A stretch of DNA of 57,121 nucleotides from an uncultured Prevotellaceae bacterium (lineage in GTDB: Bacteria > Bacteroidota > Bacteroidia > Bacteroidales > Bacteroidaceae), in assembly GCA_902782305.1 (NCBI GenBank), contig CACZMV010000013.1:1-57121 (forward strand), given 5' to 3'. Shown piece by piece: positions 1 to 57,121 of the stretch. The notes below the pieces were generated by a model. That model worked only from the letters and a program-made list of their open reading frames with translations, was not told where the DNA came from and searched no databases. The first letter of the stretch is position 1; each line of letters begins with the position of its first letter. The position numbers were made by a program, and so were the translations under genes.

Positions 1-96
1 CATCACACTGCCATCGGCCTGCTTTGCCACTTTCCCGGTCTCAATTGTGATGGTTCTTCCATCAGGCAACTGAATACTTTTCGTAATTACGTTCAT
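1..96 (-). CDS. pnp: Polyribonucleotide nucleotidyltransferase (PNPase), N-terminal fragment
   Basis: The first 32 codons of a gene running off the left edge on the minus strand. The start codon is the ATG whose complement lies at 94-96. The translated start ([19 protein letters not shown], then [12 protein letters not shown]) matches the well-conserved N-terminus of bacterial PNPase, the phosphorolytic 3'-5' exoribonuclease of the RNA degradosome. Only the first beta strands of the first RNase PH domain are visible, so nothing can be said about the KH and S1 domains. A Bacteroidota -7 element lies 57 bases upstream. The identification rests on this short but distinctive stretch. Confidence 0.85.
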
Positions 97-152
97 CTTG
101 AATTAAAACATCTAAAAAATATAAAATCTTGCAATCGTTTGCAAATCGGGCG

Positions 153-160
153 CAAAGTTA
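153..160 (-). promoter_or_regulatory. Promoter -7 element for pnp
   Basis: On the minus strand this reads TAACTTTG, matching the Bacteroidota -7 consensus TAnnTTTG. No clean TTTG -33 element is seen about 20 bases upstream, so the call rests on the -7 box and its position before pnp. Confidence 0.55.
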
Positions 161-221
161 CACATTATTATATAAAGAAAAGAATAAACTTCGATTAATT
201 ATTGTTTTTTAGGAAAATACC

Positions 222-252
222 TTGGTTTTTCTATCTTTTCTTCGTATCTTTG
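222..252 (+). promoter_or_regulatory. Promoter for the DUF59 / lpxH-like / kdgK run
   Basis: TATCTTTG at 245-252 matches TAnnTTTG. A weak -33 element, TTGG at 222-225, sits 19 bases upstream. It lies 40 bases before the first ATG at 293 and probably drives three genes in the same direction up to the terminator at 2517. Confidence 0.6.
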
Positions 253-292
253 CGCTCAGCTATTTGTAACTTCGCAAAGAAATAGAAAGAAG

Positions 293-613
293 ATGACACA
301 AGAAGAAAAAACGAAAATGGAAGAACGTATCGTAGATGTGCTTAAAACAGTCTACGACCCTGAGATACCTGTCAACATCTATGACCTCGGCATGATTTAC
401 AAAATTGACGTGCAGGAGGATGGTAGTGTTGATATGGATATGACTTTTACGGCACCCAACTGTCCTGCTGCCGATTTCATCCTGGAGGATGTGCGTACGA
501 AGGTGGAGAGCGTAGAAGGTATCACAACGGCTAATGTCAATCTGGTTTTTGAACCAGCGTGGGACCAGAGCATGATGAGTGAAGAAGCCCGCGTCGAACT
601 GGGATTTGACTAA
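293..613 (+). CDS. MIP18/DUF59 family Fe-S cluster assembly protein
   Basis: A 106-residue single-domain protein of the MIP18 (DUF59) family, whose bacterial members (SufT, PaaD-like) help Fe-S cluster assembly or delivery. The family hallmark runs through residues 20-35 (VYDPEIPVNIYDLGMIY), and a conserved Cys follows in the TAPNCPAAD stretch near residue 57, expected to touch the cluster or metal. The length is normal for a stand-alone DUF59 protein. It is the first gene of a plus-strand run ahead of the LpxH-like gene. The target protein is unknown; no suf genes are in the window. Confidence 0.85.
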   Translation: MTQEEKTKMEERIVDVLKTVYDPEIPVNIYDLGMIYKIDVQEDGSVDMDMTFTAPNCPAADFILEDVRTKVESVEGITTANVNLVFEPAWDQSMMSEEARVELGFD

Positions 614-645
614 ACGGTGATTGGTTAACGGTTATTGCTTATTGT

Positions 646-1410
646 ATGAAAAACGTATATTTCCTTTCTGATGCCCACCTTGGGTCACTGGCCGTTCCGC
701 ATCAACGTATGCAGGAACGCCGACTGGTGCGTTTCCTTGACAGCATTAAGGAAAAGGCTGCCGCTATCTATCTGCTGGGCGACATGTTCGACTTCTGGTA
801 TGAATACAAGTATGTGGTTCCCAAGGGATTCACACGTTTCTTAGGAAAGTTGTCGGAACTGACGGACATGGGTATTGAGGTGCATTACTTCACGGGTAAT
901 CATGACATCTGGGCATACGAATACTTGGCCAAGGAATGTGGCGTAATCCTTCACAAACAACCAGAGACCACGGAGATATACGGTCATGAGTTCTTCCTTG
1001 CCCACGGTGACGGTATGGGCGACCCCAACAAGTCGTTCAAGCTGATCAGGGCCATCTTCCACAACCGCTTCTGTCAGTGGGCCTTCTCAAACATCCATCC
1101 ACGCTGGGGAATCAGTTTTGGACTGACTTGGGCCAAGCACAGCTACATCAAGCATAAAGAGACGGACGATGTGAACTTCATGGGAGAGGATAAGGAACAT
1201 CTGGTGCTTTTTGCCAAGGAGTATATAGAGTCACATCCGAATATCGACTACTTCATCTTCGGACATCGTCATATTGAGTTAGACATCAAATTGGCGCGCC
1301 ATAGCCGTCTGATGATTCTGGGCGACTGGATCAGTCAGTTTACTTATGCCGTCTATGACGGAGAACACATGTTCCTGGAGGAATATGTAGAAGGCGAGAG
1401 TCAGCCGTAG
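646..1410 (+). CDS. lpxH: UDP-2,3-diacylglucosamine hydrolase (LpxH-like calcineurin-type phosphoesterase)
   Basis: A 254-residue metallophosphoesterase. All metal-binding motifs are visible: DAHLGS near residue 9, GDMFDF near 45, GNHD near 84, and a C-terminal GHRH near 206. These belong to the calcineurin-like fold with a dinuclear metal site. In lipid A synthesis LpxH removes UMP from UDP-2,3-diacylglucosamine at the inner face of the cytoplasmic membrane. Bacteroidota carry this LpxH-like form of about 250 residues. It follows the DUF59 gene by 32 bases and is probably co-transcribed. The family also has members of other substrate range, so the exact substrate is inferred. Confidence 0.8.
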   Translation: MKNVYFLSDAHLGSLAVPHQRMQERRLVRFLDSIKEKAAAIYLLGDMFDFWYEYKYVVPKGFTRFLGKLSELTDMGIEVHYFTGNHDIWAYEYLAKECGVILHKQPETTEIYGHEFFLAHGDGMGDPNKSFKLIRAIFHNRFCQWAFSNIHPRWGISFGLTWAKHSYIKHKETDDVNFMGEDKEHLVLFAKEYIESHPNIDYFIFGHRHIELDIKLARHSRLMILGDWISQFTYAVYDGEHMFLEEYVEGESQP

Positions 1411-1456
1411 AGAGGAAAAGGAGTACAAACAAAAATGAAAACTGGAGAGATAGAAT

Positions 1457-2515
1457 ATGGGAAAGAAAATAGTTACTTTTGGAGAGTTGTTGCTTAGGTT
1501 CTCTAAACCAGGACAACTGCGACTGACACAGGGCGACCTGTTTACCAGCAAGTATGGTGGTAGTGAGGCGAATGTTGCCGTATCATTGGCTACCCAAGGA
1601 GAGGAAGTTACGTATATTACACGACTGCCAGACACACCTGTGGGACGTGCCGGAGCCATGAATCTGGCCCAGCTAGGGGTTAATACCAAACACGTACTCT
1701 ATGGCGGACAGCGCATAGGTACCTATTACTTTGAGCCTGCTGCCGGCATGCGTGCTGCCAAGGTTATTTACGACCGTTCTGGTTCTGCATATTATGACTT
1801 AAAACCAGGCATGATTCCTTGGCGAGAGATCCTAAAGGATTGCAGCTATTTCCATGTTTCAGGTATCACTGCAGCCATTTCTCCACAAGCTGCTGAGGCT
1901 ACCTTTGAGGCACTTGATATTGCTGACGAAATGGGTGTTACCATCTGTTTTGACATCAACTACCGCAAGAACCTCTGGCAATACGAGGGAGCAGAACCTC
2001 GCAAGACATTAAGTCGCATGTTGTCTCGTTGCGACATGATGTTTGGTGATGCTATTGAGTTTGATTGGCTATCCCAGCATCCACAGCCACCCTTTACGGC
2101 AACCAATTCTAACTTTGAGATGCAGATGAAGGAGTATGGCGAGTGGTTCGACGAACTTCATGCACAGTATCCACGCCTGAAACATTGGATGATGGGTATG
2201 CGTAACATCGTGAGTTCCAATCATCACACACTAACCGCCCTGCTTTGGACAGAAGGAAAACTGCTGCAAGCACCCATTATCGATATTCCTGACGTGATAG
2301 ATCCCGTAGGTGTAGGCGATGCCTTTATGGGTGGTTGGCTGCATGCTGTAAATGTATTCCCTGACGACCGTCAGAAGCAGCTGAACTATTCACTAGCTGC
2401 TGCAGCCTTAAAGAATACCGTTCCTGGCGACTTCAACCTGTCAACAGAAGAAGAAATAATGGACGTGATGGAGGGTCGCCACACTGTTTCGACACTTTAC
2501 AAGACCTTTGAATAG
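1457..2515 (+). CDS. kdgK: PfkB-family sugar kinase, probable 2-dehydro-3-deoxygluconokinase
   Basis: A 352-residue ribokinase-family (PfkB) kinase. The N-terminus (VTFGELLLRFS) and the substrate-site GGSEANVAVSLA stretch near residue 35 are typical of KDG kinases. The C-terminal catalytic motif is DPVGVGDAFMGG near residue 275, with the Asp acting as general base. KDG kinase phosphorylates 2-keto-3-deoxygluconate from uronate and pectin breakdown. There are no uronate genes beside it, so the substrate is assigned by sequence resemblance only. The gene ends directly at a strong bidirectional terminator shared with ackA. Confidence 0.75.
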   Translation: MGKKIVTFGELLLRFSKPGQLRLTQGDLFTSKYGGSEANVAVSLATQGEEVTYITRLPDTPVGRAGAMNLAQLGVNTKHVLYGGQRIGTYYFEPAAGMRAAKVIYDRSGSAYYDLKPGMIPWREILKDCSYFHVSGITAAISPQAAEATFEALDIADEMGVTICFDINYRKNLWQYEGAEPRKTLSRMLSRCDMMFGDAIEFDWLSQHPQPPFTATNSNFEMQMKEYGEWFDELHAQYPRLKHWMMGMRNIVSSNHHTLTALLWTEGKLLQAPIIDIPDVIDPVGVGDAFMGGWLHAVNVFPDDRQKQLNYSLAAAALKNTVPGDFNLSTEEEIMDVMEGRHTVSTLYKTFE

Positions 2516-2516
2516 A

Positions 2517-2554
2517 AAAAGTAAGAGCGAGGTTTGTGCCTCGCTCTTACTTTT
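2517..2554. terminator. Bidirectional terminator between kdgK and ackA
   Basis: A perfect 16-bp stem (AAAAGTAAGAGCGAGG at 2517-2532 pairing with 2539-2554) around a 6-base loop. The A-run on one side and T-run on the other let it stop both convergent genes. Confidence 0.9.
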
Positions 2555-2572
2555 CTTATAATGCTTTACTTT

Positions 2573-3763
2573 TTACAGCAGATTCATTGTATCGGTAGCA
2601 ATCATCAACTCTTCGTCGGTGGGGATAACAACAACCTTCACCTTAGAATCATCGGCAGAGATGATGCACTCCTCGCCACGCTTGGTGTTCTTTGACTCGT
2701 CAAACTTAACACCCAGGAACTCAAGACCCTTGCAGACCTCGGAACGCATAGAGAGCTGGTTCTCACCAACACCTGCCGTGAAGACGATGACATCAACACC
2801 ACCCATTGCAGCAGCATAGGCACCAATGTACTTCTTAATGCGATAGAAGTACATATCCTGAGCCAGCTTAGCACGAGGTTCACCTGCCTTGGCAGCATTC
2901 TCCACGTCGCGCATATCAGAAGAACCACCTGTGATACCAGCTACACCACTCTTCTTGTTGAGCAAGTTAGACATGCCATCAGCATCGAGGTTCAACTTCT
3001 TCTGCAGAAAGGTAACAGCACCACCATCGATATCACCCGAACGAGTACCCATCACGAGACCTTCCAAGGGTGTCAGACCCATAGAAGTATCAACGCACTT
3101 GCCATCTACAACAGCAGCAATAGAGCCACCATTACCAATGTGGCAGGTAATCACCTTGGTACCCTCAGCCTTCATGCCCAAGAATTCGAGTGCACGAGCT
3201 GATACATAACGATGGCTGGTTCCGTGGAAACCATAACGACGAACAGCGTACTTCTCATACAGCTCGTAAGGAATGGCATACATATAAGCCTTAGCTGGCA
3301 TGGTCTGATGGAAAGCAGTGTCGAACACACCTACCTGAGGCAGACCAGGCATCAACTCTTTCACAGCATTCACACCTTTCAGGTTTGCTGGGTTGTGCAG
3401 CGGTGCCAGGTCAGAGCACTCCTCGAAAGCCTTCAGCACCTCATCGGTTAATACAACTGACTTGTTGAACTTCTCACCACCATGCACCATACGATGACCT
3501 ACTGCATCAATCTCATCGAGACTCTTGATAACACCAATCTCAGGATCTGTGAGCAGCGAGAAGATGAACTTCACACCCTCAGTATGCTCAGGGATGTCGT
3601 GCATAATCTGCTTCTTCTCACCATTGGCCAGCTTAACCTTTACGAAAGCGCCATCCAAACCTACGCGCTCAGCACCACCACTGGTCATCACGCTCTTGTC
3701 GTCCATATTGTACAGGGCGTACTTAATTGACGACGAACCACAATTCAAAACTAAAATCTTCAT
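2573..3763 (-). CDS. ackA: Acetate kinase
   Basis: A 396-residue acetate kinase, the usual full length. The signature LNCGSSSIKYAL is at residues 5-16, with HRMVHGGEKF near 91, GFHGTSHRYVS near 178, HIGNGGS near 208 and TAGVGEN near 329, all ATP or acetate site motifs of the ASKHA fold. It makes ATP and acetate from acetyl phosphate. It lies 19 bases behind pta in the same operon, the classical acetate fermentation pair that yields ATP from acetyl-CoA. Confidence 0.97.
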   Translation of the reverse strand: MKILVLNCGSSSIKYALYNMDDKSVMTSGGAERVGLDGAFVKVKLANGEKKQIMHDIPEHTEGVKFIFSLLTDPEIGVIKSLDEIDAVGHRMVHGGEKFNKSVVLTDEVLKAFEECSDLAPLHNPANLKGVNAVKELMPGLPQVGVFDTAFHQTMPAKAYMYAIPYELYEKYAVRRYGFHGTSHRYVSARALEFLGMKAEGTKVITCHIGNGGSIAAVVDGKCVDTSMGLTPLEGLVMGTRSGDIDGGAVTFLQKKLNLDADGMSNLLNKKSGVAGITGGSSDMRDVENAAKAGEPRAKLAQDMYFYRIKKYIGAYAAAMGGVDVIVFTAGVGENQLSMRSEVCKGLEFLGVKFDESKNTKRGEECIISADDSKVKVVVIPTDEELMIATDTMNLL

Positions 3764-3782
3764 ATCTTCTTTATCTTCTTAA

Positions 3783-4793
3783 CTACTTTTTTGCATCCAT
3801 TGCCTGACAAGCAGTAATGGCAATCATGTAATAAATGTCATCAATAGAGCAACCACGAGAGAGGTCGTTGACAGGACGTGCGATACCCTGAAGGATCGGA
3901 CCGATAGCAATGGCGTCACCCAGGCGCTGTACCATCTTATAGCCGATGTTACCTACCTCCAGGTTGGGGAATACGAGCACATTGGCCTTACCTGCGATAT
4001 CAGAGCCGGGAGCCTTCTTGGCACCTACAGAGGGAACCAAAGCAGCATCTGCCTGCAGCTCACCGTCAATCTTCAGTGTAGGATCAAGCTCCTTAGCCAG
4101 ACGGGTAGCTTCAATGACCTTGTCGCAAACCTCGTGCTTGGCAGAGCCCTTCGTCGAGAAGCTTAGCATCGCCACGCGAGGATCAGCGAAACCTGCAACA
4201 CTCTTAGCGGTCTGAGCGGTGCAAACGGCAATCTGAGACAGTTGGGCAGCATCGGGCATCGGTGTTACGGCAACGTCACCCACTACGAGCACGCCATCTT
4301 CACCATACTGCTTTTGCTTCGAGATCAGCAGCAGACCACCGCTGACGCAAGTAATGCCAGGCTGGCACTTGATAATCTGCAGGGCAGGACGCAGTGTGTC
4401 GCCAGTAGTTGACAAAGCACCAGAAATCTGACCATCGGCACCCTCGGTCTTGATAATCATACATCCCAGATACAAGGGGTTCTTGACGAGCTTGCGAGCC
4501 TCCTCGAAAGTCATACCCTTCGACTTGCGAATCTCTGCCAACTTCTCAGCCAGTTCCTCGCTCTTGTCATAGTTCTCAGGGTCAATCAGGGTGGCCTTAC
4601 CGATGTTTGTCAGGCCCTTCTCCTTAGCCAAAGCTGCTACTTTAGCGGGATTACCAATCAGGATGATGTCAGCAAGTTCATCAGCCAAAGCCTTGTCGGC
4701 TGCACACAATGTACGCTCCTCTTCTGCTTCAGGGAGCACGATGCGCTGCTTGTTACTCTTAGCACGCGCTACGATTTGACTTAATAAATCCAT
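3783..4793 (-). CDS. pta: Phosphate acetyltransferase
   Basis: A 336-residue short-form phosphotransacetylase that swaps CoA for phosphate on acetyl-CoA to give acetyl phosphate for AckA. It starts MDLLSQIVARAKSNKQRIVLPE, the usual N-terminus. Conserved stretches include GCMIIKTEGADGQISGA near residue 110 and the C-terminal NVLVFPNLEVGNIGYKM. It lacks the N-terminal DRTGG extension of the enterobacterial long form, as expected in Bacteroidota. It is the first gene of the pta-ackA operon. Confidence 0.96.
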   Translation of the reverse strand: MDLLSQIVARAKSNKQRIVLPEAEEERTLCAADKALADELADIILIGNPAKVAALAKEKGLTNIGKATLIDPENYDKSEELAEKLAEIRKSKGMTFEEARKLVKNPLYLGCMIIKTEGADGQISGALSTTGDTLRPALQIIKCQPGITCVSGGLLLISKQKQYGEDGVLVVGDVAVTPMPDAAQLSQIAVCTAQTAKSVAGFADPRVAMLSFSTKGSAKHEVCDKVIEATRLAKELDPTLKIDGELQADAALVPSVGAKKAPGSDIAGKANVLVFPNLEVGNIGYKMVQRLGDAIAIGPILQGIARPVNDLSRGCSIDDIYYMIAITACQAMDAKK

Positions 4794-4833
4794 AGTTTGT
4801 CTTTATTTAATTAAATAATGATTTACTTGTTTG

Positions 4834-4841
4834 CAAAGATA
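4834..4841 (-). promoter_or_regulatory. Promoter -7 element for pta-ackA
   Basis: Minus-strand TATCTTTG, 41 bases upstream of the pta start. No convincing -33 box. Just upstream (4850-4880) lies a short A+T-rich run with the tandem words TTATCAATTA and TCCATTA. Confidence 0.6.
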
Positions 4842-4894
4842 CAAATTAATTATCAATTATCCATTATCCATTATCAATTTTTAAGCGTTTACGT

Positions 4895-5674
4895 TTACGC
4901 AAGCTCTTGGGTCAGGATGCTCTCCAACTTCTCAGCAGAAAGACGTAAGTGGAACTTGCTATGAATGGCAATGGAGATACTTCCCGTTTCCTCACTGACC
5001 ACAATGGCGACACAATCGCTCTCGTGGGTGATACCCAGTGCAGCACGATGGCGCAAGCCCAATTCTTTGGGGATATTCAAATCGTGGGAGACAGGAAGAA
5101 TGCAGCCTGCAGCCTTGATGCGTTCCTTGGCGATAACCATCGCACCATCATGCAAGGGCGAGTTCTTGAAGAAAAGGTTTTCTATCAGTCGCTGGTTAAT
5201 GTCAGCATTGATAATCTCGCCAGTAGAAACAATATCATCAAGGGGTGTAGCTCGCTGGATGACAATGAGCGCACCTACCCTTTTCTTGCTCATACTCATA
5301 CAAGCCAGAACCACAGGCATGATAGCTTGCTTCAAATGAACTTTATCAAGCTTTTTGTCTCCATTGGTAAAGAAACGACGAAGGGCACGCATGCGCTGAC
5401 GTTCACCTAGGTTGAAAAGGAATTTACGGATATCGTCCTGGAAAAGGATTACCAATCCGATGACTCCCACTGAAAGCACCTTGTCCATGATGCTTCCCAA
5501 CAGTTTCATCTGTAATACCTGTGATACGATCAGCCACAACACAATGAAAACCAAAATACCAATGAACACATTGAGCGAGCGCGACTCTTTCATCAGCCGA
5601 TATGCATAGAAAAGCATAACAGCCACGAGCACGATATCGATAATATCCTTTAATCCGAATTCAAAAAACAGCAT
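4895..5674 (-). CDS. cdaA: Diadenylate cyclase CdaA (DisA_N domain membrane protein)
   Basis: A 259-residue membrane-bound diadenylate cyclase. Three membrane helices fall in about residues 10-80, followed by the DAC (DisA_N) domain. Both catalytic motifs are present: HDGAMVI near residue 174 and LRHRAALGI near 208. The enzyme joins two ATP into cyclic di-AMP, which controls cell-wall and potassium homeostasis. It lies 16 bases downstream of folP in the same direction. The usual activator gene cdaR is not seen here. The family is certain; the local function of c-di-AMP in this organism is not shown. Confidence 0.93.
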   Translation of the reverse strand: MLFFEFGLKDIIDIVLVAVMLFYAYRLMKESRSLNVFIGILVFIVLWLIVSQVLQMKLLGSIMDKVLSVGVIGLVILFQDDIRKFLFNLGERQRMRALRRFFTNGDKKLDKVHLKQAIMPVVLACMSMSKKRVGALIVIQRATPLDDIVSTGEIINADINQRLIENLFFKNSPLHDGAMVIAKERIKAAGCILPVSHDLNIPKELGLRHRAALGITHESDCVAIVVSEETGSISIAIHSKFHLRLSAEKLESILTQELA

Positions 5675-5690
5675 GCTATTTGACGATTTA

Positions 5691-6515
5691 CTATTTTACC
5701 TTTTCCAACTGTTGCGTGATCTTCACACATTCCATAGCCTCCTTAACATCGTGTACACGCAAAATGGAGGCACCCTTTACCAAGGCAAGGGTATTCAGCA
5801 CCGTGGTGCTGTTTAGCGCTTCAGCAGGTGAACACCCCAGGAGTTTCCATATCATGGACTTACGAGAAATTCCTACCAGTACAGGTAGATGAAGTGCCTG
5901 CATACGTTCCAGCTCACCAAATACCCTATAATTCTGTTCCACTGTTTTGCCGAATCCAAAGCCTGGGTCAAGAATGATGTCCTTCTGTCCCATGGAACGC
6001 AGCATATCAACCACCTTAGCACTATCAAGCATGACTTCCTTCATCGTGCTTTTGCGTGACATATATATATAAGGTACGCGCAAGCGACTCACCATACGAA
6101 ACATGGTTTCCTGGTTGCTAGCAGATAGCTGTTTGGAGTTAACGGGTGCTCCTACATCGTTGATGATGTCAACACCATGCTCTTCTACAACCATACGCGC
6201 CACATTGGGACGAAAGGTATCAACACTGACAACGGCATCGGGTGCTTGTTTACGAATAATAGGCAGGGCAAAGCGTAAGCGCTGCATTTCTTCTTGTTCG
6301 CTGACGGGTTCGCTATCAGGACGGGTGGAGCACGCTCCCACATCAATCATGGTGGCTCCCTCTTGCAAAATCTGTTGGGTACGCTCAGCTATCTCTGCCT
6401 CCGTCTGCGAACGACTAGCGGCAAAGAACGAGTCGGGTGTGGCGTTCAGGATGCCCATCACCCGTGGTTCACTCAAGTCGAGCAACTGCCCGTTGCAATT
6501 CAGTGTATAATCCAT
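5691..6515 (-). CDS. folP: Dihydropteroate synthase
   Basis: A 274-residue dihydropteroate synthase of folate synthesis, which joins p-aminobenzoate to dihydropterin pyrophosphate. The pterin-site motifs are visible: MGILNATPDSFF near residue 20, IDVGACSTRP near 58, VSVDTF near 100, DPGFGFGK near 183 and a C-terminal RVHDVKEA. The substitution GACSTRP for the usual GGESTRP is a mild oddity. The gene is the first of a two-gene unit with cdaA and is divergent from murF. Confidence 0.95.
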   Translation of the reverse strand: MDYTLNCNGQLLDLSEPRVMGILNATPDSFFAASRSQTEAEIAERTQQILQEGATMIDVGACSTRPDSEPVSEQEEMQRLRFALPIIRKQAPDAVVSVDTFRPNVARMVVEEHGVDIINDVGAPVNSKQLSASNQETMFRMVSRLRVPYIYMSRKSTMKEVMLDSAKVVDMLRSMGQKDIILDPGFGFGKTVEQNYRVFGELERMQALHLPVLVGISRKSMIWKLLGCSPAEALNSTTVLNTLALVKGASILRVHDVKEAMECVKITQQLEKVK

Positions 6516-6533
6516 ATATGTTTATAACTGGCA

Positions 6534-6565
6534 CAAAAGTACGAATAAATAGTGAAATAAGCAAG
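6534..6565 (-). promoter_or_regulatory. Promoter for folP-cdaA
   Basis: On the minus strand CTTG (6562-6565), 20 bases, then TACTTTTG (6534-6541), fitting TTTG-N20-TAnnTTTG with one -33 mismatch. It is 19 bases before the folP start. Confidence 0.6.
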
Positions 6566-6591
6566 TAAAGAGACTTCTTTTTCACCCATTC

Positions 6592-6623
6592 TTTGTTGTT
6601 TAAGAAATTAAATCGTAACTTTG
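6592..6623 (+). promoter_or_regulatory. Promoter for murF
   Basis: TTTG at 6592-6595, 20 bases, then TAACTTTG at 6616-6623, a full match to the Bacteroidota consensus. Its place rules out any murF start before about 6630 and supports the ATG at 6647. Confidence 0.8.
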
Positions 6624-6646
6624 CAGACAAAACGGAACAACAAACA

Positions 6647-8005
6647 ATGGATATCAAGAACTCGACTTCTAGTCACTATGACCTTCAGGTCAAAGAATTA
6701 TACAAGCTGTACCAACAACATCCGTGTATCACTACGGACTCGCGTAACTGTCCTGAGGGCAGTATCTTCTTAGCACTGAAAGGTGCATCGTTTGATGGTA
6801 ATCAGTATGCATTGTCAGCACTTGAGAAAGGATGTGCCTATGCCATCATCGATAACCCTGAATATAAAAAGGACAATCGCATCATTCTCGTTGACGACTG
6901 CCTGCAAACCTTTAAAGACTTGGCGCGTGAGCATCGTCGTCAATTCGAGATTCCTATTGTCGGCATTACAGGAACCAACGGAAAGACAACCACCAAGGAA
7001 TTGATTCGTGCAGTACTCTCTGAATGCTATAACGTGATGGCAACGGAAGGTAACTTCAACAACGATGTGGGTGTTCCCAAGACTTTGTTCCGATTGGACG
7101 ACGAGCACGACATTGCCGTTGTGGAGATGGGGGCCTCGCACCCTGGCGATATCAAGACACTGGTGGAGACTGCTGAGCCTACCTGTGGACTGATTACCAA
7201 TGTAGGACGTGCCCACCTGCAGGGCTTTGGCTCATTCGAGGGGGTATGCAAGACTAAAGGCGAGTTGTATGATTTCCTTATTGCCCACGATTGTCCTCTC
7301 TTTGTCAATCGTGACAACGAATTTCTGATGAGGATGATAGCTGAAAGGGGAGGCAACCCAGACATCTACTACTATGGACAAAGCGACAATCCTGACATTC
7401 TCATTCATGGTGAAGTCGTCTCATGTGCTCCCTTCCTGAAGTTCCGTTGGCGTGAGCAAGACAGCGAGGCTAACTATACTGGCGAATGGTTTACCGTTCA
7501 GACCCATCTTATTGGAGCTTATAACTTGGACAATATGTTGGCTGCCATTACCATTGGCTATGTCAACAACATACCTTTCGAACAGATTAATCATGCTCTC
7601 GAAAGCTATGTGCCTACCAACAATCGCTCGCAGATGACGGAAACCAAGACCAACCATCTAATTGTGGATGCATACAATGCCAATCCCACCAGTATGAAAG
7701 CTGCCATCGACAACTTCCGTCTGATGGAGGTGTCGCCCAAGATGGCCATCCTTGGCATGATGGGTGAACTGGGGGAAGTATCCCAAGAGGAACATCAGAA
7801 GATTATCGCTCTACTTGAAGCGTCCAACTTCGACGAGGTATGGCTGGTAGGTTCAGAGTTCCAGCAGATTCAAAGTCCCTTCCGTACCTTCGCCAATGTC
7901 GACGAGGTAAAAGCAGCCATCGCTGAGCTTCAGCCACAAGACCGCTATATCCTCATCAAGGGCTCGAACTCCACCCATCTCTACGAGCTCCCGCCCTTGC
8001 TATAG
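6647..8005 (+). CDS. murF: UDP-N-acetylmuramoyl-tripeptide--D-alanyl-D-alanine ligase
   Basis: A 452-residue Mur ligase that adds D-Ala-D-Ala to the muropeptide precursor in the cytoplasm. The N-terminal domain holds TDSRNCPEGSIFLALKG, typical of MurF/MurE, then the ATP loop GITGTNGKTTTKE near residue 105, the carbamoyl-Lys region, and the MurF-type DAYNANPTSMKAA near residue 340. An in-frame ATG lies earlier at 6593 but falls inside the promoter, so the start is set at 6647. It stands alone, away from the dcw cluster. Its last six bases overlap the end of the convergent lipoprotein gene. Confidence 0.95.
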   Translation: MDIKNSTSSHYDLQVKELYKLYQQHPCITTDSRNCPEGSIFLALKGASFDGNQYALSALEKGCAYAIIDNPEYKKDNRIILVDDCLQTFKDLAREHRRQFEIPIVGITGTNGKTTTKELIRAVLSECYNVMATEGNFNNDVGVPKTLFRLDDEHDIAVVEMGASHPGDIKTLVETAEPTCGLITNVGRAHLQGFGSFEGVCKTKGELYDFLIAHDCPLFVNRDNEFLMRMIAERGGNPDIYYYGQSDNPDILIHGEVVSCAPFLKFRWREQDSEANYTGEWFTVQTHLIGAYNLDNMLAAITIGYVNNIPFEQINHALESYVPTNNRSQMTETKTNHLIVDAYNANPTSMKAAIDNFRLMEVSPKMAILGMMGELGEVSQEEHQKIIALLEASNFDEVWLVGSEFQQIQSPFRTFANVDEVKAAIAELQPQDRYILIKGSNSTHLYELPPLL

Positions 8006-9598
8006 CCCTCTATTGTCAATTGTGTCATTGCATATCTGCTCATATTTGTCGTTGATGGTGTGAACGACATTGCGTGCAGCAGGTATGCGGATTCTCTTAT
8101 TGGCAAAGTCGATAATTTCCTTGTAGAGTGGTTTACGGATTCTGTCGATGTTGCTGTAAAGATAACGACAGAGGATGATGTCTTTTGCAACTTTCGACAA
8201 TCTGCGGGCATTCACTTCCTTCACCATCTGCTCCGTATTGCGCATCAAATTCTTTTGGAGGGCATACTCATCGTATTTAGGATTACGACCTTGTATCTCA
8301 AGAACAGCTTTCACATAGTTGTTATTGCCGAACTCCTCATCCATCGCCTTTTGGATGCTGTCTGGAGCGTTCTCTCTTTGCTCCAAATAAGCCGGGTATG
8401 CCTCATCGTATTGTCTGATGGCTTCTCTGTCCTTAGTCGATAACTTAACAACACCATCTTTCTCAGCGGCCTCCAAGATAGATGTCATAGTATGATCCAC
8501 CTTTTCTTCGACCTTCGTCTGCAAGAAAGCAACATAGTCATTCAGGAAAAGCGAGAACTCATAGCCATTTATTGTATAGGGTTCGCAGAATTCTTTCCAG
8601 TTGAGTTCATCAACAGCCTTGGAATAATGCTTTAGTAACTCGACATTTGGCATGATATGCACACGCTGCATCAGAGAGTGGGCATTCACTACCATAATGT
8701 AGTTTCGATAGTATGTGTGATACCGCTCAGAAAGTGTCGGATGCTCTAGACAAATATCTTCCAGCTTCTGCAAAGACGTCTTCGTATTATTTCTGATAGA
8801 GTCGAGGATGCTCATCATACTGCCTATTTCCTTCAGTTTCGTTGCATCATATTCTGGTGTAAGAATCCGATGAGCATTGATCTCATTCTGTAGGCGGGCG
8901 TTCTTACCCATAAAGAGCGTCTTGTCCTGTGACTTGTCTATCATGAGGAAATAGGTCTCGTTAGGCTCTGCCACAATTTCTGCTGCCATCTCTTGCGTCT
9001 CCTGCCCTACTTTCAGGCAAAAAGATGTGGTATTCTCAATCGGTATGCGTAGTACGAAACGGCCAAGCGAGTCTATTGGTGCAGTAAATGTTGGTTCCTC
9101 ACCTGTTAAAATGTTGGCCATCCTAGTCACTGCCACTTCTTTGCCATTTTTTTTGCTTTTTGCAAAGCCGAAAATACCCGACTTTTGCTTTACCCATCCA
9201 ACGATGGTCACGCTATCACCCGCAGCATAGTGGTTATCAGCAATCGTAACACAAGTGTCTTTCTCTGGATAATCGGACAGAAAATGACCATCGATAATGC
9301 TACAATCAAACTGTTTGTCACCAATCGTGATGGTTCGCTTGGCGCCTTGCTCGCTACCGACACTAATATCTAGCCTTTCTGAGCCATATTGGGCCTCAAT
9401 AGAGTACACCCCGTCGCTTTCATTCTTCGATGCGATGTCCCACACCTTGCAATCATAGATCACGTTATCTTCCGTTAGTCCTATCAGCCACTCGCCGGTG
9501 TCGTCATTACGCCAATAAGTACTCCTCATGCCAACACCAGAGCATCCGCAGAGAACAAGTAGCAATATTGTCGAAATTACCAATTGTATTTTCTTCAT
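8000..9598 (-). CDS. Lipoprotein of unknown function with DUF4369-like region
   Basis: A 532-residue protein with a lipoprotein signal: charged MKKIQ, hydrophobic core and a Cys at residue 19 in LCGC. Residues about 110-215 resemble the DUF4369-type beta domain often found before thioredoxin domains in Bacteroidota secreted proteins. No CxxC thioredoxin domain follows; the rest, from about residue 220, looks mostly helical with many Glu, Lys and Tyr. It lies 25 bases after recO and has no clear promoter, so it is probably co-transcribed. The function is unknown. Confidence 0.75.
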   Translation of the reverse strand: MKKIQLVISTILLLVLCGCSGVGMRSTYWRNDDTGEWLIGLTEDNVIYDCKVWDIASKNESDGVYSIEAQYGSERLDISVGSEQGAKRTITIGDKQFDCSIIDGHFLSDYPEKDTCVTIADNHYAAGDSVTIVGWVKQKSGIFGFAKSKKNGKEVAVTRMANILTGEEPTFTAPIDSLGRFVLRIPIENTTSFCLKVGQETQEMAAEIVAEPNETYFLMIDKSQDKTLFMGKNARLQNEINAHRILTPEYDATKLKEIGSMMSILDSIRNNTKTSLQKLEDICLEHPTLSERYHTYYRNYIMVVNAHSLMQRVHIMPNVELLKHYSKAVDELNWKEFCEPYTINGYEFSLFLNDYVAFLQTKVEEKVDHTMTSILEAAEKDGVVKLSTKDREAIRQYDEAYPAYLEQRENAPDSIQKAMDEEFGNNNYVKAVLEIQGRNPKYDEYALQKNLMRNTEQMVKEVNARRLSKVAKDIILCRYLYSNIDRIRKPLYKEIIDFANKRIRIPAARNVVHTINDKYEQICNDTIDNRGL

Positions 9599-9623
9599 AT
9601 CTTGTGTATTTTATCGTTTATTA

Positions 9624-10352
9624 TTAGTTGTTCCATAATTCCTGAAGCACACTGAGACTTTTCAGTTCTGGAAATTGGGGAATATGCAGGCGGTAGTAGT
9701 GAAGCAGAACGTCAACGATGCGGTTGCGGTCGTGATGATTGAGGCGATAAAGATGCATGGTGGGGAAATCCATACGCATCAGGGTATGGATGCGACGAGC
9801 ATCTTCGGGTTGTAGAAAGTCGCGGTGGGTGGGCACTTGCAAAGAGAAAGTAGCAGCCCGCATATCGAAGACACAACCATCCACATAGTCGTCAAGGTTA
9901 GGATAGAAGCCTAAGAAACGAGAAAGGCGCATCAAGAAGGTAAGATGAAAGTTCGCAAAACCAACTTCCACCGTATCAAGCCACTGCATAGAGTCACAGA
10001 GATAGACAAACAGTGGATCATTCTGTTGTTCAGAACGCAAAGCATGATAGAGGAATTCTGCTACAAAAAGAGACAAAGCCATCTTCTCTGGAGAATAAGG
10101 AATGCTGGTATATGCAGACAGCAAACGGGCATCCTTAAGTTTCTGCAACTGTACCTTTTGACGAATATCACATTCTATCTCCAACAGAGTCATGGGTTGG
10201 AAATACTGTTTCTTCAACTTCGACTTCGGTGATTTCGGCAAAGGTACGACAAAAGAAAGCCTGCCCACCTCACGAGTGAACATATCAACAATGATTTTGC
10301 TCTCTCCATACTTAAAAGAATGGAGCACGATGGCTTCTGTTTTTATTAACAT
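9624..10352 (-). CDS. recO: DNA repair protein RecO
   Basis: A 242-residue RecO of the Bacteroidota form. The N-terminal OB-fold is recognised from MLIKTEAIVLHSFKYGESKII and the following VDMFTREVGRLSFVVPL. RecO helps RecR load RecA on SSB-coated gaps. The zinc-binding Cys cluster of many RecO proteins is not evident, as is common in this phylum. The lipoprotein gene follows 25 bases later. Confidence 0.9.
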   Translation of the reverse strand: MLIKTEAIVLHSFKYGESKIIVDMFTREVGRLSFVVPLPKSPKSKLKKQYFQPMTLLEIECDIRQKVQLQKLKDARLLSAYTSIPYSPEKMALSLFVAEFLYHALRSEQQNDPLFVYLCDSMQWLDTVEVGFANFHLTFLMRLSRFLGFYPNLDDYVDGCVFDMRAATFSLQVPTHRDFLQPEDARRIHTLMRMDFPTMHLYRLNHHDRNRIVDVLLHYYRLHIPQFPELKSLSVLQELWNN

Positions 10353-10357
10353 GAGGG

Positions 10358-10365
10358 CAAAGATA
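10358..10365 (-). promoter_or_regulatory. Promoter -7 element for recO, very close to the start codon
   Basis: Minus-strand TATCTTTG ends only five bases before the recO ATG (start base 10352). If used, transcription would start at or beside the ATG, giving a leaderless mRNA. No clear -33 box. Confidence 0.5.
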
Positions 10366-10373
10366 CTAAATTC

Positions 10374-10475
10374 TTTGTATTTTGAGCTTTGAACTTTGAG
10401 GTTTTCAAGTCTTAGAGTCGTTAAATATTCTTAAAACATATCATAAAGTTCAAAGTTCAAAGTTCAAAATACAAA
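10374..10475. repeat. 26-bp inverted repeat upstream of tRNA-Glu
   Basis: Arm one at 10374-10399 and arm two at 10450-10475 are reverse complements with one mismatch. Both consist of AACTTTGA-type words. A related AACTTTGA run lies at 14646-14677, so this is a recurring intergenic word in this genome. Confidence 0.75.
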
Positions 10476-10483
10476 AAAATATG

Positions 10484-10491
10484 TACCTTTG
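10484..10491 (+). promoter_or_regulatory. Promoter -7 element for tRNA-Glu and rpsT
   Basis: TACCTTTG matches TAnnTTTG and lies 19 bases before the tRNA. No separate promoter is seen before rpsT. Confidence 0.65.
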
Positions 10492-10510
10492 CACCCGCTA
10501 AAAATGCGAT

Positions 10511-10585
10511 GGTCCCTTCGTCTATCGGTTAGGACGAGAGATTTTCATTCTCTAAAGAGGAGTTCGACTCTCCTAGGGACTACCA
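10511..10585 (+). tRNA. tRNA-Glu (anticodon TTC), CCA encoded
   Basis: A 75-base cloverleaf: acceptor GGTCCCT pairing with AGGGACT, with a terminal G-U pair; D stem GTCT/GGAC; anticodon arm with loop containing TTC; a GTTCGAC T-loop; and an encoded CCA at 10583-10585. It sits 143 bases ahead of rpsT in the same direction. Confidence 0.95.
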
Positions 10586-10728
10586 AACTAAATCTGTCAT
10601 CTGCACAGCCATGTGCTACTCGCAAGGGGAATGGTGGCAGAGGGTGCAAAAACCCGCCCAGGGCAGTCTTTCCGACATAAGACCCATAAGCTTTAAGTTA
10701 AACTTCAAAATTAAACATTAAATTCAAA
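10586..10728 (+). other. Structured leader between tRNA-Glu and rpsT
   Basis: The 143-base spacer has three possible hairpins: GCACA/TGTGC (10603-10616), GGGT/AACCC-type (10642-10655) and GTCTT/AAGAC (10666-10683). It is richer in G+C than nearby intergenic DNA. It could be a processing site, an S20 autoregulatory leader or a gene relic; none is proven. Confidence 0.4.
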
Positions 10729-10980
10729 ATGGCAAATCACAAATCATCCCTGAAGAGAATTCGTCAGGACAAGAAGAAGGCACTGCACAATCATTATTAT
10801 GCTAAGACCATGCGTAACGCTGTTCGCAAGCTCCGTGCAATGACCAACAAGGACGAGGCTGTAGCTCTCTATCCTAAAGTTCAGAAGATGCTGGACAAGC
10901 TGGCAAAAACCAACATCATTCACAAGAACAAGGCTGCAAACTTGAAGTCTAGCCTTTGCCAGCACATCAACAAGCTGTAA
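10729..10980 (+). CDS. rpsT: 30S ribosomal protein S20
   Basis: An 83-residue, Lys/Arg-rich helical protein starting [17 protein letters not shown], the classic S20 N-terminus, and of normal length. It binds 16S rRNA early in assembly of the 30S body. It follows tRNA-Glu with no promoter of its own and ends at a strong terminator. Confidence 0.97.
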
Positions 10981-11002
10981 GAAATATCCCAATACAGCAT
11001 AG

Positions 11003-11038
11003 AAGACTGCAATTCTTAACAGATTGCAGTCTTTTTTT
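11003..11038 (+). terminator. Terminator after rpsT
   Basis: An 11-bp stem (11003-11013 with 11023-11033), a 9-base loop and a run of T residues. Confidence 0.9.
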
Positions 11039-11073
11039 AGACCTAAAAATTCGTTTAAGTCACTTTTTTTTTG

Positions 11074-11081
11074 TAATTTTG
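11074..11081 (+). promoter_or_regulatory. Promoter -7 element for gyrB
   Basis: TAATTTTG matches TAnnTTTG, 62 bases before the gyrB ATG; the -33 region is weak. Confidence 0.6.
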
Positions 11082-11142
11082 CGCTCGAAATTCGATTTTC
11101 CTTGCCAAAGGCAAGAAGCAAATATGACTACACATTATAAAA

Positions 11143-13113
11143 ATGGCAGAAGAACTTAACAAAGAAAGCAATTATTCCGCGAGTAATATTCAAGTACTCG
11201 AGGGCCTGGAAGCCGTGCGCAAGCGCCCCGCTATGTACATTGGCGACATTAGTGAAAAAGGACTTCATCACCTCGTGAACGAAACCGTTGATAACTCTAT
11301 CGACGAAGCCATGGCTGGCTATTGTACGCATATCGAGGTAACCATCAACGAAGATAACTCCATTACAGTACAAGACAACGGACGTGGTATCCCTGTCGAT
11401 GAACACGAGAAAATGCACAAGTCAGCCCTTGAGGTTGTTATGACTGTGCTGCATGCTGGTGGTAAGTTCGACAAGGGCTCATACAAGGTGTCTGGTGGTC
11501 TGCATGGTGTTGGTGTCAGCTGCGTAAACGCACTGTCTACCCACATGCTGTCACAGGTGTTCCGCAACGGACACATCTACCAGCAGGAATACGAAAAGGG
11601 TAAGCCCCTTTACGACGTAAAGATTGTTGGCGATACCGACCTTACTGGTACCCGTCAACAGTTCTGGCCTGACGGTAGCATCTTTACGACCACAGAATTT
11701 AAGTACGATATCATAGCCAAGCGTATGCGTGAGTTGGCATATCTGAATGCCGGTATCACCATTACACTGAAGGATATGCGTCCTGACGAAGATGGCAACC
11801 TGAAGGAAGAGGTGTTCCACGCTAAGGAAGGTCTTAAGGAATTCGTGCGTTACGTGGATCGTCACCGCACCCACCTCTTCGACGACGTCATCTATCTGAA
11901 GACTGAGAAGCAAGGTGTACCCATTGAGGTTGCTGTAATGTATAACACGGATTATAGCGAGAATATCCACTCTTACGTCAACAACATCAACACTATTGAG
12001 GGTGGTACCCACCTGCAGGGCTTCCGTATGGCTTTGACGCGTACGCTGAAGAAGTATGCTGATGAGGACCCCAATATCTCGAAGCAGATTGAGAAGGCTA
12101 AGATTGAGTTGGCTGGCGATGACTTCCGCGAGGGTCTGACAGCCGTTATCTCTATCAAGGTTGCTGAACCTCAGTTCGAGGGTCAGACCAAGACCAAGTT
12201 GGGTAACTCGGAAGTTGCTGGTGCCGTTCAGCAGGCTGTTGGTGAGGCACTGAGCAACTATCTGGAGGAACACCCCAAGGAGGCCAAGCAGATTTGTGAC
12301 AAGGTTGTTCTGGCAGCTACTGCCCGTATTGCCGCTCGCAAAGCTCGTGAAAGTGTTCAGCGTAAGAACCCGATGACAGGTGGTGGCCTGCCAGGTAAGT
12401 TGGCCGACTGCTCTGAGAAGGACCCCAAGGTTTGTGAGATCTTCCTTGTCGAGGGTGATTCTGCCGGTGGTTCTGCCAAGCAGGGTCGCGACCGTCATTT
12501 CCAGGCTATCCTGCCTCTGCGTGGTAAGATTCTGAATGTGGAAAAGGTACAGTGGCACCGCGTCTTCGAGGCCGAGTCTGTCATGAACATCATCCAGTCT
12601 ATCGGTGTACGCTTTGGTGTTGATGGTGAAGGTGATCGTGAGGCTAATGTCGATAAACTGCGTTATGACAAGATTATCATCATGACCGATGCCGACGTCG
12701 ATGGTTCACACATCGACACGCTGATTATGACACTGTTCTATCGCTTCATGCCAAAGGTTATTCAGGAGGGTCACCTCTATATCGCCACACCACCTCTTTA
12801 TAAATGTACGTACAAGAAGTTCTCTGAATACTGCTATACCGATCAGCAGCGTCAGGCTTTCATTGACAAGTATGTGGATGGCGACGAGAATGCTTCCGCT
12901 CTGCATACCCAGCGCTACAAAGGTCTTGGTGAGATGAACCCCGAGCAGTTGTGGGAGACAACCATGAATCCTGAGAACCGACTGCTGAAGCAGGTTACCA
13001 TCGAGAATGCTGCTGAAGCTGATGAGATATTCTCGATGCTGATGGGCGATGATGTGGAACCACGCCGACAGTTCATCGAAAAGAATGCCACTTACGCAAA
13101 TATCGATGCATAA
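11143..13113 (+). CDS. gyrB: DNA gyrase subunit B
   Basis: A 656-residue GyrB, the ATPase subunit that powers negative supercoiling with GyrA. The GHKL ATPase motifs are clear: ETVDNSIDEAMAG near residue 47, DNGRGIP near 78 and the ATP-lid GGLHGVGVSCVNALS near 122. The TOPRIM domain follows with EGDSAGGSAKQGRDR near residue 440 and DADVDGSHI near 526. The C-terminus has QRYKGLGEMN. It lacks the roughly 150-residue insert of enterobacterial GyrB. It stands as a single gene between terminators. Confidence 0.97.
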   Translation: MAEELNKESNYSASNIQVLEGLEAVRKRPAMYIGDISEKGLHHLVNETVDNSIDEAMAGYCTHIEVTINEDNSITVQDNGRGIPVDEHEKMHKSALEVVMTVLHAGGKFDKGSYKVSGGLHGVGVSCVNALSTHMLSQVFRNGHIYQQEYEKGKPLYDVKIVGDTDLTGTRQQFWPDGSIFTTTEFKYDIIAKRMRELAYLNAGITITLKDMRPDEDGNLKEEVFHAKEGLKEFVRYVDRHRTHLFDDVIYLKTEKQGVPIEVAVMYNTDYSENIHSYVNNINTIEGGTHLQGFRMALTRTLKKYADEDPNISKQIEKAKIELAGDDFREGLTAVISIKVAEPQFEGQTKTKLGNSEVAGAVQQAVGEALSNYLEEHPKEAKQICDKVVLAATARIAARKARESVQRKNPMTGGGLPGKLADCSEKDPKVCEIFLVEGDSAGGSAKQGRDRHFQAILPLRGKILNVEKVQWHRVFEAESVMNIIQSIGVRFGVDGEGDREANVDKLRYDKIIIMTDADVDGSHIDTLIMTLFYRFMPKVIQEGHLYIATPPLYKCTYKKFSEYCYTDQQRQAFIDKYVDGDENASALHTQRYKGLGEMNPEQLWETTMNPENRLLKQVTIENAAEADEIFSMLMGDDVEPRRQFIEKNATYANIDA

Positions 13114-13120
13114 CAAACTG

Positions 13121-13150
13121 AAAGGAGAATCAAAGTGGTTCTCCTTTTTT
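13121..13150 (+). terminator. Terminator after gyrB
   Basis: A 9-bp stem (AAAGGAGAA at 13121-13129 with 13139-13147), a 9-base loop and a T run. Confidence 0.9.
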
Positions 13151-13166
13151 ATTTTCCTATGATAAC

Positions 13167-14051
13167 ATGACGATAAAAGTAAACCAGATTACAGAGATAA
13201 GCCTGAAAGATACCAAGACATGGGGGCATGCGATTCAATTGGGAAATGGGTTGATTCTCACAGACAAGATAGACGATGTTGTTTTGTCCCAACGAATCAT
13301 TCGTCTAGACTTCATCCTCATGGCACTTTGTCGTAAAGGTGAAGCTCAGTACCGCATTAACAACCATCGCCAGATAGTAACACCTGGCGATTTGTTCTTC
13401 ATCTCCCAGCGTCATATCATTGAAGACTACACGGCAAGCCCTGATTTCGAATGCCAGTGCATCATTGTCAGCCCCAACTTCTATCATGACTTCGTTCAAG
13501 ATGTAAAGAACGTATCCTCGCTGCTTCTTTTCTCAATGAACTACCCTGTAGTCAAACTTACCGAGAGGGAAATGGAGGTCTATGGTAATTATTATCAGAT
13601 TATCCGAGGAAAAATGACAGACACTCACCACTATTATCGTATGCAGTTGGTGAAGGCGTTGCTATTAGCCATGTTCTATGACATGAGCAATGTCATCTAT
13701 CGCGTTGGTGAAAAGGAGCCAAAAAAGATACGACGCAGCGATGCTATCTTTACAGAGTTTATCCGTCTGTTAGAGAAACATTATCGTACCCAACGTCGAG
13801 TCTATTGGTATGCCCAGAAGTTGGATATCACACCGAAACACCTGACTGATCTGGTTATCAGTGTCAGCAAACGTTCACCCAACGCATGGATTGACGACTA
13901 TGTGGTAATGGAGATTCGTTTGCAGTTGAAGAACACTACTAAGACCATCAGGGAGATTGCCAAGGAACTCAACTTCCCTGACCAGTCACTCTTGGGCAAG
14001 TATTTCAAGAAAAACGTGGGGATGTCACCTTTGGAATACCGAAGGGGCTAG
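13167..14051 (+). CDS. AraC-family transcriptional regulator
   Basis: A 294-residue regulator with an N-terminal cupin-like sensing region (about residues 20-125, including VTPGDLFFISQRH near 70) and a C-terminal AraC double helix-turn-helix (about 190-292). The second HTH is recognised from IREIAKELNFPDQSLLGKYF and the closing GMSPLEYRR. Effector and targets are unknown; no metabolic gene lies beside it in the same direction. Its stop overlaps the convergent DUF3109 gene by four bases. Confidence 0.88.
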   Translation: MTIKVNQITEISLKDTKTWGHAIQLGNGLILTDKIDDVVLSQRIIRLDFILMALCRKGEAQYRINNHRQIVTPGDLFFISQRHIIEDYTASPDFECQCIIVSPNFYHDFVQDVKNVSSLLLFSMNYPVVKLTEREMEVYGNYYQIIRGKMTDTHHYYRMQLVKALLLAMFYDMSNVIYRVGEKEPKKIRRSDAIFTEFIRLLEKHYRTQRRVYWYAQKLDITPKHLTDLVISVSKRSPNAWIDDYVVMEIRLQLKNTTKTIREIAKELNFPDQSLLGKYFKKNVGMSPLEYRRG

Positions 14052-14644
14052 TCCTGTTGTTCTTCTAAAAGCTTTGCCACCTCGCAAAGCTCTTCATACC
14101 AAGCTTCACCAAAACGGCGAATCAGTGGTTCTTTCAGAAACTTGTATACGGGAAGGCCCAGTGCCTTCCCTTTTGCTACAGCATCCTTGCACACCTCCCA
14201 GCGATGATAGTTCAGACCTATCAGACCATTACCGAAGTTCTTCTCACGGATTGGATAGAGTGCACAGCTGATGGGCTTGCAGAACTTTATCTTCCCACTG
14301 CGAAAAGCCTTTTCCAAAGCACACAGACAATTGTCGCCATCATAACAAGTAAAGACACAATCCTTGCCCCGAACAATACTCGTCACCATATCTCCGTCAC
14401 GATCGGCGTATGCCACACCCTGCTTGTCGATTACGCTCTGTGCTGATGCCGAAAGCATCGGCCATACGGTGTCTAATGTATCTTCTATGCCCATGATTTC
14501 ATCCATCGTTACAGGGGCGCCAGCATCTCCTTCCACACAGCAGATGCCCTTACACTTCTCATAGTCACAGCAGAAGCACTCAGTTATTATCTCGGAGGAA
14601 ATCAGGACGCCTCCGACTTCCAATATAGGAGGAACGTTAGACAT
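14048..14644 (-). CDS. DUF3109 family Cys-rich protein
   Basis: A 198-residue protein of the DUF3109 family, widespread in Bacteroidota. It has a Cys-rich N-terminus (CFCCDYEKCKGICC near residues 23-36) and further Cys residues in CVFTCYDGDNCLC and CKPISCALYP, a layout like the YkgJ-type proteins thought to bind iron or zinc. No signal peptide. It lies 49 bases after ung in the same direction. No function is established. Confidence 0.85.
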   Translation of the reverse strand: MSNVPPILEVGGVLISSEIITECFCCDYEKCKGICCVEGDAGAPVTMDEIMGIEDTLDTVWPMLSASAQSVIDKQGVAYADRDGDMVTSIVRGKDCVFTCYDGDNCLCALEKAFRSGKIKFCKPISCALYPIREKNFGNGLIGLNYHRWEVCKDAVAKGKALGLPVYKFLKEPLIRRFGEAWYEELCEVAKLLEEQQD

Positions 14645-14693
14645 TTTTTAACTTTGAACTTTGATCTTTGAACTTTTTGATTAGTTTTCAATT

Positions 14694-15362
14694 CTACCAC
14701 AGAATGGGTGCAATTCCATTCTGTTTCAGATATTCATTGCAGCGCGAGAACTGATGCTGCCCAAACCAGCCGCCACGATTCGCACTCAGGGGTGAAGGAT
14801 GTACCGACTCTAACACCAGGTTCTTTGTCTTATCTATCATATAGGCTTTGCTTCGTGCATAGCCACCCCATAACATGTATACCAGATGCTCACGCTCCGT
14901 AGCCAAAGCCCTGATAGCAGCATCTGTGAAGGTCTGCCAACCCAACGAAGAATGGCTGTTAGCCTGGTGAGCCCTTACCGTTAGCGTCGCATTCAACAAC
15001 AACACCCCCTGTTCAGCCCAGCGTGTCAGATTACCTGAATTGGGAATAGGTGTACCTAAGTCGGCCTGAATCTCCTTAAATATATTCTGTAGAGACGGTG
15101 GAAACTGCACCCCGTCCTGTACCGAAAAACTCAATCCATGTGCCTGTCCTGGCTCATGGTATGGGTCTTGTCCGATAATCACCACCTTTACTTGGTCAAA
15201 CGGACACAAATTGAAAGCATTGAATATCAGTTTTCCTGGTGGATAGCACGTACCCACAGTATATTCTTGTCGCACAGCACTTGTCAAACTCTCAAAGTAA
15301 GGCTTTTCAAATTCTGATTGCAGATACTGTTTCCACGTCGGTTCTATTTGTACATTTGTCAT
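14694..15362 (-). CDS. ung: Uracil-DNA glycosylase
   Basis: A 222-residue family 1 uracil-DNA glycosylase that removes uracil from DNA. The catalytic motif VVIIGQDPYHEPGQAHGLSF holds the water-activating Asp, LLNATLTVR follows, and the leucine-loop motif is HPSPLSANRG near the C-terminus. An in-frame ATG 54 bases upstream lies within the divergent promoter region, so the start is placed at 15362, giving MTNVQIEPTW. It shares a control region with the SpoIIE-type gene. Confidence 0.96.
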   Translation of the reverse strand: MTNVQIEPTWKQYLQSEFEKPYFESLTSAVRQEYTVGTCYPPGKLIFNAFNLCPFDQVKVVIIGQDPYHEPGQAHGLSFSVQDGVQFPPSLQNIFKEIQADLGTPIPNSGNLTRWAEQGVLLLNATLTVRAHQANSHSSLGWQTFTDAAIRALATEREHLVYMLWGGYARSKAYMIDKTKNLVLESVHPSPLSANRGGWFGQHQFSRCNEYLKQNGIAPILW

Positions 15363-15377
15363 ATTTCTTCGATTTTG

Positions 15378-15413
15378 CTTGCAAAGATACGGAAAAAATT
15401 GTAACTTTGCAAG
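15378..15413. promoter_or_regulatory. Fully overlapping divergent promoters for ung and the SpoIIE gene
   Basis: Plus strand: CTTG at 15378-15381, 20 bases, TAACTTTG at 15402-15409. Minus strand: CTTG (complement of 15410-15413), 20 bases, TATCTTTG (complement of 15382-15389). Both promoters occupy the same 36 bp. They lie within a perfect 12-bp inverted repeat (TTGCTTGCAAAG at 15375-15386 and its complement at 15405-15416). Confidence 0.75.
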
Positions 15414-15428
15414 CAAACAATAGAGGTT

Positions 15429-17447
15429 ATGCTATCTATCTTCAAGAAAAAACAAAAGACCGCCTATCCGCACTCCTTTGCCAAGCGGCTCACGTGGCGC
15501 ATTATGCTTCGCATGTTGATATTCATGGGCATCCCCACAGCCCTGGTGTTCTGGCTTTGCTACGTATTGGTCTATACGGGTGCCGTCGGCATCTGCAACC
15601 GTCTGGTGAGCGGCCAACAAGAGAAAATCCGGCGCATCACGTCCGACCTCTACGTTGCCTCCGTCAACACCGCGCCAGTCATCGAGGAGAACCTGGACCG
15701 TCCTGAGAAGATACAGGAAATCATCGAGCGCATGCTGAGGAAGAATCCATACATGCGCAGCTGCGGCATCAGCTTCGTGGAGAACTACTATCCCAAGAAG
15801 GGACGCTGGTTCTGCCCCTTTGCGGTGCGTGTCAATAGCGACACCATCGAGACGCATGTGGTGGGCGATGCCAAGCACGACTACCTGAACGCGGCCTGGT
15901 TCAAGGAGGCTCTCAGCAGGAACGAGGGCTACTGGGGCAAGGCTTTCATAGACAGTGTCAACCAGCAGCGTCCGCTGGTTTCCTTCCAGATGCCCATCCA
16001 CGACAAGCGTGACAGCACGGTGGCCATTCTCCGTGCCGACCTGTCGCTCGACTGGCTGAACGACAAGATACAGTTCTATCATACAAAAGAAGATAGTACC
16101 CGCAAGACCAGCGTCACCATCAGGACCGACGTTAAAAAGGACGGCAGCTGGGACCCGGAATATGCCGTCTACTACTTCCTGGTCGACACGACGGGCACCC
16201 TGCTGATACACCCCGACCAGAAGCGCGTGCTCAGCCACAACATCAAGGAGTACGTGACCGAGGACCCCGAGGACGCGATAGGACGCATGCTGAAACGCAA
16301 TGCCGATGAGGACGACGACCTGATGCTCGACAACGAGAACATGCTGGTGACCTTCCAGTCTGTGAAGTACACCAACTGGTGCCTGGGCCTGGTGATACCT
16401 GAGCTTCTCATCCAGATCATTGCCTACATCTTCGGCGGCATCATGATCCTGATTATCCTGATAGGCATGCTGGCTGTCTACTTCTTCGGTCGCAGGACCA
16501 TCAAGAAGGCCACCCAGCCGCTGAAGCAGCTGGCCGAATCAGCCAACGAGGTGGCCAAGGGAAACTTCGGCACACCGCTGCCCCCGCTGACGAGCCGTGA
16601 CGAGATACACATGCTGCGCGACTCTTTCGAGCAGATGCAGCACTCGCTGACCCGATACGTGGAGGAGCTCAAGAGCACGACGGCGCAGAAGGCCTCCTTC
16701 GAAAGCGAGCTGAAGATAGCGCACAACATCCAGATGTCGATGCTTCCCAAGACCTTCCCGCCCTACCCCGAGCGCGATGACATCGACATCTTCGGGACGC
16801 TGATGCCTGCCAAGGCGGTGGGTGGCGACCTGTTCGACTTCTACATCCACAACGAGCAGCTCATCTTCTGCATCGGCGACGTGTCGGGCAAGGGCGTTCC
16901 CGCCTCGCTGTTCATGGCGGTGACGCGCTCGCTGTTCCGCAACGTGTCGGCCCATGAGGTGAAGCCCCACCTCATCGTGAAGGCGCTCAACGAGTCGCTG
17001 TCCGAGAACAACGACCTGTACATGTTCGTCACGCTGTTCGTCGGTGTGCTCGACCTGCAGACCGGTCTCTTACGCTACTGCAATGCCGGTCACGACTCGC
17101 CCCTGCTCATCGGTCGCGGTGTCGACGTGCTGCCCTGCGACTCGAACCTGCCCATCGGCATCCAGCCCGACTGGGAGTTCACGGAGCAGGAAGTCCTCAT
17201 CGACCGGCACACCACCATTTTCCTCTTCACCGACGGACTCAACGAGGCCGAGGACATCAGCCACGCCCAGTTTGGCGACCAGCGCATCCGGGGTGTTGCC
17301 GAGAGTCTGCTGGTTACGGGCAACCACCGTCCCACCACCGTGGTGAAGAAGATGAACGAGGCCGTCCACGCCTTTGTGGGCAATGCCGAGCAGAGCGACG
17401 ACCTGACGATGCTGGCGATACAATACAAAAGAGAGGCTTCGGAGTAA
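15429..17447 (+). CDS. Membrane sensor PP2C-type serine phosphatase (SpoIIE/RsbU domain) with HAMP
   Basis: A 672-residue inner-membrane protein. TM1 is at about residues 26-48, a periplasmic dCache-like sensor spans about 50-315, TM2 is at about 322-350, a HAMP domain with PLKQLAESANEVAKGNF near 362, a short coiled coil, and a SpoIIE phosphatase domain at about 445-670. Metal-binding motifs are intact: GGDLFDFY, GDVSGKGVPASLF, FTDGLNEAED and SDDLTMLA. Such proteins dephosphorylate anti-sigma antagonists in partner-switching pathways, but no STAS or anti-sigma gene is next to it. The coding sequence is far richer in G+C than neighbouring genes, suggesting transfer or recombination. Confidence 0.92.
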   Translation: MLSIFKKKQKTAYPHSFAKRLTWRIMLRMLIFMGIPTALVFWLCYVLVYTGAVGICNRLVSGQQEKIRRITSDLYVASVNTAPVIEENLDRPEKIQEIIERMLRKNPYMRSCGISFVENYYPKKGRWFCPFAVRVNSDTIETHVVGDAKHDYLNAAWFKEALSRNEGYWGKAFIDSVNQQRPLVSFQMPIHDKRDSTVAILRADLSLDWLNDKIQFYHTKEDSTRKTSVTIRTDVKKDGSWDPEYAVYYFLVDTTGTLLIHPDQKRVLSHNIKEYVTEDPEDAIGRMLKRNADEDDDLMLDNENMLVTFQSVKYTNWCLGLVIPELLIQIIAYIFGGIMILIILIGMLAVYFFGRRTIKKATQPLKQLAESANEVAKGNFGTPLPPLTSRDEIHMLRDSFEQMQHSLTRYVEELKSTTAQKASFESELKIAHNIQMSMLPKTFPPYPERDDIDIFGTLMPAKAVGGDLFDFYIHNEQLIFCIGDVSGKGVPASLFMAVTRSLFRNVSAHEVKPHLIVKALNESLSENNDLYMFVTLFVGVLDLQTGLLRYCNAGHDSPLLIGRGVDVLPCDSNLPIGIQPDWEFTEQEVLIDRHTTIFLFTDGLNEAEDISHAQFGDQRIRGVAESLLVTGNHRPTTVVKKMNEAVHAFVGNAEQSDDLTMLAIQYKREASE

Positions 17448-17458
17448 CCACACAAAAT

Positions 17459-17496
17459 AAGAACGGCCTACGAGTAGTTAGCTCGGGGCCGTTCTT
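17459..17496. terminator. Hairpin between SpoIIE gene and gpmI (probable bidirectional terminator)
   Basis: A 10-bp outer stem (AAGAACGGCC, 17459-17468, with 17487-17496) and an inner CGAG/CTCG stem. The flanks have only short A or T runs, so termination strength is uncertain. Confidence 0.7.
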
Positions 17497-17520
17497 GGCA
17501 TAGATTATTTCCTAAAACAA

Positions 17521-19041
17521 TTAATCCGTTATCAGGTTCTCGCCGGTCATGTCGGCGGGCTGCTCCAGTCCCATGATGTGCAGGATGCTGGGAGCCACGT
17601 CGGCCAGACGTCCGTCTTTAACTGTAGCCGAGTTGTTGTTGGTTACATAGATGAAAGGAACGGGGTTCAGTGAGTGAGCAGTATTTGGTGTACCATCGGC
17701 GTTGATAGCATTATCAGCATTTCCGTGGTCGGCAATGATGATGGCCTCGTAGTCGTTCTTCTTGGCGGCCTCGATGACCTCGCGGACGCAGTTGTCGACG
17801 GCCCATACGGCCTTGGCAATAGCGTTGTAAACACCCGTATGACCTACCATATCACCATTAGCAAAGTTTACTACGATGAAGTCGTACTTGGCCTCGTTGA
17901 TGGCGGCTACCAGCTTGTCCTTGACCTCGTAGGCCGACATCTCGGGCTTCAGGTCGTAGGTGGCAACCTTGGGGCTGGGCACCAGGATGCGGTCCTCGCC
18001 CTCGTAGGGAGCCTCGCGGCCGCCGTTGAAGAAGAAGGTGACGTGGGCGTACTTCTCGGTCTCGGCGGTGTGCAGCTGCTTCTTGCCCTGCTTGCTGAGG
18101 TACTCGCCCAGGGTGTCCTCCACGTTCTCCTTGGGGAACAGGATGTGTACGCCCTTGAAGTTGGCGTCGTACGGCGTCATGCAGTAGTACTGCAGTCCGG
18201 GAATGGTCTTCATGCCCTGCTCAGGCATGTCCTCCTGGGTCAGCGCGATGGTCATCTCCTTGGCGCGGTCGTTACGGAAGTTGATGAAGATCACTACATC
18301 ACCCTCTTCGATACAACCATTGACAGAAGCATTGTGGATAGGCTTGATGAACTCATCGGTTACACCCTCTGCATAGCTCTCTTCCATAGCCTGAACCATA
18401 TCAGTGCTCTGCTTACCAACACCGTTGACGATGAGGTCATAACCCTCTTTTACACGCTCCCAACGCTTGTCGCGGTCCATCGCGTAGAAACGACCTACAA
18501 TACTTGCGATTGCAGCATCATTGTCTGCACAAACCTTGCTAATTTGCTCAATGAAACCCTTACCAGAGTGTGGGTCGGTATCGCGACCGTCCATATAGCA
18601 ATGTACGAACACCTGATTCTTCAAGCCATAAGCCTTACCAATCTCAATGAGCTTGAACAGATGGTCCAAAGAAGAGTGCACACCACCGTCAGAGGTCAGA
18701 CCCATCAGGTGCAGTTTTTTGTTGTTCTCCTTGGCGTAGGTGTAAGCAGCCTTCACCTGAGGATTCTCCATGATAGAGCCGTCCTTGCAGGCACGGTTAA
18801 TCTTTACCAGGTCCTGATACACAATGCGACCGGCACCAATGTTCAGGTGACCCACCTCAGAGTTACCCATCTGTCCGTCGGGCAGACCAACATCCTCACC
18901 AGAAGCCTGCAACTGAGAGTGAGCTGAAGTAGCTGTTAACAAATCGAGGTAAGGCGTTGGAGTGTTGAAAATCACGTCACCCTTACCATGCTTACCGATT
19001 CCCCATCCGTCGAGAATCATCAATAATGCTTTCTTTGCCAT
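17521..19041 (-). CDS. gpmI: 2,3-bisphosphoglycerate-independent phosphoglycerate mutase
   Basis: A 506-residue cofactor-independent phosphoglycerate mutase of glycolysis. It starts [14 protein letters not shown] with the metal-binding Asp. The nucleophilic Ser is in [18 protein letters not shown] near residue 60; further metal ligands are in [11 protein letters not shown] near 127 and IADHGNADN near 442. The C-terminal half (17521 to about 18290) uses G+C-rich codons like the adjacent phosphatase gene, while the N-terminal half looks like the rest of the chromosome, a sign of mosaic ancestry. The enzyme itself appears intact. Confidence 0.97.
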
Positions 19042-19084
19042 ATTCTTATTACCTATTTAATATATACATGCTTAATTTGCGGTG

Positions 19085-19092
19085 CAAAGTTA
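19085..19092 (-). promoter_or_regulatory. Promoter -7 element for gpmI
   Basis: Minus-strand TAACTTTG, 44 bases upstream of the gpmI start; -33 box weak. Confidence 0.55.
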
Positions 19093-19247
19093 CTAATTTT
19101 TTAGCACCAACACCACGCATTTTACCGATTATTTTCTTAAAACTCGCCAAATTAGTATCATCTGCACCTCCCACGATTACATACCATGCTTATTTGCAAA
19201 GTCGTCTTATCAACTGTAACGAATGTTTTCTACATTGTGTCTTGTTT

Positions 19248-19287
19248 AGTCCGTCCCTACGGACTGCCAGTCCGAACGGGACGGACT
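19248..19287. repeat. Nested palindromic repeat (possible mobile or REP-like element)
   Basis: An outer 10-bp stem (AGTCCGTCCC at 19248-19257 with 19278-19287) encloses an inner 6-bp stem (CGGACT at 19260-19265 with 19269-19274). The word CGGACT recurs in the inverted repeats near 56290 and 56480. Confidence 0.7.
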
Positions 19288-19387
19288 GCGAGTTCGCTCA
19301 CTACGGACTACAAATTAGTATTAGTCGGAAAAGCCACTTCTTATAGAATAAAAATAAAAACGATTTTTATTTTGTATTGTGCTCGCT

Positions 19388-20072
19388 TATTTGATAAGAC
19401 CATTTTCAGCGTGGCTGACGCAGAGCAACAGGCTGACATAATAGCTTTGGGCTACGAGATGACCGCTGGCAAGCGAGGCAGCATGTCAGTGAAAGTGAAC
19501 GACGAGTCCTGCATGGTGTGCTACATGCCAGTAGATGGTACCACTTGGAGCTTGGCCATCGTATGTCCTGACAGCGATGTATTTCGTGTTTTGATAGTTC
19601 CGATACGGGTCGTGCAGCATCCGACAAATGTGAAAAGCGCGATATGGTTGGTTGTAATGAACTCTGTCGGGAAGCTTTTGTTTTCATGAGTCAGATGAAC
19701 CACGTGCCCATCACTTTCGAGACCGAGGTGTCTGATGATTTCTGTATTCTTACCAATCGTCGCTACCTGCTCTATAGCCTGCAGGAGTTACTGGGCAATG
19801 CTACCCGCTATTCCGACGGTAAGAATGTCTTGTTACGGGTGGAAAAAGACGACAAATCAGTCCGCTTCATCATACAAGACACAGGTAAGGGCATTGCGGA
19901 AGCCGACCTTGAGAATATCTTCATGTTCTTCACGAAAGTCGATGATTTCAGCGATGGTTTAGGTCTTGGGCTACCACTTGTCAAGCGCCATGCAGAAACG
20001 CTTGGTGGCAGTTTCACCCTTGACACCAGCTATCATGCCGGTTGCCGTTTCATCTTTGAATTGCCTATATAG
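19388..20072 (+). pseudogene. Broken membrane sensor histidine kinase (sensor tail and ATPase domain only)
   Basis: Two fragments in different frames. The first (19388 to about 19587) encodes the end of an extracytoplasmic dCache-like sensor domain, with GKRGSMSVKV and TTWSLAIVCPDSDVF. The second (about 19665-20072) encodes a HATPase_c domain with N box (LLGNATRYS), G1 box (DTGKGI), G2 box (GLGLPLVKRH) and a natural C-terminus. The transmembrane helix, HAMP and the dimerisation/His-box segment between them are gone, and the frame changes. This is best explained by an internal deletion in a sensor kinase. A stand-alone ATPase protein starting at 19644 or 19686 is possible but has no visible promoter. 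Confidence 0.75.
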
Positions 20073-20106
20073 TAATTGCTTTGTTTTGAGGTTTTTTGGC
20101 AAATTA

Positions 20107-20138
20107 TTTGTCTAAATAATTTCTTTTTTCTATCTTTG
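20107..20138 (+). promoter_or_regulatory. Promoter for the barrel-NRPS operon
   Basis: TTTG at 20107-20110, 20 bases, TATCTTTG at 20131-20138: full consensus match, 25 bases before the ATG at 20163. Confidence 0.85.
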
Positions 20139-20162
20139 CCCTCAAATAAAGACCTCATAACT

Positions 20163-21512
20163 ATGAAATTTCAACTGATAAGGCCATTCGTAGCTGTAGT
20201 CTTGCTACTACAGGCTGGCTTCTTATGGGCTCAGACGAATGATTCTGCAAAGGTAAACAAGTTGAGTTTTGGCATTGACTTCATGACGCACGGAGAAATG
20301 ATGCGTGGCGGACTTCCCATAGACCTGGACGACGAACCGGACGATAACTCAAGCTTCCTGTTGGGCCGCTTCCGTCTGATAGTGGATTACGAGCGACCAG
20401 GATTACAGGCACATGCTGTGCTTCAAAACAAGTCGGTATGGGGTACTCATGGTGCGCAAGCACTTAAGCTATATGAAGGCTGGGCAAAGATGACAGCCAA
20501 ATGCGGCTTGTTCGCTCAGGTAGGTCGTGTAGCACTGGCTTATGACGATGAACGCATTATCGGTCCTAACGATTTTGCGATGGCATCGCTTTCACACGAC
20601 ATTTTGAGAGTTGGCTACGAGGGTTACGGACATCAGGTACACGCTATACTAGCCTACAACCAGAGTGAAGATAATGTATATTCTAGTACATACTATGACA
20701 ATGGTGATAAACCTTACAAGACGATGCAGACGGTGTGGTATCACTACGATGTGCCCAAGTTCCCACTGGGTGTTTCTCTGCTTTTCATGAATGTGGGTCT
20801 GCAGGCTGGTGTGAAAGGGTCAGAGGAAAACAAGCCCAGCACGGAATATCAACAGATGTATGGTGGCTATCTGAACTATCACCACAAGAAACTGACAGTG
20901 GAAGGTTCCTACTATAAGCAGGTGGGTAAGTCGGTAGATGCTCGCGCAAGAAAAGCTAGAGATATGGATGCATGGATGGCCAGTGGAAAGGTCACTGTTA
21001 ATCCTAATGACTATTACGGTTTCACGCTGGGTTACGACTACCTGAGTGGTGATGACAAAGTGATAGTCCCATCACCAGGAGACATTGGACTTGGACTAAT
21101 ATATCATGAAACGAACAAGGGATTCTGTCCGCTGTTCGCTTCGCGCAACAAGTTCTATGGCATCATGGACTACTTCTATCAGAGCGCCTATATCAACGGC
21201 TTTACCCCTGGTTTGCAGAATGCTTTCATCGGTGCTTTCGGAAAGCCCACGCGAAAGATGGACCTCAGTGCCACCTACCACTATCTGGCAGTGGCCACAG
21301 AAATAGATAATCTGAACCGGACGTTGGGTCATAGCATTGACCTGCAAGCCGGTTATCAGTTCACAAAAGACATTTCACTGAATATAGGTTACACGCTGAT
21401 GTTCAGCACGGAAACGATGTACTGGCTGAAACAGGGAAATGACAGCAAGTGTGCCCAATGGGGATGGTTCTCGCTGAACATATCACCCAGTTTGTTTTCT
21501 ACGAAATTCTAA
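20163..21512 (+). CDS. Outer-membrane beta-barrel protein, first gene of the NRPS operon
   Basis: A 449-residue protein with a signal peptide (MKFQLIRPFVAVVLLLQAGF, cut after WAQ). It shows repeated amphipathic beta strands rich in Gly, Tyr and Trp and ends in Phe, as outer-membrane barrels do. It resembles porin or alginate-export-like barrels, but I cannot name the family. An ATG 87 bases earlier lies ahead of the promoter and is rejected. The NRPS starts 26 bases after its stop, so the two are surely co-transcribed. It may pass a precursor or the product across the outer membrane; that is inference. Confidence 0.8.
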   Translation: MKFQLIRPFVAVVLLLQAGFLWAQTNDSAKVNKLSFGIDFMTHGEMMRGGLPIDLDDEPDDNSSFLLGRFRLIVDYERPGLQAHAVLQNKSVWGTHGAQALKLYEGWAKMTAKCGLFAQVGRVALAYDDERIIGPNDFAMASLSHDILRVGYEGYGHQVHAILAYNQSEDNVYSSTYYDNGDKPYKTMQTVWYHYDVPKFPLGVSLLFMNVGLQAGVKGSEENKPSTEYQQMYGGYLNYHHKKLTVEGSYYKQVGKSVDARARKARDMDAWMASGKVTVNPNDYYGFTLGYDYLSGDDKVIVPSPGDIGLGLIYHETNKGFCPLFASRNKFYGIMDYFYQSAYINGFTPGLQNAFIGAFGKPTRKMDLSATYHYLAVATEIDNLNRTLGHSIDLQAGYQFTKDISLNIGYTLMFSTETMYWLKQGNDSKCAQWGWFSLNISPSLFSTKF

Positions 21513-21538
21513 AACGCAATCAAAAAACAATCATCAAT

Positions 21539-24500
21539 ATGAAAAAAATCTCCAAACCCTCTAACCAGGCTGTTAACACACAGACCGTCGCATCGTTGTT
21601 CCGCAAACAGGCCAAGGAAACCCCTGAGAATATCGCAGTAGTTTATAAAGACAAACGGTATACCTATGCTGAGGTGGATGCACTCAGCGACCGCATCGCG
21701 GCGTTTGTCGCCTCGAAAGGGCTTGGCAAAGAGGATGTGGTAAGCATCTTGATTCCACGTTGCGAGTGGATGGTCATCGCACCGCTCGGCGTGTTGAAGG
21801 CCGGATGCGCCTATCAGCCTCTCGATCCTACCTACCCCAAGGAGCGTTTGAACTATATGGTGCAGGACGCCAATGCCAAGCTGCTGATTGCCGATGAGGA
21901 GTTGCTGTCGTTGTTAGGCGATGTTACGGCACCTGTCCTCCTGACGAAGGACATCAACCAATTGCCCCCTATCACCCAACCTTTGGCAAACCCAGATCCT
22001 GCAGGTTTGCTGATGCTCGTCTATACCTCGGGAACCACAGGCCAACCCAAGGGTGTGATGTTGGAGCAGCGCAACGTAGCCTCATCGTCCGTACCTTTTG
22101 CCAGTTTCTTAGGTATGAAGGTTGGCAGTCGAGTAGCCAACTATGCCAGTTTCGGTTTTGTGCCCACTGTCGTCGAGACGTGGGGCGGGCTCTCCTTAGG
22201 TGTAACACTGCATATCCTTGACAATGCCGAGCGCTATGACATGGGACGACTGAAGGCGTACATTCGCAGGGAAGAGATTACACATATTTTCATGACCACC
22301 ATGATGGCTTATCAGTTTGCTGGTAACCTGGATGAAGACACCTCCCTGGAGGTACTCAGTTGTGGTGGCGAGGCACTGCCACCTCTGACACCTCCGAAGC
22401 ATATCCGGATGGTTAACTTCTACGGAAGTTCTGAGTGTACAAGTATTGCCGGACATAATCTTACTCAACGTGAAGAGCAGTCTATTATTGGTACCCCTTT
22501 AGGTGAAACGACACTGGCTGTGATGGCCGATAATGGCCAGCCTGCCGCTGTTGGCGAAGAGGGTGAGCTATGGGTCATGGGACCTCAGGTATGTCGTGGC
22601 TATCTGCACGCTCCTGAGCTGACAGCACAGAAAATAACGGAAGACGACACTCACGGTAGGATTTTCAAGACAGGCGACATCGTTATGCGCCGCGATGACG
22701 GTGAATTGGTGTTCGTTGGTCGTCGCGACGGAATGGTGAAGATTCGCGGTTTCCGCGTCGAACTGAAGGAAGTGGAAGCCGTCATCCGTGAATTCCCAGG
22801 TATCAAGGACGCCACCGTCCATGCTTTCGATACAGAAGGAGAAGGAGCAGGCAAGTTCATTGCTGCCTACGTAGTGAGCGATTCTCCTGTAGACGTTGAG
22901 GCCCTGAACGCCTTCATACTCGAAAAGAAACCACCTTATATGGCTCCCGAGGTCATCATGCAGATTGATGCCATTCCGCTGAACCAAAACCATAAAGTGG
23001 ACAAGCGAGCGCTTCCCAAGCCCGTACGCTCTGTTACGACAGAATCGCAACAAACAGAAAACGCCCCGATGAATGTGCTGGAGAAGGAACTCCACGACAT
23101 CATATCCAAGTTGGTGGGCAATAGTGACTTTGGCGTCACAACGTTACTGGGTCACACTGGCCTGACATCCATTACGGCCATGAAACTGGCGGTAGAGATC
23201 AATAAGCGCTACGGCATAGAGCTTGATGCCAAGTCGATGGCGAAATCAGTTACCCTTCAGAGTATCGAGAATGAGATACTAAGAAGTCTGATGGATGAAG
23301 GAAGAAGTAAGACGGGAGACGAAACACCTCAGCCGTCAGACATCAGCCATCCCAAGTCCGCTCCCCTCTCCTACGCCCAATTGGGTGTTTATTACGAGTG
23401 CATGAAGCATCCGCTTGACACGACTTATAATCTTCCCACTGCCATCATACTTCCCCCAGGCATTGAGGGTGATAAGGTGGAACAAGCCCTTTTGCAACTA
23501 ATCTCTGCGCATCCTGCCTTCAACATCCATTTCGAGACGCAGGGTAACGACGTCGTCCAAGTGTACGACCCTGACCTGGTGCCGGTAGTGACACGTAGTG
23601 AGATGACGGAAAAGGACCTGATTGCCTATCAGCAGTCCTTTGTCCTGCCTTTCAATTTGGACCGCGGTCCGCTCTACCGCATGGAAATCGTGCAGACGGA
23701 AAACCGCGTGGTCATCTTGATAGATGTGCATCACCTCATCTTCGATGGTGCATCATTCGACTTGCTTACACGCCAGCTATGCGATGTCCTGGACGGGAAA
23801 ACCATCGAGCCAGAGAGACTCGGCTTACTCCAGTTCTCGCAGGAGCAGCGACAGGCTGAGAGTGGCCAAGAATATCAGGAAGCGAAAGCCTATTTTGCCG
23901 AAGTGATGAAGGAATGCGAGGGCTGTACGGAAATTACCGACGACTTTACGCCCAGTGAGCCTCACGGTCATGTTGCCCAGGTAGTCACTCCTTTCGATTA
24001 TACCAAGGTGGAGCAGTTCTGCAAGCAGTTGAATGTGACGCCTGCCAGTCTGATGCTCGCTGTGTCTTTCTACACGTTGTCGCGCTACACCAACAACCGT
24101 CATGTCTATATCTCCACGATTAGTAACGGACGTTCCAACCTACGTCTGGCTGATACGACGGGTATGTTTGTCAACACCCTTCCATTGGCAGGACATATCA
24201 CGGAACAGACCGTAGAAGAGTTCGTCCGTCGCACGAGTGAGAATTTAGAGCAGACGATGCGCCACGAACTCTATCCCTTCGCCCGTATTGCTGCCGATTT
24301 CGACTTCTCGGCCAACACGACCTATACTTATCAGTTGGGAATCTTCGAAGAGCATACCATTGGTGGCGAGAAGATTACTGTCAAGTCGATAGACGTAGAT
24401 GTGCCGAAACAGAAACTCGATATCATCATCATACAACAGGACGGCCAGCCAGTCATCTGTCTGGAGTACGACGATGCCTTCTATAGCGAGAAGACGATCA

Positions 24501-27500
24501 AGGGATTGGCAGAATCATTCGTCAGCGTTCTGAAACATTTCATGGAGGCACCGAAGAACAGTCTGCTTAAGGTGTCGATGCTTAGCGATGAACAAGAGCG
24601 TCTGGTCAATTCTTTCCGTATGGCTGGCACAGCAGATGTTCCTACCCGTCTGTTCCATCAGGCCGTTGAGGCGAATGCCGAGCAGAAGCCCGACGTGAAG
24701 GCTCTCGTAGCCTGCGACGGCACCTTTACTTTCAGCCAGTTGAATAGTGAGATGAACCGTATAGCCAATGCGCTCATTGCTCATGGTGTGAAGCGTGGCG
24801 ACCGCGTGGCCATGTTGCTGCCTCGTACCAGTCGCCTTATCTTCACCATGTTTGGTATCATGAAGGCTGGTGCAGCATACATCCCCTGTGACCCGCACTA
24901 TCCAGCAGACCGCATCAAGCTGATTCTCGAAGACAGCGAGGCTGCCTATATCGTTACCGACGATGAGAATCTGGAGAATCTGAAGGCGCAAGCCGGAGAG
25001 GGAAGTCTCAAGGTATTGGAGAAAGCCTTGAATGTCGAAGAACTGTTGCAATGCGAAAACACGGCAAACCCAGCTATTCCACAGGAAGGCGGCGACCTCG
25101 CCTACATTATTTATACGTCAGGTTCTACAGGTCGTCCAAAAGGAGTGATGCTTCACCACAAGGGTATCTGCAACGAGCTCTTTGCCCATCCGCTCAACTT
25201 CCGCAACTGGACGGTAATGCAAGAGGTAAAGTGCATACTCGGACTGGCCACCATCTCCTTCGACGCTTCCGTTGAGGAAATTGGTATTCCGCTGTACAAC
25301 GGTCTCACCCTGGCATTGGCCAGCGACGAGATAGCCAACGACCCGATTCTCTTGGCGGAGTTTATGGTGGAAAACAACGTGGGTATGTTCCAAGGCACAC
25401 CGTCACGCTTGATGCAGCTCTATGAGTCGGATACCTTCCGCAAGGCGCTTTCAGGTTGTCACATCATTGAGCTGGGCGGCGAGAAATTCTCAGACAGCCA
25501 GTTGCGTGAACTGCAAAAGACGATGGTAAATGCTGACGGTTCTCATCAAGTGCATATCTTCAACAGCTTCGGTCCCACTGAGACAACGGTGGAAAGCAAC
25601 AGCCACGAAGTGACACACGACGACCATGTGACCATCGGTCGTCCGTTGGTCAACGTGACCGAATATATCGTGGACGCCGACATGAACCGTGTGCCAGTGG
25701 GTGTTGTAGGTGAACTACTGATCGGTGGTGCGCAGGTGGGCTTGGGTTATAACAACCTGCCTGATAAGACTCGCGAGGCCTTCATCCCCAACCCGTTTGT
25801 CACCGGCGACGCTATCGACAAAACGCTATACCGCTCTGGTGACTATGCGCGCTGGGACGAACAGGGCTACGTTTCCATCTTAGGACGTACCGACAACCAG
25901 GTGAAACTGCGTGGTCTGCGTATCGAACTGGGTGAGATTGAGAGTGTCATTTCCCAACAGGAAGGTATCGGTCAGGTCATCGTGATGATTCGCAAGATCA
26001 ATGGCAAGGAACATCTCTGTGCCTACTTCACTGCCAATCATGCTGTAGACATTGACGAACTGAAAGTGGAGATTGGCAAGAGCCTGACACAGTACATGGT
26101 GCCAACGGCTTACCTGCAACTCGACAAGATGCCGACCACGCCTAGCGGTAAGACCGACATGAAGGCACTGCCCGAACCCACGCTTTCCATCACGACAGCA
26201 TATGTGGCGCCAGCAAATGAATTGGAAGAACAGCTTTGCAATATCTTCGCTAATATCTTGCAAGTAGAGCGTGTGGGAGCTACCGACGATTTCTTCGAAT
26301 TGGGTGGCACTTCGCTTGTCGTCACACGCTTGATTATCGATGTCGATAAGATTGGACACCATTTGGTCTATGGTGATGTTTTCGACAACCCGACGCCACG
26401 ACAGATTGCTGCCTTGCTGACCGGTACTCAGGTGACCGAGAAAGTCAGTCTGGAGTCGGAGGTGAAGGACTTCGACTACACTGCCATCGACCAAGTTCTG
26501 ACTGGAGGTACTATAGAAGCTTTCCGTGAGGGTACGCCACTCACGTTAGGTCATGTACTACTGACGGGAGCCACTGGCTACCTGGGCATTCACCTGCTCA
26601 ACGAGCTTATCAGTTCCGATGCCAAGACTATTACCTGTCTGGTACGTGCCAAGAGTCCAAAGGATGGAGAACGTCGCTTGCAGACGCTCCTGTATTACTA
26701 TTTCGCCTCTTCCTATCGCGACCTCTTCGAGAGCGGACGTCTCCGCGTCATCAATGGCGACGTCACCAACGACCTCTGTTCTTTGCTCGACGGTTCCGCC
26801 GTCGAGATTGACACGGTGTTCAACTGTGCCGCCATCGTGAAACACTTCTCCAAGGACAACGACATCGAACGCGTCAACGTAGATGGCACACAGCGCTGCG
26901 TGGACTACTGTCTGAAGACGGGAGCCAAGCTCATCCAGATTTCCACCGTCAGTGTGGGCGGTTTCCTGACACATGGCGAGTCTGCCGACAAGGCTTTCCT
27001 CAGCGAGCAGCGTCTCTTCATGAACCAGTATTTGGGTAACCAATATACGCTTTCGAAATACCTTTCTGAGCGTATCGTTCTCGATGCTGTTGCCACCAAG
27101 GGTCTCGTGGGTAAGGTGATGCGTGTCGGCAACCTTGCAGCCCGCAGTACAGACGGTGAATTCCAAGTAAATTTCCGCACCAACAGCTTTGCCGGTACGA
27201 TGCGCGCCTATAGCTTGTTAGGCTGTTGTCCCTATGGCAATTTCACAAATCCTGTAGAGTTCTCGCCTATCAACGAGGTCGCTCAGGCTATTTGTCTGCT
27301 GGCCACCACGCCACGCGAGTGTTGTATGTTCCATCCATACAACAACCATAGCGTGTTCCTTGGTGACGTGCTGGGCGAACTGGCCTCAGTAGGCACACCT
27401 GTGCGAATGGTAGAACAAGACGAGTTCCTGCAGGCATTGGATCAGATCAAGTCTGACCCTCAGAAAGCCGAGCGCCTGCAAAGTCTGGTAGCATACGCCG

Positions 27501-27658
27501 ACGTGACTCACGGACAGGATGCAATCCTCGTTCAGGAGACGAACGACTACACCATGCAGGTGCTTTACCGACTAGGTTTCCAGTGGTCACCCACCTCATG
27601 GGACTATGTTGATCGCTTCTTCCAGGTGATTGCTGGCTTCGACTTTTTTGCAGAGTGA
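21539..27658 (+). CDS. Two-module NRPS with reductive release (A-T-C-A-T-R)
   Basis: A 2039-residue nonribosomal peptide synthetase starting MKKISKPSNQ at 21539. A1 spans about 18-510 (YTSGTTGQPKG near 161), T1 has its phosphopantetheine Ser at 544 (GLTS), C spans about 615-1030 with HHLIFDG at 731-737, A2 spans about 1055-1555 (YTSGSTGRPKG near 1193), T2 has Ser 1592 (GGTS), and R spans about 1665-2039 with GATGYLG near 1677 and catalytic Y1836/K1840. There is no condensation domain before A1, so A1-T1 is a loading module. Hand alignment to GrsA gives pockets V-P-V-F-S-G-F-S (A1, Asp235 lost) and D-A-E-Q-E-G-S-V (A2). The R domain should release an aldehyde or alcohol with NAD(P)H. No thioesterase, MbtH or phosphopantetheinyl transferase lies nearby. 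Confidence 0.95.
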   Translation: MKKISKPSNQAVNTQTVASLFRKQAKETPENIAVVYKDKRYTYAEVDALSDRIAAFVASKGLGKEDVVSILIPRCEWMVIAPLGVLKAGCAYQPLDPTYPKERLNYMVQDANAKLLIADEELLSLLGDVTAPVLLTKDINQLPPITQPLANPDPAGLLMLVYTSGTTGQPKGVMLEQRNVASSSVPFASFLGMKVGSRVANYASFGFVPTVVETWGGLSLGVTLHILDNAERYDMGRLKAYIRREEITHIFMTTMMAYQFAGNLDEDTSLEVLSCGGEALPPLTPPKHIRMVNFYGSSECTSIAGHNLTQREEQSIIGTPLGETTLAVMADNGQPAAVGEEGELWVMGPQVCRGYLHAPELTAQKITEDDTHGRIFKTGDIVMRRDDGELVFVGRRDGMVKIRGFRVELKEVEAVIREFPGIKDATVHAFDTEGEGAGKFIAAYVVSDSPVDVEALNAFILEKKPPYMAPEVIMQIDAIPLNQNHKVDKRALPKPVRSVTTESQQTENAPMNVLEKELHDIISKLVGNSDFGVTTLLGHTGLTSITAMKLAVEINKRYGIELDAKSMAKSVTLQSIENEILRSLMDEGRSKTGDETPQPSDISHPKSAPLSYAQLGVYYECMKHPLDTTYNLPTAIILPPGIEGDKVEQALLQLISAHPAFNIHFETQGNDVVQVYDPDLVPVVTRSEMTEKDLIAYQQSFVLPFNLDRGPLYRMEIVQTENRVVILIDVHHLIFDGASFDLLTRQLCDVLDGKTIEPERLGLLQFSQEQRQAESGQEYQEAKAYFAEVMKECEGCTEITDDFTPSEPHGHVAQVVTPFDYTKVEQFCKQLNVTPASLMLAVSFYTLSRYTNNRHVYISTISNGRSNLRLADTTGMFVNTLPLAGHITEQTVEEFVRRTSENLEQTMRHELYPFARIAADFDFSANTTYTYQLGIFEEHTIGGEKITVKSIDVDVPKQKLDIIIIQQDGQPVICLEYDDAFYSEKTIKGLAESFVSVLKHFMEAPKNSLLKVSMLSDEQERLVNSFRMAGTADVPTRLFHQAVEANAEQKPDVKALVACDGTFTFSQLNSEMNRIANALIAHGVKRGDRVAMLLPRTSRLIFTMFGIMKAGAAYIPCDPHYPADRIKLILEDSEAAYIVTDDENLENLKAQAGEGSLKVLEKALNVEELLQCENTANPAIPQEGGDLAYIIYTSGSTGRPKGVMLHHKGICNELFAHPLNFRNWTVMQEVKCILGLATISFDASVEEIGIPLYNGLTLALASDEIANDPILLAEFMVENNVGMFQGTPSRLMQLYESDTFRKALSGCHIIELGGEKFSDSQLRELQKTMVNADGSHQVHIFNSFGPTETTVESNSHEVTHDDHVTIGRPLVNVTEYIVDADMNRVPVGVVGELLIGGAQVGLGYNNLPDKTREAFIPNPFVTGDAIDKTLYRSGDYARWDEQGYVSILGRTDNQVKLRGLRIELGEIESVISQQEGIGQVIVMIRKINGKEHLCAYFTANHAVDIDELKVEIGKSLTQYMVPTAYLQLDKMPTTPSGKTDMKALPEPTLSITTAYVAPANELEEQLCNIFANILQVERVGATDDFFELGGTSLVVTRLIIDVDKIGHHLVYGDVFDNPTPRQIAALLTGTQVTEKVSLESEVKDFDYTAIDQVLTGGTIEAFREGTPLTLGHVLLTGATGYLGIHLLNELISSDAKTITCLVRAKSPKDGERRLQTLLYYYFASSYRDLFESGRLRVINGDVTNDLCSLLDGSAVEIDTVFNCAAIVKHFSKDNDIERVNVDGTQRCVDYCLKTGAKLIQISTVSVGGFLTHGESADKAFLSEQRLFMNQYLGNQYTLSKYLSERIVLDAVATKGLVGKVMRVGNLAARSTDGEFQVNFRTNSFAGTMRAYSLLGCCPYGNFTNPVEFSPINEVAQAICLLATTPRECCMFHPYNNHSVFLGDVLGELASVGTPVRMVEQDEFLQALDQIKSDPQKAERLQSLVAYADVTHGQDAILVQETNDYTMQVLYRLGFQWSPTSWDYVDRFFQVIAGFDFFAE

Positions 27659-27681
27659 AATAGTAACTTTTTGCATAAAAT

Positions 27682-27712
27682 TTTGCTATTTCGACAAAAC
27701 TTTGTAACTTTG
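27682..27712 (+). promoter_or_regulatory. Promoter for the RND efflux operon
   Basis: TTTG at 27682-27685, 19 bases, TAACTTTG at 27705-27712: full consensus, 24 bases after the NRPS stop and 54 before the adaptor gene. Confidence 0.85.
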
Positions 27713-27766
27713 GCGAGTTAAAAACCTGTCAAATAGACAATTTACTATTACTAAAATATAAAGAAA

Positions 27767-28894
27767 ATGAAAAGAAACAATGTGAAGATGGGTGTTGTAG
27801 CACTGGCTGCAGTGGTTGGTGGACTGACCTCATGTGGTGGCGAAATGCCCCAAGTAGAACAGACGTCGTATGAGACGGTGACCATTAAGAAAGAAGACAT
27901 TACAGTGCCTATGAAGTTCAGTGCGAAACTCAAGGGTGAGACGGATGTAACCATCACGCCTCAGGTAAGTGGACAGCTGACGAGAATCTGCGTGACCGAA
28001 GGTGACCAGGTGAAGAAAGGTCAGGTGCTCTTTATCATCGACCAGCGTGACGCACAGTTGGAACTGGAGTCTGCACAGGCTAACCTCCAGGCTGCTCTTG
28101 CCCAAGAGGCAAGTGCGAAAATCGAGTACGAGTCTAACAAGAATCTGTATGAGAAGAAGATTGTCAGCAAATATACGCTCGATACTTCAGAGAACTCATA
28201 CAACCAGGCAAAGGCATCCGTGGCACAATACAGGGCACAGGTAAACCGTGCGAAGGTGAACCTCGGCTACTGCACCATTACTGCCCCCGTGACGGGCAGC
28301 ATCGGTGAGATTCCCGTGCGTACGGGTGATCAGGTGTCGCCGTCAACCTATCTGACCACGGTGAGCGGCAACGCGAATATGGATGCAGAATTCTCACTGC
28401 CGGAAACGATTCTGTCAATGATGCTCTCTGAAGGTTTCAGCACGGATCCCAGTGCACTTTCAAAGTATTCGCTCGATGTGAGTTTTGTCATGAAGAACGG
28501 TGCGGAGTATGAGCATAAGGGCAAGATTACCAGAGCTACGGGCGTGGTGAATGCCTCTACTGGTACTATTTCGCTGAAGGCTACCTTCCCCAACCCTAAG
28601 GGCCTGCTCTACTCAGGTATGCAGGGTAATGTGGTGATTCCTCTGCAAGAACAGGGCGTCATGGTAATCCCGCAGGAGGCTGTCGTGAAGTTGCAGGACA
28701 AGCAGCAGGTGTATAAGGTACAGCCCGACAGCACAGCAACGGCTATCGAGGTGACTACACAGGACATCTATGATGGTAAGCACTATATAGCGTTGACAGG
28801 TCTGAACGAGGGTGACCAGATTGTGACCGTAGGAGCCAACAACGTACACGAGGGACAGAAGGTGCTTTTCCCGGCTGCACCGGAGAAGAAGTGA
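27767..28894 (+). CDS. RND efflux periplasmic adaptor (AcrA/MexA-type lipoprotein)
   Basis: A 375-residue membrane fusion protein. A lipoprotein signal ends at Cys23 (LTSCGG). A biotinyl-lipoyl-like domain holds VTITPQVSGQLTRI near residue 60, followed by a helical hairpin (about 100-165), a second lipoyl half (ITAPVTGSIGEIPVRTGDQVSP near 172-195) and a beta-barrel domain. It would link the inner-membrane pump to the TolC-type channel. First gene of a three-gene pump operon with its own promoter just after the NRPS, which suggests, but does not prove, export of the NRPS product. Confidence 0.94.
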   Translation: MKRNNVKMGVVALAAVVGGLTSCGGEMPQVEQTSYETVTIKKEDITVPMKFSAKLKGETDVTITPQVSGQLTRICVTEGDQVKKGQVLFIIDQRDAQLELESAQANLQAALAQEASAKIEYESNKNLYEKKIVSKYTLDTSENSYNQAKASVAQYRAQVNRAKVNLGYCTITAPVTGSIGEIPVRTGDQVSPSTYLTTVSGNANMDAEFSLPETILSMMLSEGFSTDPSALSKYSLDVSFVMKNGAEYEHKGKITRATGVVNASTGTISLKATFPNPKGLLYSGMQGNVVIPLQEQGVMVIPQEAVVKLQDKQQVYKVQPDSTATAIEVTTQDIYDGKHYIALTGLNEGDQIVTVGANNVHEGQKVLFPAAPEKK

Positions 28895-28930
28895 AAAGTG
28901 AAGAGTGAAAAGTGAAAAATTTGCTTCCGC
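28888..28930 (+). repeat. 43-bp intergenic repeat, copy 1 (adaptor/pump junction)
   Basis: Made of GTGAAAA/GTGAAGA words followed by AAATTTGCTTCCGC. It matches 41 of 43 bases with copy 2 at 32075-32117. The adaptor stop codon lies at its left end. Confidence 0.9.
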
Positions 28931-28933
28931 TTT

Positions 28934-31900
28934 ATGAAGAATAATATATTTATTAATAGGTACGTGATGGCGTGCGCCATCAGTATCGTGTTGGCGCTGG
29001 TGGGCTTCATTTCGATGAGTTCGCTGCCCATCGAGCAATATCCGAACATCGCACCTCCGCAAGTGGAGGTTACGGCCTACTATATGGGTGCTGACCCCAA
29101 AACCATCATTCAGTCGGTGATCTCCCCCTTGGAAGAGAGTATCAACGGTGTGGCCGGTATGGACTATATGGTATCGAAGGCCACCTCAACGGGTACCGCG
29201 ACCATCGACGTGTATTTCAAGCAGGGCGTTGACCCAGATATCGCGACGGTGAACGTACAGAACCGTGTGTCGAAGGCTCAGTCGCAGCTGCCTTCTGCCG
29301 TTGTCAATATGGGTATTGAGACAGAAAAACGCCAGAGCAGTATTCTGCGCATCATCGGTATTCAATGTACAAACGGCAAGTATAGCGACGACTTCGTGTC
29401 AAACTACGTAGATATCAACATCAAGCCGCGTATGCAGCGTATCTTTGGTGTGGGCTCTGTGACGTCGTTAGGTAACACCTATGCCCTGCGTGTCTGGATG
29501 AAACCCGACGTGCTGGCACAATACGGTCTGACTCCCGACGATATCAGCACAGCCATCAACAGCCAGAGTTTCGTGACCTCTTTAGGCAACTTCGGTGAGC
29601 AATCAGATAACAAATACCAGTACTCGATGGAGTATAAGGGTACGCTGAAGGAGATTGATGAGTTCAATGACATCGTCATCAAGACCACCGACGGTGGTCA
29701 CGTGCTGCACCTGAAAGACGTGGCAGAAGTGGAAATTGGTGCCAAGACCTACAGCTTCAAGTCTAATATCAGCGGCCAGCCGGGTACCTTCATGCTGATT
29801 TTCCAGTCACCAGGCTCCAATGCAACGGAGGTGAACCAGCGCATCGACCAGATGTGCGAGGAGATGAAGGCAACGATGCCTGACGGACTGGAATTCGTCA
29901 CCTTGCAGAATGCCGACGACTTCCTCTTCGCGGCCATCCATAATGTGGTGGAAACGCTCGTCATCGCTATCATTCTGGTGATTCTGGTGGTGTTCTTCTT
30001 CCTGCAGAACGTCAAGGCAACGATTATCCCCAGTATCTCGGTGATTGTGTCACTGATGGGTACCTTTGTCATCGTCACCTTGGCTGGATTCTCGCTGAAC
30101 CTGCTGACGCTGTTCGCGCTGGTGCTGGCCATCGGTACGGTGGTAGATGATGCCATTGTGGTCGTCGAGGCCGTGATGGCAAAGATGGAGAATGGTATCA
30201 CCGATGCCAAGGAGGCTACGCGCCAGGCTGTCGGCGAAGTGTCGATGGCAGTATTCTCGTGTACGCTTGTCTTCATGGCAGTGTTCATTCCCGTAACCTT
30301 TATCTCCGGTACGTCGGGTACGTTCTTCACACAGTTCGGTATCACCATCGCCTCGGCAGTAGGTCTGTCGTGTCTGCAGGCGCTGACTACGTGTCCTGCC
30401 CTTTGTGCCATCATGTTGAAGGTGACGGAGGACAAGAAGGATGGCGGAAAGTCGCTGCTCTACTACACCAAGAAAGCCTACGACGCCAGCTATAATGCCC
30501 TTTTCGACAAATATAGCAAGGGGGTGAAGAAGTTCATCAAGCGTCCAGGTGTGTCTTGGATATTAATGGGCATTGCTGCCGCACTGCTTGTATTCTTTAT
30601 GATGAAACTGCCGTCGGGCCTCGTGCCACAGGAAGACCAGGGTATGTTCATGGTTGAGGTGGATGCACCGGAAGGTTACACACTGGAGCAGACCTACGAC
30701 CTGCTGCAGCAGGTGGAGGAGAAAGTGAAGGTTATTCCCGAAATGGAGAGCTATGCCATGGTGAGCGGCTACGGTCTGATCTCAGGTCAGGGTTCCAGCT
30801 ATGGCTTCATGGTTATCCGTCTGAAGAACTGGGAAGAGCGTTCGGGTATAGAACACTACATAGATGCGGTCATGTATCGTTTCTATATGTCGTGTGCGGA
30901 CATCAAGAATGCCACGGTCATTCCGTTCCAGATGCCCCAGATTCCGGGCTATGGTACGAGCAGCAACGTGAACCTCGTCGTAGAGGACCCCACCGACGGC
31001 GACCTGTCGGAGTTCTCTAAGAAGACCGACAACTTCCTGGCTAAGCTCATGGAGCGCAAGGAAGTGAGTATGGCAATGTCCACCTATTCGGAGAAATTCC
31101 CGAAATATCGTGTCGAAGTGGATCCCACCCAGTGCAGTCGCTCCGGCTTATCAGCCAAGGAAGTGCTGAGCACGCTCGGCAATTACTGTAGTGGTTCGTA
31201 TGTCGCCAACTACAACCAGTTCGGTAAGGTGTATCAGTTATGGACTGCCGCAGCTCCTGAATATCGTCTCGATCCCACGTCGCTCAACAATATCTTCGTG
31301 AAGACGAGCAGCGGAAAGATGGCACCCCTCTCAGAGTTTGTTTCACTGACGGAGATTGTTGGTCCATCTAACAACCAGCACTTCAACCTGTTCTCAAGTA
31401 TTGAGTGTCAGGTATCTCCTGCCAGCGGCTACAGTGAAGGTCAGGTTCAGGAGGTCATTAAAGAGGTGTTCCGCGAGACGATGCCTAGTACGGCTACGTT
31501 TGAGTACAGCAGTATGTCGCGTGAGACCGCTGAGGCGGCTGGTTCGAACACCACCACCCTCATCTACTGCATCTGTATCGTCCTTATCTACCTGATTATG
31601 GGATCGTTGTATAACTCATGGTTCACGCCGTTGGCTGTGCTGCTCAGTATCCCGTTCGGTCTGATGGGTGCCTTCTGCGTCGTCTGGCTTTGTGCTAACA
31701 TTGGCTTCCCAGGTATGGAGAACAATGTTTATGTGCAGACGGGTGTCGTCATGCTGATCGGACTGTTGGCCAAGACCGCCATCCTGATTACCGAGGTGGC
31801 CTCCGAGCACCGTAAACACGGTATGGGTATCAGTGAAGCAGCCTTCTTAGCTTGTCAGGAGCGTCTGCGCCCCATTCTGATGACTGTTATCTGTATGGTT

Positions 31901-32095
31901 GTCGGTATGATTCCGCTCGCCATTGCCAGCGGTGCCGGTGCCAATGGTAACCGTGCCCTTGCCATGTGTGTCATCGGAGGTATGGTAGTTGGTACCATAG
32001 CATTGCTCTTCGTCGTTCCTGCGTTCTATATCATCTTCCAGAAGCTGCATGATAAGTTCCAGGGCAGCATCGTGGAAGTGAAAAGTGAAGAGTGA
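28934..32095 (+). CDS. RND efflux pump permease (AcrB/HAE1 family)
   Basis: A 1053-residue inner-membrane proton-driven pump of the hydrophobe/amphiphile efflux family, normal length. The N-terminal TM is followed by SSLPIEQYPNIAPPQVEVTA. The proton-relay pair in TM4 is seen in AIGTVVDDAIVVVEAV near residue 405, and other conserved stretches are GTFFTQFGITIA near 460 and GVVMLIGLLAKTAILI near 935. The last seven residues (VEVKSEE) are encoded by the 43-bp repeat copy 2, so the tail appears to have been set by the repeat. It pairs with the adaptor upstream and channel downstream. Confidence 0.96.
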   Translation: MKNNIFINRYVMACAISIVLALVGFISMSSLPIEQYPNIAPPQVEVTAYYMGADPKTIIQSVISPLEESINGVAGMDYMVSKATSTGTATIDVYFKQGVDPDIATVNVQNRVSKAQSQLPSAVVNMGIETEKRQSSILRIIGIQCTNGKYSDDFVSNYVDINIKPRMQRIFGVGSVTSLGNTYALRVWMKPDVLAQYGLTPDDISTAINSQSFVTSLGNFGEQSDNKYQYSMEYKGTLKEIDEFNDIVIKTTDGGHVLHLKDVAEVEIGAKTYSFKSNISGQPGTFMLIFQSPGSNATEVNQRIDQMCEEMKATMPDGLEFVTLQNADDFLFAAIHNVVETLVIAIILVILVVFFFLQNVKATIIPSISVIVSLMGTFVIVTLAGFSLNLLTLFALVLAIGTVVDDAIVVVEAVMAKMENGITDAKEATRQAVGEVSMAVFSCTLVFMAVFIPVTFISGTSGTFFTQFGITIASAVGLSCLQALTTCPALCAIMLKVTEDKKDGGKSLLYYTKKAYDASYNALFDKYSKGVKKFIKRPGVSWILMGIAAALLVFFMMKLPSGLVPQEDQGMFMVEVDAPEGYTLEQTYDLLQQVEEKVKVIPEMESYAMVSGYGLISGQGSSYGFMVIRLKNWEERSGIEHYIDAVMYRFYMSCADIKNATVIPFQMPQIPGYGTSSNVNLVVEDPTDGDLSEFSKKTDNFLAKLMERKEVSMAMSTYSEKFPKYRVEVDPTQCSRSGLSAKEVLSTLGNYCSGSYVANYNQFGKVYQLWTAAAPEYRLDPTSLNNIFVKTSSGKMAPLSEFVSLTEIVGPSNNQHFNLFSSIECQVSPASGYSEGQVQEVIKEVFRETMPSTATFEYSSMSRETAEAAGSNTTTLIYCICIVLIYLIMGSLYNSWFTPLAVLLSIPFGLMGAFCVVWLCANIGFPGMENNVYVQTGVVMLIGLLAKTAILITEVASEHRKHGMGISEAAFLACQERLRPILMTVICMVVGMIPLAIASGAGANGNRALAMCVIGGMVVGTIALLFVVPAFYIIFQKLHDKFQGSIVEVKSEE

Positions 32096-32117
32096 AAAGT
32101 GAATAATTTGCTACCGC
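32075..32117 (+). repeat. 43-bp intergenic repeat, copy 2 (pump/channel junction)
   Basis: Differs from copy 1 (28888-28930) at two positions. It covers the last codons and the stop of the pump gene and the spacer before the channel gene. Confidence 0.9.
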
Positions 32118-32132
32118 ATAGAAGTTTTAATT

Positions 32133-33536
32133 ATGAGATACAAGAATATAATCGCAGCTGCAGCCGTGAGTATGATGCTCACGGGCTGCGGCCTATATAA
32201 TAAATATGAGAAGACCGTGCAGGAACCTGCCAACATTTTCGGCAGCAATGTGCTCAGTGGTTCAGCTGCTGAAGACGCTACCGTCGCCGATATGTCTTGG
32301 CGCGAGTTCTTCACAGATCCCTTGTTGCAGAATCTTATCGAACAGGCGCTGGCCAACAATACCGACCTGAACACGGCCCGTATCAATATTGAGAAGAGTG
32401 AGATTTCACTGAAGACCAAGAAGCTGGCCTATCTGCCTTCTGTCTACTTCAAGCCGCAGGGCTCTCTCTACAGCTTCGACGGTGCCACGCCCACCAAGAG
32501 CTACACCATACCCCTGGACGTGTCATGGGATATCGATGTGTTCGGTTCCATCACCAATAAGAAGCGCGCTGCCAAGGCTGCCTTGTTGCAGGCCCAGATG
32601 ACCGAGGAATCCACCCGTTCCAACCTCATTAGCAGCATAGCCCAGCAGTATTTCTATCTCCAGTTGCTCGACCGCGAACTGGAAATCCTCACCGAGACCG
32701 ACAGTCTATGGAAAGCTTCGCTGGAAACGATGCAGGCTCTTTACGACAACGGACAAGCCTATTCAACGGCTGTCAACCAGCAAGAGTCGTCGTATCTCGA
32801 CGTGAAGTTGCAGATTGTTTCCATCAAGCGCAGCATCCGCTCCTCCGAGAATGATATATGCAGCTTGCTGTGCATCACACCACAGCACATCCAGCGCGCT
32901 CATTGGGGAGCAGAAGCCCAGTATCACTCTGCATCAGATAAACACTTGTTCGAGGAAAAATACATGAAAATCGGTGTGCCCGCCATGATGTTGGAGCGTC
33001 GTCCTGACATCCGCTTGGCCAACTACTACATGGAAGAAGCCTTCTATAATGTGCAGGCTGCCCGTGCTGCCTTCTTCCCCAGCATCACGCTGACGGGAGA
33101 GGCTGGTTGGTCTAACAATAGTGGCCTCATCAATCCCGCCAAGTTCCTGTGGCAGGCTATAGGCTCACTCTCACAGCCTCTCTTTGCCCGCGGTCAGATC
33201 AAGGGCAACTACAAGACAGCCCAGTTGACCGAGGAGAACCTGAAGAAGAAGTATGTGCAGGCTATCATCGATGCCGGCAACGAGGTCAATGAAGCCATCA
33301 GCGATTGTCAGTCAGCCCGCGAAATGCACGATTACTACCACCGTCAGGTGGAAGTATTGCACGAAGCCTATACCGGCACCCATGAGTTGATGGACAATGG
33401 TAAGGCTAGTTACCTAGAGGTACTCACTGCTCAGGAGTCACTGCTCAATGCACAGCTCAACGAGGCATCAAACATGTATAATGGTGCCCAGGCTCTCATT
33501 TCCCTGTACGTCGCTCTGGGCGGTGGTACGAAGTAA
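32133..33536 (+). CDS. TolC-type outer-membrane efflux lipoprotein (NodT family)
   Basis: A 467-residue outer-membrane channel. A lipoprotein signal ends at Cys19 (MLTGCG). It has the typical WREFFTDPLLQNLIEQAL segment near residue 53, two OEP repeats of long helices, and the conserved RRPDIRLANYYMEEAF near 288 followed by ARAAFFPSITLTGEAGW. It completes the tripartite pump and is followed by a strong terminator, closing the operon. Confidence 0.95.
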   Translation: MRYKNIIAAAAVSMMLTGCGLYNKYEKTVQEPANIFGSNVLSGSAAEDATVADMSWREFFTDPLLQNLIEQALANNTDLNTARINIEKSEISLKTKKLAYLPSVYFKPQGSLYSFDGATPTKSYTIPLDVSWDIDVFGSITNKKRAAKAALLQAQMTEESTRSNLISSIAQQYFYLQLLDRELEILTETDSLWKASLETMQALYDNGQAYSTAVNQQESSYLDVKLQIVSIKRSIRSSENDICSLLCITPQHIQRAHWGAEAQYHSASDKHLFEEKYMKIGVPAMMLERRPDIRLANYYMEEAFYNVQAARAAFFPSITLTGEAGWSNNSGLINPAKFLWQAIGSLSQPLFARGQIKGNYKTAQLTEENLKKKYVQAIIDAGNEVNEAISDCQSAREMHDYYHRQVEVLHEAYTGTHELMDNGKASYLEVLTAQESLLNAQLNEASNMYNGAQALISLYVALGGGTK

Positions 33537-33570
33537 CATATTTATCCAATAATCATTGAGGATATAATCA

Positions 33571-33613
33571 TTGGGGACAGGTTCGATTGCGTCCAATCAA
33601 ACCTGCCCCCATT
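33571..33613. terminator. Terminator after the efflux operon
   Basis: A long hairpin: GGGGACAGGTT-GATTG pairs with CAATC-AACCTG-CCCC around loop CGTC, with single-base mismatches, followed by a short T-rich stretch. Confidence 0.8.
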
Positions 33614-33615
33614 CT

Positions 33616-33739
33616 TTATGCCATGCCACCGTTTTCGCCATCGGTGCAGGTCACACGCTTCACCTCCTTACCGTCGCGGCCGTAGCAGGTGATGACCACA
33701 CTGGTATTCTTAGGTTCTATCCTGTTAAGGGTCTTGCTC
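33616..33739 (-). pseudogene. C-terminal remnant of an unidentified small protein
   Basis: A minus-strand frame without a start codon that reads NRIEPKNTSVVITCYGRDGK, then EVKRVTCTDGENGGMA and a stop. The composition is protein-like and the frame is open only here, so it looks like the tail of a gene whose front has been lost. I cannot name the family. It abuts a plus-strand barrel remnant. Confidence 0.45.
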
Positions 33740-33951
33740 TCAAGGCAGGTATCCAGTCTGGATTCTGCGTTGCCAAGAAGGTGAAGATTGATGGAACCGC
33801 TTCTTTAGGCCCAGGCCTTACTGAGCCTTTCACCGAAGATGTCAAACTTGGAGATGCTGTTAAGGACTTTGCTTTTGCTATTCCTGTAGGTGTTTCTTAC
33901 GAGTATGAGAGCTTTGTCCTTGATGCTCGTTACAACATCGGTATAACAAAA
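33709..33951 (+). pseudogene. Remnant of an outer-membrane beta-barrel protein
   Basis: The plus-strand frame reads FYPVKGLALKAGIQSGFCVA, then KKVKIDGTASLG, and later VSYEYESFVLDARYNIGITK, characteristic of the C-terminal half of small Bacteroidota outer-membrane barrels (PorT/OMP_b-brl type). The signal peptide and first strands are missing, and the final strand is cut by a hairpin. It lies between the efflux and polyene operons, at a junction of two rearranged fragments. Confidence 0.65.
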
Positions 33952-33987
33952 GCAGCGCCCATTCCGAGCGCAGTCTTTTGTTTTTTG
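33946..33987. terminator. Probable terminator at the end of the polyene-type operon
   Basis: An imperfect hairpin: ACAAAAGCAGCGC pairs with GCGCAGTCTTTTGT with internal mismatches, followed on the plus strand by a T run. It may be a bidirectional stop or the end of the barrel remnant. Confidence 0.5.
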
Positions 33988-34028
33988 ATAAACTCAGGTA
34001 TTTGCTTTTATGTTTATGTACTAGTGTA

Positions 34029-35345
34029 TTACTTATAATATTTTCTATCAATTTTACCATTGAAGGTTCGTTTTATATTTTCAACTTTTTCATATAAAAG
34101 TGGAACCTTATACAATTCCAGTTTTGATTTTAGATATTGGGCTAAAGCTCTTTTGTTCAATATCTCTCCATCCTTAACCACTATCAAAAGTTTTAGGGCA
34201 TTCCCTGTTATTTTATGTTCAACGGAGATGCATATACAATCTTTGACTATTGGATAGGATAGGGCAATGTCTTCTACTTCTGTAGGTGCGACTTTAAAAC
34301 CTCCTACATTGATGACATCGTCCTCTCTACCTAAAAGATGCAGCATGCCTTCATCATCAAGAATGCCGATGTCAGAGGTGTAAACCACTCCGTCTTTCAG
34401 TATCTCTGATGTCCTTTGGGTATCGCCCAAATATCCAGTCATCAAGGTATCGCCTTTACAAGCTATATGACCATTCTCAGTAATAAAAACCTGGGAATGT
34501 TTCATGGGTTTGCCAAGACAACCGGCAACACACTGGCCGTCATTGAAGTTGTAAGTGCAAATAATGCCTGTTTCTGTAGATGCGTAAGTATTGTACAATC
34601 TGCTGTTGGGCAGCAGTTCGCACAAAGATTTCATGTCACCCTGTGAGATAGCTGCAGCACCCGTTTCAATAAAGTCTATCTTGTCTGCATAATCAGCCAA
34701 TTTCTCAGCACTGAATTGCAGGAGGATTCTGATACTGGCAGGAACTAAAAACGTTGCCATCTTTGTTGCAGGATAATCAAATGCTTCCCAAAACTTATTG
34801 ATATCTTTCAAACCGTCAACCAGAATAAGGGTGGCACCTAAAACAATAACAGGATAAATCTTGGATAGACTGCCTATGTGGTTGAGAGGCCCATTTACAA
34901 CAAATGCTAATTCATGGCTAAATCCTTGACCATCAATTAGGTTCTCTGCATCTGCAATGATGGTTTGATGACTTATCATGACTCCTTTTGACTTCCCTGT
35001 CGTACCTGTTGTATATAAGATATCTGCAGTATCATCCGGTACCCTATTGGAACATATCTCTTGGGAGATTGTATTATAGCTCTCATCTGGTATGTCTTTT
35101 TCGAGCGGCGTAACGATACATCCCATTTTATGAAGGGCAAAATAGGTCACTAAATAATCGATACTTGTAAAAGCACGAAGACAAACTATTTGTCCCTTAT
35201 GGTATGAGACTTTCTCCAACAGAATCATCTTTTCCTTAATCCTGTTCTTTAAATCTTCATAGGTACATGTGTCGTTATCGCAGACTATTGCTGTCTTGTC
35301 TGGATAGAGCCGTGCATTGACATCTATATAATCCTCTAATATCAT
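34029..35345 (-). CDS. AMP-dependent acyl/aryl-ACP ligase
   Basis: A 438-residue adenylate-forming enzyme. Motifs: YTTGTTGKSKGVM near residue 110, YASTETG near 250, YTSDIG near 321, GREDDVINVGGFKVAPTEVE near 336, and the C-terminal catalytic Lys in FNGKIDRKYY. It is short for the family (usual 500 or more), mainly through a compact N-terminal part. In aryl polyene pathways such a ligase loads the aromatic starter acid on an ACP; the ACP gene sits five bases upstream. It is the last gene of the operon. The substrate is not shown by sequence. Confidence 0.88.
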   Translation of the reverse strand: MILEDYIDVNARLYPDKTAIVCDNDTCTYEDLKNRIKEKMILLEKVSYHKGQIVCLRAFTSIDYLVTYFALHKMGCIVTPLEKDIPDESYNTISQEICSNRVPDDTADILYTTGTTGKSKGVMISHQTIIADAENLIDGQGFSHELAFVVNGPLNHIGSLSKIYPVIVLGATLILVDGLKDINKFWEAFDYPATKMATFLVPASIRILLQFSAEKLADYADKIDFIETGAAAISQGDMKSLCELLPNSRLYNTYASTETGIICTYNFNDGQCVAGCLGKPMKHSQVFITENGHIACKGDTLMTGYLGDTQRTSEILKDGVVYTSDIGILDDEGMLHLLGREDDVINVGGFKVAPTEVEDIALSYPIVKDCICISVEHKITGNALKLLIVVKDGEILNKRALAQYLKSKLELYKVPLLYEKVENIKRTFNGKIDRKYYK

Positions 35346-35349
35346 ATAG

Positions 35350-35574
35350 TTATTTTTCTGCTAATTTCTTTTCAACAAGGGCTACAATGCTGTCTAATGT
35401 CTTTAAATTCTTGGGAGTTGCATCTGTTGATTCTAACTTGATGCCAAATTCATCAGACAGCGTCATCAGAATAGTGGTTATACCCAAGGAATCTAATTCG
35501 CTGAACAAAAAATCAGAATCAAAATCTACAAGAGGAAGAACATCCTCAAGAATGTTTCTAATCTTATCTTTCAT
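35350..35574 (-). CDS. Acyl carrier protein (starter-loading candidate)
   Basis: A 74-residue acidic carrier protein. The attachment site is ELDSLGITTI, with Ser at about residue 29, followed by a helix-II-like LMTLSDEFGIKLES. One of three ACPs in the operon and the one next to the ligase gene, so it probably carries the starter unit (inference). Confidence 0.9.
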   Translation of the reverse strand: MKDKIRNILEDVLPLVDFDSDFLFSELDSLGITTILMTLSDEFGIKLESTDATPKNLKTLDSIVALVEKKLAEK

Positions 35575-35578
35575 ATAC

Positions 35579-38488
35579 TTAATTGATGATAATGGGTTTA
35601 AGATATTCGTATTTTTTTTTGTCCTCGTCTGTCGATTCGATAAGAATCGTCAGCGTACTATTGAGATCGTATGTCACTCTATCTATTTCTTTTGAGATTG
35701 TTAGATTGTCCACTCTGTTTTCTGCAGTATATTTTGCAACGATATATTTTTCCTCATCCTTCTCAATACCGAAACATTTTATCTTGGGATTTTCTAGGGC
35801 CAGTAGCATGGATAATTCACCCCACCCATTGTTGATTATTATGATTGTTTTGATAGTGGAGGTAATAGACGATTCTATCTTTTCGAGGGTTCCTTTTTTC
35901 GTATATTTCCTAAGTCGGTGACGAACAGAAGATGAAATGTCCACCCCTTTATATCTGTAGCAATCTTCAATAAATCTAATCTTTGATGTGTTGTTACGAT
36001 CCCTCCATATTAAGTTTCGCAAAGTGATAGGGCGCTTCCTTTCGCAACCTTTATTGTAAACTAGCCATCGGAAGATGAGTGGTGGGAAAAGATAAGCCAT
36101 TAAAACAACGGAGAACATTCCGATAATAGTGACTTCAGCTAATGAATGTAAGGCTGGGTGTTTGGCAATAATTAAGGAACCGATGCCTATCAACATGATG
36201 AGCGCAGAGATGATGATACTATTCTTATATGAAGCCAACATTTTCCGTCTATAGGCATATTCAAATTGACAGCCTTCTGTCATGAATATGGTATAATCGT
36301 CACCTTGACCAAAGATAAACGTTGCCAAGATGATATTGACAACATTGAATTGAATGCCCACGAGGGACATAATTCCTAATATCCACAACCAGCTTACTGC
36401 CATCGGAATAAATGAAAGTATAGCCAACTCAAGACATCCGAGTGAGAACCATAAAAACAGGAACACAATACATCCACATGCCCATCCAATATAATTGAAA
36501 TCATCGGAGAGACGTGTAGCTATTGAGGTGTTCATGCTATTTACATCAAAGACATATTGTCCGCTAGAATGATTTTCAATCCTAGAAACAACACTTTCTA
36601 TTTTTTGTGGACTAACCTTTAAGACATCAATAACATTAAATTCTTTTTGTTTATCATTTATCATCAGATTAGATGCAAAAACGGAGCTGGAGAGTTGTTT
36701 GAAATATCCAAAGTCCTGAGGTTTATATGACTTATGTAGAATATCAAAGAAATCATCGAAAGTATGAGCAGAGAAGCCCTCCATTGTTGCTTCTTCAATA
36801 ATGGAATGCTCTAAAGTGTTGCCATGTTTCTGCACAAAAGTATTCCAATGTTCCAGCCGTTTTCTTTGCTCTTCTTTGGAACATAGGAATTGATAGCAGC
36901 CTTGTTTATCTGCTATAAGCCCTTCTTGCTTTAGTTTCTGCAAGAGAGGCTGAATCTCCTGGCTCTTTTCTAAAGCTTCGTTTATGGTAGAGTCAGCTGA
37001 AACGACATAGATGTTCTCGTCTGCAGACGATTTCGCAGCGAACGACCGAAAATAAGCCATGTCAGCTTTTTGCTCGTCAGTCAAATAGTTGACGCTGCTC
37101 ATGTTGGCGTCAAAACCTGTTTGTAGACTGAGATAGCCAAAGAAAAGGGTAAACACTATGATGGCATATATTACCCAACGATAGTTTTCAATAGAAATAT
37201 CACTAAACTTGAAAATAATATTTCCTTCTTTCCTTCCTGCACCATTTTTTAATAAATGTGGGAGAAAGATAAGAACAAAAAGAATGGTTCCGAAGAGAAG
37301 AAAAGAGCTGAATAGACCTAAGTCGCGTAATGCGACGGATTGAAGAGGTACCAATGCAAGAAAAGCACCTACGGTAGTGATGTTTCCAATAACCAAGGGT
37401 GGAATAATTTCCTTCAACGCGCTTCTTACATCTGGGGTGTGTTGTAGATGAGCTATTAGATGAAGGGGATAATTAACGGCAATGCCTATAATAATGGATG
37501 ATATGCCAATGACGATAACAGAAACCTGCTGATGAATACATGACAAAATACCCATAGCGAACAGCCAACCCCAAATAATAGATAAGACGATAAGAGATAG
37601 ATGCCAAATGCTTCTGAACACATAAAACAAGAGGGCAACGATAAGTACGATGGCCAACATGACGGCAATAATACTATCAGTCTTTATTTGTTTGGAATTC
37701 CCTACAGCAATAACAGGTCCTCCTGTAAAGTGAATACTTATGTCGGATATTTCAGCTTCCGTTTCATCTGCACTTTGTCGTAATAGAGCTAGGAATGTTG
37801 CGTTTTTCTCTGTCTCGCTAGAACCAAATGGAGAGGTCATCATCACAAAAGCTCTTTTCATATCTTTTGAAAAGATATATCCGTCGTAGTTTTCAAATTC
37901 TATACTACTTTGGCTCTTTTGTAGTTGCGAGACAATAGGCGTAAACAAATGAAGAGGATCTCGTTGGAAGTTTTCTGATACAATTCCAGAAACGGGTAGC
38001 ATCAACATCTGTTTGCCATTCCTAATCTGAGTATGTATATAATCCTGAGTCTCCAAAAGACTGTCTATTCGATGATAATCTTCTGAAGTCAAGAAATAAG
38101 GAATATTACGATATACAAATTCTGTAGTTTCCGTTACCTTCTCCAAATCTATTTGATAAGTCAAATCTGTCAATGATTTATCCTTGTCATTCTTCTTTAG
38201 ATGTTCGATAAACCTATCGACAGAATGGATAATGGTATCGGCATCTGTCATTGAAGAATCCCGATATTGAAAAATAGCAATGATTCTATTGGCTCCAGAT
38301 ATTTCCTGATATACTTTTAGCGCCTTATGATACTTGTTGTTGAGTGGTAAGAAATCAGAGATGTCCTCCTTGTAGGTCTGTCCTGCAAGAAAGTATGCTA
38401 AAATCAACGTTATGAGAATAAAGCCTAAAACGCCATGCGTTCTATGCTTTCTCATGTAGTCGAAAATTCTGATTACTATTGCCACCAT
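35579..38488 (-). CDS. MMPL/RND-family exporter with C-terminal Rossmann-like domain
   Basis: A 969-residue membrane protein. Two MMPL units are seen: an N-terminal TM, a periplasmic loop, then six helices around residues 240-400, a second loop, and helices around 650-800 containing FGQGDDYTIFMTEG, a proton-relay type motif. Aryl polyene clusters carry such an exporter to move the lipid product over the inner membrane. The extra tail (about residues 821-969) has TIIIINNGWGELSMLLA and CFGIEKDEEKY, resembling the first two strands of a class I SAM methyltransferase with a degenerate glycine loop. The role of the tail is unknown. Confidence 0.85.
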   Translation of the reverse strand: MVAIVIRIFDYMRKHRTHGVLGFILITLILAYFLAGQTYKEDISDFLPLNNKYHKALKVYQEISGANRIIAIFQYRDSSMTDADTIIHSVDRFIEHLKKNDKDKSLTDLTYQIDLEKVTETTEFVYRNIPYFLTSEDYHRIDSLLETQDYIHTQIRNGKQMLMLPVSGIVSENFQRDPLHLFTPIVSQLQKSQSSIEFENYDGYIFSKDMKRAFVMMTSPFGSSETEKNATFLALLRQSADETEAEISDISIHFTGGPVIAVGNSKQIKTDSIIAVMLAIVLIVALLFYVFRSIWHLSLIVLSIIWGWLFAMGILSCIHQQVSVIVIGISSIIIGIAVNYPLHLIAHLQHTPDVRSALKEIIPPLVIGNITTVGAFLALVPLQSVALRDLGLFSSFLLFGTILFVLIFLPHLLKNGAGRKEGNIIFKFSDISIENYRWVIYAIIVFTLFFGYLSLQTGFDANMSSVNYLTDEQKADMAYFRSFAAKSSADENIYVVSADSTINEALEKSQEIQPLLQKLKQEGLIADKQGCYQFLCSKEEQRKRLEHWNTFVQKHGNTLEHSIIEEATMEGFSAHTFDDFFDILHKSYKPQDFGYFKQLSSSVFASNLMINDKQKEFNVIDVLKVSPQKIESVVSRIENHSSGQYVFDVNSMNTSIATRLSDDFNYIGWACGCIVFLFLWFSLGCLELAILSFIPMAVSWLWILGIMSLVGIQFNVVNIILATFIFGQGDDYTIFMTEGCQFEYAYRRKMLASYKNSIIISALIMLIGIGSLIIAKHPALHSLAEVTIIGMFSVVLMAYLFPPLIFRWLVYNKGCERKRPITLRNLIWRDRNNTSKIRFIEDCYRYKGVDISSSVRHRLRKYTKKGTLEKIESSITSTIKTIIIINNGWGELSMLLALENPKIKCFGIEKDEEKYIVAKYTAENRVDNLTISKEIDRVTYDLNSTLTILIESTDEDKKKYEYLKPIIIN

Positions 38489-38492
38489 CTTT

Positions 38493-39620
38493 TTATATAT
38501 TATCTATAGGATTAGAATATATGCTAATGAAAATTTCCTTTAGACAGTCTAAATCGCAAGTGTCATATCTGTCTAAAGCTGACAAATGCTTCATAAATGC
38601 ATTGTATTCTTCATCTGTATATTTATCCTTGTATTTTGTATTGCCATATAATATGTCATGTGCAATATAGTTATTGGGATACAGACGATATGCAGCATTT
38701 ATTCTACTGTCAATAAGCTTTGCAACAGATTTGTGGTATTCATTATTAGTCAGATTATCGAAAGCAGATAGTTCTGTAATTGATATGGGTTTACACAACT
38801 CAATATGAACTCTTCCTTTTGGCTGGAGGATACCTGTTAATATGCTATTTAAATCCTCTCCAGGCTTCTTGATGTACTTTGCGTATTGTGATTCGTACAA
38901 TTCAATAGCCTTCAGTACATCACAAGACTCCCATTCATACGAAATAGAAATAGGAACAATATGTAAATCTGCTAAGGCTTTAATCTTATTCTTAGGCTCA
39001 CTCATGCAAAACATTTTAATGATGCCTTGATCTGTTGCGTCAATCCCGTTTTTGGTTCTCCCATTCCGTTGGGCAATCCATACAGACTGCTTCTTTTCTT
39101 TTATTGCATAGCGTATATAACTTGAAAGGTGTAATGAGCTTCGATAAAACTCTTTGATGTCACCACCAGGGCGCTCAACTTTAAACATCTTATTACTTTT
39201 ACCTATATCAATAACCACAGGATTCATCATCAGGTTTGCTCCAAAAGTAATTTCTGTCGTTTCAAACCCTTTTAGAACAAGATAATATTGTAAGAGGCTT
39301 GCATCTAGCATGATATCACGATGATTGGATACATACAGGTAGTTCTCGGTAGGGCTTAATAGCTCTAGACCTGATACAGAAAAATCTGTCATGCTTCTGG
39401 CTATAATCTGTTCATTAACACGAAACATCGTGTCGTGTTGGAATTCTCTTACTGTTTTGAATGAGCGAACTCTCTCTCTTACTGAGTCGATACTCTCATT
39501 TGGGTATATGAAAGATGACAGTAGAGGGAATGCATCACATTCAGCTATACGTTTCATAGCAGCAGGAATCTCATCCTCGTAATAAGGACGGATGTCATCA
39601 AATTCCGGGTTCTTTATCAT
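38493..39620 (-). CDS. Acyltransferase, PlsC/GPAT-like
   Basis: A 375-residue cytoplasmic or membrane-associated acyltransferase. Motif I is SNHRDIMLDASLL near residue 133 (His-x4-Asp), and the GANLMMNPVVIDIG stretch follows as in glycerol-3-phosphate acyltransferase-like proteins. It probably attaches the polyene or a fatty acyl chain to a lipid head. It overlaps the esterase gene by four bases, so translation is likely coupled. The acceptor is unknown. Confidence 0.75.
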   Translation of the reverse strand: MIKNPEFDDIRPYYEDEIPAAMKRIAECDAFPLLSSFIYPNESIDSVRERVRSFKTVREFQHDTMFRVNEQIIARSMTDFSVSGLELLSPTENYLYVSNHRDIMLDASLLQYYLVLKGFETTEITFGANLMMNPVVIDIGKSNKMFKVERPGGDIKEFYRSSLHLSSYIRYAIKEKKQSVWIAQRNGRTKNGIDATDQGIIKMFCMSEPKNKIKALADLHIVPISISYEWESCDVLKAIELYESQYAKYIKKPGEDLNSILTGILQPKGRVHIELCKPISITELSAFDNLTNNEYHKSVAKLIDSRINAAYRLYPNNYIAHDILYGNTKYKDKYTDEEYNAFMKHLSALDRYDTCDLDCLKEIFISIYSNPIDNI

Positions 39621-40462
39621 TTCTCAAATAATTTTTTAATCCATTCTAAAAATTCTGTTTTCCACTGGCGACATTCTGGTGTTCCTTTTGATTCACTTGC
39701 GCCAAAACCATGACCACCTGTTTTGTATAATAGGTATTTGTGAGATACTTTATTAGCAGTAAGGGCAGAGTCTAATAGGATAGAATTTCTGTAGTCTACA
39801 ATAGGGTCGTCTTCGCAGTTTACTAAAAAAACTGGAGGGCAATCTGGAGAAACATGTTCTTCTAAAGACAATAAATCTTTTAATTGCTTGTTTCTGACTC
39901 GAGAATCACCTAAAAGCCCTCTTCTGGATCGTTTATGCACACAGTCCTTAGTCATTGTCACAACAGGATATATTGGTGCAATAAAAGCAGGACGATCGCT
40001 TTTCTGGAATAATTCAGCACTAGACATTGCAAGATGACCTCCTGCTGAAAAGCCCATAACGCCAATCTTGGTTGTGTCTATGCCATAGTTTTCCGCATTT
40101 TCCTTTATATGCTTTATTGCTTGAAGTAAATCTTCCTGTGGGTCTGGATACCTGTTGCCTCGGAAAAGCAATCGGAAATGAGTGATAAATGCAGGGACAT
40201 ATGCAGTTCGATAATCTAATGTAAATGCAGATATGCCATTGTTTTGAAGCCATTTTGCCACCTCGTTTCCTTCTGTTTCTGTATCATGCCAGAAATAACT
40301 GCCTCCAGGACACACAATGACTGCAATATTGTTTTTGCCGTTTGTAAGACATGGAGTCAGTGTTACTTTTTTGTTGCAGGAAGTTCCTTCCCAAATGTTT
40401 GTTTGAGAGTAGGATGTCGTCAGAGACATGATGAACAATATGAAAACGATTATTCTTTGCAT
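39617..40462 (-). CDS. Secreted alpha/beta hydrolase (esterase/deacetylase-like)
   Basis: A 281-residue hydrolase with a signal peptide (first 19 residues, ending TTSYSQ). The oxyanion HGGG-like region is VIVCPGGSYFWH near residue 50; the nucleophile is in GFSAGG near 145; an Asp in NCEDDPIVDY near 217 and His in GGHGFG near 250 complete the triad. It resembles BD-FAE-type acetyl esterases. In a lipid pigment operon it may trim an ester or acetyl group in the periplasm. Overlaps both neighbours. Confidence 0.85.
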   Translation of the reverse strand: MQRIIVFILFIMSLTTSYSQTNIWEGTSCNKKVTLTPCLTNGKNNIAVIVCPGGSYFWHDTETEGNEVAKWLQNNGISAFTLDYRTAYVPAFITHFRLLFRGNRYPDPQEDLLQAIKHIKENAENYGIDTTKIGVMGFSAGGHLAMSSAELFQKSDRPAFIAPIYPVVTMTKDCVHKRSRRGLLGDSRVRNKQLKDLLSLEEHVSPDCPPVFLVNCEDDPIVDYRNSILLDSALTANKVSHKYLLYKTGGHGFGASESKGTPECRQWKTEFLEWIKKLFEK

Positions 40463-41958
40463 GCATTTATCTTGTTAATTACATAATTTTGTCCAAGGAT
40501 GGCCTCACAAGTGTTTATGGCCGTTAATGGCACACCACAGAAGCCATGCAAATTGTTGTTTTGCCCTGTCAACAGCAAATTCTTCACTTTAGTAACAACT
40601 GGAAGTTGTGATAATGTCATGTTCTGACAATTCTTGCTGAAACCACAAATACTACCATCCTTAACAGCATAGAAATCTCGTATAGTGAGTGGTGATGAGG
40701 TGTTTATATGCTCTATACAGCCACTGAAGCCAGGATGCATGTCTTCTATTTGAGATAAAAGTTCCCGAGCTCTCTCTCTCTTCCATATTTCGTAGTCTTC
40801 GCCTCGATGACCTGTGGTGGTGTCTTCCCATTTTTTTACCATCTCAAATGACATGGGAGATGTAATCAATACCTTTGATGCATACTCGCTCTGTTCTGAT
40901 GTCGGTGGTGTCATTAAAAGGAAACCTAATGGCCATGGTCGGTCTGTACGAGAAAAGTTCCATACATCATCATAGCGAGTCATATAATACTCTGAATAAT
41001 TCAGGTATGGAAACGACTTAGGCTTTAGCTTTATATATAAAGAAAAAGCCGAGTGTGTATTAGGGATAGAGTTAAGTCGTTCACGATAAGACTTTGGAAA
41101 AGCTTTTTCATCTGTCAGTTGTAATAAAGTGCAGGGATGAATATCTGAAATATAATAGTCGGCAGTATGTTTTTGACCATCTTTGTCGATAACATAATCT
41201 ACTTTTCTGTCATTAATCTCAATCCACTCTATTTTTTTATTAGGCAACACCTGTCCTCCAAGTCCTGTAATGAGGTCTGCTAGCAATTGGGCAAAATGTC
41301 CACTGCCATCTACAAACCTACTTTCTCCTTCTATATATAGTGTACTGATGATGGCATGTATGTAGGCAGGTGTTTCATGTGCCCTGCCACCATAAAGCGG
41401 ATTCATATATGCTAAAACACTACGTAGTTTTTTGTTGTTAGTGTGTCTTGCTATGAAATCATCGGCAGCAAGCATAAAGTCGTCAGACTGTGTAAAAAAG
41501 CTCATCTGTCCTTGAGAGGGACGTAAATTGAATAAATCAACATGGTCTGAGATTCCGAAAATGTCATCAACATATTTCTCAAGATTCTCACGTTCTTCGG
41601 GAAAGCTTTGTGTCAAGGAATCAATAAAACCCTCACGCCCTTTTGCCAGAGTGTAATAGGCTTTGTCTTCTGCAAAGTATAGTCGGTCTGTACAGTTATC
41701 ATCAACATTACGTAAATTCACTTTGTCTAGAATGCCGAGATAGCGACAAATACGCCAAGTGTTACCATTCGGCTGCATGCCACCTATGATATGCATTCCT
41801 GTATCAAAATGCTCTCCAAAACGCTGAAAAGTCTGTAAACCACCACCAATAAGAGCATTCTTTTCTAGGATAGTTACCTCAAAGCCTTCCTTGCTCAGGA
41901 TGGCACCAGTAAACAGACCACCCAATCCTGCTCCTATGATGACAACCTTTTGTTTCAT
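40450..41958 (-). CDS. FAD-dependent oxidoreductase, phytoene desaturase/isomerase-like (copy 2)
   Basis: A 502-residue flavoprotein of the CrtI/CrtISO superfamily. The dinucleotide fold is IIGAGLGGLFTGAILSKEG at residues 6-24, with EKN ending the second strand, and a C-terminal FAD motif near LLTGQNNNLHGFCGVPLTA. It overlaps the paralog upstream by ATGA. Members desaturate, isomerise or saturate conjugated polyenes; a role in setting double-bond geometry or saturation of the product is inference. Confidence 0.85.
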   Translation of the reverse strand: MKQKVVIIGAGLGGLFTGAILSKEGFEVTILEKNALIGGGLQTFQRFGEHFDTGMHIIGGMQPNGNTWRICRYLGILDKVNLRNVDDNCTDRLYFAEDKAYYTLAKGREGFIDSLTQSFPEERENLEKYVDDIFGISDHVDLFNLRPSQGQMSFFTQSDDFMLAADDFIARHTNNKKLRSVLAYMNPLYGGRAHETPAYIHAIISTLYIEGESRFVDGSGHFAQLLADLITGLGGQVLPNKKIEWIEINDRKVDYVIDKDGQKHTADYYISDIHPCTLLQLTDEKAFPKSYRERLNSIPNTHSAFSLYIKLKPKSFPYLNYSEYYMTRYDDVWNFSRTDRPWPLGFLLMTPPTSEQSEYASKVLITSPMSFEMVKKWEDTTTGHRGEDYEIWKRERARELLSQIEDMHPGFSGCIEHINTSSPLTIRDFYAVKDGSICGFSKNCQNMTLSQLPVVTKVKNLLLTGQNNNLHGFCGVPLTAINTCEAILGQNYVINKINACKE

Positions 41959-43457
41959 ATCTTATTTGCTTCGATGATTTGTTTATGTATATGTTCCGCT
42001 GTTAATAACTCGCTGCAAGTGACAATGGTTCCAACGGACACTCCTAAGATTCCATGTGAATTGATGTTTTGCCCTGTTTGTAGTACATTTGGTATTTTTG
42101 TTCGATGAGGAACCCTACATGCTACCCCTAAGTGAATATCATGGGCTATACCATACATGCTTCCTCCCTCTGTTCCGGTATAGTCGTAGTATGTCAGCGG
42201 GGTAGAGGTGTAATAGTGCTTTATGCTTGAACGTAAACCAGGGAATTGTTGCTCCACGGAGTCTAATAATAGTTCCGCTTTATGTTTTTTGAAGGCTTCA
42301 TAATCCTTGCCTCGATGTCCAATCTTTGTGCCTTTCCACATCTCAACATCTTTCATGTTCATGTAGGAGAGAATGACACCAGTCTTGGCAAAACGTGGTT
42401 TCTCCTCTTGGCAAAAATGCATATAAAGATATCCCTTTGGCCAAGAACTCTCATCGTATTTATCACAATCCCAAGGTGTGCCATAGTTATAGCCATAGAA
42501 ATTGTAGTTCTGATAGGGAACAATATTATCTTTGAAATCCAAATACACGGAGAAACCACCTATTGTTTGAGGGATAGAATGAATGCGATTTCGAAAAGCA
42601 GGACGTATGAGCTTAGAATCAATGAGTTCGAGAGTTCGTTGTGGATGAGCATCAGAAATCACATAGTCACATGGAAGGATGTTGTTGCCATTCACTTCAA
42701 CGCCAGTGGCATGAGTTTCATCACAAATAATCTTTGTAACTTTACTATTAGCAATTACGTGCCCACCATATTTCTCAATAGTGCGACTCATTGATTGTGC
42801 AATCTTATCGCTACCTCCAACTATTCTGTATGCACTCTGATTAAAAAAGTCCATAATGAAAGCATGTGTAGAGAATGGTGTCTTGTCTATCTCTGCAGCA
42901 TATAAGGGAAGTGAACCTACCAAAACCTTTGCAAGTAAAGGGTCGGTAATCACATTGTCAATAACCTCATTTATAGAGCGTAACTGGTATTCGGTATTGA
43001 TTGCAGTATCACTCTCTGCATATCTAAGAGTATGAAGAGTTGATGCACTTGATACTTTTTCAATAAGGTCGAAATATAAATTCAACTGTTTACGCTGATG
43101 AGGAAAATCAATGCACATTTGCTCAATAAACTGCTGTCGACCATTTGCAAATCTATATCTTTTTCCGTCAAGACATACCACATCATACCCATCCTTGTCA
43201 AGAGGAGATAATTGAATGTCTTTCTTTACTTCAAGATACTGTAATATACGGTCAAGTGTCTGTCCTTCAGCAGCGCTTCCAATAAAATGCATACCTGTTT
43301 CAAAGCGGGCACCTCTGCGAGTGAAGCATTGAAGACAACCTCCTATTTGATGTCCCTGTTCTAAAACAGTGATATCATAACCGTTTTTTGCAAGGATGAC
43401 TCCGCAAGAGAGACCACCCATTCCGCTTCCTATGATGATAACTTGTTGCTTAGACAT
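41955..43457 (-). CDS. FAD-dependent oxidoreductase, phytoene desaturase/isomerase-like (copy 1)
   Basis: A 500-residue paralog of the next gene. The FAD fold is IIGSGMGGLSCGVILAKNG at residues 7-25 followed by LEQ; the C-terminal FAD-contact segment is VLQTGQNINSHGILGVSVG. The two share layout along the whole length (GxHFDTG/ARFETG near residue 50, a FAQLL/KIAQSM segment and a shared DYxxSDxHP). They probably act as a pair or arose by duplication. Confidence 0.85.
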   Translation of the reverse strand: MSKQQVIIIGSGMGGLSCGVILAKNGYDITVLEQGHQIGGCLQCFTRRGARFETGMHFIGSAAEGQTLDRILQYLEVKKDIQLSPLDKDGYDVVCLDGKRYRFANGRQQFIEQMCIDFPHQRKQLNLYFDLIEKVSSASTLHTLRYAESDTAINTEYQLRSINEVIDNVITDPLLAKVLVGSLPLYAAEIDKTPFSTHAFIMDFFNQSAYRIVGGSDKIAQSMSRTIEKYGGHVIANSKVTKIICDETHATGVEVNGNNILPCDYVISDAHPQRTLELIDSKLIRPAFRNRIHSIPQTIGGFSVYLDFKDNIVPYQNYNFYGYNYGTPWDCDKYDESSWPKGYLYMHFCQEEKPRFAKTGVILSYMNMKDVEMWKGTKIGHRGKDYEAFKKHKAELLLDSVEQQFPGLRSSIKHYYTSTPLTYYDYTGTEGGSMYGIAHDIHLGVACRVPHRTKIPNVLQTGQNINSHGILGVSVGTIVTCSELLTAEHIHKQIIEANKI

Positions 43458-44955
43458 CCTGTTCTATTAAATTGGCTAATTGTTCGTATTTCGATATATA
43501 GTGCTTCCTCATGTGAGAAGCTTGTTGCTTTGCATCGCCGATTGCTTGTAATTGTGATTGCGTGATGGGTTGACCAATCTCCACATAAATGGGACCTTTA
43601 TTGAGATGATAAGTCTTCTTACGCAAAATCTTTCCAGGACCATATAGATACATGGGTATAACATCAAGGCCTAACTTCTCTGCAATATAAAAAGCACCCT
43701 TATGGAAACGCCCTATTCGACAATCCTTGGACCTTGTTCCTTCTGGATAAACCGCAATACTGTATCCACGATCTACTAACGATTGTAATTTGGGTAACAG
43801 TTCGTCAATACCGTCAGCTACAGGATAAAATTCAGCATTACGTATCAAAAGACCATATAAAGGGTTATTCCATACCCATTGGTTGGTGAGGAAAATAATA
43901 TTCGGAGAGAAAATTAGTTGACATGCTAAGTCTATATGTGATTGATGATTACATATAATTACAGAAGGCTTGGTAAAATCAACATATTCATTTTTCTTAT
44001 AAGTAAATCTTGTGCCTGGGATACCATGCTTTAACATAATGAATCGGGTAGAATGATAGATTAGACGATGCAGATTTTTCCGTTTCTTTTCTGTCATCTT
44101 GCCAATCTTTACATATAGCCAGACTATTGGTGTTATTACGCATAAACAAAAGAACAATACGAACAATAGCGAATATACTGTCCGAATGATGTTCCCCCAA
44201 AAGCGGAATAATCGCAAAGGTAAACCATAGGTGATGGCCAAAAAGCATAAGATCGTATTTAAAATACTGATACGAGCAAAGTCTATTCCTGGGCGGAAAT
44301 GGCTTACTCGTTGTTCTTGTGGAGGGTAATAAACATCAATGTCGATAGGTATAAGTTTTACTCCATGCCAAGAAGCAAAAACCAAAAGCTCGAGTTCTGC
44401 CTCATATCGTGATGTCAGCAATCCTAGACCATAAAGTTTCTTCAGTGGGTAGAGACGATATCCGGTTTGTGTGTCAGACAAATGATGGCCCGTCTGAACG
44501 TAAAACCAGAAATTTGAGAACTTGTTGGCAAAACTGCTTCCTTTTGATCGAGTCACACCATCCAGTTTCCTGCTTCCAAGAATCAGTGTACCTGGATGCT
44601 GTTGATTAGCTGCCAGGAAGTATTTGATATCAGATGGAAAATGTTGCCCATCACCATCTAATGTGATAGCGTATGAGAAGTTATGTATTAAAGCACACTT
44701 AAATCCTCTTTTTAATGCATATCCTTTGCCATGATTCTTCTCATATTCCACAAGGATTATGCCCTTTATCTCATGAAGGATAGATGAAGTGTTATCTGTA
44801 GAACCATCGTTAACTACTATGACGTCACGACATTCCTGTAATGCATCATGCACAACGGAAGCAATCGTCCCACCGTTATTGTAGGTTGGAATGATTACAC
44901 AGATGCCTCTATCGTGCAACAACTGTTTCTGCTTGTCTTTACTGCTTTCCGTCAT
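43450..44955 (-). CDS. Glycosyltransferase 2 / PlsC acyltransferase fusion
   Basis: A 501-residue two-domain enzyme. Residues 15-230 form a GT-A family 2 glycosyltransferase (CVIIPTYNN, VVNDGSTDNT, TLDGDGQHFP), like dolichol-phosphate-mannose synthase. Two TM helices lie near 235-290. The rest is a PlsC domain with CNHQSHIDLACQ and YPEGTRSKD. An ATG 66 bases earlier is rejected because it overlaps the upstream gene too far. Such fusions suit one-step building of a glycolipid or acyl-phospholipid anchor for a polyene. Confidence 0.88.
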   Translation of the reverse strand: MTESSKDKQKQLLHDRGICVIIPTYNNGGTIASVVHDALQECRDVIVVNDGSTDNTSSILHEIKGIILVEYEKNHGKGYALKRGFKCALIHNFSYAITLDGDGQHFPSDIKYFLAANQQHPGTLILGSRKLDGVTRSKGSSFANKFSNFWFYVQTGHHLSDTQTGYRLYPLKKLYGLGLLTSRYEAELELLVFASWHGVKLIPIDIDVYYPPQEQRVSHFRPGIDFARISILNTILCFLAITYGLPLRLFRFWGNIIRTVYSLLFVLFFCLCVITPIVWLYVKIGKMTEKKRKNLHRLIYHSTRFIMLKHGIPGTRFTYKKNEYVDFTKPSVIICNHQSHIDLACQLIFSPNIIFLTNQWVWNNPLYGLLIRNAEFYPVADGIDELLPKLQSLVDRGYSIAVYPEGTRSKDCRIGRFHKGAFYIAEKLGLDVIPMYLYGPGKILRKKTYHLNKGPIYVEIGQPITQSQLQAIGDAKQQASHMRKHYISKYEQLANLIEQDV

Positions 44956-45328
44956 GACATTTACATGAAAAAGAGAGTTTTGCCAGAGTAGTGTCATTTG
45001 ACAGGAGATGAACTTGAACATGATAAGTGTTGCCGTTCTCCTCTGTCGTTATCTTATCAAAAATGCAAGAAATCTGAGGCGTTGTTATGGGAGATATTAT
45101 GCTCAAGAACTTAACATTTTTAACAAGATAGATTTTTAATCGTTTTGCTAAAGAATCCTCTAACAATTCCTTAGCGATTTGAATGATGCATACGCCTGGC
45201 GTTATGGGCTCATTAGGGAAATGAGCTTGATAGATAAAGTGGTTGGCATCTAACTTGATGTTATAACTTATCTTATCATCAGAAATGTCCTTAGCGACTA
45301 TTGTATAGAGATTATTGAGTAATTGCAT
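44939..45328 (-). CDS. 3-hydroxyacyl-ACP dehydratase, FabZ-like hotdog (ApeI-like)
   Basis: A 129-residue hotdog protein with the FabZ/FabA active-site pattern HFPNEPITPGVCIIQ near residues 36-50. It would remove water from 3-hydroxyacyl-ACP intermediates to give each double bond. The first ATG at 45328 is used; the TTG six bases upstream is less likely. It overlaps the preceding secreted-protein gene by 17 bases. Confidence 0.82.
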   Translation of the reverse strand: MQLLNNLYTIVAKDISDDKISYNIKLDANHFIYQAHFPNEPITPGVCIIQIAKELLEDSLAKRLKIYLVKNVKFLSIISPITTPQISCIFDKITTEENGNTYHVQVHLLSNDTTLAKLSFSCKCHDGKQ

Positions 45329-45737
45329 TATCAACTGGTTTGAAGTTATAAGTTATATTTCTACGTTTATTGATGTATTGAGTTTCTCCTTGCTTCAAGC
45401 ATTGAAGTAACTGGGCTAGGTCTTTGCGCAGAACACGATGAATATACCATTTGTCCATTGCACCAAATACACTGCATAATTTAACCTTTTCTTTTTTCGG
45501 ATAATAGATGAAATCAATAGCCGTGATACCAAACTCGTTGATAAGACTGCCTTTTATTACATGCTCATCATAAAGTAAAATACAAATGCCACTGATATAT
45601 GCTTGGGGCATTTCGATATATGCGTCATATCGAATGCTTTCTCCCTCATGGAGAGGAAGAAGGCATTTGTCTTGTCCTACAGCGGTGATCTGCAAAAGAC
45701 TATTGAATAACAAACATATGAGGATGAATAGTCTCAT
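45312..45737 (-). CDS. Small secreted protein of unknown function
   Basis: A 141-residue protein with a signal peptide (MRLFILICLLFNSLLQITAV). The mature part is beta-rich with Tyr, Ile and a few Cys residues, and no motif I recognise. In proteobacterial aryl polyene clusters a small DUF3261 lipoprotein follows the LolA-like gene; this protein sits in the same place but lacks a lipobox. It may be its functional counterpart (inference). Overlaps the LolA-like gene by 38 bases. Confidence 0.7.
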   Translation of the reverse strand: MRLFILICLLFNSLLQITAVGQDKCLLPLHEGESIRYDAYIEMPQAYISGICILLYDEHVIKGSLINEFGITAIDFIYYPKKEKVKLCSVFGAMDKWYIHRVLRKDLAQLLQCLKQGETQYINKRRNITYNFKPVDNAITQ

Positions 45738-46320
45738 TGATACGTATATTCTTCAGTTCTATAATTGTTTTCTCTCCGTTTTTGTCGTAGAGTTCTACTG
45801 TATTTACTACTGATTTCTTCGCATGAAAGTGCAATACGAGTTTTTGGAACATCTGTTTCATATCTTTGCGTTGAGGCAGGAGTGTGGCTACCCATTCGTT
45901 CCCAATGGTAGCAATGCTGACTTTGTAATTCTTGTCATCAGCCAGGCAATTGCCAACCACACTGCTCATCATGATACGAACAATCTCTCTGAAAAGTTTG
46001 TTTTGTTTGATATCTATCAAATCATTTCGTTGCTTATTCTTTAGCAATACCTTATCGTTGTTTAAAATGAAGGTGTATGAATAGGGTGAAGTGTATTCCC
46101 AGCGTAGTTTGTTGCTTTGTTGATAGTACATCTTACCATGAGATACGAAATCGTTATTAAGCATTTTCAGGTGCTTGGTTTGTACGAAGTCACACTGCAT
46201 GGTCTTCATGGCAGAAGCTGTTTGATTTACCTTCTGCTTTATTTGCTCTTCTGTAAGTTGCTGGGCTGACAGAGGTATGATATGAGATAGTATCAATATT
46301 AAAAATAAAAGTCTCTTCAT
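45700..46320 (-). CDS. LolA-like periplasmic outer-membrane carrier protein
   Basis: A 206-residue protein with signal peptide (MKRLLFLILILSHIIPLSA). The mature start, TASAMKTMQCDFVQTKHLKM, followed by GKMYYQQSNKLRWEYTSPY, is the LolA/DUF4292-like signature: an incomplete beta-barrel that shields a lipid. In aryl polyene clusters the LolA homolog is thought to ferry the product to the outer membrane, together with the MMPL exporter. The start at 46320 avoids overlap with the EamA gene. Confidence 0.88.
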   Translation of the reverse strand: MKRLLFLILILSHIIPLSAQQLTEEQIKQKVNQTASAMKTMQCDFVQTKHLKMLNNDFVSHGKMYYQQSNKLRWEYTSPYSYTFILNNDKVLLKNKQRNDLIDIKQNKLFREIVRIMMSSVVGNCLADDKNYKVSIATIGNEWVATLLPQRKDMKQMFQKLVLHFHAKKSVVNTVELYDKNGEKTIIELKNIRINETIHPHMFVIQ

Positions 46321-46321
46321 G

Positions 46322-46675
46322 TCATTTAGCAATTAATAAACACCCTAATATGATGAATGCCACCCCTATCCACTTTAACAACGAAACATCTTCGTGGAAA
46401 AACATGATGGCTGCTAACATTCCAAAGACATAACTCAGGCTTACCATTGGATAAGCTGTGCTGAACTCGAAATGTTTGATAATATACATCCAGAGCAGTG
46501 AGGCACCGGCGAAAAACAGTCCACTGGTGGCAAACTGCCAGTTTGATAACATTTTTATCCAGAACTCGCGAGTCCAGCTAAATGCAGGCATACGGGTCAT
46601 TGCATATTTCAAGAACACCTGCCCCGCTGTAAGAAAGATGCTCTGTAGAACAGCATAAGGAATTATTCTCCACAT
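46322..46675 (-). CDS. Small EamA/SMR-like membrane protein
   Basis: A 117-residue four-helix membrane protein of the drug/metabolite transporter superfamily, about half the size of full EamA proteins and like ArnE/ArnF. The C-terminal FEFSTAYPMVSLSYVFGMLA and IGVAFIILGCLLI are typical. It probably works as a dimer and may flip a lipid intermediate. It overlaps the ketosynthase gene by 13 bases. Confidence 0.82.
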   Translation of the reverse strand: MWRIIPYAVLQSIFLTAGQVFLKYAMTRMPAFSWTREFWIKMLSNWQFATSGLFFAGASLLWMYIIKHFEFSTAYPMVSLSYVFGMLAAIMFFHEDVSLLKWIGVAFIILGCLLIAK

Positions 46676-48441
46676 GTTAAGATCATCGCTATTGAATGAA
46701 TGGAAGGCTGTTCACTTTCGCCCAATCTTTGCATGATTGAACTAAACACGTGAGTAGTTTCATCATGACAACCCACCAGAATCGTTTTATATTTGCCACT
46801 GCGCAACTGCATTTCTGCATCACGTATGGCCCACTTCAGAGAATCTTCGTCTTGCGTATACGTCACATTATAACCATGACAACCAAGACGAATGGCAATA
46901 TTACTGCTAATAGTATTGTGCGTACTTTGCATGAAATAGGTAGGCTTTAACGAACCTTCACCTTCCTCTATTAGTTGTAGAAGAAGTCGCTCTGAGTTCT
47001 CCAGGCATCCCATCGATGTACCAGTAATAATCGCATCGGGCTTTTCAATTCCTGCATCTTTTAAGGCTTTCAATGAAGATAAGAGCGAACTCTTCATGAT
47101 TTTCCCCATTCGACGCGTTTCCATTGGCGTTACGTAGTTACGAACTTCTGTTAACTGGTCTTCTGAGGTTATTTCAACCTTCGACACGATACGAATAAAA
47201 CTTTTCTGTAATCTATGTTTATTTTCTGTATCATCTGATTGTAGTGAAGAAACAATTAATGAAGAGTCATTACCTCCAAAACCAAATGAATTGCATAGCA
47301 CATTGTGTATGGAACTGTGGTCTTCTCCCATTGAAGGTGTTATACCATCCGTCATTTGCTGTGTCCAACCTAAGTTTGCAGGTATGAACTGGTGGCGTAA
47401 AGCCAGCAGACAGATTACAAGTTCGATGCTTCCTGATGCGCTGGTCGTATGACCCGTAAAGGATTTTGTAGAGCTGATGAATGGCATCTGACTTCCAAAC
47501 ACACGTTTCAAGGCAGCACTTTCTGACAGATCATTGTTGGGAGTACCAGTACCATGTGCATTCACATATTGTATGTCTTCTGGTTTCATATGTGCCATCT
47601 GCAGAGCTTCCCTCATTGCAAGGAAAGCTCCTTCTCCATTTTCAGAAGATGCCGTTTGATGGAAAGCATCACAGGCATTACCGTACCCACGCAAATAACC
47701 ATGAATTTCCGCATGGCGCTTGTGTGCAGCATCTTCCTTTTCCAAAACAAGATATGCAGCACCTTCGCCCAAATTCAAACCTTCACGTTTCTCGTCAAAG
47801 GGCCGGCATTGTTTGTGATCAAGAATCATGAGCGAGTTAAAACCATTTAGGTGGAACAAGGAAAGAGCCTCGGAACCGCCAGCAATCACCATGTCTGCTT
47901 GTCCGTCTTTGAGTAGATTTGCCCCCAAAATGATAGCATTGGCAGCTGATGAACAAGCAGTTGATATGGTGGTGTATTCTGCAAAAATGTCGAAATAGTC
48001 GGCTAATAGTTGAGTGCTGCTTCCTGCACTATGATACTTCATGCATCCTAGATGGTCATCAGAAATCTGGAGGTCCTTGAAAAAACGTTCTGTAATATCC
48101 ATTCCAGCCACTGTGGTACCAGATATCAGAACCACTCTTAAAGCCTTTCCTTTAACATCGTTGCTGTCTATCCCTGCATCCGTCAAAGCTTGTCGAACAG
48201 CCAATATACTCATCAAAGTGGTTCGGTTGACATACGTATCCTTCTCAAGACCTAATTGTTTTTTCATCTCGTCATTAGTCAAGGGGACTTCACCTACAGG
48301 CAAGTCATGATGAATAGAGTTTAAATACTTTATCTCACTAATACCTGTACGCTTCTCCCTTAGGGATTTTAGCACTTGTTGCTTATCCAATCCGATAGCA
48401 CATACAATGCCTTCACCTGTAATGACGATGTCGTTTCTCAC
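46663..48441 (-). CDS. Beta-ketoacyl-ACP synthase fused to a C-terminal KS-like half domain (592 aa)
   Basis: Residues 1-405 form a complete ketosynthase with catalytic Cys in STACSSAANAI near 161, His in NAHGTGTPNND near 295 and His in FTGHTTSASGS near 332. Residues about 420-592 form a second, half thiolase-fold domain (ETRRMGKIMKSSL, then PDAIITGTSMGCLENSERLL, QSTHNTISSNIA, HDETTHVF) like the Ketoacyl-synt_2 family of ApeC, which acts as chain-length partner. Thus catalytic and chain-length subunits appear joined in one chain. An ACP gene lies 28 bases upstream. Confidence 0.9.
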   Translation of the reverse strand: MRNDIVITGEGIVCAIGLDKQQVLKSLREKRTGISEIKYLNSIHHDLPVGEVPLTNDEMKKQLGLEKDTYVNRTTLMSILAVRQALTDAGIDSNDVKGKALRVVLISGTTVAGMDITERFFKDLQISDDHLGCMKYHSAGSSTQLLADYFDIFAEYTTISTACSSAANAIILGANLLKDGQADMVIAGGSEALSLFHLNGFNSLMILDHKQCRPFDEKREGLNLGEGAAYLVLEKEDAAHKRHAEIHGYLRGYGNACDAFHQTASSENGEGAFLAMREALQMAHMKPEDIQYVNAHGTGTPNNDLSESAALKRVFGSQMPFISSTKSFTGHTTSASGSIELVICLLALRHQFIPANLGWTQQMTDGITPSMGEDHSSIHNVLCNSFGFGGNDSSLIVSSLQSDDTENKHRLQKSFIRIVSKVEITSEDQLTEVRNYVTPMETRRMGKIMKSSLLSSLKALKDAGIEKPDAIITGTSMGCLENSERLLLQLIEEGEGSLKPTYFMQSTHNTISSNIAIRLGCHGYNVTYTQDEDSLKWAIRDAEMQLRSGKYKTILVGCHDETTHVFSSIMQRLGESEQPSIHSIAMILTCGE

Positions 48442-48469
48442 TTTAATTTAGATTTTAGAAACCGTATTT

Positions 48470-48727
48470 TTACTTAGTACGATGCTGACTGACATATTCT
48501 GCAATCGTCTTTACACTTTGGAAAATTGCTTTTCCTTCTGCAGGGTTTGCGAGCTTTATTCCATAGTTTTTTTCTATCAGCACAATAAGCTCCAATGCGT
48601 CAATAGAGTCCAAACCAAGGCCAGAACCAAATAATGGCTCATCGTCCTTGATGTCATCAGGAGTCATCTCTTCAAGATTTAGGGCATCAATAATCTTTTC
48701 TTTCAGTTCTTTTATTAATGTTTCCAT
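48470..48727 (-). CDS. Acyl carrier protein
   Basis: An 85-residue acidic carrier with LGLDSIDALELIV, the Ser at about residue 41 being the phosphopantetheine site. It lies between two ketosynthase genes and probably carries the growing chain. Confidence 0.93.
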   Translation of the reverse strand: METLIKELKEKIIDALNLEEMTPDDIKDDEPLFGSGLGLDSIDALELIVLIEKNYGIKLANPAEGKAIFQSVKTIAEYVSQHRTK

Positions 48728-48737
48728 AATTGTTTGA

Positions 48738-50417
48738 TTATATTTCGATAATATTTAATTCTGCTTCAAAATGTGTCTTATCATCATAGTTGACCCATCC
48801 TGTAAGCATACTCTTTGTTTCTATGTCTCCAAATGAAGCATGAATGATTGCCTTCATTTGTTCTTCGTCTTTATCGGGTAGTATATAGAACGAGGTTTCT
48901 CCGCAATACTGATGTCGGATGGCAATTTCACCTGTCACGATGTTGGGAAGGGTATATACAAACACCGAAGGACTTGGGAAGAAGTTGTCCGTATCATTAA
49001 TTGATTCTTGGTATTTTAAATCGGCAGCAATGGATGAAGAATGATTGAATAGAATGATAGCTCTGTCACTACGTCTGTCAGATGAAGCAGCACCTTCTGC
49101 CTTCAAAAGTAACTCGGCGGCAATAAATCCTAAACGACTTAAACCGTCCATCTTGTAATACTTTGGATAGTCGTTGATGTATTGTTTATACAAGTCTGTT
49201 AAGACACCTGTGCTGGTTGCTGACAACGCTATTTCGTTATTGTCGATTCTAAGGCATTTTGGTGTCAACGTCAATCGGTGAGTAACCTTTTGCGAACAAA
49301 CTTGTTTTGACGGAGTGGGGGATGGATGTTTCGTAACTAACAATGCACCATTACCACCTCCAAAACCAGAAATCATTTTAATGAAAGCTTGTTTCTCTGT
49401 GGCTTCATTGGCAGTTGTTACTTTCATTTTCCCAGATACGCCATATTCTTCAAATCCGCGAGTGCATAACACCGTATGGTCTTCGATAGCTGCAATCGAT
49501 ATGACCGTTTCCAAAATGCCCGCAGCACCTAATGTATGTCCCAGATATCCCTTTAGGGCATTGACGGAAATGTCGGACAGACCTGCTCGTTCAATGGCAA
49601 CAGATTCCATCTGGTCATTGAACATTGTGGCTGTTCCATGTGCATTGATGAACGCAATTTGCTCTTTGTTTTCAGTTGCATGAATAGCTTTAAGTGCCGA
49701 GAAAGCTCCATTGCCATCTTTTGAAGGGGAACTGATATGGAAGCAGTCATTTCGTACAGCCGAACATTCTATAGCCCATGCGTCCTTTTGGGAGTCTCGC
49801 TGAAAGATGATTGTTGAGGCTGCTTCGCCTAAATTCAACCCAATACGTTCGATGTCAAATGGTCGGCATTCCTGTTCAGAGACGGCTTTTAAAGACTGGA
49901 ATCCTGATATGGTGAACACATTCTGTACATCCGCTCCACAAACTATGGCATAATCATAGGTTCCTGCCTCCAGTAAACGTTGGGCCAACATGATGGCAGA
50001 AACCCCTGAAATACAGGCATTGCAAACAACAATAGGTTTGTTAGTAAAACCTATGTGCTGAGCAATGTGTTGTACAGCTGTAGCAGGACTAACATCATAA
50101 CCTTGGGATAACAATTCGATATTCGCTTTTGTCGTGCTAAGGATGAAAATGACATTAGAAGCCGTAACATCAAAATCAACTTGCTGAATGGCATCCTGAA
50201 TGGAATGGATAACTAACGATTCAAAACGTGTAAAATCAGGAATCGCCATCGCTTCAGTTTGCTCTTGCGAGAAAAGGGCAGCAGTAAACGGCTCTGGCAA
50301 TCCCCACTGATGACTATAATGGCGCAAAGTAGTATGTCCAGCTTTGAGAGCTCGGTAGTTCTCTGCTGTTGTCATGCCTAAAGGCGAAACTATGTTATCT
50401 GCTATTCTATATACCAT
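48738..50417 (-). CDS. Beta-ketoacyl-ACP synthase fused to a C-terminal KS-like half domain (559 aa)
   Basis: Residues 1-365 form a ketosynthase with catalytic Cys in VCNACISGVSAI near 131, His in NAHGTATMFND near 260 and His in YLGHTLGAAG near 297. The N-terminus is short. Residues about 375-559 resemble the same thiolase-fold half domain as in the 592-residue neighbour (GLSRLGFIAAELLL, RAIILFNHSSSIAADL, FPSPSVFVYTLPNIVTGEIA). With the other fusion and the FabF-like enzyme, the operon has three catalytically complete ketosynthases. Confidence 0.88.
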   Translation of the reverse strand: MVYRIADNIVSPLGMTTAENYRALKAGHTTLRHYSHQWGLPEPFTAALFSQEQTEAMAIPDFTRFESLVIHSIQDAIQQVDFDVTASNVIFILSTTKANIELLSQGYDVSPATAVQHIAQHIGFTNKPIVVCNACISGVSAIMLAQRLLEAGTYDYAIVCGADVQNVFTISGFQSLKAVSEQECRPFDIERIGLNLGEAASTIIFQRDSQKDAWAIECSAVRNDCFHISSPSKDGNGAFSALKAIHATENKEQIAFINAHGTATMFNDQMESVAIERAGLSDISVNALKGYLGHTLGAAGILETVISIAAIEDHTVLCTRGFEEYGVSGKMKVTTANEATEKQAFIKMISGFGGGNGALLVTKHPSPTPSKQVCSQKVTHRLTLTPKCLRIDNNEIALSATSTGVLTDLYKQYINDYPKYYKMDGLSRLGFIAAELLLKAEGAASSDRRSDRAIILFNHSSSIAADLKYQESINDTDNFFPSPSVFVYTLPNIVTGEIAIRHQYCGETSFYILPDKDEEQMKAIIHASFGDIETKSMLTGWVNYDDKTHFEAELNIIEI

Positions 50418-50441
50418 TACCAGAATGTCTTTATTACTTTA

Positions 50442-50870
50442 TTACTTGATTCCTTCGAACACTCCCCATCGCTTTCTCCACTCGTCGTAAAATTCTGGGC
50501 TGTAAAGCACCAATTGATAGTTGGTATCCATGAAAACTTGAACACTATGTCCTGTAGCCAGCATTGTTTCGTCTTCTGGATCGTGAATTTCGTAGTCGAA
50601 TACGATTTTTGCGGCTGGGGTGGAGCGGTAAACGATGTCAATGCGGGGGCGCATGCCATACCTTATAGGCTTCTTATATTGAAAAGTCAATTCTACCAAA
50701 GGAGCAAAATAGCCGTGGTCAAAGAATCCCATATAGGTCAGATCATATTTCTGACCGAACAATTCACGAGCATCCTCGAAGTACAATGGATAGGAACCAT
50801 GCCATACCACGTTCATGGAGTCTACTTCGCTGAAGCGAATGTCTAACAGCTTCGATGCTTTTAATTCCAT
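50442..50870 (-). CDS. 4HBT-type acyl thioesterase
   Basis: A 142-residue hotdog thioesterase of the YbgC/4-hydroxybenzoyl-CoA type. The active-site Asp and pattern are in RFSEVDSMNVVWHGSYPLYF near residues 12-31. It would free acyl chains from ACP or edit stalled ones; aryl polyene clusters carry such an enzyme. It lies seven bases after the dehydratase gene. Confidence 0.88.
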   Translation of the reverse strand: MELKASKLLDIRFSEVDSMNVVWHGSYPLYFEDARELFGQKYDLTYMGFFDHGYFAPLVELTFQYKKPIRYGMRPRIDIVYRSTPAAKIVFDYEIHDPEDETMLATGHSVQVFMDTNYQLVLYSPEFYDEWRKRWGVFEGIK

Positions 50871-50876
50871 AACTTT

Positions 50877-51335
50877 CTAGTTTTCTAGTTCTTTGATTGC
50901 TATTTTTATCTCTGTTTCCACTAATGTCCGATGGCCAATCATTATTTTAGCGGAGGCCAAGGTCATTCCAAACACCTCTTCCTTTACATCTACGGTGGTT
51001 GTAATCATTTCTCCGACTTTTGGCCGCTCAAATATCTCAAGATTACGTATAGCTCCAATAAAACCAATTTGTATGCCTTTCTTGAAAATATATTTGTTTG
51101 CGTAACCAATACGAGCAGCGCAGGTCTGAGCAATATTCTCTATCAATCCAGAAGGACTGAATTCTCCATCTTCGATAAAGATGTTAGCATCTTTGATATC
51201 AGTTTCTGTGACAGTCCTGACCATATCAAACGCAACAAGACGACTAATCATCACAAAAGGCTCTTGTTGGGGGAGCAATTCATGTACGTCAATACTTCTC
51301 AGAAACGCTTCTGATGGCTGTCTTGGATCTTCCAT
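50877..51335 (-). CDS. 3-hydroxyacyl-ACP dehydratase-like hotdog protein (ApeP-like)
   Basis: A 152-residue hotdog protein. LLPQQEPFVMISRLV near residue 20 and the SGLIENIAQTCAARIGY helix near 65-80 are typical of ApeP-type dehydratases. The usual FabZ His in HFPxxP is replaced here by a HELLPQQEPF arrangement, as in that subfamily. An ATG 15 bases upstream (51350) is an alternative start but overlaps the preceding gene. It should act with the ApeI-like enzyme. Confidence 0.8.
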   Translation of the reverse strand: MEDPRQPSEAFLRSIDVHELLPQQEPFVMISRLVAFDMVRTVTETDIKDANIFIEDGEFSPSGLIENIAQTCAARIGYANKYIFKKGIQIGFIGAIRNLEIFERPKVGEMITTTVDVKEEVFGMTLASAKIMIGHRTLVETEIKIAIKELEN

Positions 51336-51337
51336 AT

Positions 51338-52216
51338 TTACGATTCCCAAAAATTATAGAAATTATACCATTGAGCAGGGTAGAGTTTTAGTATACGCTC
51401 TGTCTCTGCAGCATAGGCTGAGGATAATTCTTCTATTTGTTGTTTGCGAGGTGCGTTGGTGTCATAATGAAGTGGGGTTACATAAATATTATATGCATTC
51501 CATGAGATCTTCATGACATTTATAGCCAAGACATTTAGCTTTCTTATGGCTGCTAAATTAAAGGGTCCCAGGGGTAGTGACGCCTTTGCTCCTAACAAAT
51601 TCACATCTACTGTCTTTGGAGAACCAAAGACGCGATCTGCTGGCATGCTTATTATTTCGCCCCGCCCGATTGCCTGGTCAATCATAAACAGGTGACTCAT
51701 GTCTTCCTTTACTGGTATCATTTTGATGTTTTTGTCAGAAAACATCTCGCCACGACTCTTCATGACCGATTCTTTTTCACCGAAGAAAACCAATGCATTG
51801 ATTGTTTTTTCTTTGGAAATCAGCGAATAGCCTGCCATTTCGTAGTTTCCAATATGAGAACTCAGTTGGATAAATGCCTCTTTTTGGTTGGATAAATGCT
51901 GAAAGTGCTCATAGCCTTCAATTCTTACTTCAAAGCGTTTGCCAGCATACTTCGCAAATCTGTCGATAACCACCTGGCTGAACATACAATGGTTCTGATA
52001 CGTTTTCAGGAAAGAACGTATTGGACCATAACCCCATCGTTGGCGAAAATAATGATATATAGGCTTAAAGCCTGGACGAAACAAACATGGTGGAATGACA
52101 AAAACATATGTGAAGATATAGACCATTCTAATGTCTATAACCTGCAATAGTTTGATTAACCATTTATGCATCAAGCTATTGCCATATGTCGTGCCTTCCC
52201 ACTTCTTGTCTGCCAT
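51338..52216 (-). CDS. LpxL/HtrB-type lysophospholipid acyltransferase
   Basis: A 292-residue membrane-associated acyltransferase of the lipid A late acyltransferase family. The catalytic pattern is SSHIGNYEM (His-x4-Glu) near residue 121, with ADRVFGSPKTVDVNLLGAKA near 200. An N-terminal membrane segment (about 28-48) anchors it. In polyene clusters a homolog is thought to help attach the product to its lipid carrier; here the donor may be the ACP gene that lies seven bases upstream. Confidence 0.87.
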   Translation of the reverse strand: MADKKWEGTTYGNSLMHKWLIKLLQVIDIRMVYIFTYVFVIPPCLFRPGFKPIYHYFRQRWGYGPIRSFLKTYQNHCMFSQVVIDRFAKYAGKRFEVRIEGYEHFQHLSNQKEAFIQLSSHIGNYEMAGYSLISKEKTINALVFFGEKESVMKSRGEMFSDKNIKMIPVKEDMSHLFMIDQAIGRGEIISMPADRVFGSPKTVDVNLLGAKASLPLGPFNLAAIRKLNVLAINVMKISWNAYNIYVTPLHYDTNAPRKQQIEELSSAYAAETERILKLYPAQWYNFYNFWES

Positions 52217-52222
52217 GACAGT

Positions 52223-52465
52223 TTATCCTACTTTACTTTCAATATAATCGCAGAACTGGCTTAATGTTGTAACACCAGTCATTTCCTCTGGTTTGATTTT
52301 AAAACCAAAGTTTTTCTCAACGATGACCACTATGTCAACAAAATCAAGGCTATCGATTCCCATATCTTCTTTCAACTTTGCATCGTCAAAAACTTTATCC
52401 TCGTCAATTTCGAGGTCATCAATGAGGAATGCTTTTACCTTCTCTTCAATTTCTGTTCTTGTCAT
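52223..52465 (-). CDS. Acyl carrier protein
   Basis: An 80-residue acidic ACP with MGIDSLDFVDIVV, Ser at about residue 39 being the attachment site, and a FGFKIKPEEM helix III. Third carrier protein of the operon, between the methyltransferase and LpxL-like genes. Confidence 0.94.
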   Translation of the reverse strand: MTRTEIEEKVKAFLIDDLEIDEDKVFDDAKLKEDMGIDSLDFVDIVVIVEKNFGFKIKPEEMTGVTTLSQFCDYIESKVG

Positions 52466-52484
52466 TTTCTGTTATTTTAAATTA

Positions 52485-53588
52485 TTACTTAAGTTTACAT
52501 ACTAAAATAGAATGCCCCTGACCCAAATGATCGTGTATCTGTTCTATTTCCAATCCGGCTTCTTCGATGCAATATTGCATGTCTTCTGTATTGTACATTT
52601 TTGAATTGCCATTGGCCATTGCGGTAAAATAAAGACTTGTCATGGTCAGACAGAATGCGGCAGTTTCAAAACGTTGACGATCCCATAGCGTCTCCATAAT
52701 ATATATTCTGGTCTCTTGAGTCATGGCCTGTTTGGCTCGCTTTAAGATACTGGTGATTTCGGGCATTGAGAAGCAGTCAAGAAACTGACTCATCCAGATG
52801 GCATCAAGAATATTCTCAGACTTGGGAAATGATACGTTCTCGTCAAGTAGGTTAATGCCATATCCCTTTATTCGTTCAGCACCTTCTTTACCTTTTATGT
52901 TCTCCTCCATCAGTCCAATCTGTTGAGGCAGGTCAAGAACCATTACTTCTACATTCTTATTATATTCTACACATTTTAAAGCCCATTTTCCAGTGTTGCC
53001 ACCAACATCATATAATGAGCGAACATGGTGCTCGTCGAATATGATTTTCAACGCTTCGGGGAATGAAGAGTCACTATAGAAATGGTCAAAAGCAAACCAA
53101 CTTTTCTGCGCTCGTTCTGGGAGTTGAGAAAGTCCCTCATAAATAGTAGGCCAATTGCCGAAGTGTTTTAAGCCTTCTGGCTTGCTGTTACGCAAGGATT
53201 CCTCAAGAAAGAACCAGCCTTCGTAGTTTACATCATGATTGAAATCAATGTTTACACGTGTCGCTGGGTCGTTTATTAGAAACCACCCTGTTTTTGACAA
53301 CGAGTATTTGTTGGTATTCACATCGACCAGGAGTATTCCGATACATAACGATGCTTCTAACAGACACTTTACGGCATAGTCAGAATATCCTGTCTTCGCG
53401 CAGATGTCTTCACGAGTGATACCATCATCGGAATTACGTATCATATCGAGGATGCCCCATTTTAGCATGATGCGTGAGACCTGAAATACCACAGGTCCCC
53501 ACGCGATAAACTCTGCCTGTCTTTGCGCTTCTAGGGCTGACAGAGATTCTTTCGAGTATTTATTTTCTAATGTGGGAAATAAATCCAT
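52485..53588 (-). CDS. SAM-dependent O-methyltransferase
   Basis: A 367-residue class I methyltransferase with an N-terminal winged-helix dimer domain (about 30-120) as in acetylserotonin/hydroxyneurosporene O-methyltransferases. The SAM loop is DVGGNTGKWALKC near residue 198, the acidic residue is in VMVLDLP, and MSQFLDCFSMPEI follows. It may methylate the aromatic head group, as ApeB does in known aryl polyenes; substrate is inferred. Confidence 0.87.
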   Translation of the reverse strand: MDLFPTLENKYSKESLSALEAQRQAEFIAWGPVVFQVSRIMLKWGILDMIRNSDDGITREDICAKTGYSDYAVKCLLEASLCIGILLVDVNTNKYSLSKTGWFLINDPATRVNIDFNHDVNYEGWFFLEESLRNSKPEGLKHFGNWPTIYEGLSQLPERAQKSWFAFDHFYSDSSFPEALKIIFDEHHVRSLYDVGGNTGKWALKCVEYNKNVEVMVLDLPQQIGLMEENIKGKEGAERIKGYGINLLDENVSFPKSENILDAIWMSQFLDCFSMPEITSILKRAKQAMTQETRIYIMETLWDRQRFETAAFCLTMTSLYFTAMANGNSKMYNTEDMQYCIEEAGLEIEQIHDHLGQGHSILVCKLK

Positions 53589-53598
53589 CTGATGATTA

Positions 53599-54117
53599 CT
53601 ATTTATTTTTGTCAGACATTTCTGTTTTTAAAATGCTTCCCAGTTTTTTTCCTGTTAATGTTGCCCAAATTTTCATTCTAGAAAGTTTGGTTCCTATCGA
53701 AAAAGCAGGTTCTTTTCCACCGGTAAGGTCTTCTATGGAAAGGCAGACATCTTTGTCCTTGTTTACAATATCAACATGACAATACATAAACCCGTCATCT
53801 GTGATGGTGTTTACTTTCACTTTTATAATATAGGTGGCATCCTTGTATTCACCAACTTTATATGATTTGCCAATAGCCAGGTTTGTAGCAACCCTGAAAT
53901 TGCGAACAATAGTTTCTTTGTCCTTGTTCCAGTCTTTCTCGTATTCTGAATATTCTGTTTCGGTTTTCCCCAAAATCATAGCCTGTGAGAAATCCACTTC
54001 AAAATTCATGTGCACTCCCTTTAAGTTTTTAGGAAGCGTGTTCTTGGTCACAGTTTGGGCTGAAAGATTTGCCATAGAGCAAACCAGCAATAAGCAAAAA
54101 ACCATTATTTTTTTCAT
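53599..54117 (-). CDS. Secreted protein of unknown function in the polyene-type operon
   Basis: A 172-residue protein with a signal peptide (MKKIMVFCLLLVCSMANLSA). The mature part is beta-rich with many Lys, Asp and Thr residues and holds no motif I know; ATYIIKVKVNTITDDGF resembles a core strand pair. It lies 22 bases after the ketosynthase stop and 10 before the methyltransferase, so it is surely in the operon. It may be a periplasmic or outer-surface helper. Confidence 0.7.
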   Translation of the reverse strand: MKKIMVFCLLLVCSMANLSAQTVTKNTLPKNLKGVHMNFEVDFSQAMILGKTETEYSEYEKDWNKDKETIVRNFRVATNLAIGKSYKVGEYKDATYIIKVKVNTITDDGFMYCHVDIVNKDKDVCLSIEDLTGGKEPAFSIGTKLSRMKIWATLTGKKLGSILKTEMSDKNK

Positions 54118-54139
54118 ACCAGATGTGTTAAAGTTGTTT

Positions 54140-55363
54140 TTAAATTTTCTGTATTACAAGTGCGCTGTTTGTCCCGCCAAATCCGAACGAGTTGCTGAGA
54201 ACGGTATTTACCTCTGTTTCAACCGTCTTGGCAGTGATATTAAGCTTCTCAGAATACTCGTCGGGGTTTTCGAAGTTAATGTTAGGTGCTACGAAATTAT
54301 TGTGCATCATAATAATGCTATAAACAATCTCGCTGGCACCAGCCATCCAGCATTCATGACCTGTCATCGACTTTGTAGAACTTATGAGCGCTCGCTGGCC
54401 CCGAAACATCCTATCAAGTGCGACAGCCTCGTACATATCGCCTTGAATTGTTGATGTTGCATGGGCGTTGATATAGTCAATGTCATCAAGCTCTACGCCA
54501 GCGTCTTTCATTGCTCGAGTCATAGCTATAACAGAACCGTTGTCACTAGGCTCAGAGATTCCACCGCCATTGCTTGAGAATCCATAACCCACCACTTCGG
54601 CTAATATGGTAGCACCGCGAGCAATTGCATGTTCATAGTCTTCCAATACAAGGGCTGCTGCACCACCACTGGGTATCAGACCATCTCGATCCTTGTCGAA
54701 AGGGCGACTGGCCTTTGTCGGTTCGTCCATTCTTATGGAAAAGGCATTCAGCGCATCAAAGGAAGCCATAGAGTAATAATTGGTTTCCTGTGCACCTCCG
54801 CATAAAACCATTTCTTGAAGACCTTGTTTGATCAGCATATAACCCAGTCCGATGGAGTGACTTCCACTGGCACAGGCCGCGCTGACGGTGAAGTTGACAC
54901 CACGTAGATGAAAGATGGTGCTAAGGTTCATGTTTACAGTCGAATTCATCGATTGGAAAACCAGTCCATAACCAAGCATTGCAGTATCATGCTTCTCATC
55001 CATGATTTTAGAAGACTCAATCACCGGCTTGGCTGAAGAATCATTGCCGAAGATACAGCCTACCTCATTCTCGCAAAGATATTCATCGCTGATACCTGCC
55101 TGTGCAAAAGCCTGACAACTGGCCATATAGGCATATTGCGCTTCCTCAGACATGCCTGCGCGAGTATGTCTGTCAAGCATCTGTTTTGTAATGACAGGTT
55201 TTTCTACTATACCTGTTAAGCCTGACCGATAACCGTATATTAACCTGTCATTGTCTAAGCCAATGCCCGACTTCCCTTCGTAGAGAGACTGTTTAACTGT
55301 CTCTATATCAGTTCCTAAGCAGGACCAAATGCCCATGCCTGTAATAACTACTCTCCTTGACAT
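54140..55363 (-). CDS. Beta-ketoacyl-ACP synthase II-like (FabF-type)
   Basis: A 407-residue ketosynthase starting MSRRVVITGMG, a typical FabF start. Catalytic residues are Cys in SAACASGSHSIG near 164, His in NAHATSTIQGD near 300 (HAT instead of HGT) and His in MTGHECWMAGASE near 335. The ORF extends 48 bases further upstream into fabG but 55363 leaves a normal 10-base gap. It probably extends the polyene chain together with the two fused ketosynthases. Confidence 0.92.
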   Translation of the reverse strand: MSRRVVITGMGIWSCLGTDIETVKQSLYEGKSGIGLDNDRLIYGYRSGLTGIVEKPVITKQMLDRHTRAGMSEEAQYAYMASCQAFAQAGISDEYLCENEVGCIFGNDSSAKPVIESSKIMDEKHDTAMLGYGLVFQSMNSTVNMNLSTIFHLRGVNFTVSAACASGSHSIGLGYMLIKQGLQEMVLCGGAQETNYYSMASFDALNAFSIRMDEPTKASRPFDKDRDGLIPSGGAAALVLEDYEHAIARGATILAEVVGYGFSSNGGGISEPSDNGSVIAMTRAMKDAGVELDDIDYINAHATSTIQGDMYEAVALDRMFRGQRALISSTKSMTGHECWMAGASEIVYSIIMMHNNFVAPNINFENPDEYSEKLNITAKTVETEVNTVLSNSFGFGGTNSALVIQKI

Positions 55364-55373
55364 CTCTTCATTC

Positions 55374-56105
55374 TTAAGTATAAAGTCCTCCGTTGATGTT
55401 GATGACCTCACCTGTTATGTATGCAGCATCGTCAGACGCGAGAAAAGCAACTATTGCAGCCACTTCTTCTGGCTTCCCGAAACGACCTACAGGTATCATC
55501 TTCTTCAAATCTTCTTCCGGCAAATCCTTGGTCATATCTGTTTCTATAAATCCCGGAGCCACGGCATTCACAGTTATATTACGAGGAGCAACTTCTTGGG
55601 CAAGAGCTTTTGTTGCACCAATCAGTGCCGCTTTTGCTGCACTATAGTTGGTCTGACCTGGCAAACCTTTTACTCCAGACAGTGATGCTATGTTAATGAT
55701 TCTTCCTCCTCGTTTGCGAGGCATCATATGTTTAAGAAGACGACGAGTTAAATAAAAGAATCCGTTGAGTGTGGTGTTGATAACTTGATTCCATTCTTCA
55801 TCAGACATCATGAACATCAAATTGTCACGTCTGATTCCTGCATTATTCACCAAAACAGATATGTAGTCGTTAGGATGGGTATCCTCCCAATTCTCTATGG
55901 CTTTCTCTATTTCGTCTTTGCTTGAAACGTCAAAAGGTAATAGTTCAGCTGTGCCACCAAGTTCTTCTATTTGTGATTTGGTGTCCTCTGCAGCTTGGGT
56001 GTTTGAGTTGAAATTTATAATGATAGGCAGACCAAGAGAGACTAGTTTGAGGCAAACTGCTCTTCCAATTCCTCTTGAACCACCTGTAACAAGAATATAT
56101 TGCAT
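55374..56105 (-). CDS. fabG: 3-oxoacyl-ACP reductase (FabG family)
   Basis: A 243-residue short-chain dehydrogenase. The NADPH loop is TGGSRGIGRAV at residues 7-17, NNAGIRRD near 87, the catalytic Ser in IASLSG, and Tyr/Lys in YSAAKAAL near 153. It ends with the FabG-like ITGEVININGGLYT. First gene of the operon, it would reduce each 3-ketoacyl-ACP before dehydration. The symbol reflects family; the pathway copy corresponds to ApeQ in aryl polyene systems. Confidence 0.93.
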   Translation of the reverse strand: MQYILVTGGSRGIGRAVCLKLVSLGLPIIINFNSNTQAAEDTKSQIEELGGTAELLPFDVSSKDEIEKAIENWEDTHPNDYISVLVNNAGIRRDNLMFMMSDEEWNQVINTTLNGFFYLTRRLLKHMMPRKRGGRIINIASLSGVKGLPGQTNYSAAKAALIGATKALAQEVAPRNITVNAVAPGFIETDMTKDLPEEDLKKMIPVGRFGKPEEVAAIVAFLASDDAAYITGEVININGGLYT

Positions 56106-56152
56106 TTTGATAATCTTTTATTATTCGTGTACCATTGCGTTACTTACAAGTG

Positions 56153-56160
56153 CAAAGATA
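56153..56160 (-). promoter_or_regulatory. Promoter -7 element of the polyene-type operon
   Basis: Minus-strand TATCTTTG, 47 bases upstream of the fabG-family start. The region is A+T-rich and no clear TTTG -33 box is seen. It is the only consensus promoter I find for the 23-gene unit. Confidence 0.65.
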
Positions 56161-56283
56161 ATGATTTTTATTGAAATGGAAGAATAATTAGCATAAAAAC
56201 TAAAAAAAACAATAAAGCTAACCTAGCGCAAACAGAACATCAATTTCGTATATGTCTGTGTCTACCCCGAAAAATTGGACGTT

Positions 56284-56489
56284 CGGACTTTCGGACTTCG
56301 GACGTTAAGCCGATTTTTTTTGATAGAGAAGATAGAGAGAAAAGATGGAGATAGAATAGATATGTAAAGAAATAATTGTTAATAATATTAATAGTTATAT
56401 ATAATATATATATTATATATAACTATTGTTATCTTACTGAACTTTTTGAAAACACCTTAACGTCCTAAAGTCCGAAGTCCGAAAGTCCG
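56284..56489. repeat. Inverted repeat of CGGACTT words flanking the palindrome
   Basis: Arm one (56284-56308) carries CGGACTTTCGGACTTCGGAC then GTTAA. Arm two (56457-56489) is its reverse complement except for eight extra bases inserted before the GTTAA end. The arms are about 150 bases apart. Confidence 0.8.
56390..56427. repeat. 38-bp perfect A+T-rich palindrome
   Basis: Each half reads AATAGTTATATATAATATA to the centre and is matched base for base by the other half; only the G/C pair at 56394/56423 is not A-T. It could extrude as a cruciform. Confidence 0.9.
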
Positions 56490-56507
56490 AAATTGGTGTT
56501 TTCAAAA
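56444..56507. repeat. 13-bp perfect inverted repeat
   Basis: TTTTGAAAACACC at 56444-56456 and its reverse complement at 56495-56507 bracket the second CGGACTT-type arm, forming a potential stem of 13 bp. Confidence 0.85.
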
Positions 56508-56610
56508 TGGGTTGTTATTAATCCCATCCCCTGCCCTACCCGTCAGGATGAATTATTGGCAAAAATGGGCAAAAAATACCCCTCAAAAATGATGGTTTTT
56601 AGCACTATCA

Positions 56611-56642
56611 TTTGCAGACGTCGTGAAATTTTCGTACCTTTG
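56611..56642 (+). promoter_or_regulatory. Promoter for the HU-type gene
   Basis: TTTG at 56611-56614, 20 bases, TACCTTTG at 56635-56642: full Bacteroidota consensus. A long untranslated leader of about 160 bases follows before the ATG at 56807. Confidence 0.85.
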
Positions 56643-56806
56643 CATTGTCGATGAGGATGAACGACGGAGCGCCGTAGGCAGCGGAAAATATCTTTCAGGT
56701 GCACCAAAATTTTCTCCCTGCCCAGAGCGTAAAAATCGAGAGGCCAAAATCGACAATGTGAATTAATCAACCATAAACACTAACCATTAAAAAAATTATT
56801 ACAACT

Positions 56807-57121
56807 ATGGCAATGAAGGTAAAGGCAGTAGAGAAGCTGCTGAAGTTTGACAAGAATTCTGCGGGCGTTTACCGCTATGTGATGAGCCCCGAGATGTACT
56901 CGAGCCTGAACCAGAAGAAGGTGATCAAGGAGGCTGCCCTGCGCAGCGGCGTGAGTCAGGGTGTGATGCAGGCGTGCTGGGATGCAGCTGGCGAGGTGAT
57001 TAAGGCGTGGGCTACCGAAGGTCACAGCGTGGCACTGCCCGGACTGGGAACCATGCGATTCGGACTGCGTTCGAAGTCTGTGGAGGACGTGAACAAGGTG
57101 AAGACCGGTCTGATTACCAGC
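56807..57121 (+). CDS. HU-HIG-type DNA-binding protein (3' end outside window)
   Basis: The first 105 codons of a gene running off the right edge. The protein starts MAMKVKAVEKLLKFDKNSAG and continues with YRYVMSPEMYSSL, KVIKEAALRSGVSQG and ATEGHSVALPGLGTMRFGLR, the hallmark of the HU-HIG (histone-like) family common in Bacteroidota. These nucleoid proteins bend DNA. Codon use is G+C-rich and even, as in highly expressed genes, and the promoter is strong. A DNA-bending protein next to a large palindrome is suggestive only. Confidence 0.9.
   Translation, partial: MAMKVKAVEKLLKFDKNSAGVYRYVMSPEMYSSLNQKKVIKEAALRSGVSQGVMQACWDAAGEVIKAWATEGHSVALPGLGTMRFGLRSKSVEDVNKVKTGLITS

Follow-up and report, generated by a model that had tools for sequence, protein, structure and literature searches.

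A compact reductase-terminated peptide synthetase from an uncultured Prevotellaceae bacterium, predicted to join a non-amino-acid cap to a basic amino aldehyde

Described aldehyde-forming systems and the locus

AusA, the aureusimine/phevalin synthetase of Staphylococcus, has the same domain order as the enzyme reported here. It loads Val first, and its initial adenylation domain (A1) carries Asp235 and the motif YGPTE. The AusA reductase (R) domain releases an aldehyde, which goes on to a pyrazinone. Alcohols or imines are also possible products of R domains, and some carry out four-electron reductions. N-acyl dipeptide-aldehyde synthetases of the ruminopeptin type have the order C-A-T-C-A-T-R; in known systems a starter C domain adds a fatty acyl cap, and some gut dipeptide aldehydes are N-acylated. 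The aeruginosins and spumigins of cyanobacteria have a keto-acid-derived cap and a basic C-terminal residue, and some are argininals formed via an R domain. They differ from the present case in their longer chain, a ketoreductase in the loading module and a larger cluster. Leupeptin is acetyl-Leu-Leu-argininal and in Klebsiella, unlike here, is not known to be made by an R-terminated nonribosomal peptide synthetase (NRPS). Gut dipeptide aldehydes are NRPS products whose active form is the reactive aldehyde and which can cyclise to pyrazinones (PMC12327764).

We analysed a 57,121-nucleotide stretch of an uncultured Prevotellaceae genome (the window), which encodes an NRPS with the order A-T-C-A-T-R (Table 1). 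This enzyme scores 971 bits against the AusA model NF047350, below the curated cut-off of 2500 bits. Where an AusA-type amino-acid loader has Asp235 and YGPTE, it has Val208 and NFYGSSECT. An A domain opens the protein at residue 15 with no starter C domain, so it lacks the ruminopeptin-type order. The enzyme resembles the gut dipeptide-aldehyde synthetases (ruminopeptin of Ruminococcus bromii; the Fischbach set) in gut niche, NRPS origin and predicted reactive aldehyde (PMC12327764). Those products are dipeptides, whereas the window's enzyme would take its cap from an A domain and add a single amino acid. A keto-acid-derived cap with a basic C-terminal residue, as predicted here, would recall aeruginosin and spumigin, and a capped basic amino aldehyde is the pharmacophore of leupeptin. 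In contrast to AusA, the one phosphopantetheinyl transferase (PPTase) gene found does not lie beside the synthetase. The archaeal T-R di-domain 6vtj/6vtz, for its part, comes from a much longer synthetase (residues numbered 3705-4178).

The synthetase, its relatives and its neighbours

Catalytic motifs are present in all six domains of the single open reading frame (ORF). The A, T and C motifs are among them, as are TGxxGxxG and Tyr-x-x-x-Lys in a thioester reductase at the C terminus. The condensation motif HHxxxDG occurs in 23 of 23 C domains compared. A pseudogene was rejected, since the ORF has no internal stop, retains every motif and is under purifying selection. A missing partner synthetase was rejected as well, since a search of the 88% complete genome turned up a single C domain.

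Table 1. Features of the synthetase and the adjoining genes (window coordinates).
Feature	Position	Strand	Basis or remark
NRPS gene, 2039 aa, A-T-C-A-T-R	21539..27658	+	ORF and domain matches, motif check
A1, loader adenylation domain	21581..23020	+	Code VPVFLCFSIK; A5 motif NFYGSSECT
T1, carrier domain	23051..23293	+	Ser544
C, condensation domain	23351..24613	+	HHLIFDG 731-737
A2, adenylation domain	24656..26173	+	Code DAEQILSVEK; Asp1242, Glu1246, Glu1352
T2, carrier domain	26204..26443	+	Ser1592
R, reductase domain	26486..27655	+	TGATGYLG, Y1836, K1840
RND periplasmic adaptor, candidate exporter part	27767..28894	+	Not seen beside near relatives
RND permease (AcrB type), candidate exporter part	28934..32095	+	Homolog upstream of NRPS in L012
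Outer-membrane efflux protein (NodT/TolC type)	32133..33536	+	Family match

The first-pass annotation had proposed this domain order, a complete R domain with intact Y1836 and K1840, and a whole assembly line in one protein. All three stand: domain matches and motifs agree with the order, both R residues are correctly named, and the lone C domain found in the 88% complete genome fits a self-contained line. Homologs of equal order, for which that annotation had suggested a search, exist; their records are metagenome assemblies whose titles name no product. Its remark that NRPSs are not well known from Prevotella-type bacteria did not hold up. Bacteroidaceae as a family name takes in Prevotella. 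Counting the window's own genome, 89 of the 299 sampled from its genus match at E <= 1e-100, though not all of these matches are R-terminated synthetases. A rumen survey reports 934 NRPS clusters in Bacteroidaceae (PMC8241843).

One PPTase gene was found in the genome, on another contig, the ORF being assigned by its match in the genome search. Three genes for an RND pump follow the synthetase. As a dedicated exporter this pump was rejected, since clustering of 15 loci placed it next to the NRPS, within the available flanks, in just two of them: the window and L012, where it lies upstream. Export of the product by the pump is weakly supported. Neither a self-protection gene nor a conserved exporter was found beside near relatives. 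A consensus scan of 27500-34100 gave promoter- and terminator-like sites in about the number seen in shuffled sequence. The beta-barrel-like gene upstream (20076-21512) was set aside; its Alginate_exp match falls below the cut-off and it has no cluster partner in the other loci. A polyene-type cluster at 34-56 kb was likewise set aside as part of the pathway, since it lies on the opposite strand with its own ligase and a small carrier-like ORF.

A loading pocket without Asp235

A1 differs from amino-acid-loading domains in two marked residues. In alignments with LgrA A1 and the family's A domains, Val208 (codon 22160-22162) occupies the position of Asp235, and Ser297 (codon 22427-22429) replaces the conserved A5 proline of YGPTE. 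Both changes are marks of alpha-keto-acid A domains. Such domains carry a hydrophobic residue instead of Asp235, and Met415 of StsA sits at the site of a proline conserved in amino-acid domains, LgrA P483 (PMC11253843). Counting in the 9be3 chain, we find P483 to be the proline of YGPTE, and structure 6ulz is titled as the LgrA mutant P483M. Keto-acid codes often begin with valine, as in PksJ, VGMWNGASVK (PMC5238615). A1 shares only three of the ten code positions with PksJ (V235, S330 and K517), and its A5 residue is Ser rather than the Met of StsA. With the amino-acid-gripping residue missing from its pocket, A1 most likely loads an acid other than an amino acid, and this acid is likely an alpha-keto acid.

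The mark at 235 has exceptions. The keto-acid domain AulA-A2 has Gly there and the proposed keto-acid domain HcaB has Asp (PMC5238615 among sources); keto-acid loading thus neither requires the mark nor follows from its presence. McyG has Val at 235, yet it is listed as Phe-activating, with a structure containing Phe-AMP (PMC11253843). Substrate codes are indirect evidence of specificity, and McyG leaves room for amino-acid loading by A1. No StsA or McyG structure was among the 50 structure matches listed, which has no bearing on A1. No ketoreductase follows A1, unlike in described keto-acid modules. In the literature searched, neither the exact A1 code nor the exact A2 code (Table 1) was found; only the BacB code turned up.

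We therefore weighed other substrates for A1. One is a carboxylic acid without the keto group: a branched-chain acid, phenylacetic or another aryl acid, or a short fatty acid. The product would then be an ordinary N-acyl amino aldehyde. The A1 code is apolar at eight of its ten positions, Ser and Lys being the exceptions, and the aryl-acid domain DhbE likewise lacks Asp235 (PMC11253843). The starter C domains common in the family (below) also speak for simple acyl caps. However, DhbE-type domains have the A5 motif QQVxFMAEGL (PMC11253843), of which NFYGSSECT shows nothing, and loss of the A5 proline is described for a keto-acid domain. We consider a plain acid somewhat unlikely.

The other substrate is a hydrophobic amino acid accepted despite Val235, giving a dipeptide aldehyde and a pyrazinone as with AusA. 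The AusA-model match, the shared domain order and the Phe-activating McyG (PMC11253843) are consistent with this, but the match lies far under the cut-off and our survey of the family argues against it. We collected 132 distinct A domains. In 15 of them Asp235 and the A5 proline are both missing and in the other 117 both are present, with no mixed case; every one of the 15 is a starter with no C domain upstream. Of 44 complete dimodular enzymes, 34 begin with a C domain (C-A-T-C-A-T-R) and 10 with an Asp-less loader, and none has an Asp235 (free-amine) starter. We hold this reading to be quite improbable.

The sample behind these counts is non-random, comprising 14 loci found by query peptide patterns, the best-scoring loci of further searches, and 17 hand-chosen regions picked mostly by ORF length and nearness. 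Before deduplication there were 11 Asp-less and 99 Asp domains among 110. Duplicates L036, L037, L031, L043 and L028 were dropped in favour of the longer L055b, L056a, L062a, L057a and L067a; L055b, L056a and L071a were then removed as duplicates of L008, L006 and L033. Incomplete rows (L026, L029, L030, L034, L035 and L065a-L067a) and ORFs L055a and L071b were also removed. Incomplete enzymes are outside the 44 and the 10, while their readable A domains are inside the 132. Among them, a C domain precedes the first A in L026, L065 and L067 (in another frame in the last two), and L030 has a C at its start and is cut ahead of R. In L029, L034, L035 and L066 the available stretch ends before the start of the enzyme can be read.

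A1 clusters with aliphatic amino-acid-type A domains of the family (groups of 28 and 37 rows), and its pocket was therefore probably converted from an amino-acid type. The trees, from a short search, cover part of the A domains (61 rows, including two duplicate genomes, and 74 rows); the AlphaFold alignments took in 31 of the 49 rows available in one case and 31 of 52 in the other. Two changes suffice on the tree for the joint loss of Asp and Pro, a number too small to test (sign test p 0.5).

A probable second pocket for a basic residue and the predicted product

The A2 code is identical in the window and its eight nearest relatives. It agrees at six of eight positions (DAEQILSV) with BacB-M1-Lys, DAESIGSV (PMC3207962). 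In Pls_A, Glu217, four residues past D213, forms a salt bridge to Lys (PMC11253843), and by our count E217 is position 239. The Arg consensus code also includes Glu239 (PMC12283262). A2 has the Asp235 and Glu239 pair of basic-residue domains (Asp1242, Glu1246), and its likely substrate is therefore lysine or a different basic residue (Lys, Orn, Arg). Relative to the cited Lys and Arg codes it has Leu301 for Gly and the polar Gln278 for Ser/Asp, and it carries Glu at both 239 and 331. The unusual Leu301 and Glu331, and the absence of the exact code from the literature searched, would fit a different residue at A2 (Gln, Glu or an uncommon amino acid), with the loader and aldehyde logic unchanged. 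Yet published Lys and Arg domains have Glu239 (PMC11253843, PMC12283262, PMC3207962) and an acidic pocket disfavours acidic substrates; we regard this as unlikely.

The closest solved R domains are archaeal T-R 6vtj and that of AusA, an aldehyde former, and we predict that the window's R domain sets free a reactive aldehyde. A second reduction, as in the four-electron R domains, would instead yield an N-acyl amino alcohol, which we judge very improbable given these neighbours. The R motifs examined do not separate the two outcomes.

The following pathway would fit these features. The PPTase would arm T1 and T2. A1 would adenylate an alpha-keto acid with a branched or aromatic side chain, or a comparable acid that has no alpha-amine, and C would couple it to the amino acid on A2, whose pocket with Glu239 and Glu331 we read as one for Lys, Orn or Arg. 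R, of short-chain dehydrogenase type, would then use NAD(P)H to free the chain from its thioester as the aldehyde. Our confidence is evenly balanced that the line as a whole works in this way, with a cap that is not an amino acid (an alpha-keto acid being the most probable), a basic residue after it, likely lysine, and an N-acyl amino aldehyde as product. The predicted product is a keto/acyl-lysinal or another basic aldehyde. With a ketoisocaproyl cap, the lysinal would be C12H22N2O3 (242.16 Da, or 224.15 Da once the side-chain amine has closed a ring) and the argininal C12H22N4O3 (270.17 Da).

Such a chain would have no N-terminal amine and so could not cyclise to a dihydropyrazinone, leaving the aldehyde available. 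The free aldehyde might act like leupeptin-type inhibitors on proteases cutting after Lys/Arg, possibly as a protease inhibitor. The N-acyl amino aldehyde proposed in the first-pass annotation is retained as a prediction, and the loader without Asp235 is better evidence for an acyl cap than was then at hand. Its analogy to gut NRPSs making dipeptide aldehydes and pyrazinones would not transfer, since the pyrazinone route of aureusimine and the gut dipeptide aldehydes would be closed to a product without an alpha-amine. Looking for imine masses, as it suggested, would likewise follow a reaction not expected here, save where the basic side chain undergoes ring closure.

A broader rule can be put forward tentatively, and we doubt it as a whole. 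In gut Bacteroidales, two-residue aldehyde lines may never begin with a free amine. The cap would be supplied by a C domain at the start or by a loading A domain, and in the latter case Asp235 and the A5 proline would have been lost as the pocket switched, on two or more independent occasions, from amino acid to keto acid. The window enzyme would be the minimal case, making a keto-acyl lysinal with two electrophilic carbonyls and a live aldehyde against proteases cutting after Lys/Arg.

If the proposed pathway is true, ruminant gut Prevotella possess a set of compact assembly lines, each complete in itself, that make capped basic aldehydes; no reported chemistry for them was found in the literature searched. 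The family would show, in nature, how a pocket for amino acids may turn into one for keto acids; in our set the two residues change together. It also records domain exchange, with A2 kept while A1 and R are replaced, which is useful for NRPS engineering. More speculatively, a leupeptin-like inhibitor in the rumen could affect protein breakdown by protozoa and bacteria.

The loader pocket and its relatives

Aligned with LgrA A1, the first adenylation domain (A1) of the window NRPS, its loader, has valine in place of Asp235, code position 1 (F-V-P-T-V-V-E vs F-D-G-S), and its A5 motif is NFYGSSECT rather than the usual NxYGPTE. From its sequence, this would be no ordinary amino-acid pocket. Passages of a review (PMC11253843) describe a hydrophobic residue replacing Asp235 in keto-acid A domains and, for StsA, loss of the proline conserved among amino-acid domains as a keto-acid mark. 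Valine is a frequent first code residue for alpha-keto acids in a section of PMC5238615. The keto-acid reading is nevertheless uncertain, because cases in parts of the same and one further source run counter to it: McyG has Val at 235 yet is listed as Phe-activating (PMC11253843), AulA-A2 has Gly and a keto acid as substrate (PMC5238615), and HcaB has Asp and a proposed keto-acid substrate (PMC10949194). Taken alone, the claim that the window has an Asp-less, non-amino-acid loader is very probably correct.

Relatives were gathered from 14 GTDB loci (L001-L014), the best 20 loci each of a family sample (matches at E <= 1e-50 in 62 of 301 genomes) and a genus sample (at E <= 1e-100 in 89 of 299), and 17 further regions. 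Removal of duplicates left 132 distinct A domains whose code could be read. Asp235 and the A5 proline (Pro of YGPTE) were both present in 117 and both absent in 15; none of the 132 had just one of them. All 15 Asp-less domains come first in their enzyme, with no upstream condensation (C) domain. Their codes are VP[VS]FLCFS[IV]K (n = 7), VPHILV[IV]GMK (n = 4), [IV]ASFVTNG[AT]K (n = 2), MAFFVSGGLK (n = 1) and LIFFITGAFK (n = 1). The co-loss carries small statistical weight, since a tree (12 Asp-less of 74 rows) needs two changes, not fifteen. In two trees the window loader clade clusters with the family's own aliphatic amino-acid-type A domains, which points to a converted amino-acid pocket; the smallest wider starred set holding the clade has 28 rows in one tree and 37 in the 74-row tree. 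In a phylum sample, a 521-residue query beginning with the L001 loader matched 1 of 296 at E <= 1e-100, the window's own genome only.

The first A domains of L009 and L013 carry IASFVTNGAK and VASFVTNGTK, with YGMTE. Ile or Val at 235 with Met at the proline resembles StsA as described in part of PMC11253843, and these loaders are the family's best candidates for keto-acid loading. Window-type loaders also sit on two trimodular enzymes, L061 (3112 aa; VPVFLCFSIK) and L011 (VPSFLCFSVK), in company with other second and third A domains. Judging from these two, loaders are mixed and matched across synthetases.

The second residue, mosaic history and capped starts

The second adenylation domain (A2) has the code DAEQILSVEK, identical in the window and all eight relatives of at least 67% identity: the dimodular L001-L004, L008 and L010 and the trimodular L005 and L006. 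It agrees at 6 of 8 positions with BacB-M1-Lys, DAESIGSV (code from a portion of PMC3207962). In Pls_A, E217, four residues past the Asp, holds the lysine epsilon-amine (a passage of PMC11253843), and the Arg consensus includes Glu239 (an excerpt of PMC12283262). Because Leu301 and Glu331 are unusual residues in the A2 code, the predicted substrate, Lys, is the best guess among basic residues.

Relative to L005 and L006, the window enzyme has a foreign A1 core (identity 49%, with its minimum at about residues 120-420); the first carrier domain (T1) is 58-66% identical, and the A1 subdomain, C, A2, T2 and terminal reductase (R) are at 70-96%. In the comparison with L004 and L010 the foreign parts are A1 and R (44-57%), with T2 at 65-67% identity and C-A2 kept (77-95%). 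Across the A2 core of seven relatives, fourfold sites are 38-60% identical while the protein is 85-96% identical, which argues for strong constraint and against recent A2 transfer.

Free-amine dipeptide aldehydes close to a dihydropyrazinone ring, as in aureusimine. Pyrazinones, formed by nonenzymatic cyclisation and oxidation, were the isolated form of gut dipeptide aldehydes (a passage of PMC12327764). Our non-random sample holds 44 complete dimodular R-terminated enzymes, counting the window's. A C domain opens 34 of them and an Asp-less loader the other 10, which leaves no case with an Asp235 A domain first. The ten trimodular R-terminated enzymes of this sample start with an Asp235 domain (4), an Asp-less domain (5) or C (1). 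On our reading of these non-randomly sampled counts, capped starts in dimodular lines fit expectation if the aldehyde must survive.

Neighbourhood and predicted product

Features around the NRPS genes of the window and related loci
Feature	Locus	Coordinates	Strand	Position
Cache-SpoIIE sensor phosphatase	window	15429-17447
Cache-SpoIIE sensor phosphatase	L006	4367-6589
Cache-SpoIIE sensor phosphatase	L012	19937-21877
Cache-SpoIIE sensor phosphatase	L013	4075-6441
Cache-SpoIIE sensor phosphatase	L014	19990-21927
Gap before RND operon	window	27659-27766
RND pump	window	27767-33536	same as NRPS	begins 108 bases after NRPS
Second biosynthetic cluster	window	34029-56105	(-)
MATE transporter + HATPase_c_2 fusion	L009	2363-4102		directly upstream of trimodular NRPS
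MATE transporter + HATPase_c_2 fusion	L013	6748-8508		directly upstream of trimodular NRPS
PPTase gene	L012	18635-19225	(-)	adjoins NRPS and its MATE gene; cluster common to L013, L014
M20-type peptidase ORF	L008	8511-9971		ends 11 bases before NRPS ORF

By clustering, the window's pump has no counterpart within the flanks covered of the six near relatives (L001-L004, L008, L010). The gap before the window's pump contains TAACTTTG, which fits the Bacteroidota -7 box TAnnTTTG; the pump may thus be transcribed from a promoter of its own. At other loci of the family a MATE transporter takes its place (a single cluster, 7 loci; MatE confirmed by Pfam in all three members tested, L005, L009 and L013). 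The HATPase_c_2 part of the L009 and L013 fusions is anti-sigma kinase-like, an odd union of exporter and regulator. A genome search gave one PPTase match in the window's genome, on another contig (199 aa, Sfp-like by eye). The L008 peptidase clusters with no gene at any other locus. The pump, MATE and PPTase surroundings do not prove export or self-protection.

Of 15 loci, 5 have a Cache-SpoIIE phosphatase in the vicinity of the NRPS, and in four of these HAMP was detected. The L012, L013 and L014 genomes each gave only a single SpoIIE gene, its contig position agreeing with the NRPS locus, and a HATPase_c_2 protein or fusion adjoins it in L012 and L013; partner-switching control through the two is possible. 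The window's phosphatase is one of 10 SpoIIE genes in its genome, so its nearness may be chance. The second cluster, presumably of the aryl-polyene/flexirubin kind, holds a ligase, a putative small carrier-like ORF, an MMPL protein, three ketosynthase-type and two FAD amine-oxidase-type genes, a glycosyltransferase-acyltransferase fusion and a methyltransferase, at 36-44% G+C vs 47-53% at the NRPS.

Record titles place L001 in yak reticulum, L002 in sheep rumen and L003 in goat reticulum; 'RUG' in L004, L005 and L008 denotes rumen genomes, and the titles of L006 and L010 state no habitat. The assignment of the window's genome to Prevotella is likewise taken from the titles of relatives. No report of the window enzyme or its product was found in the open-licence papers searched. 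The window NRPS is an intact, constrained, minimal synthetase. Its predicted product, a keto-acyl (or acyl) lysinal or similar basic aldehyde, has an even chance of being right over the whole chain of reasoning.
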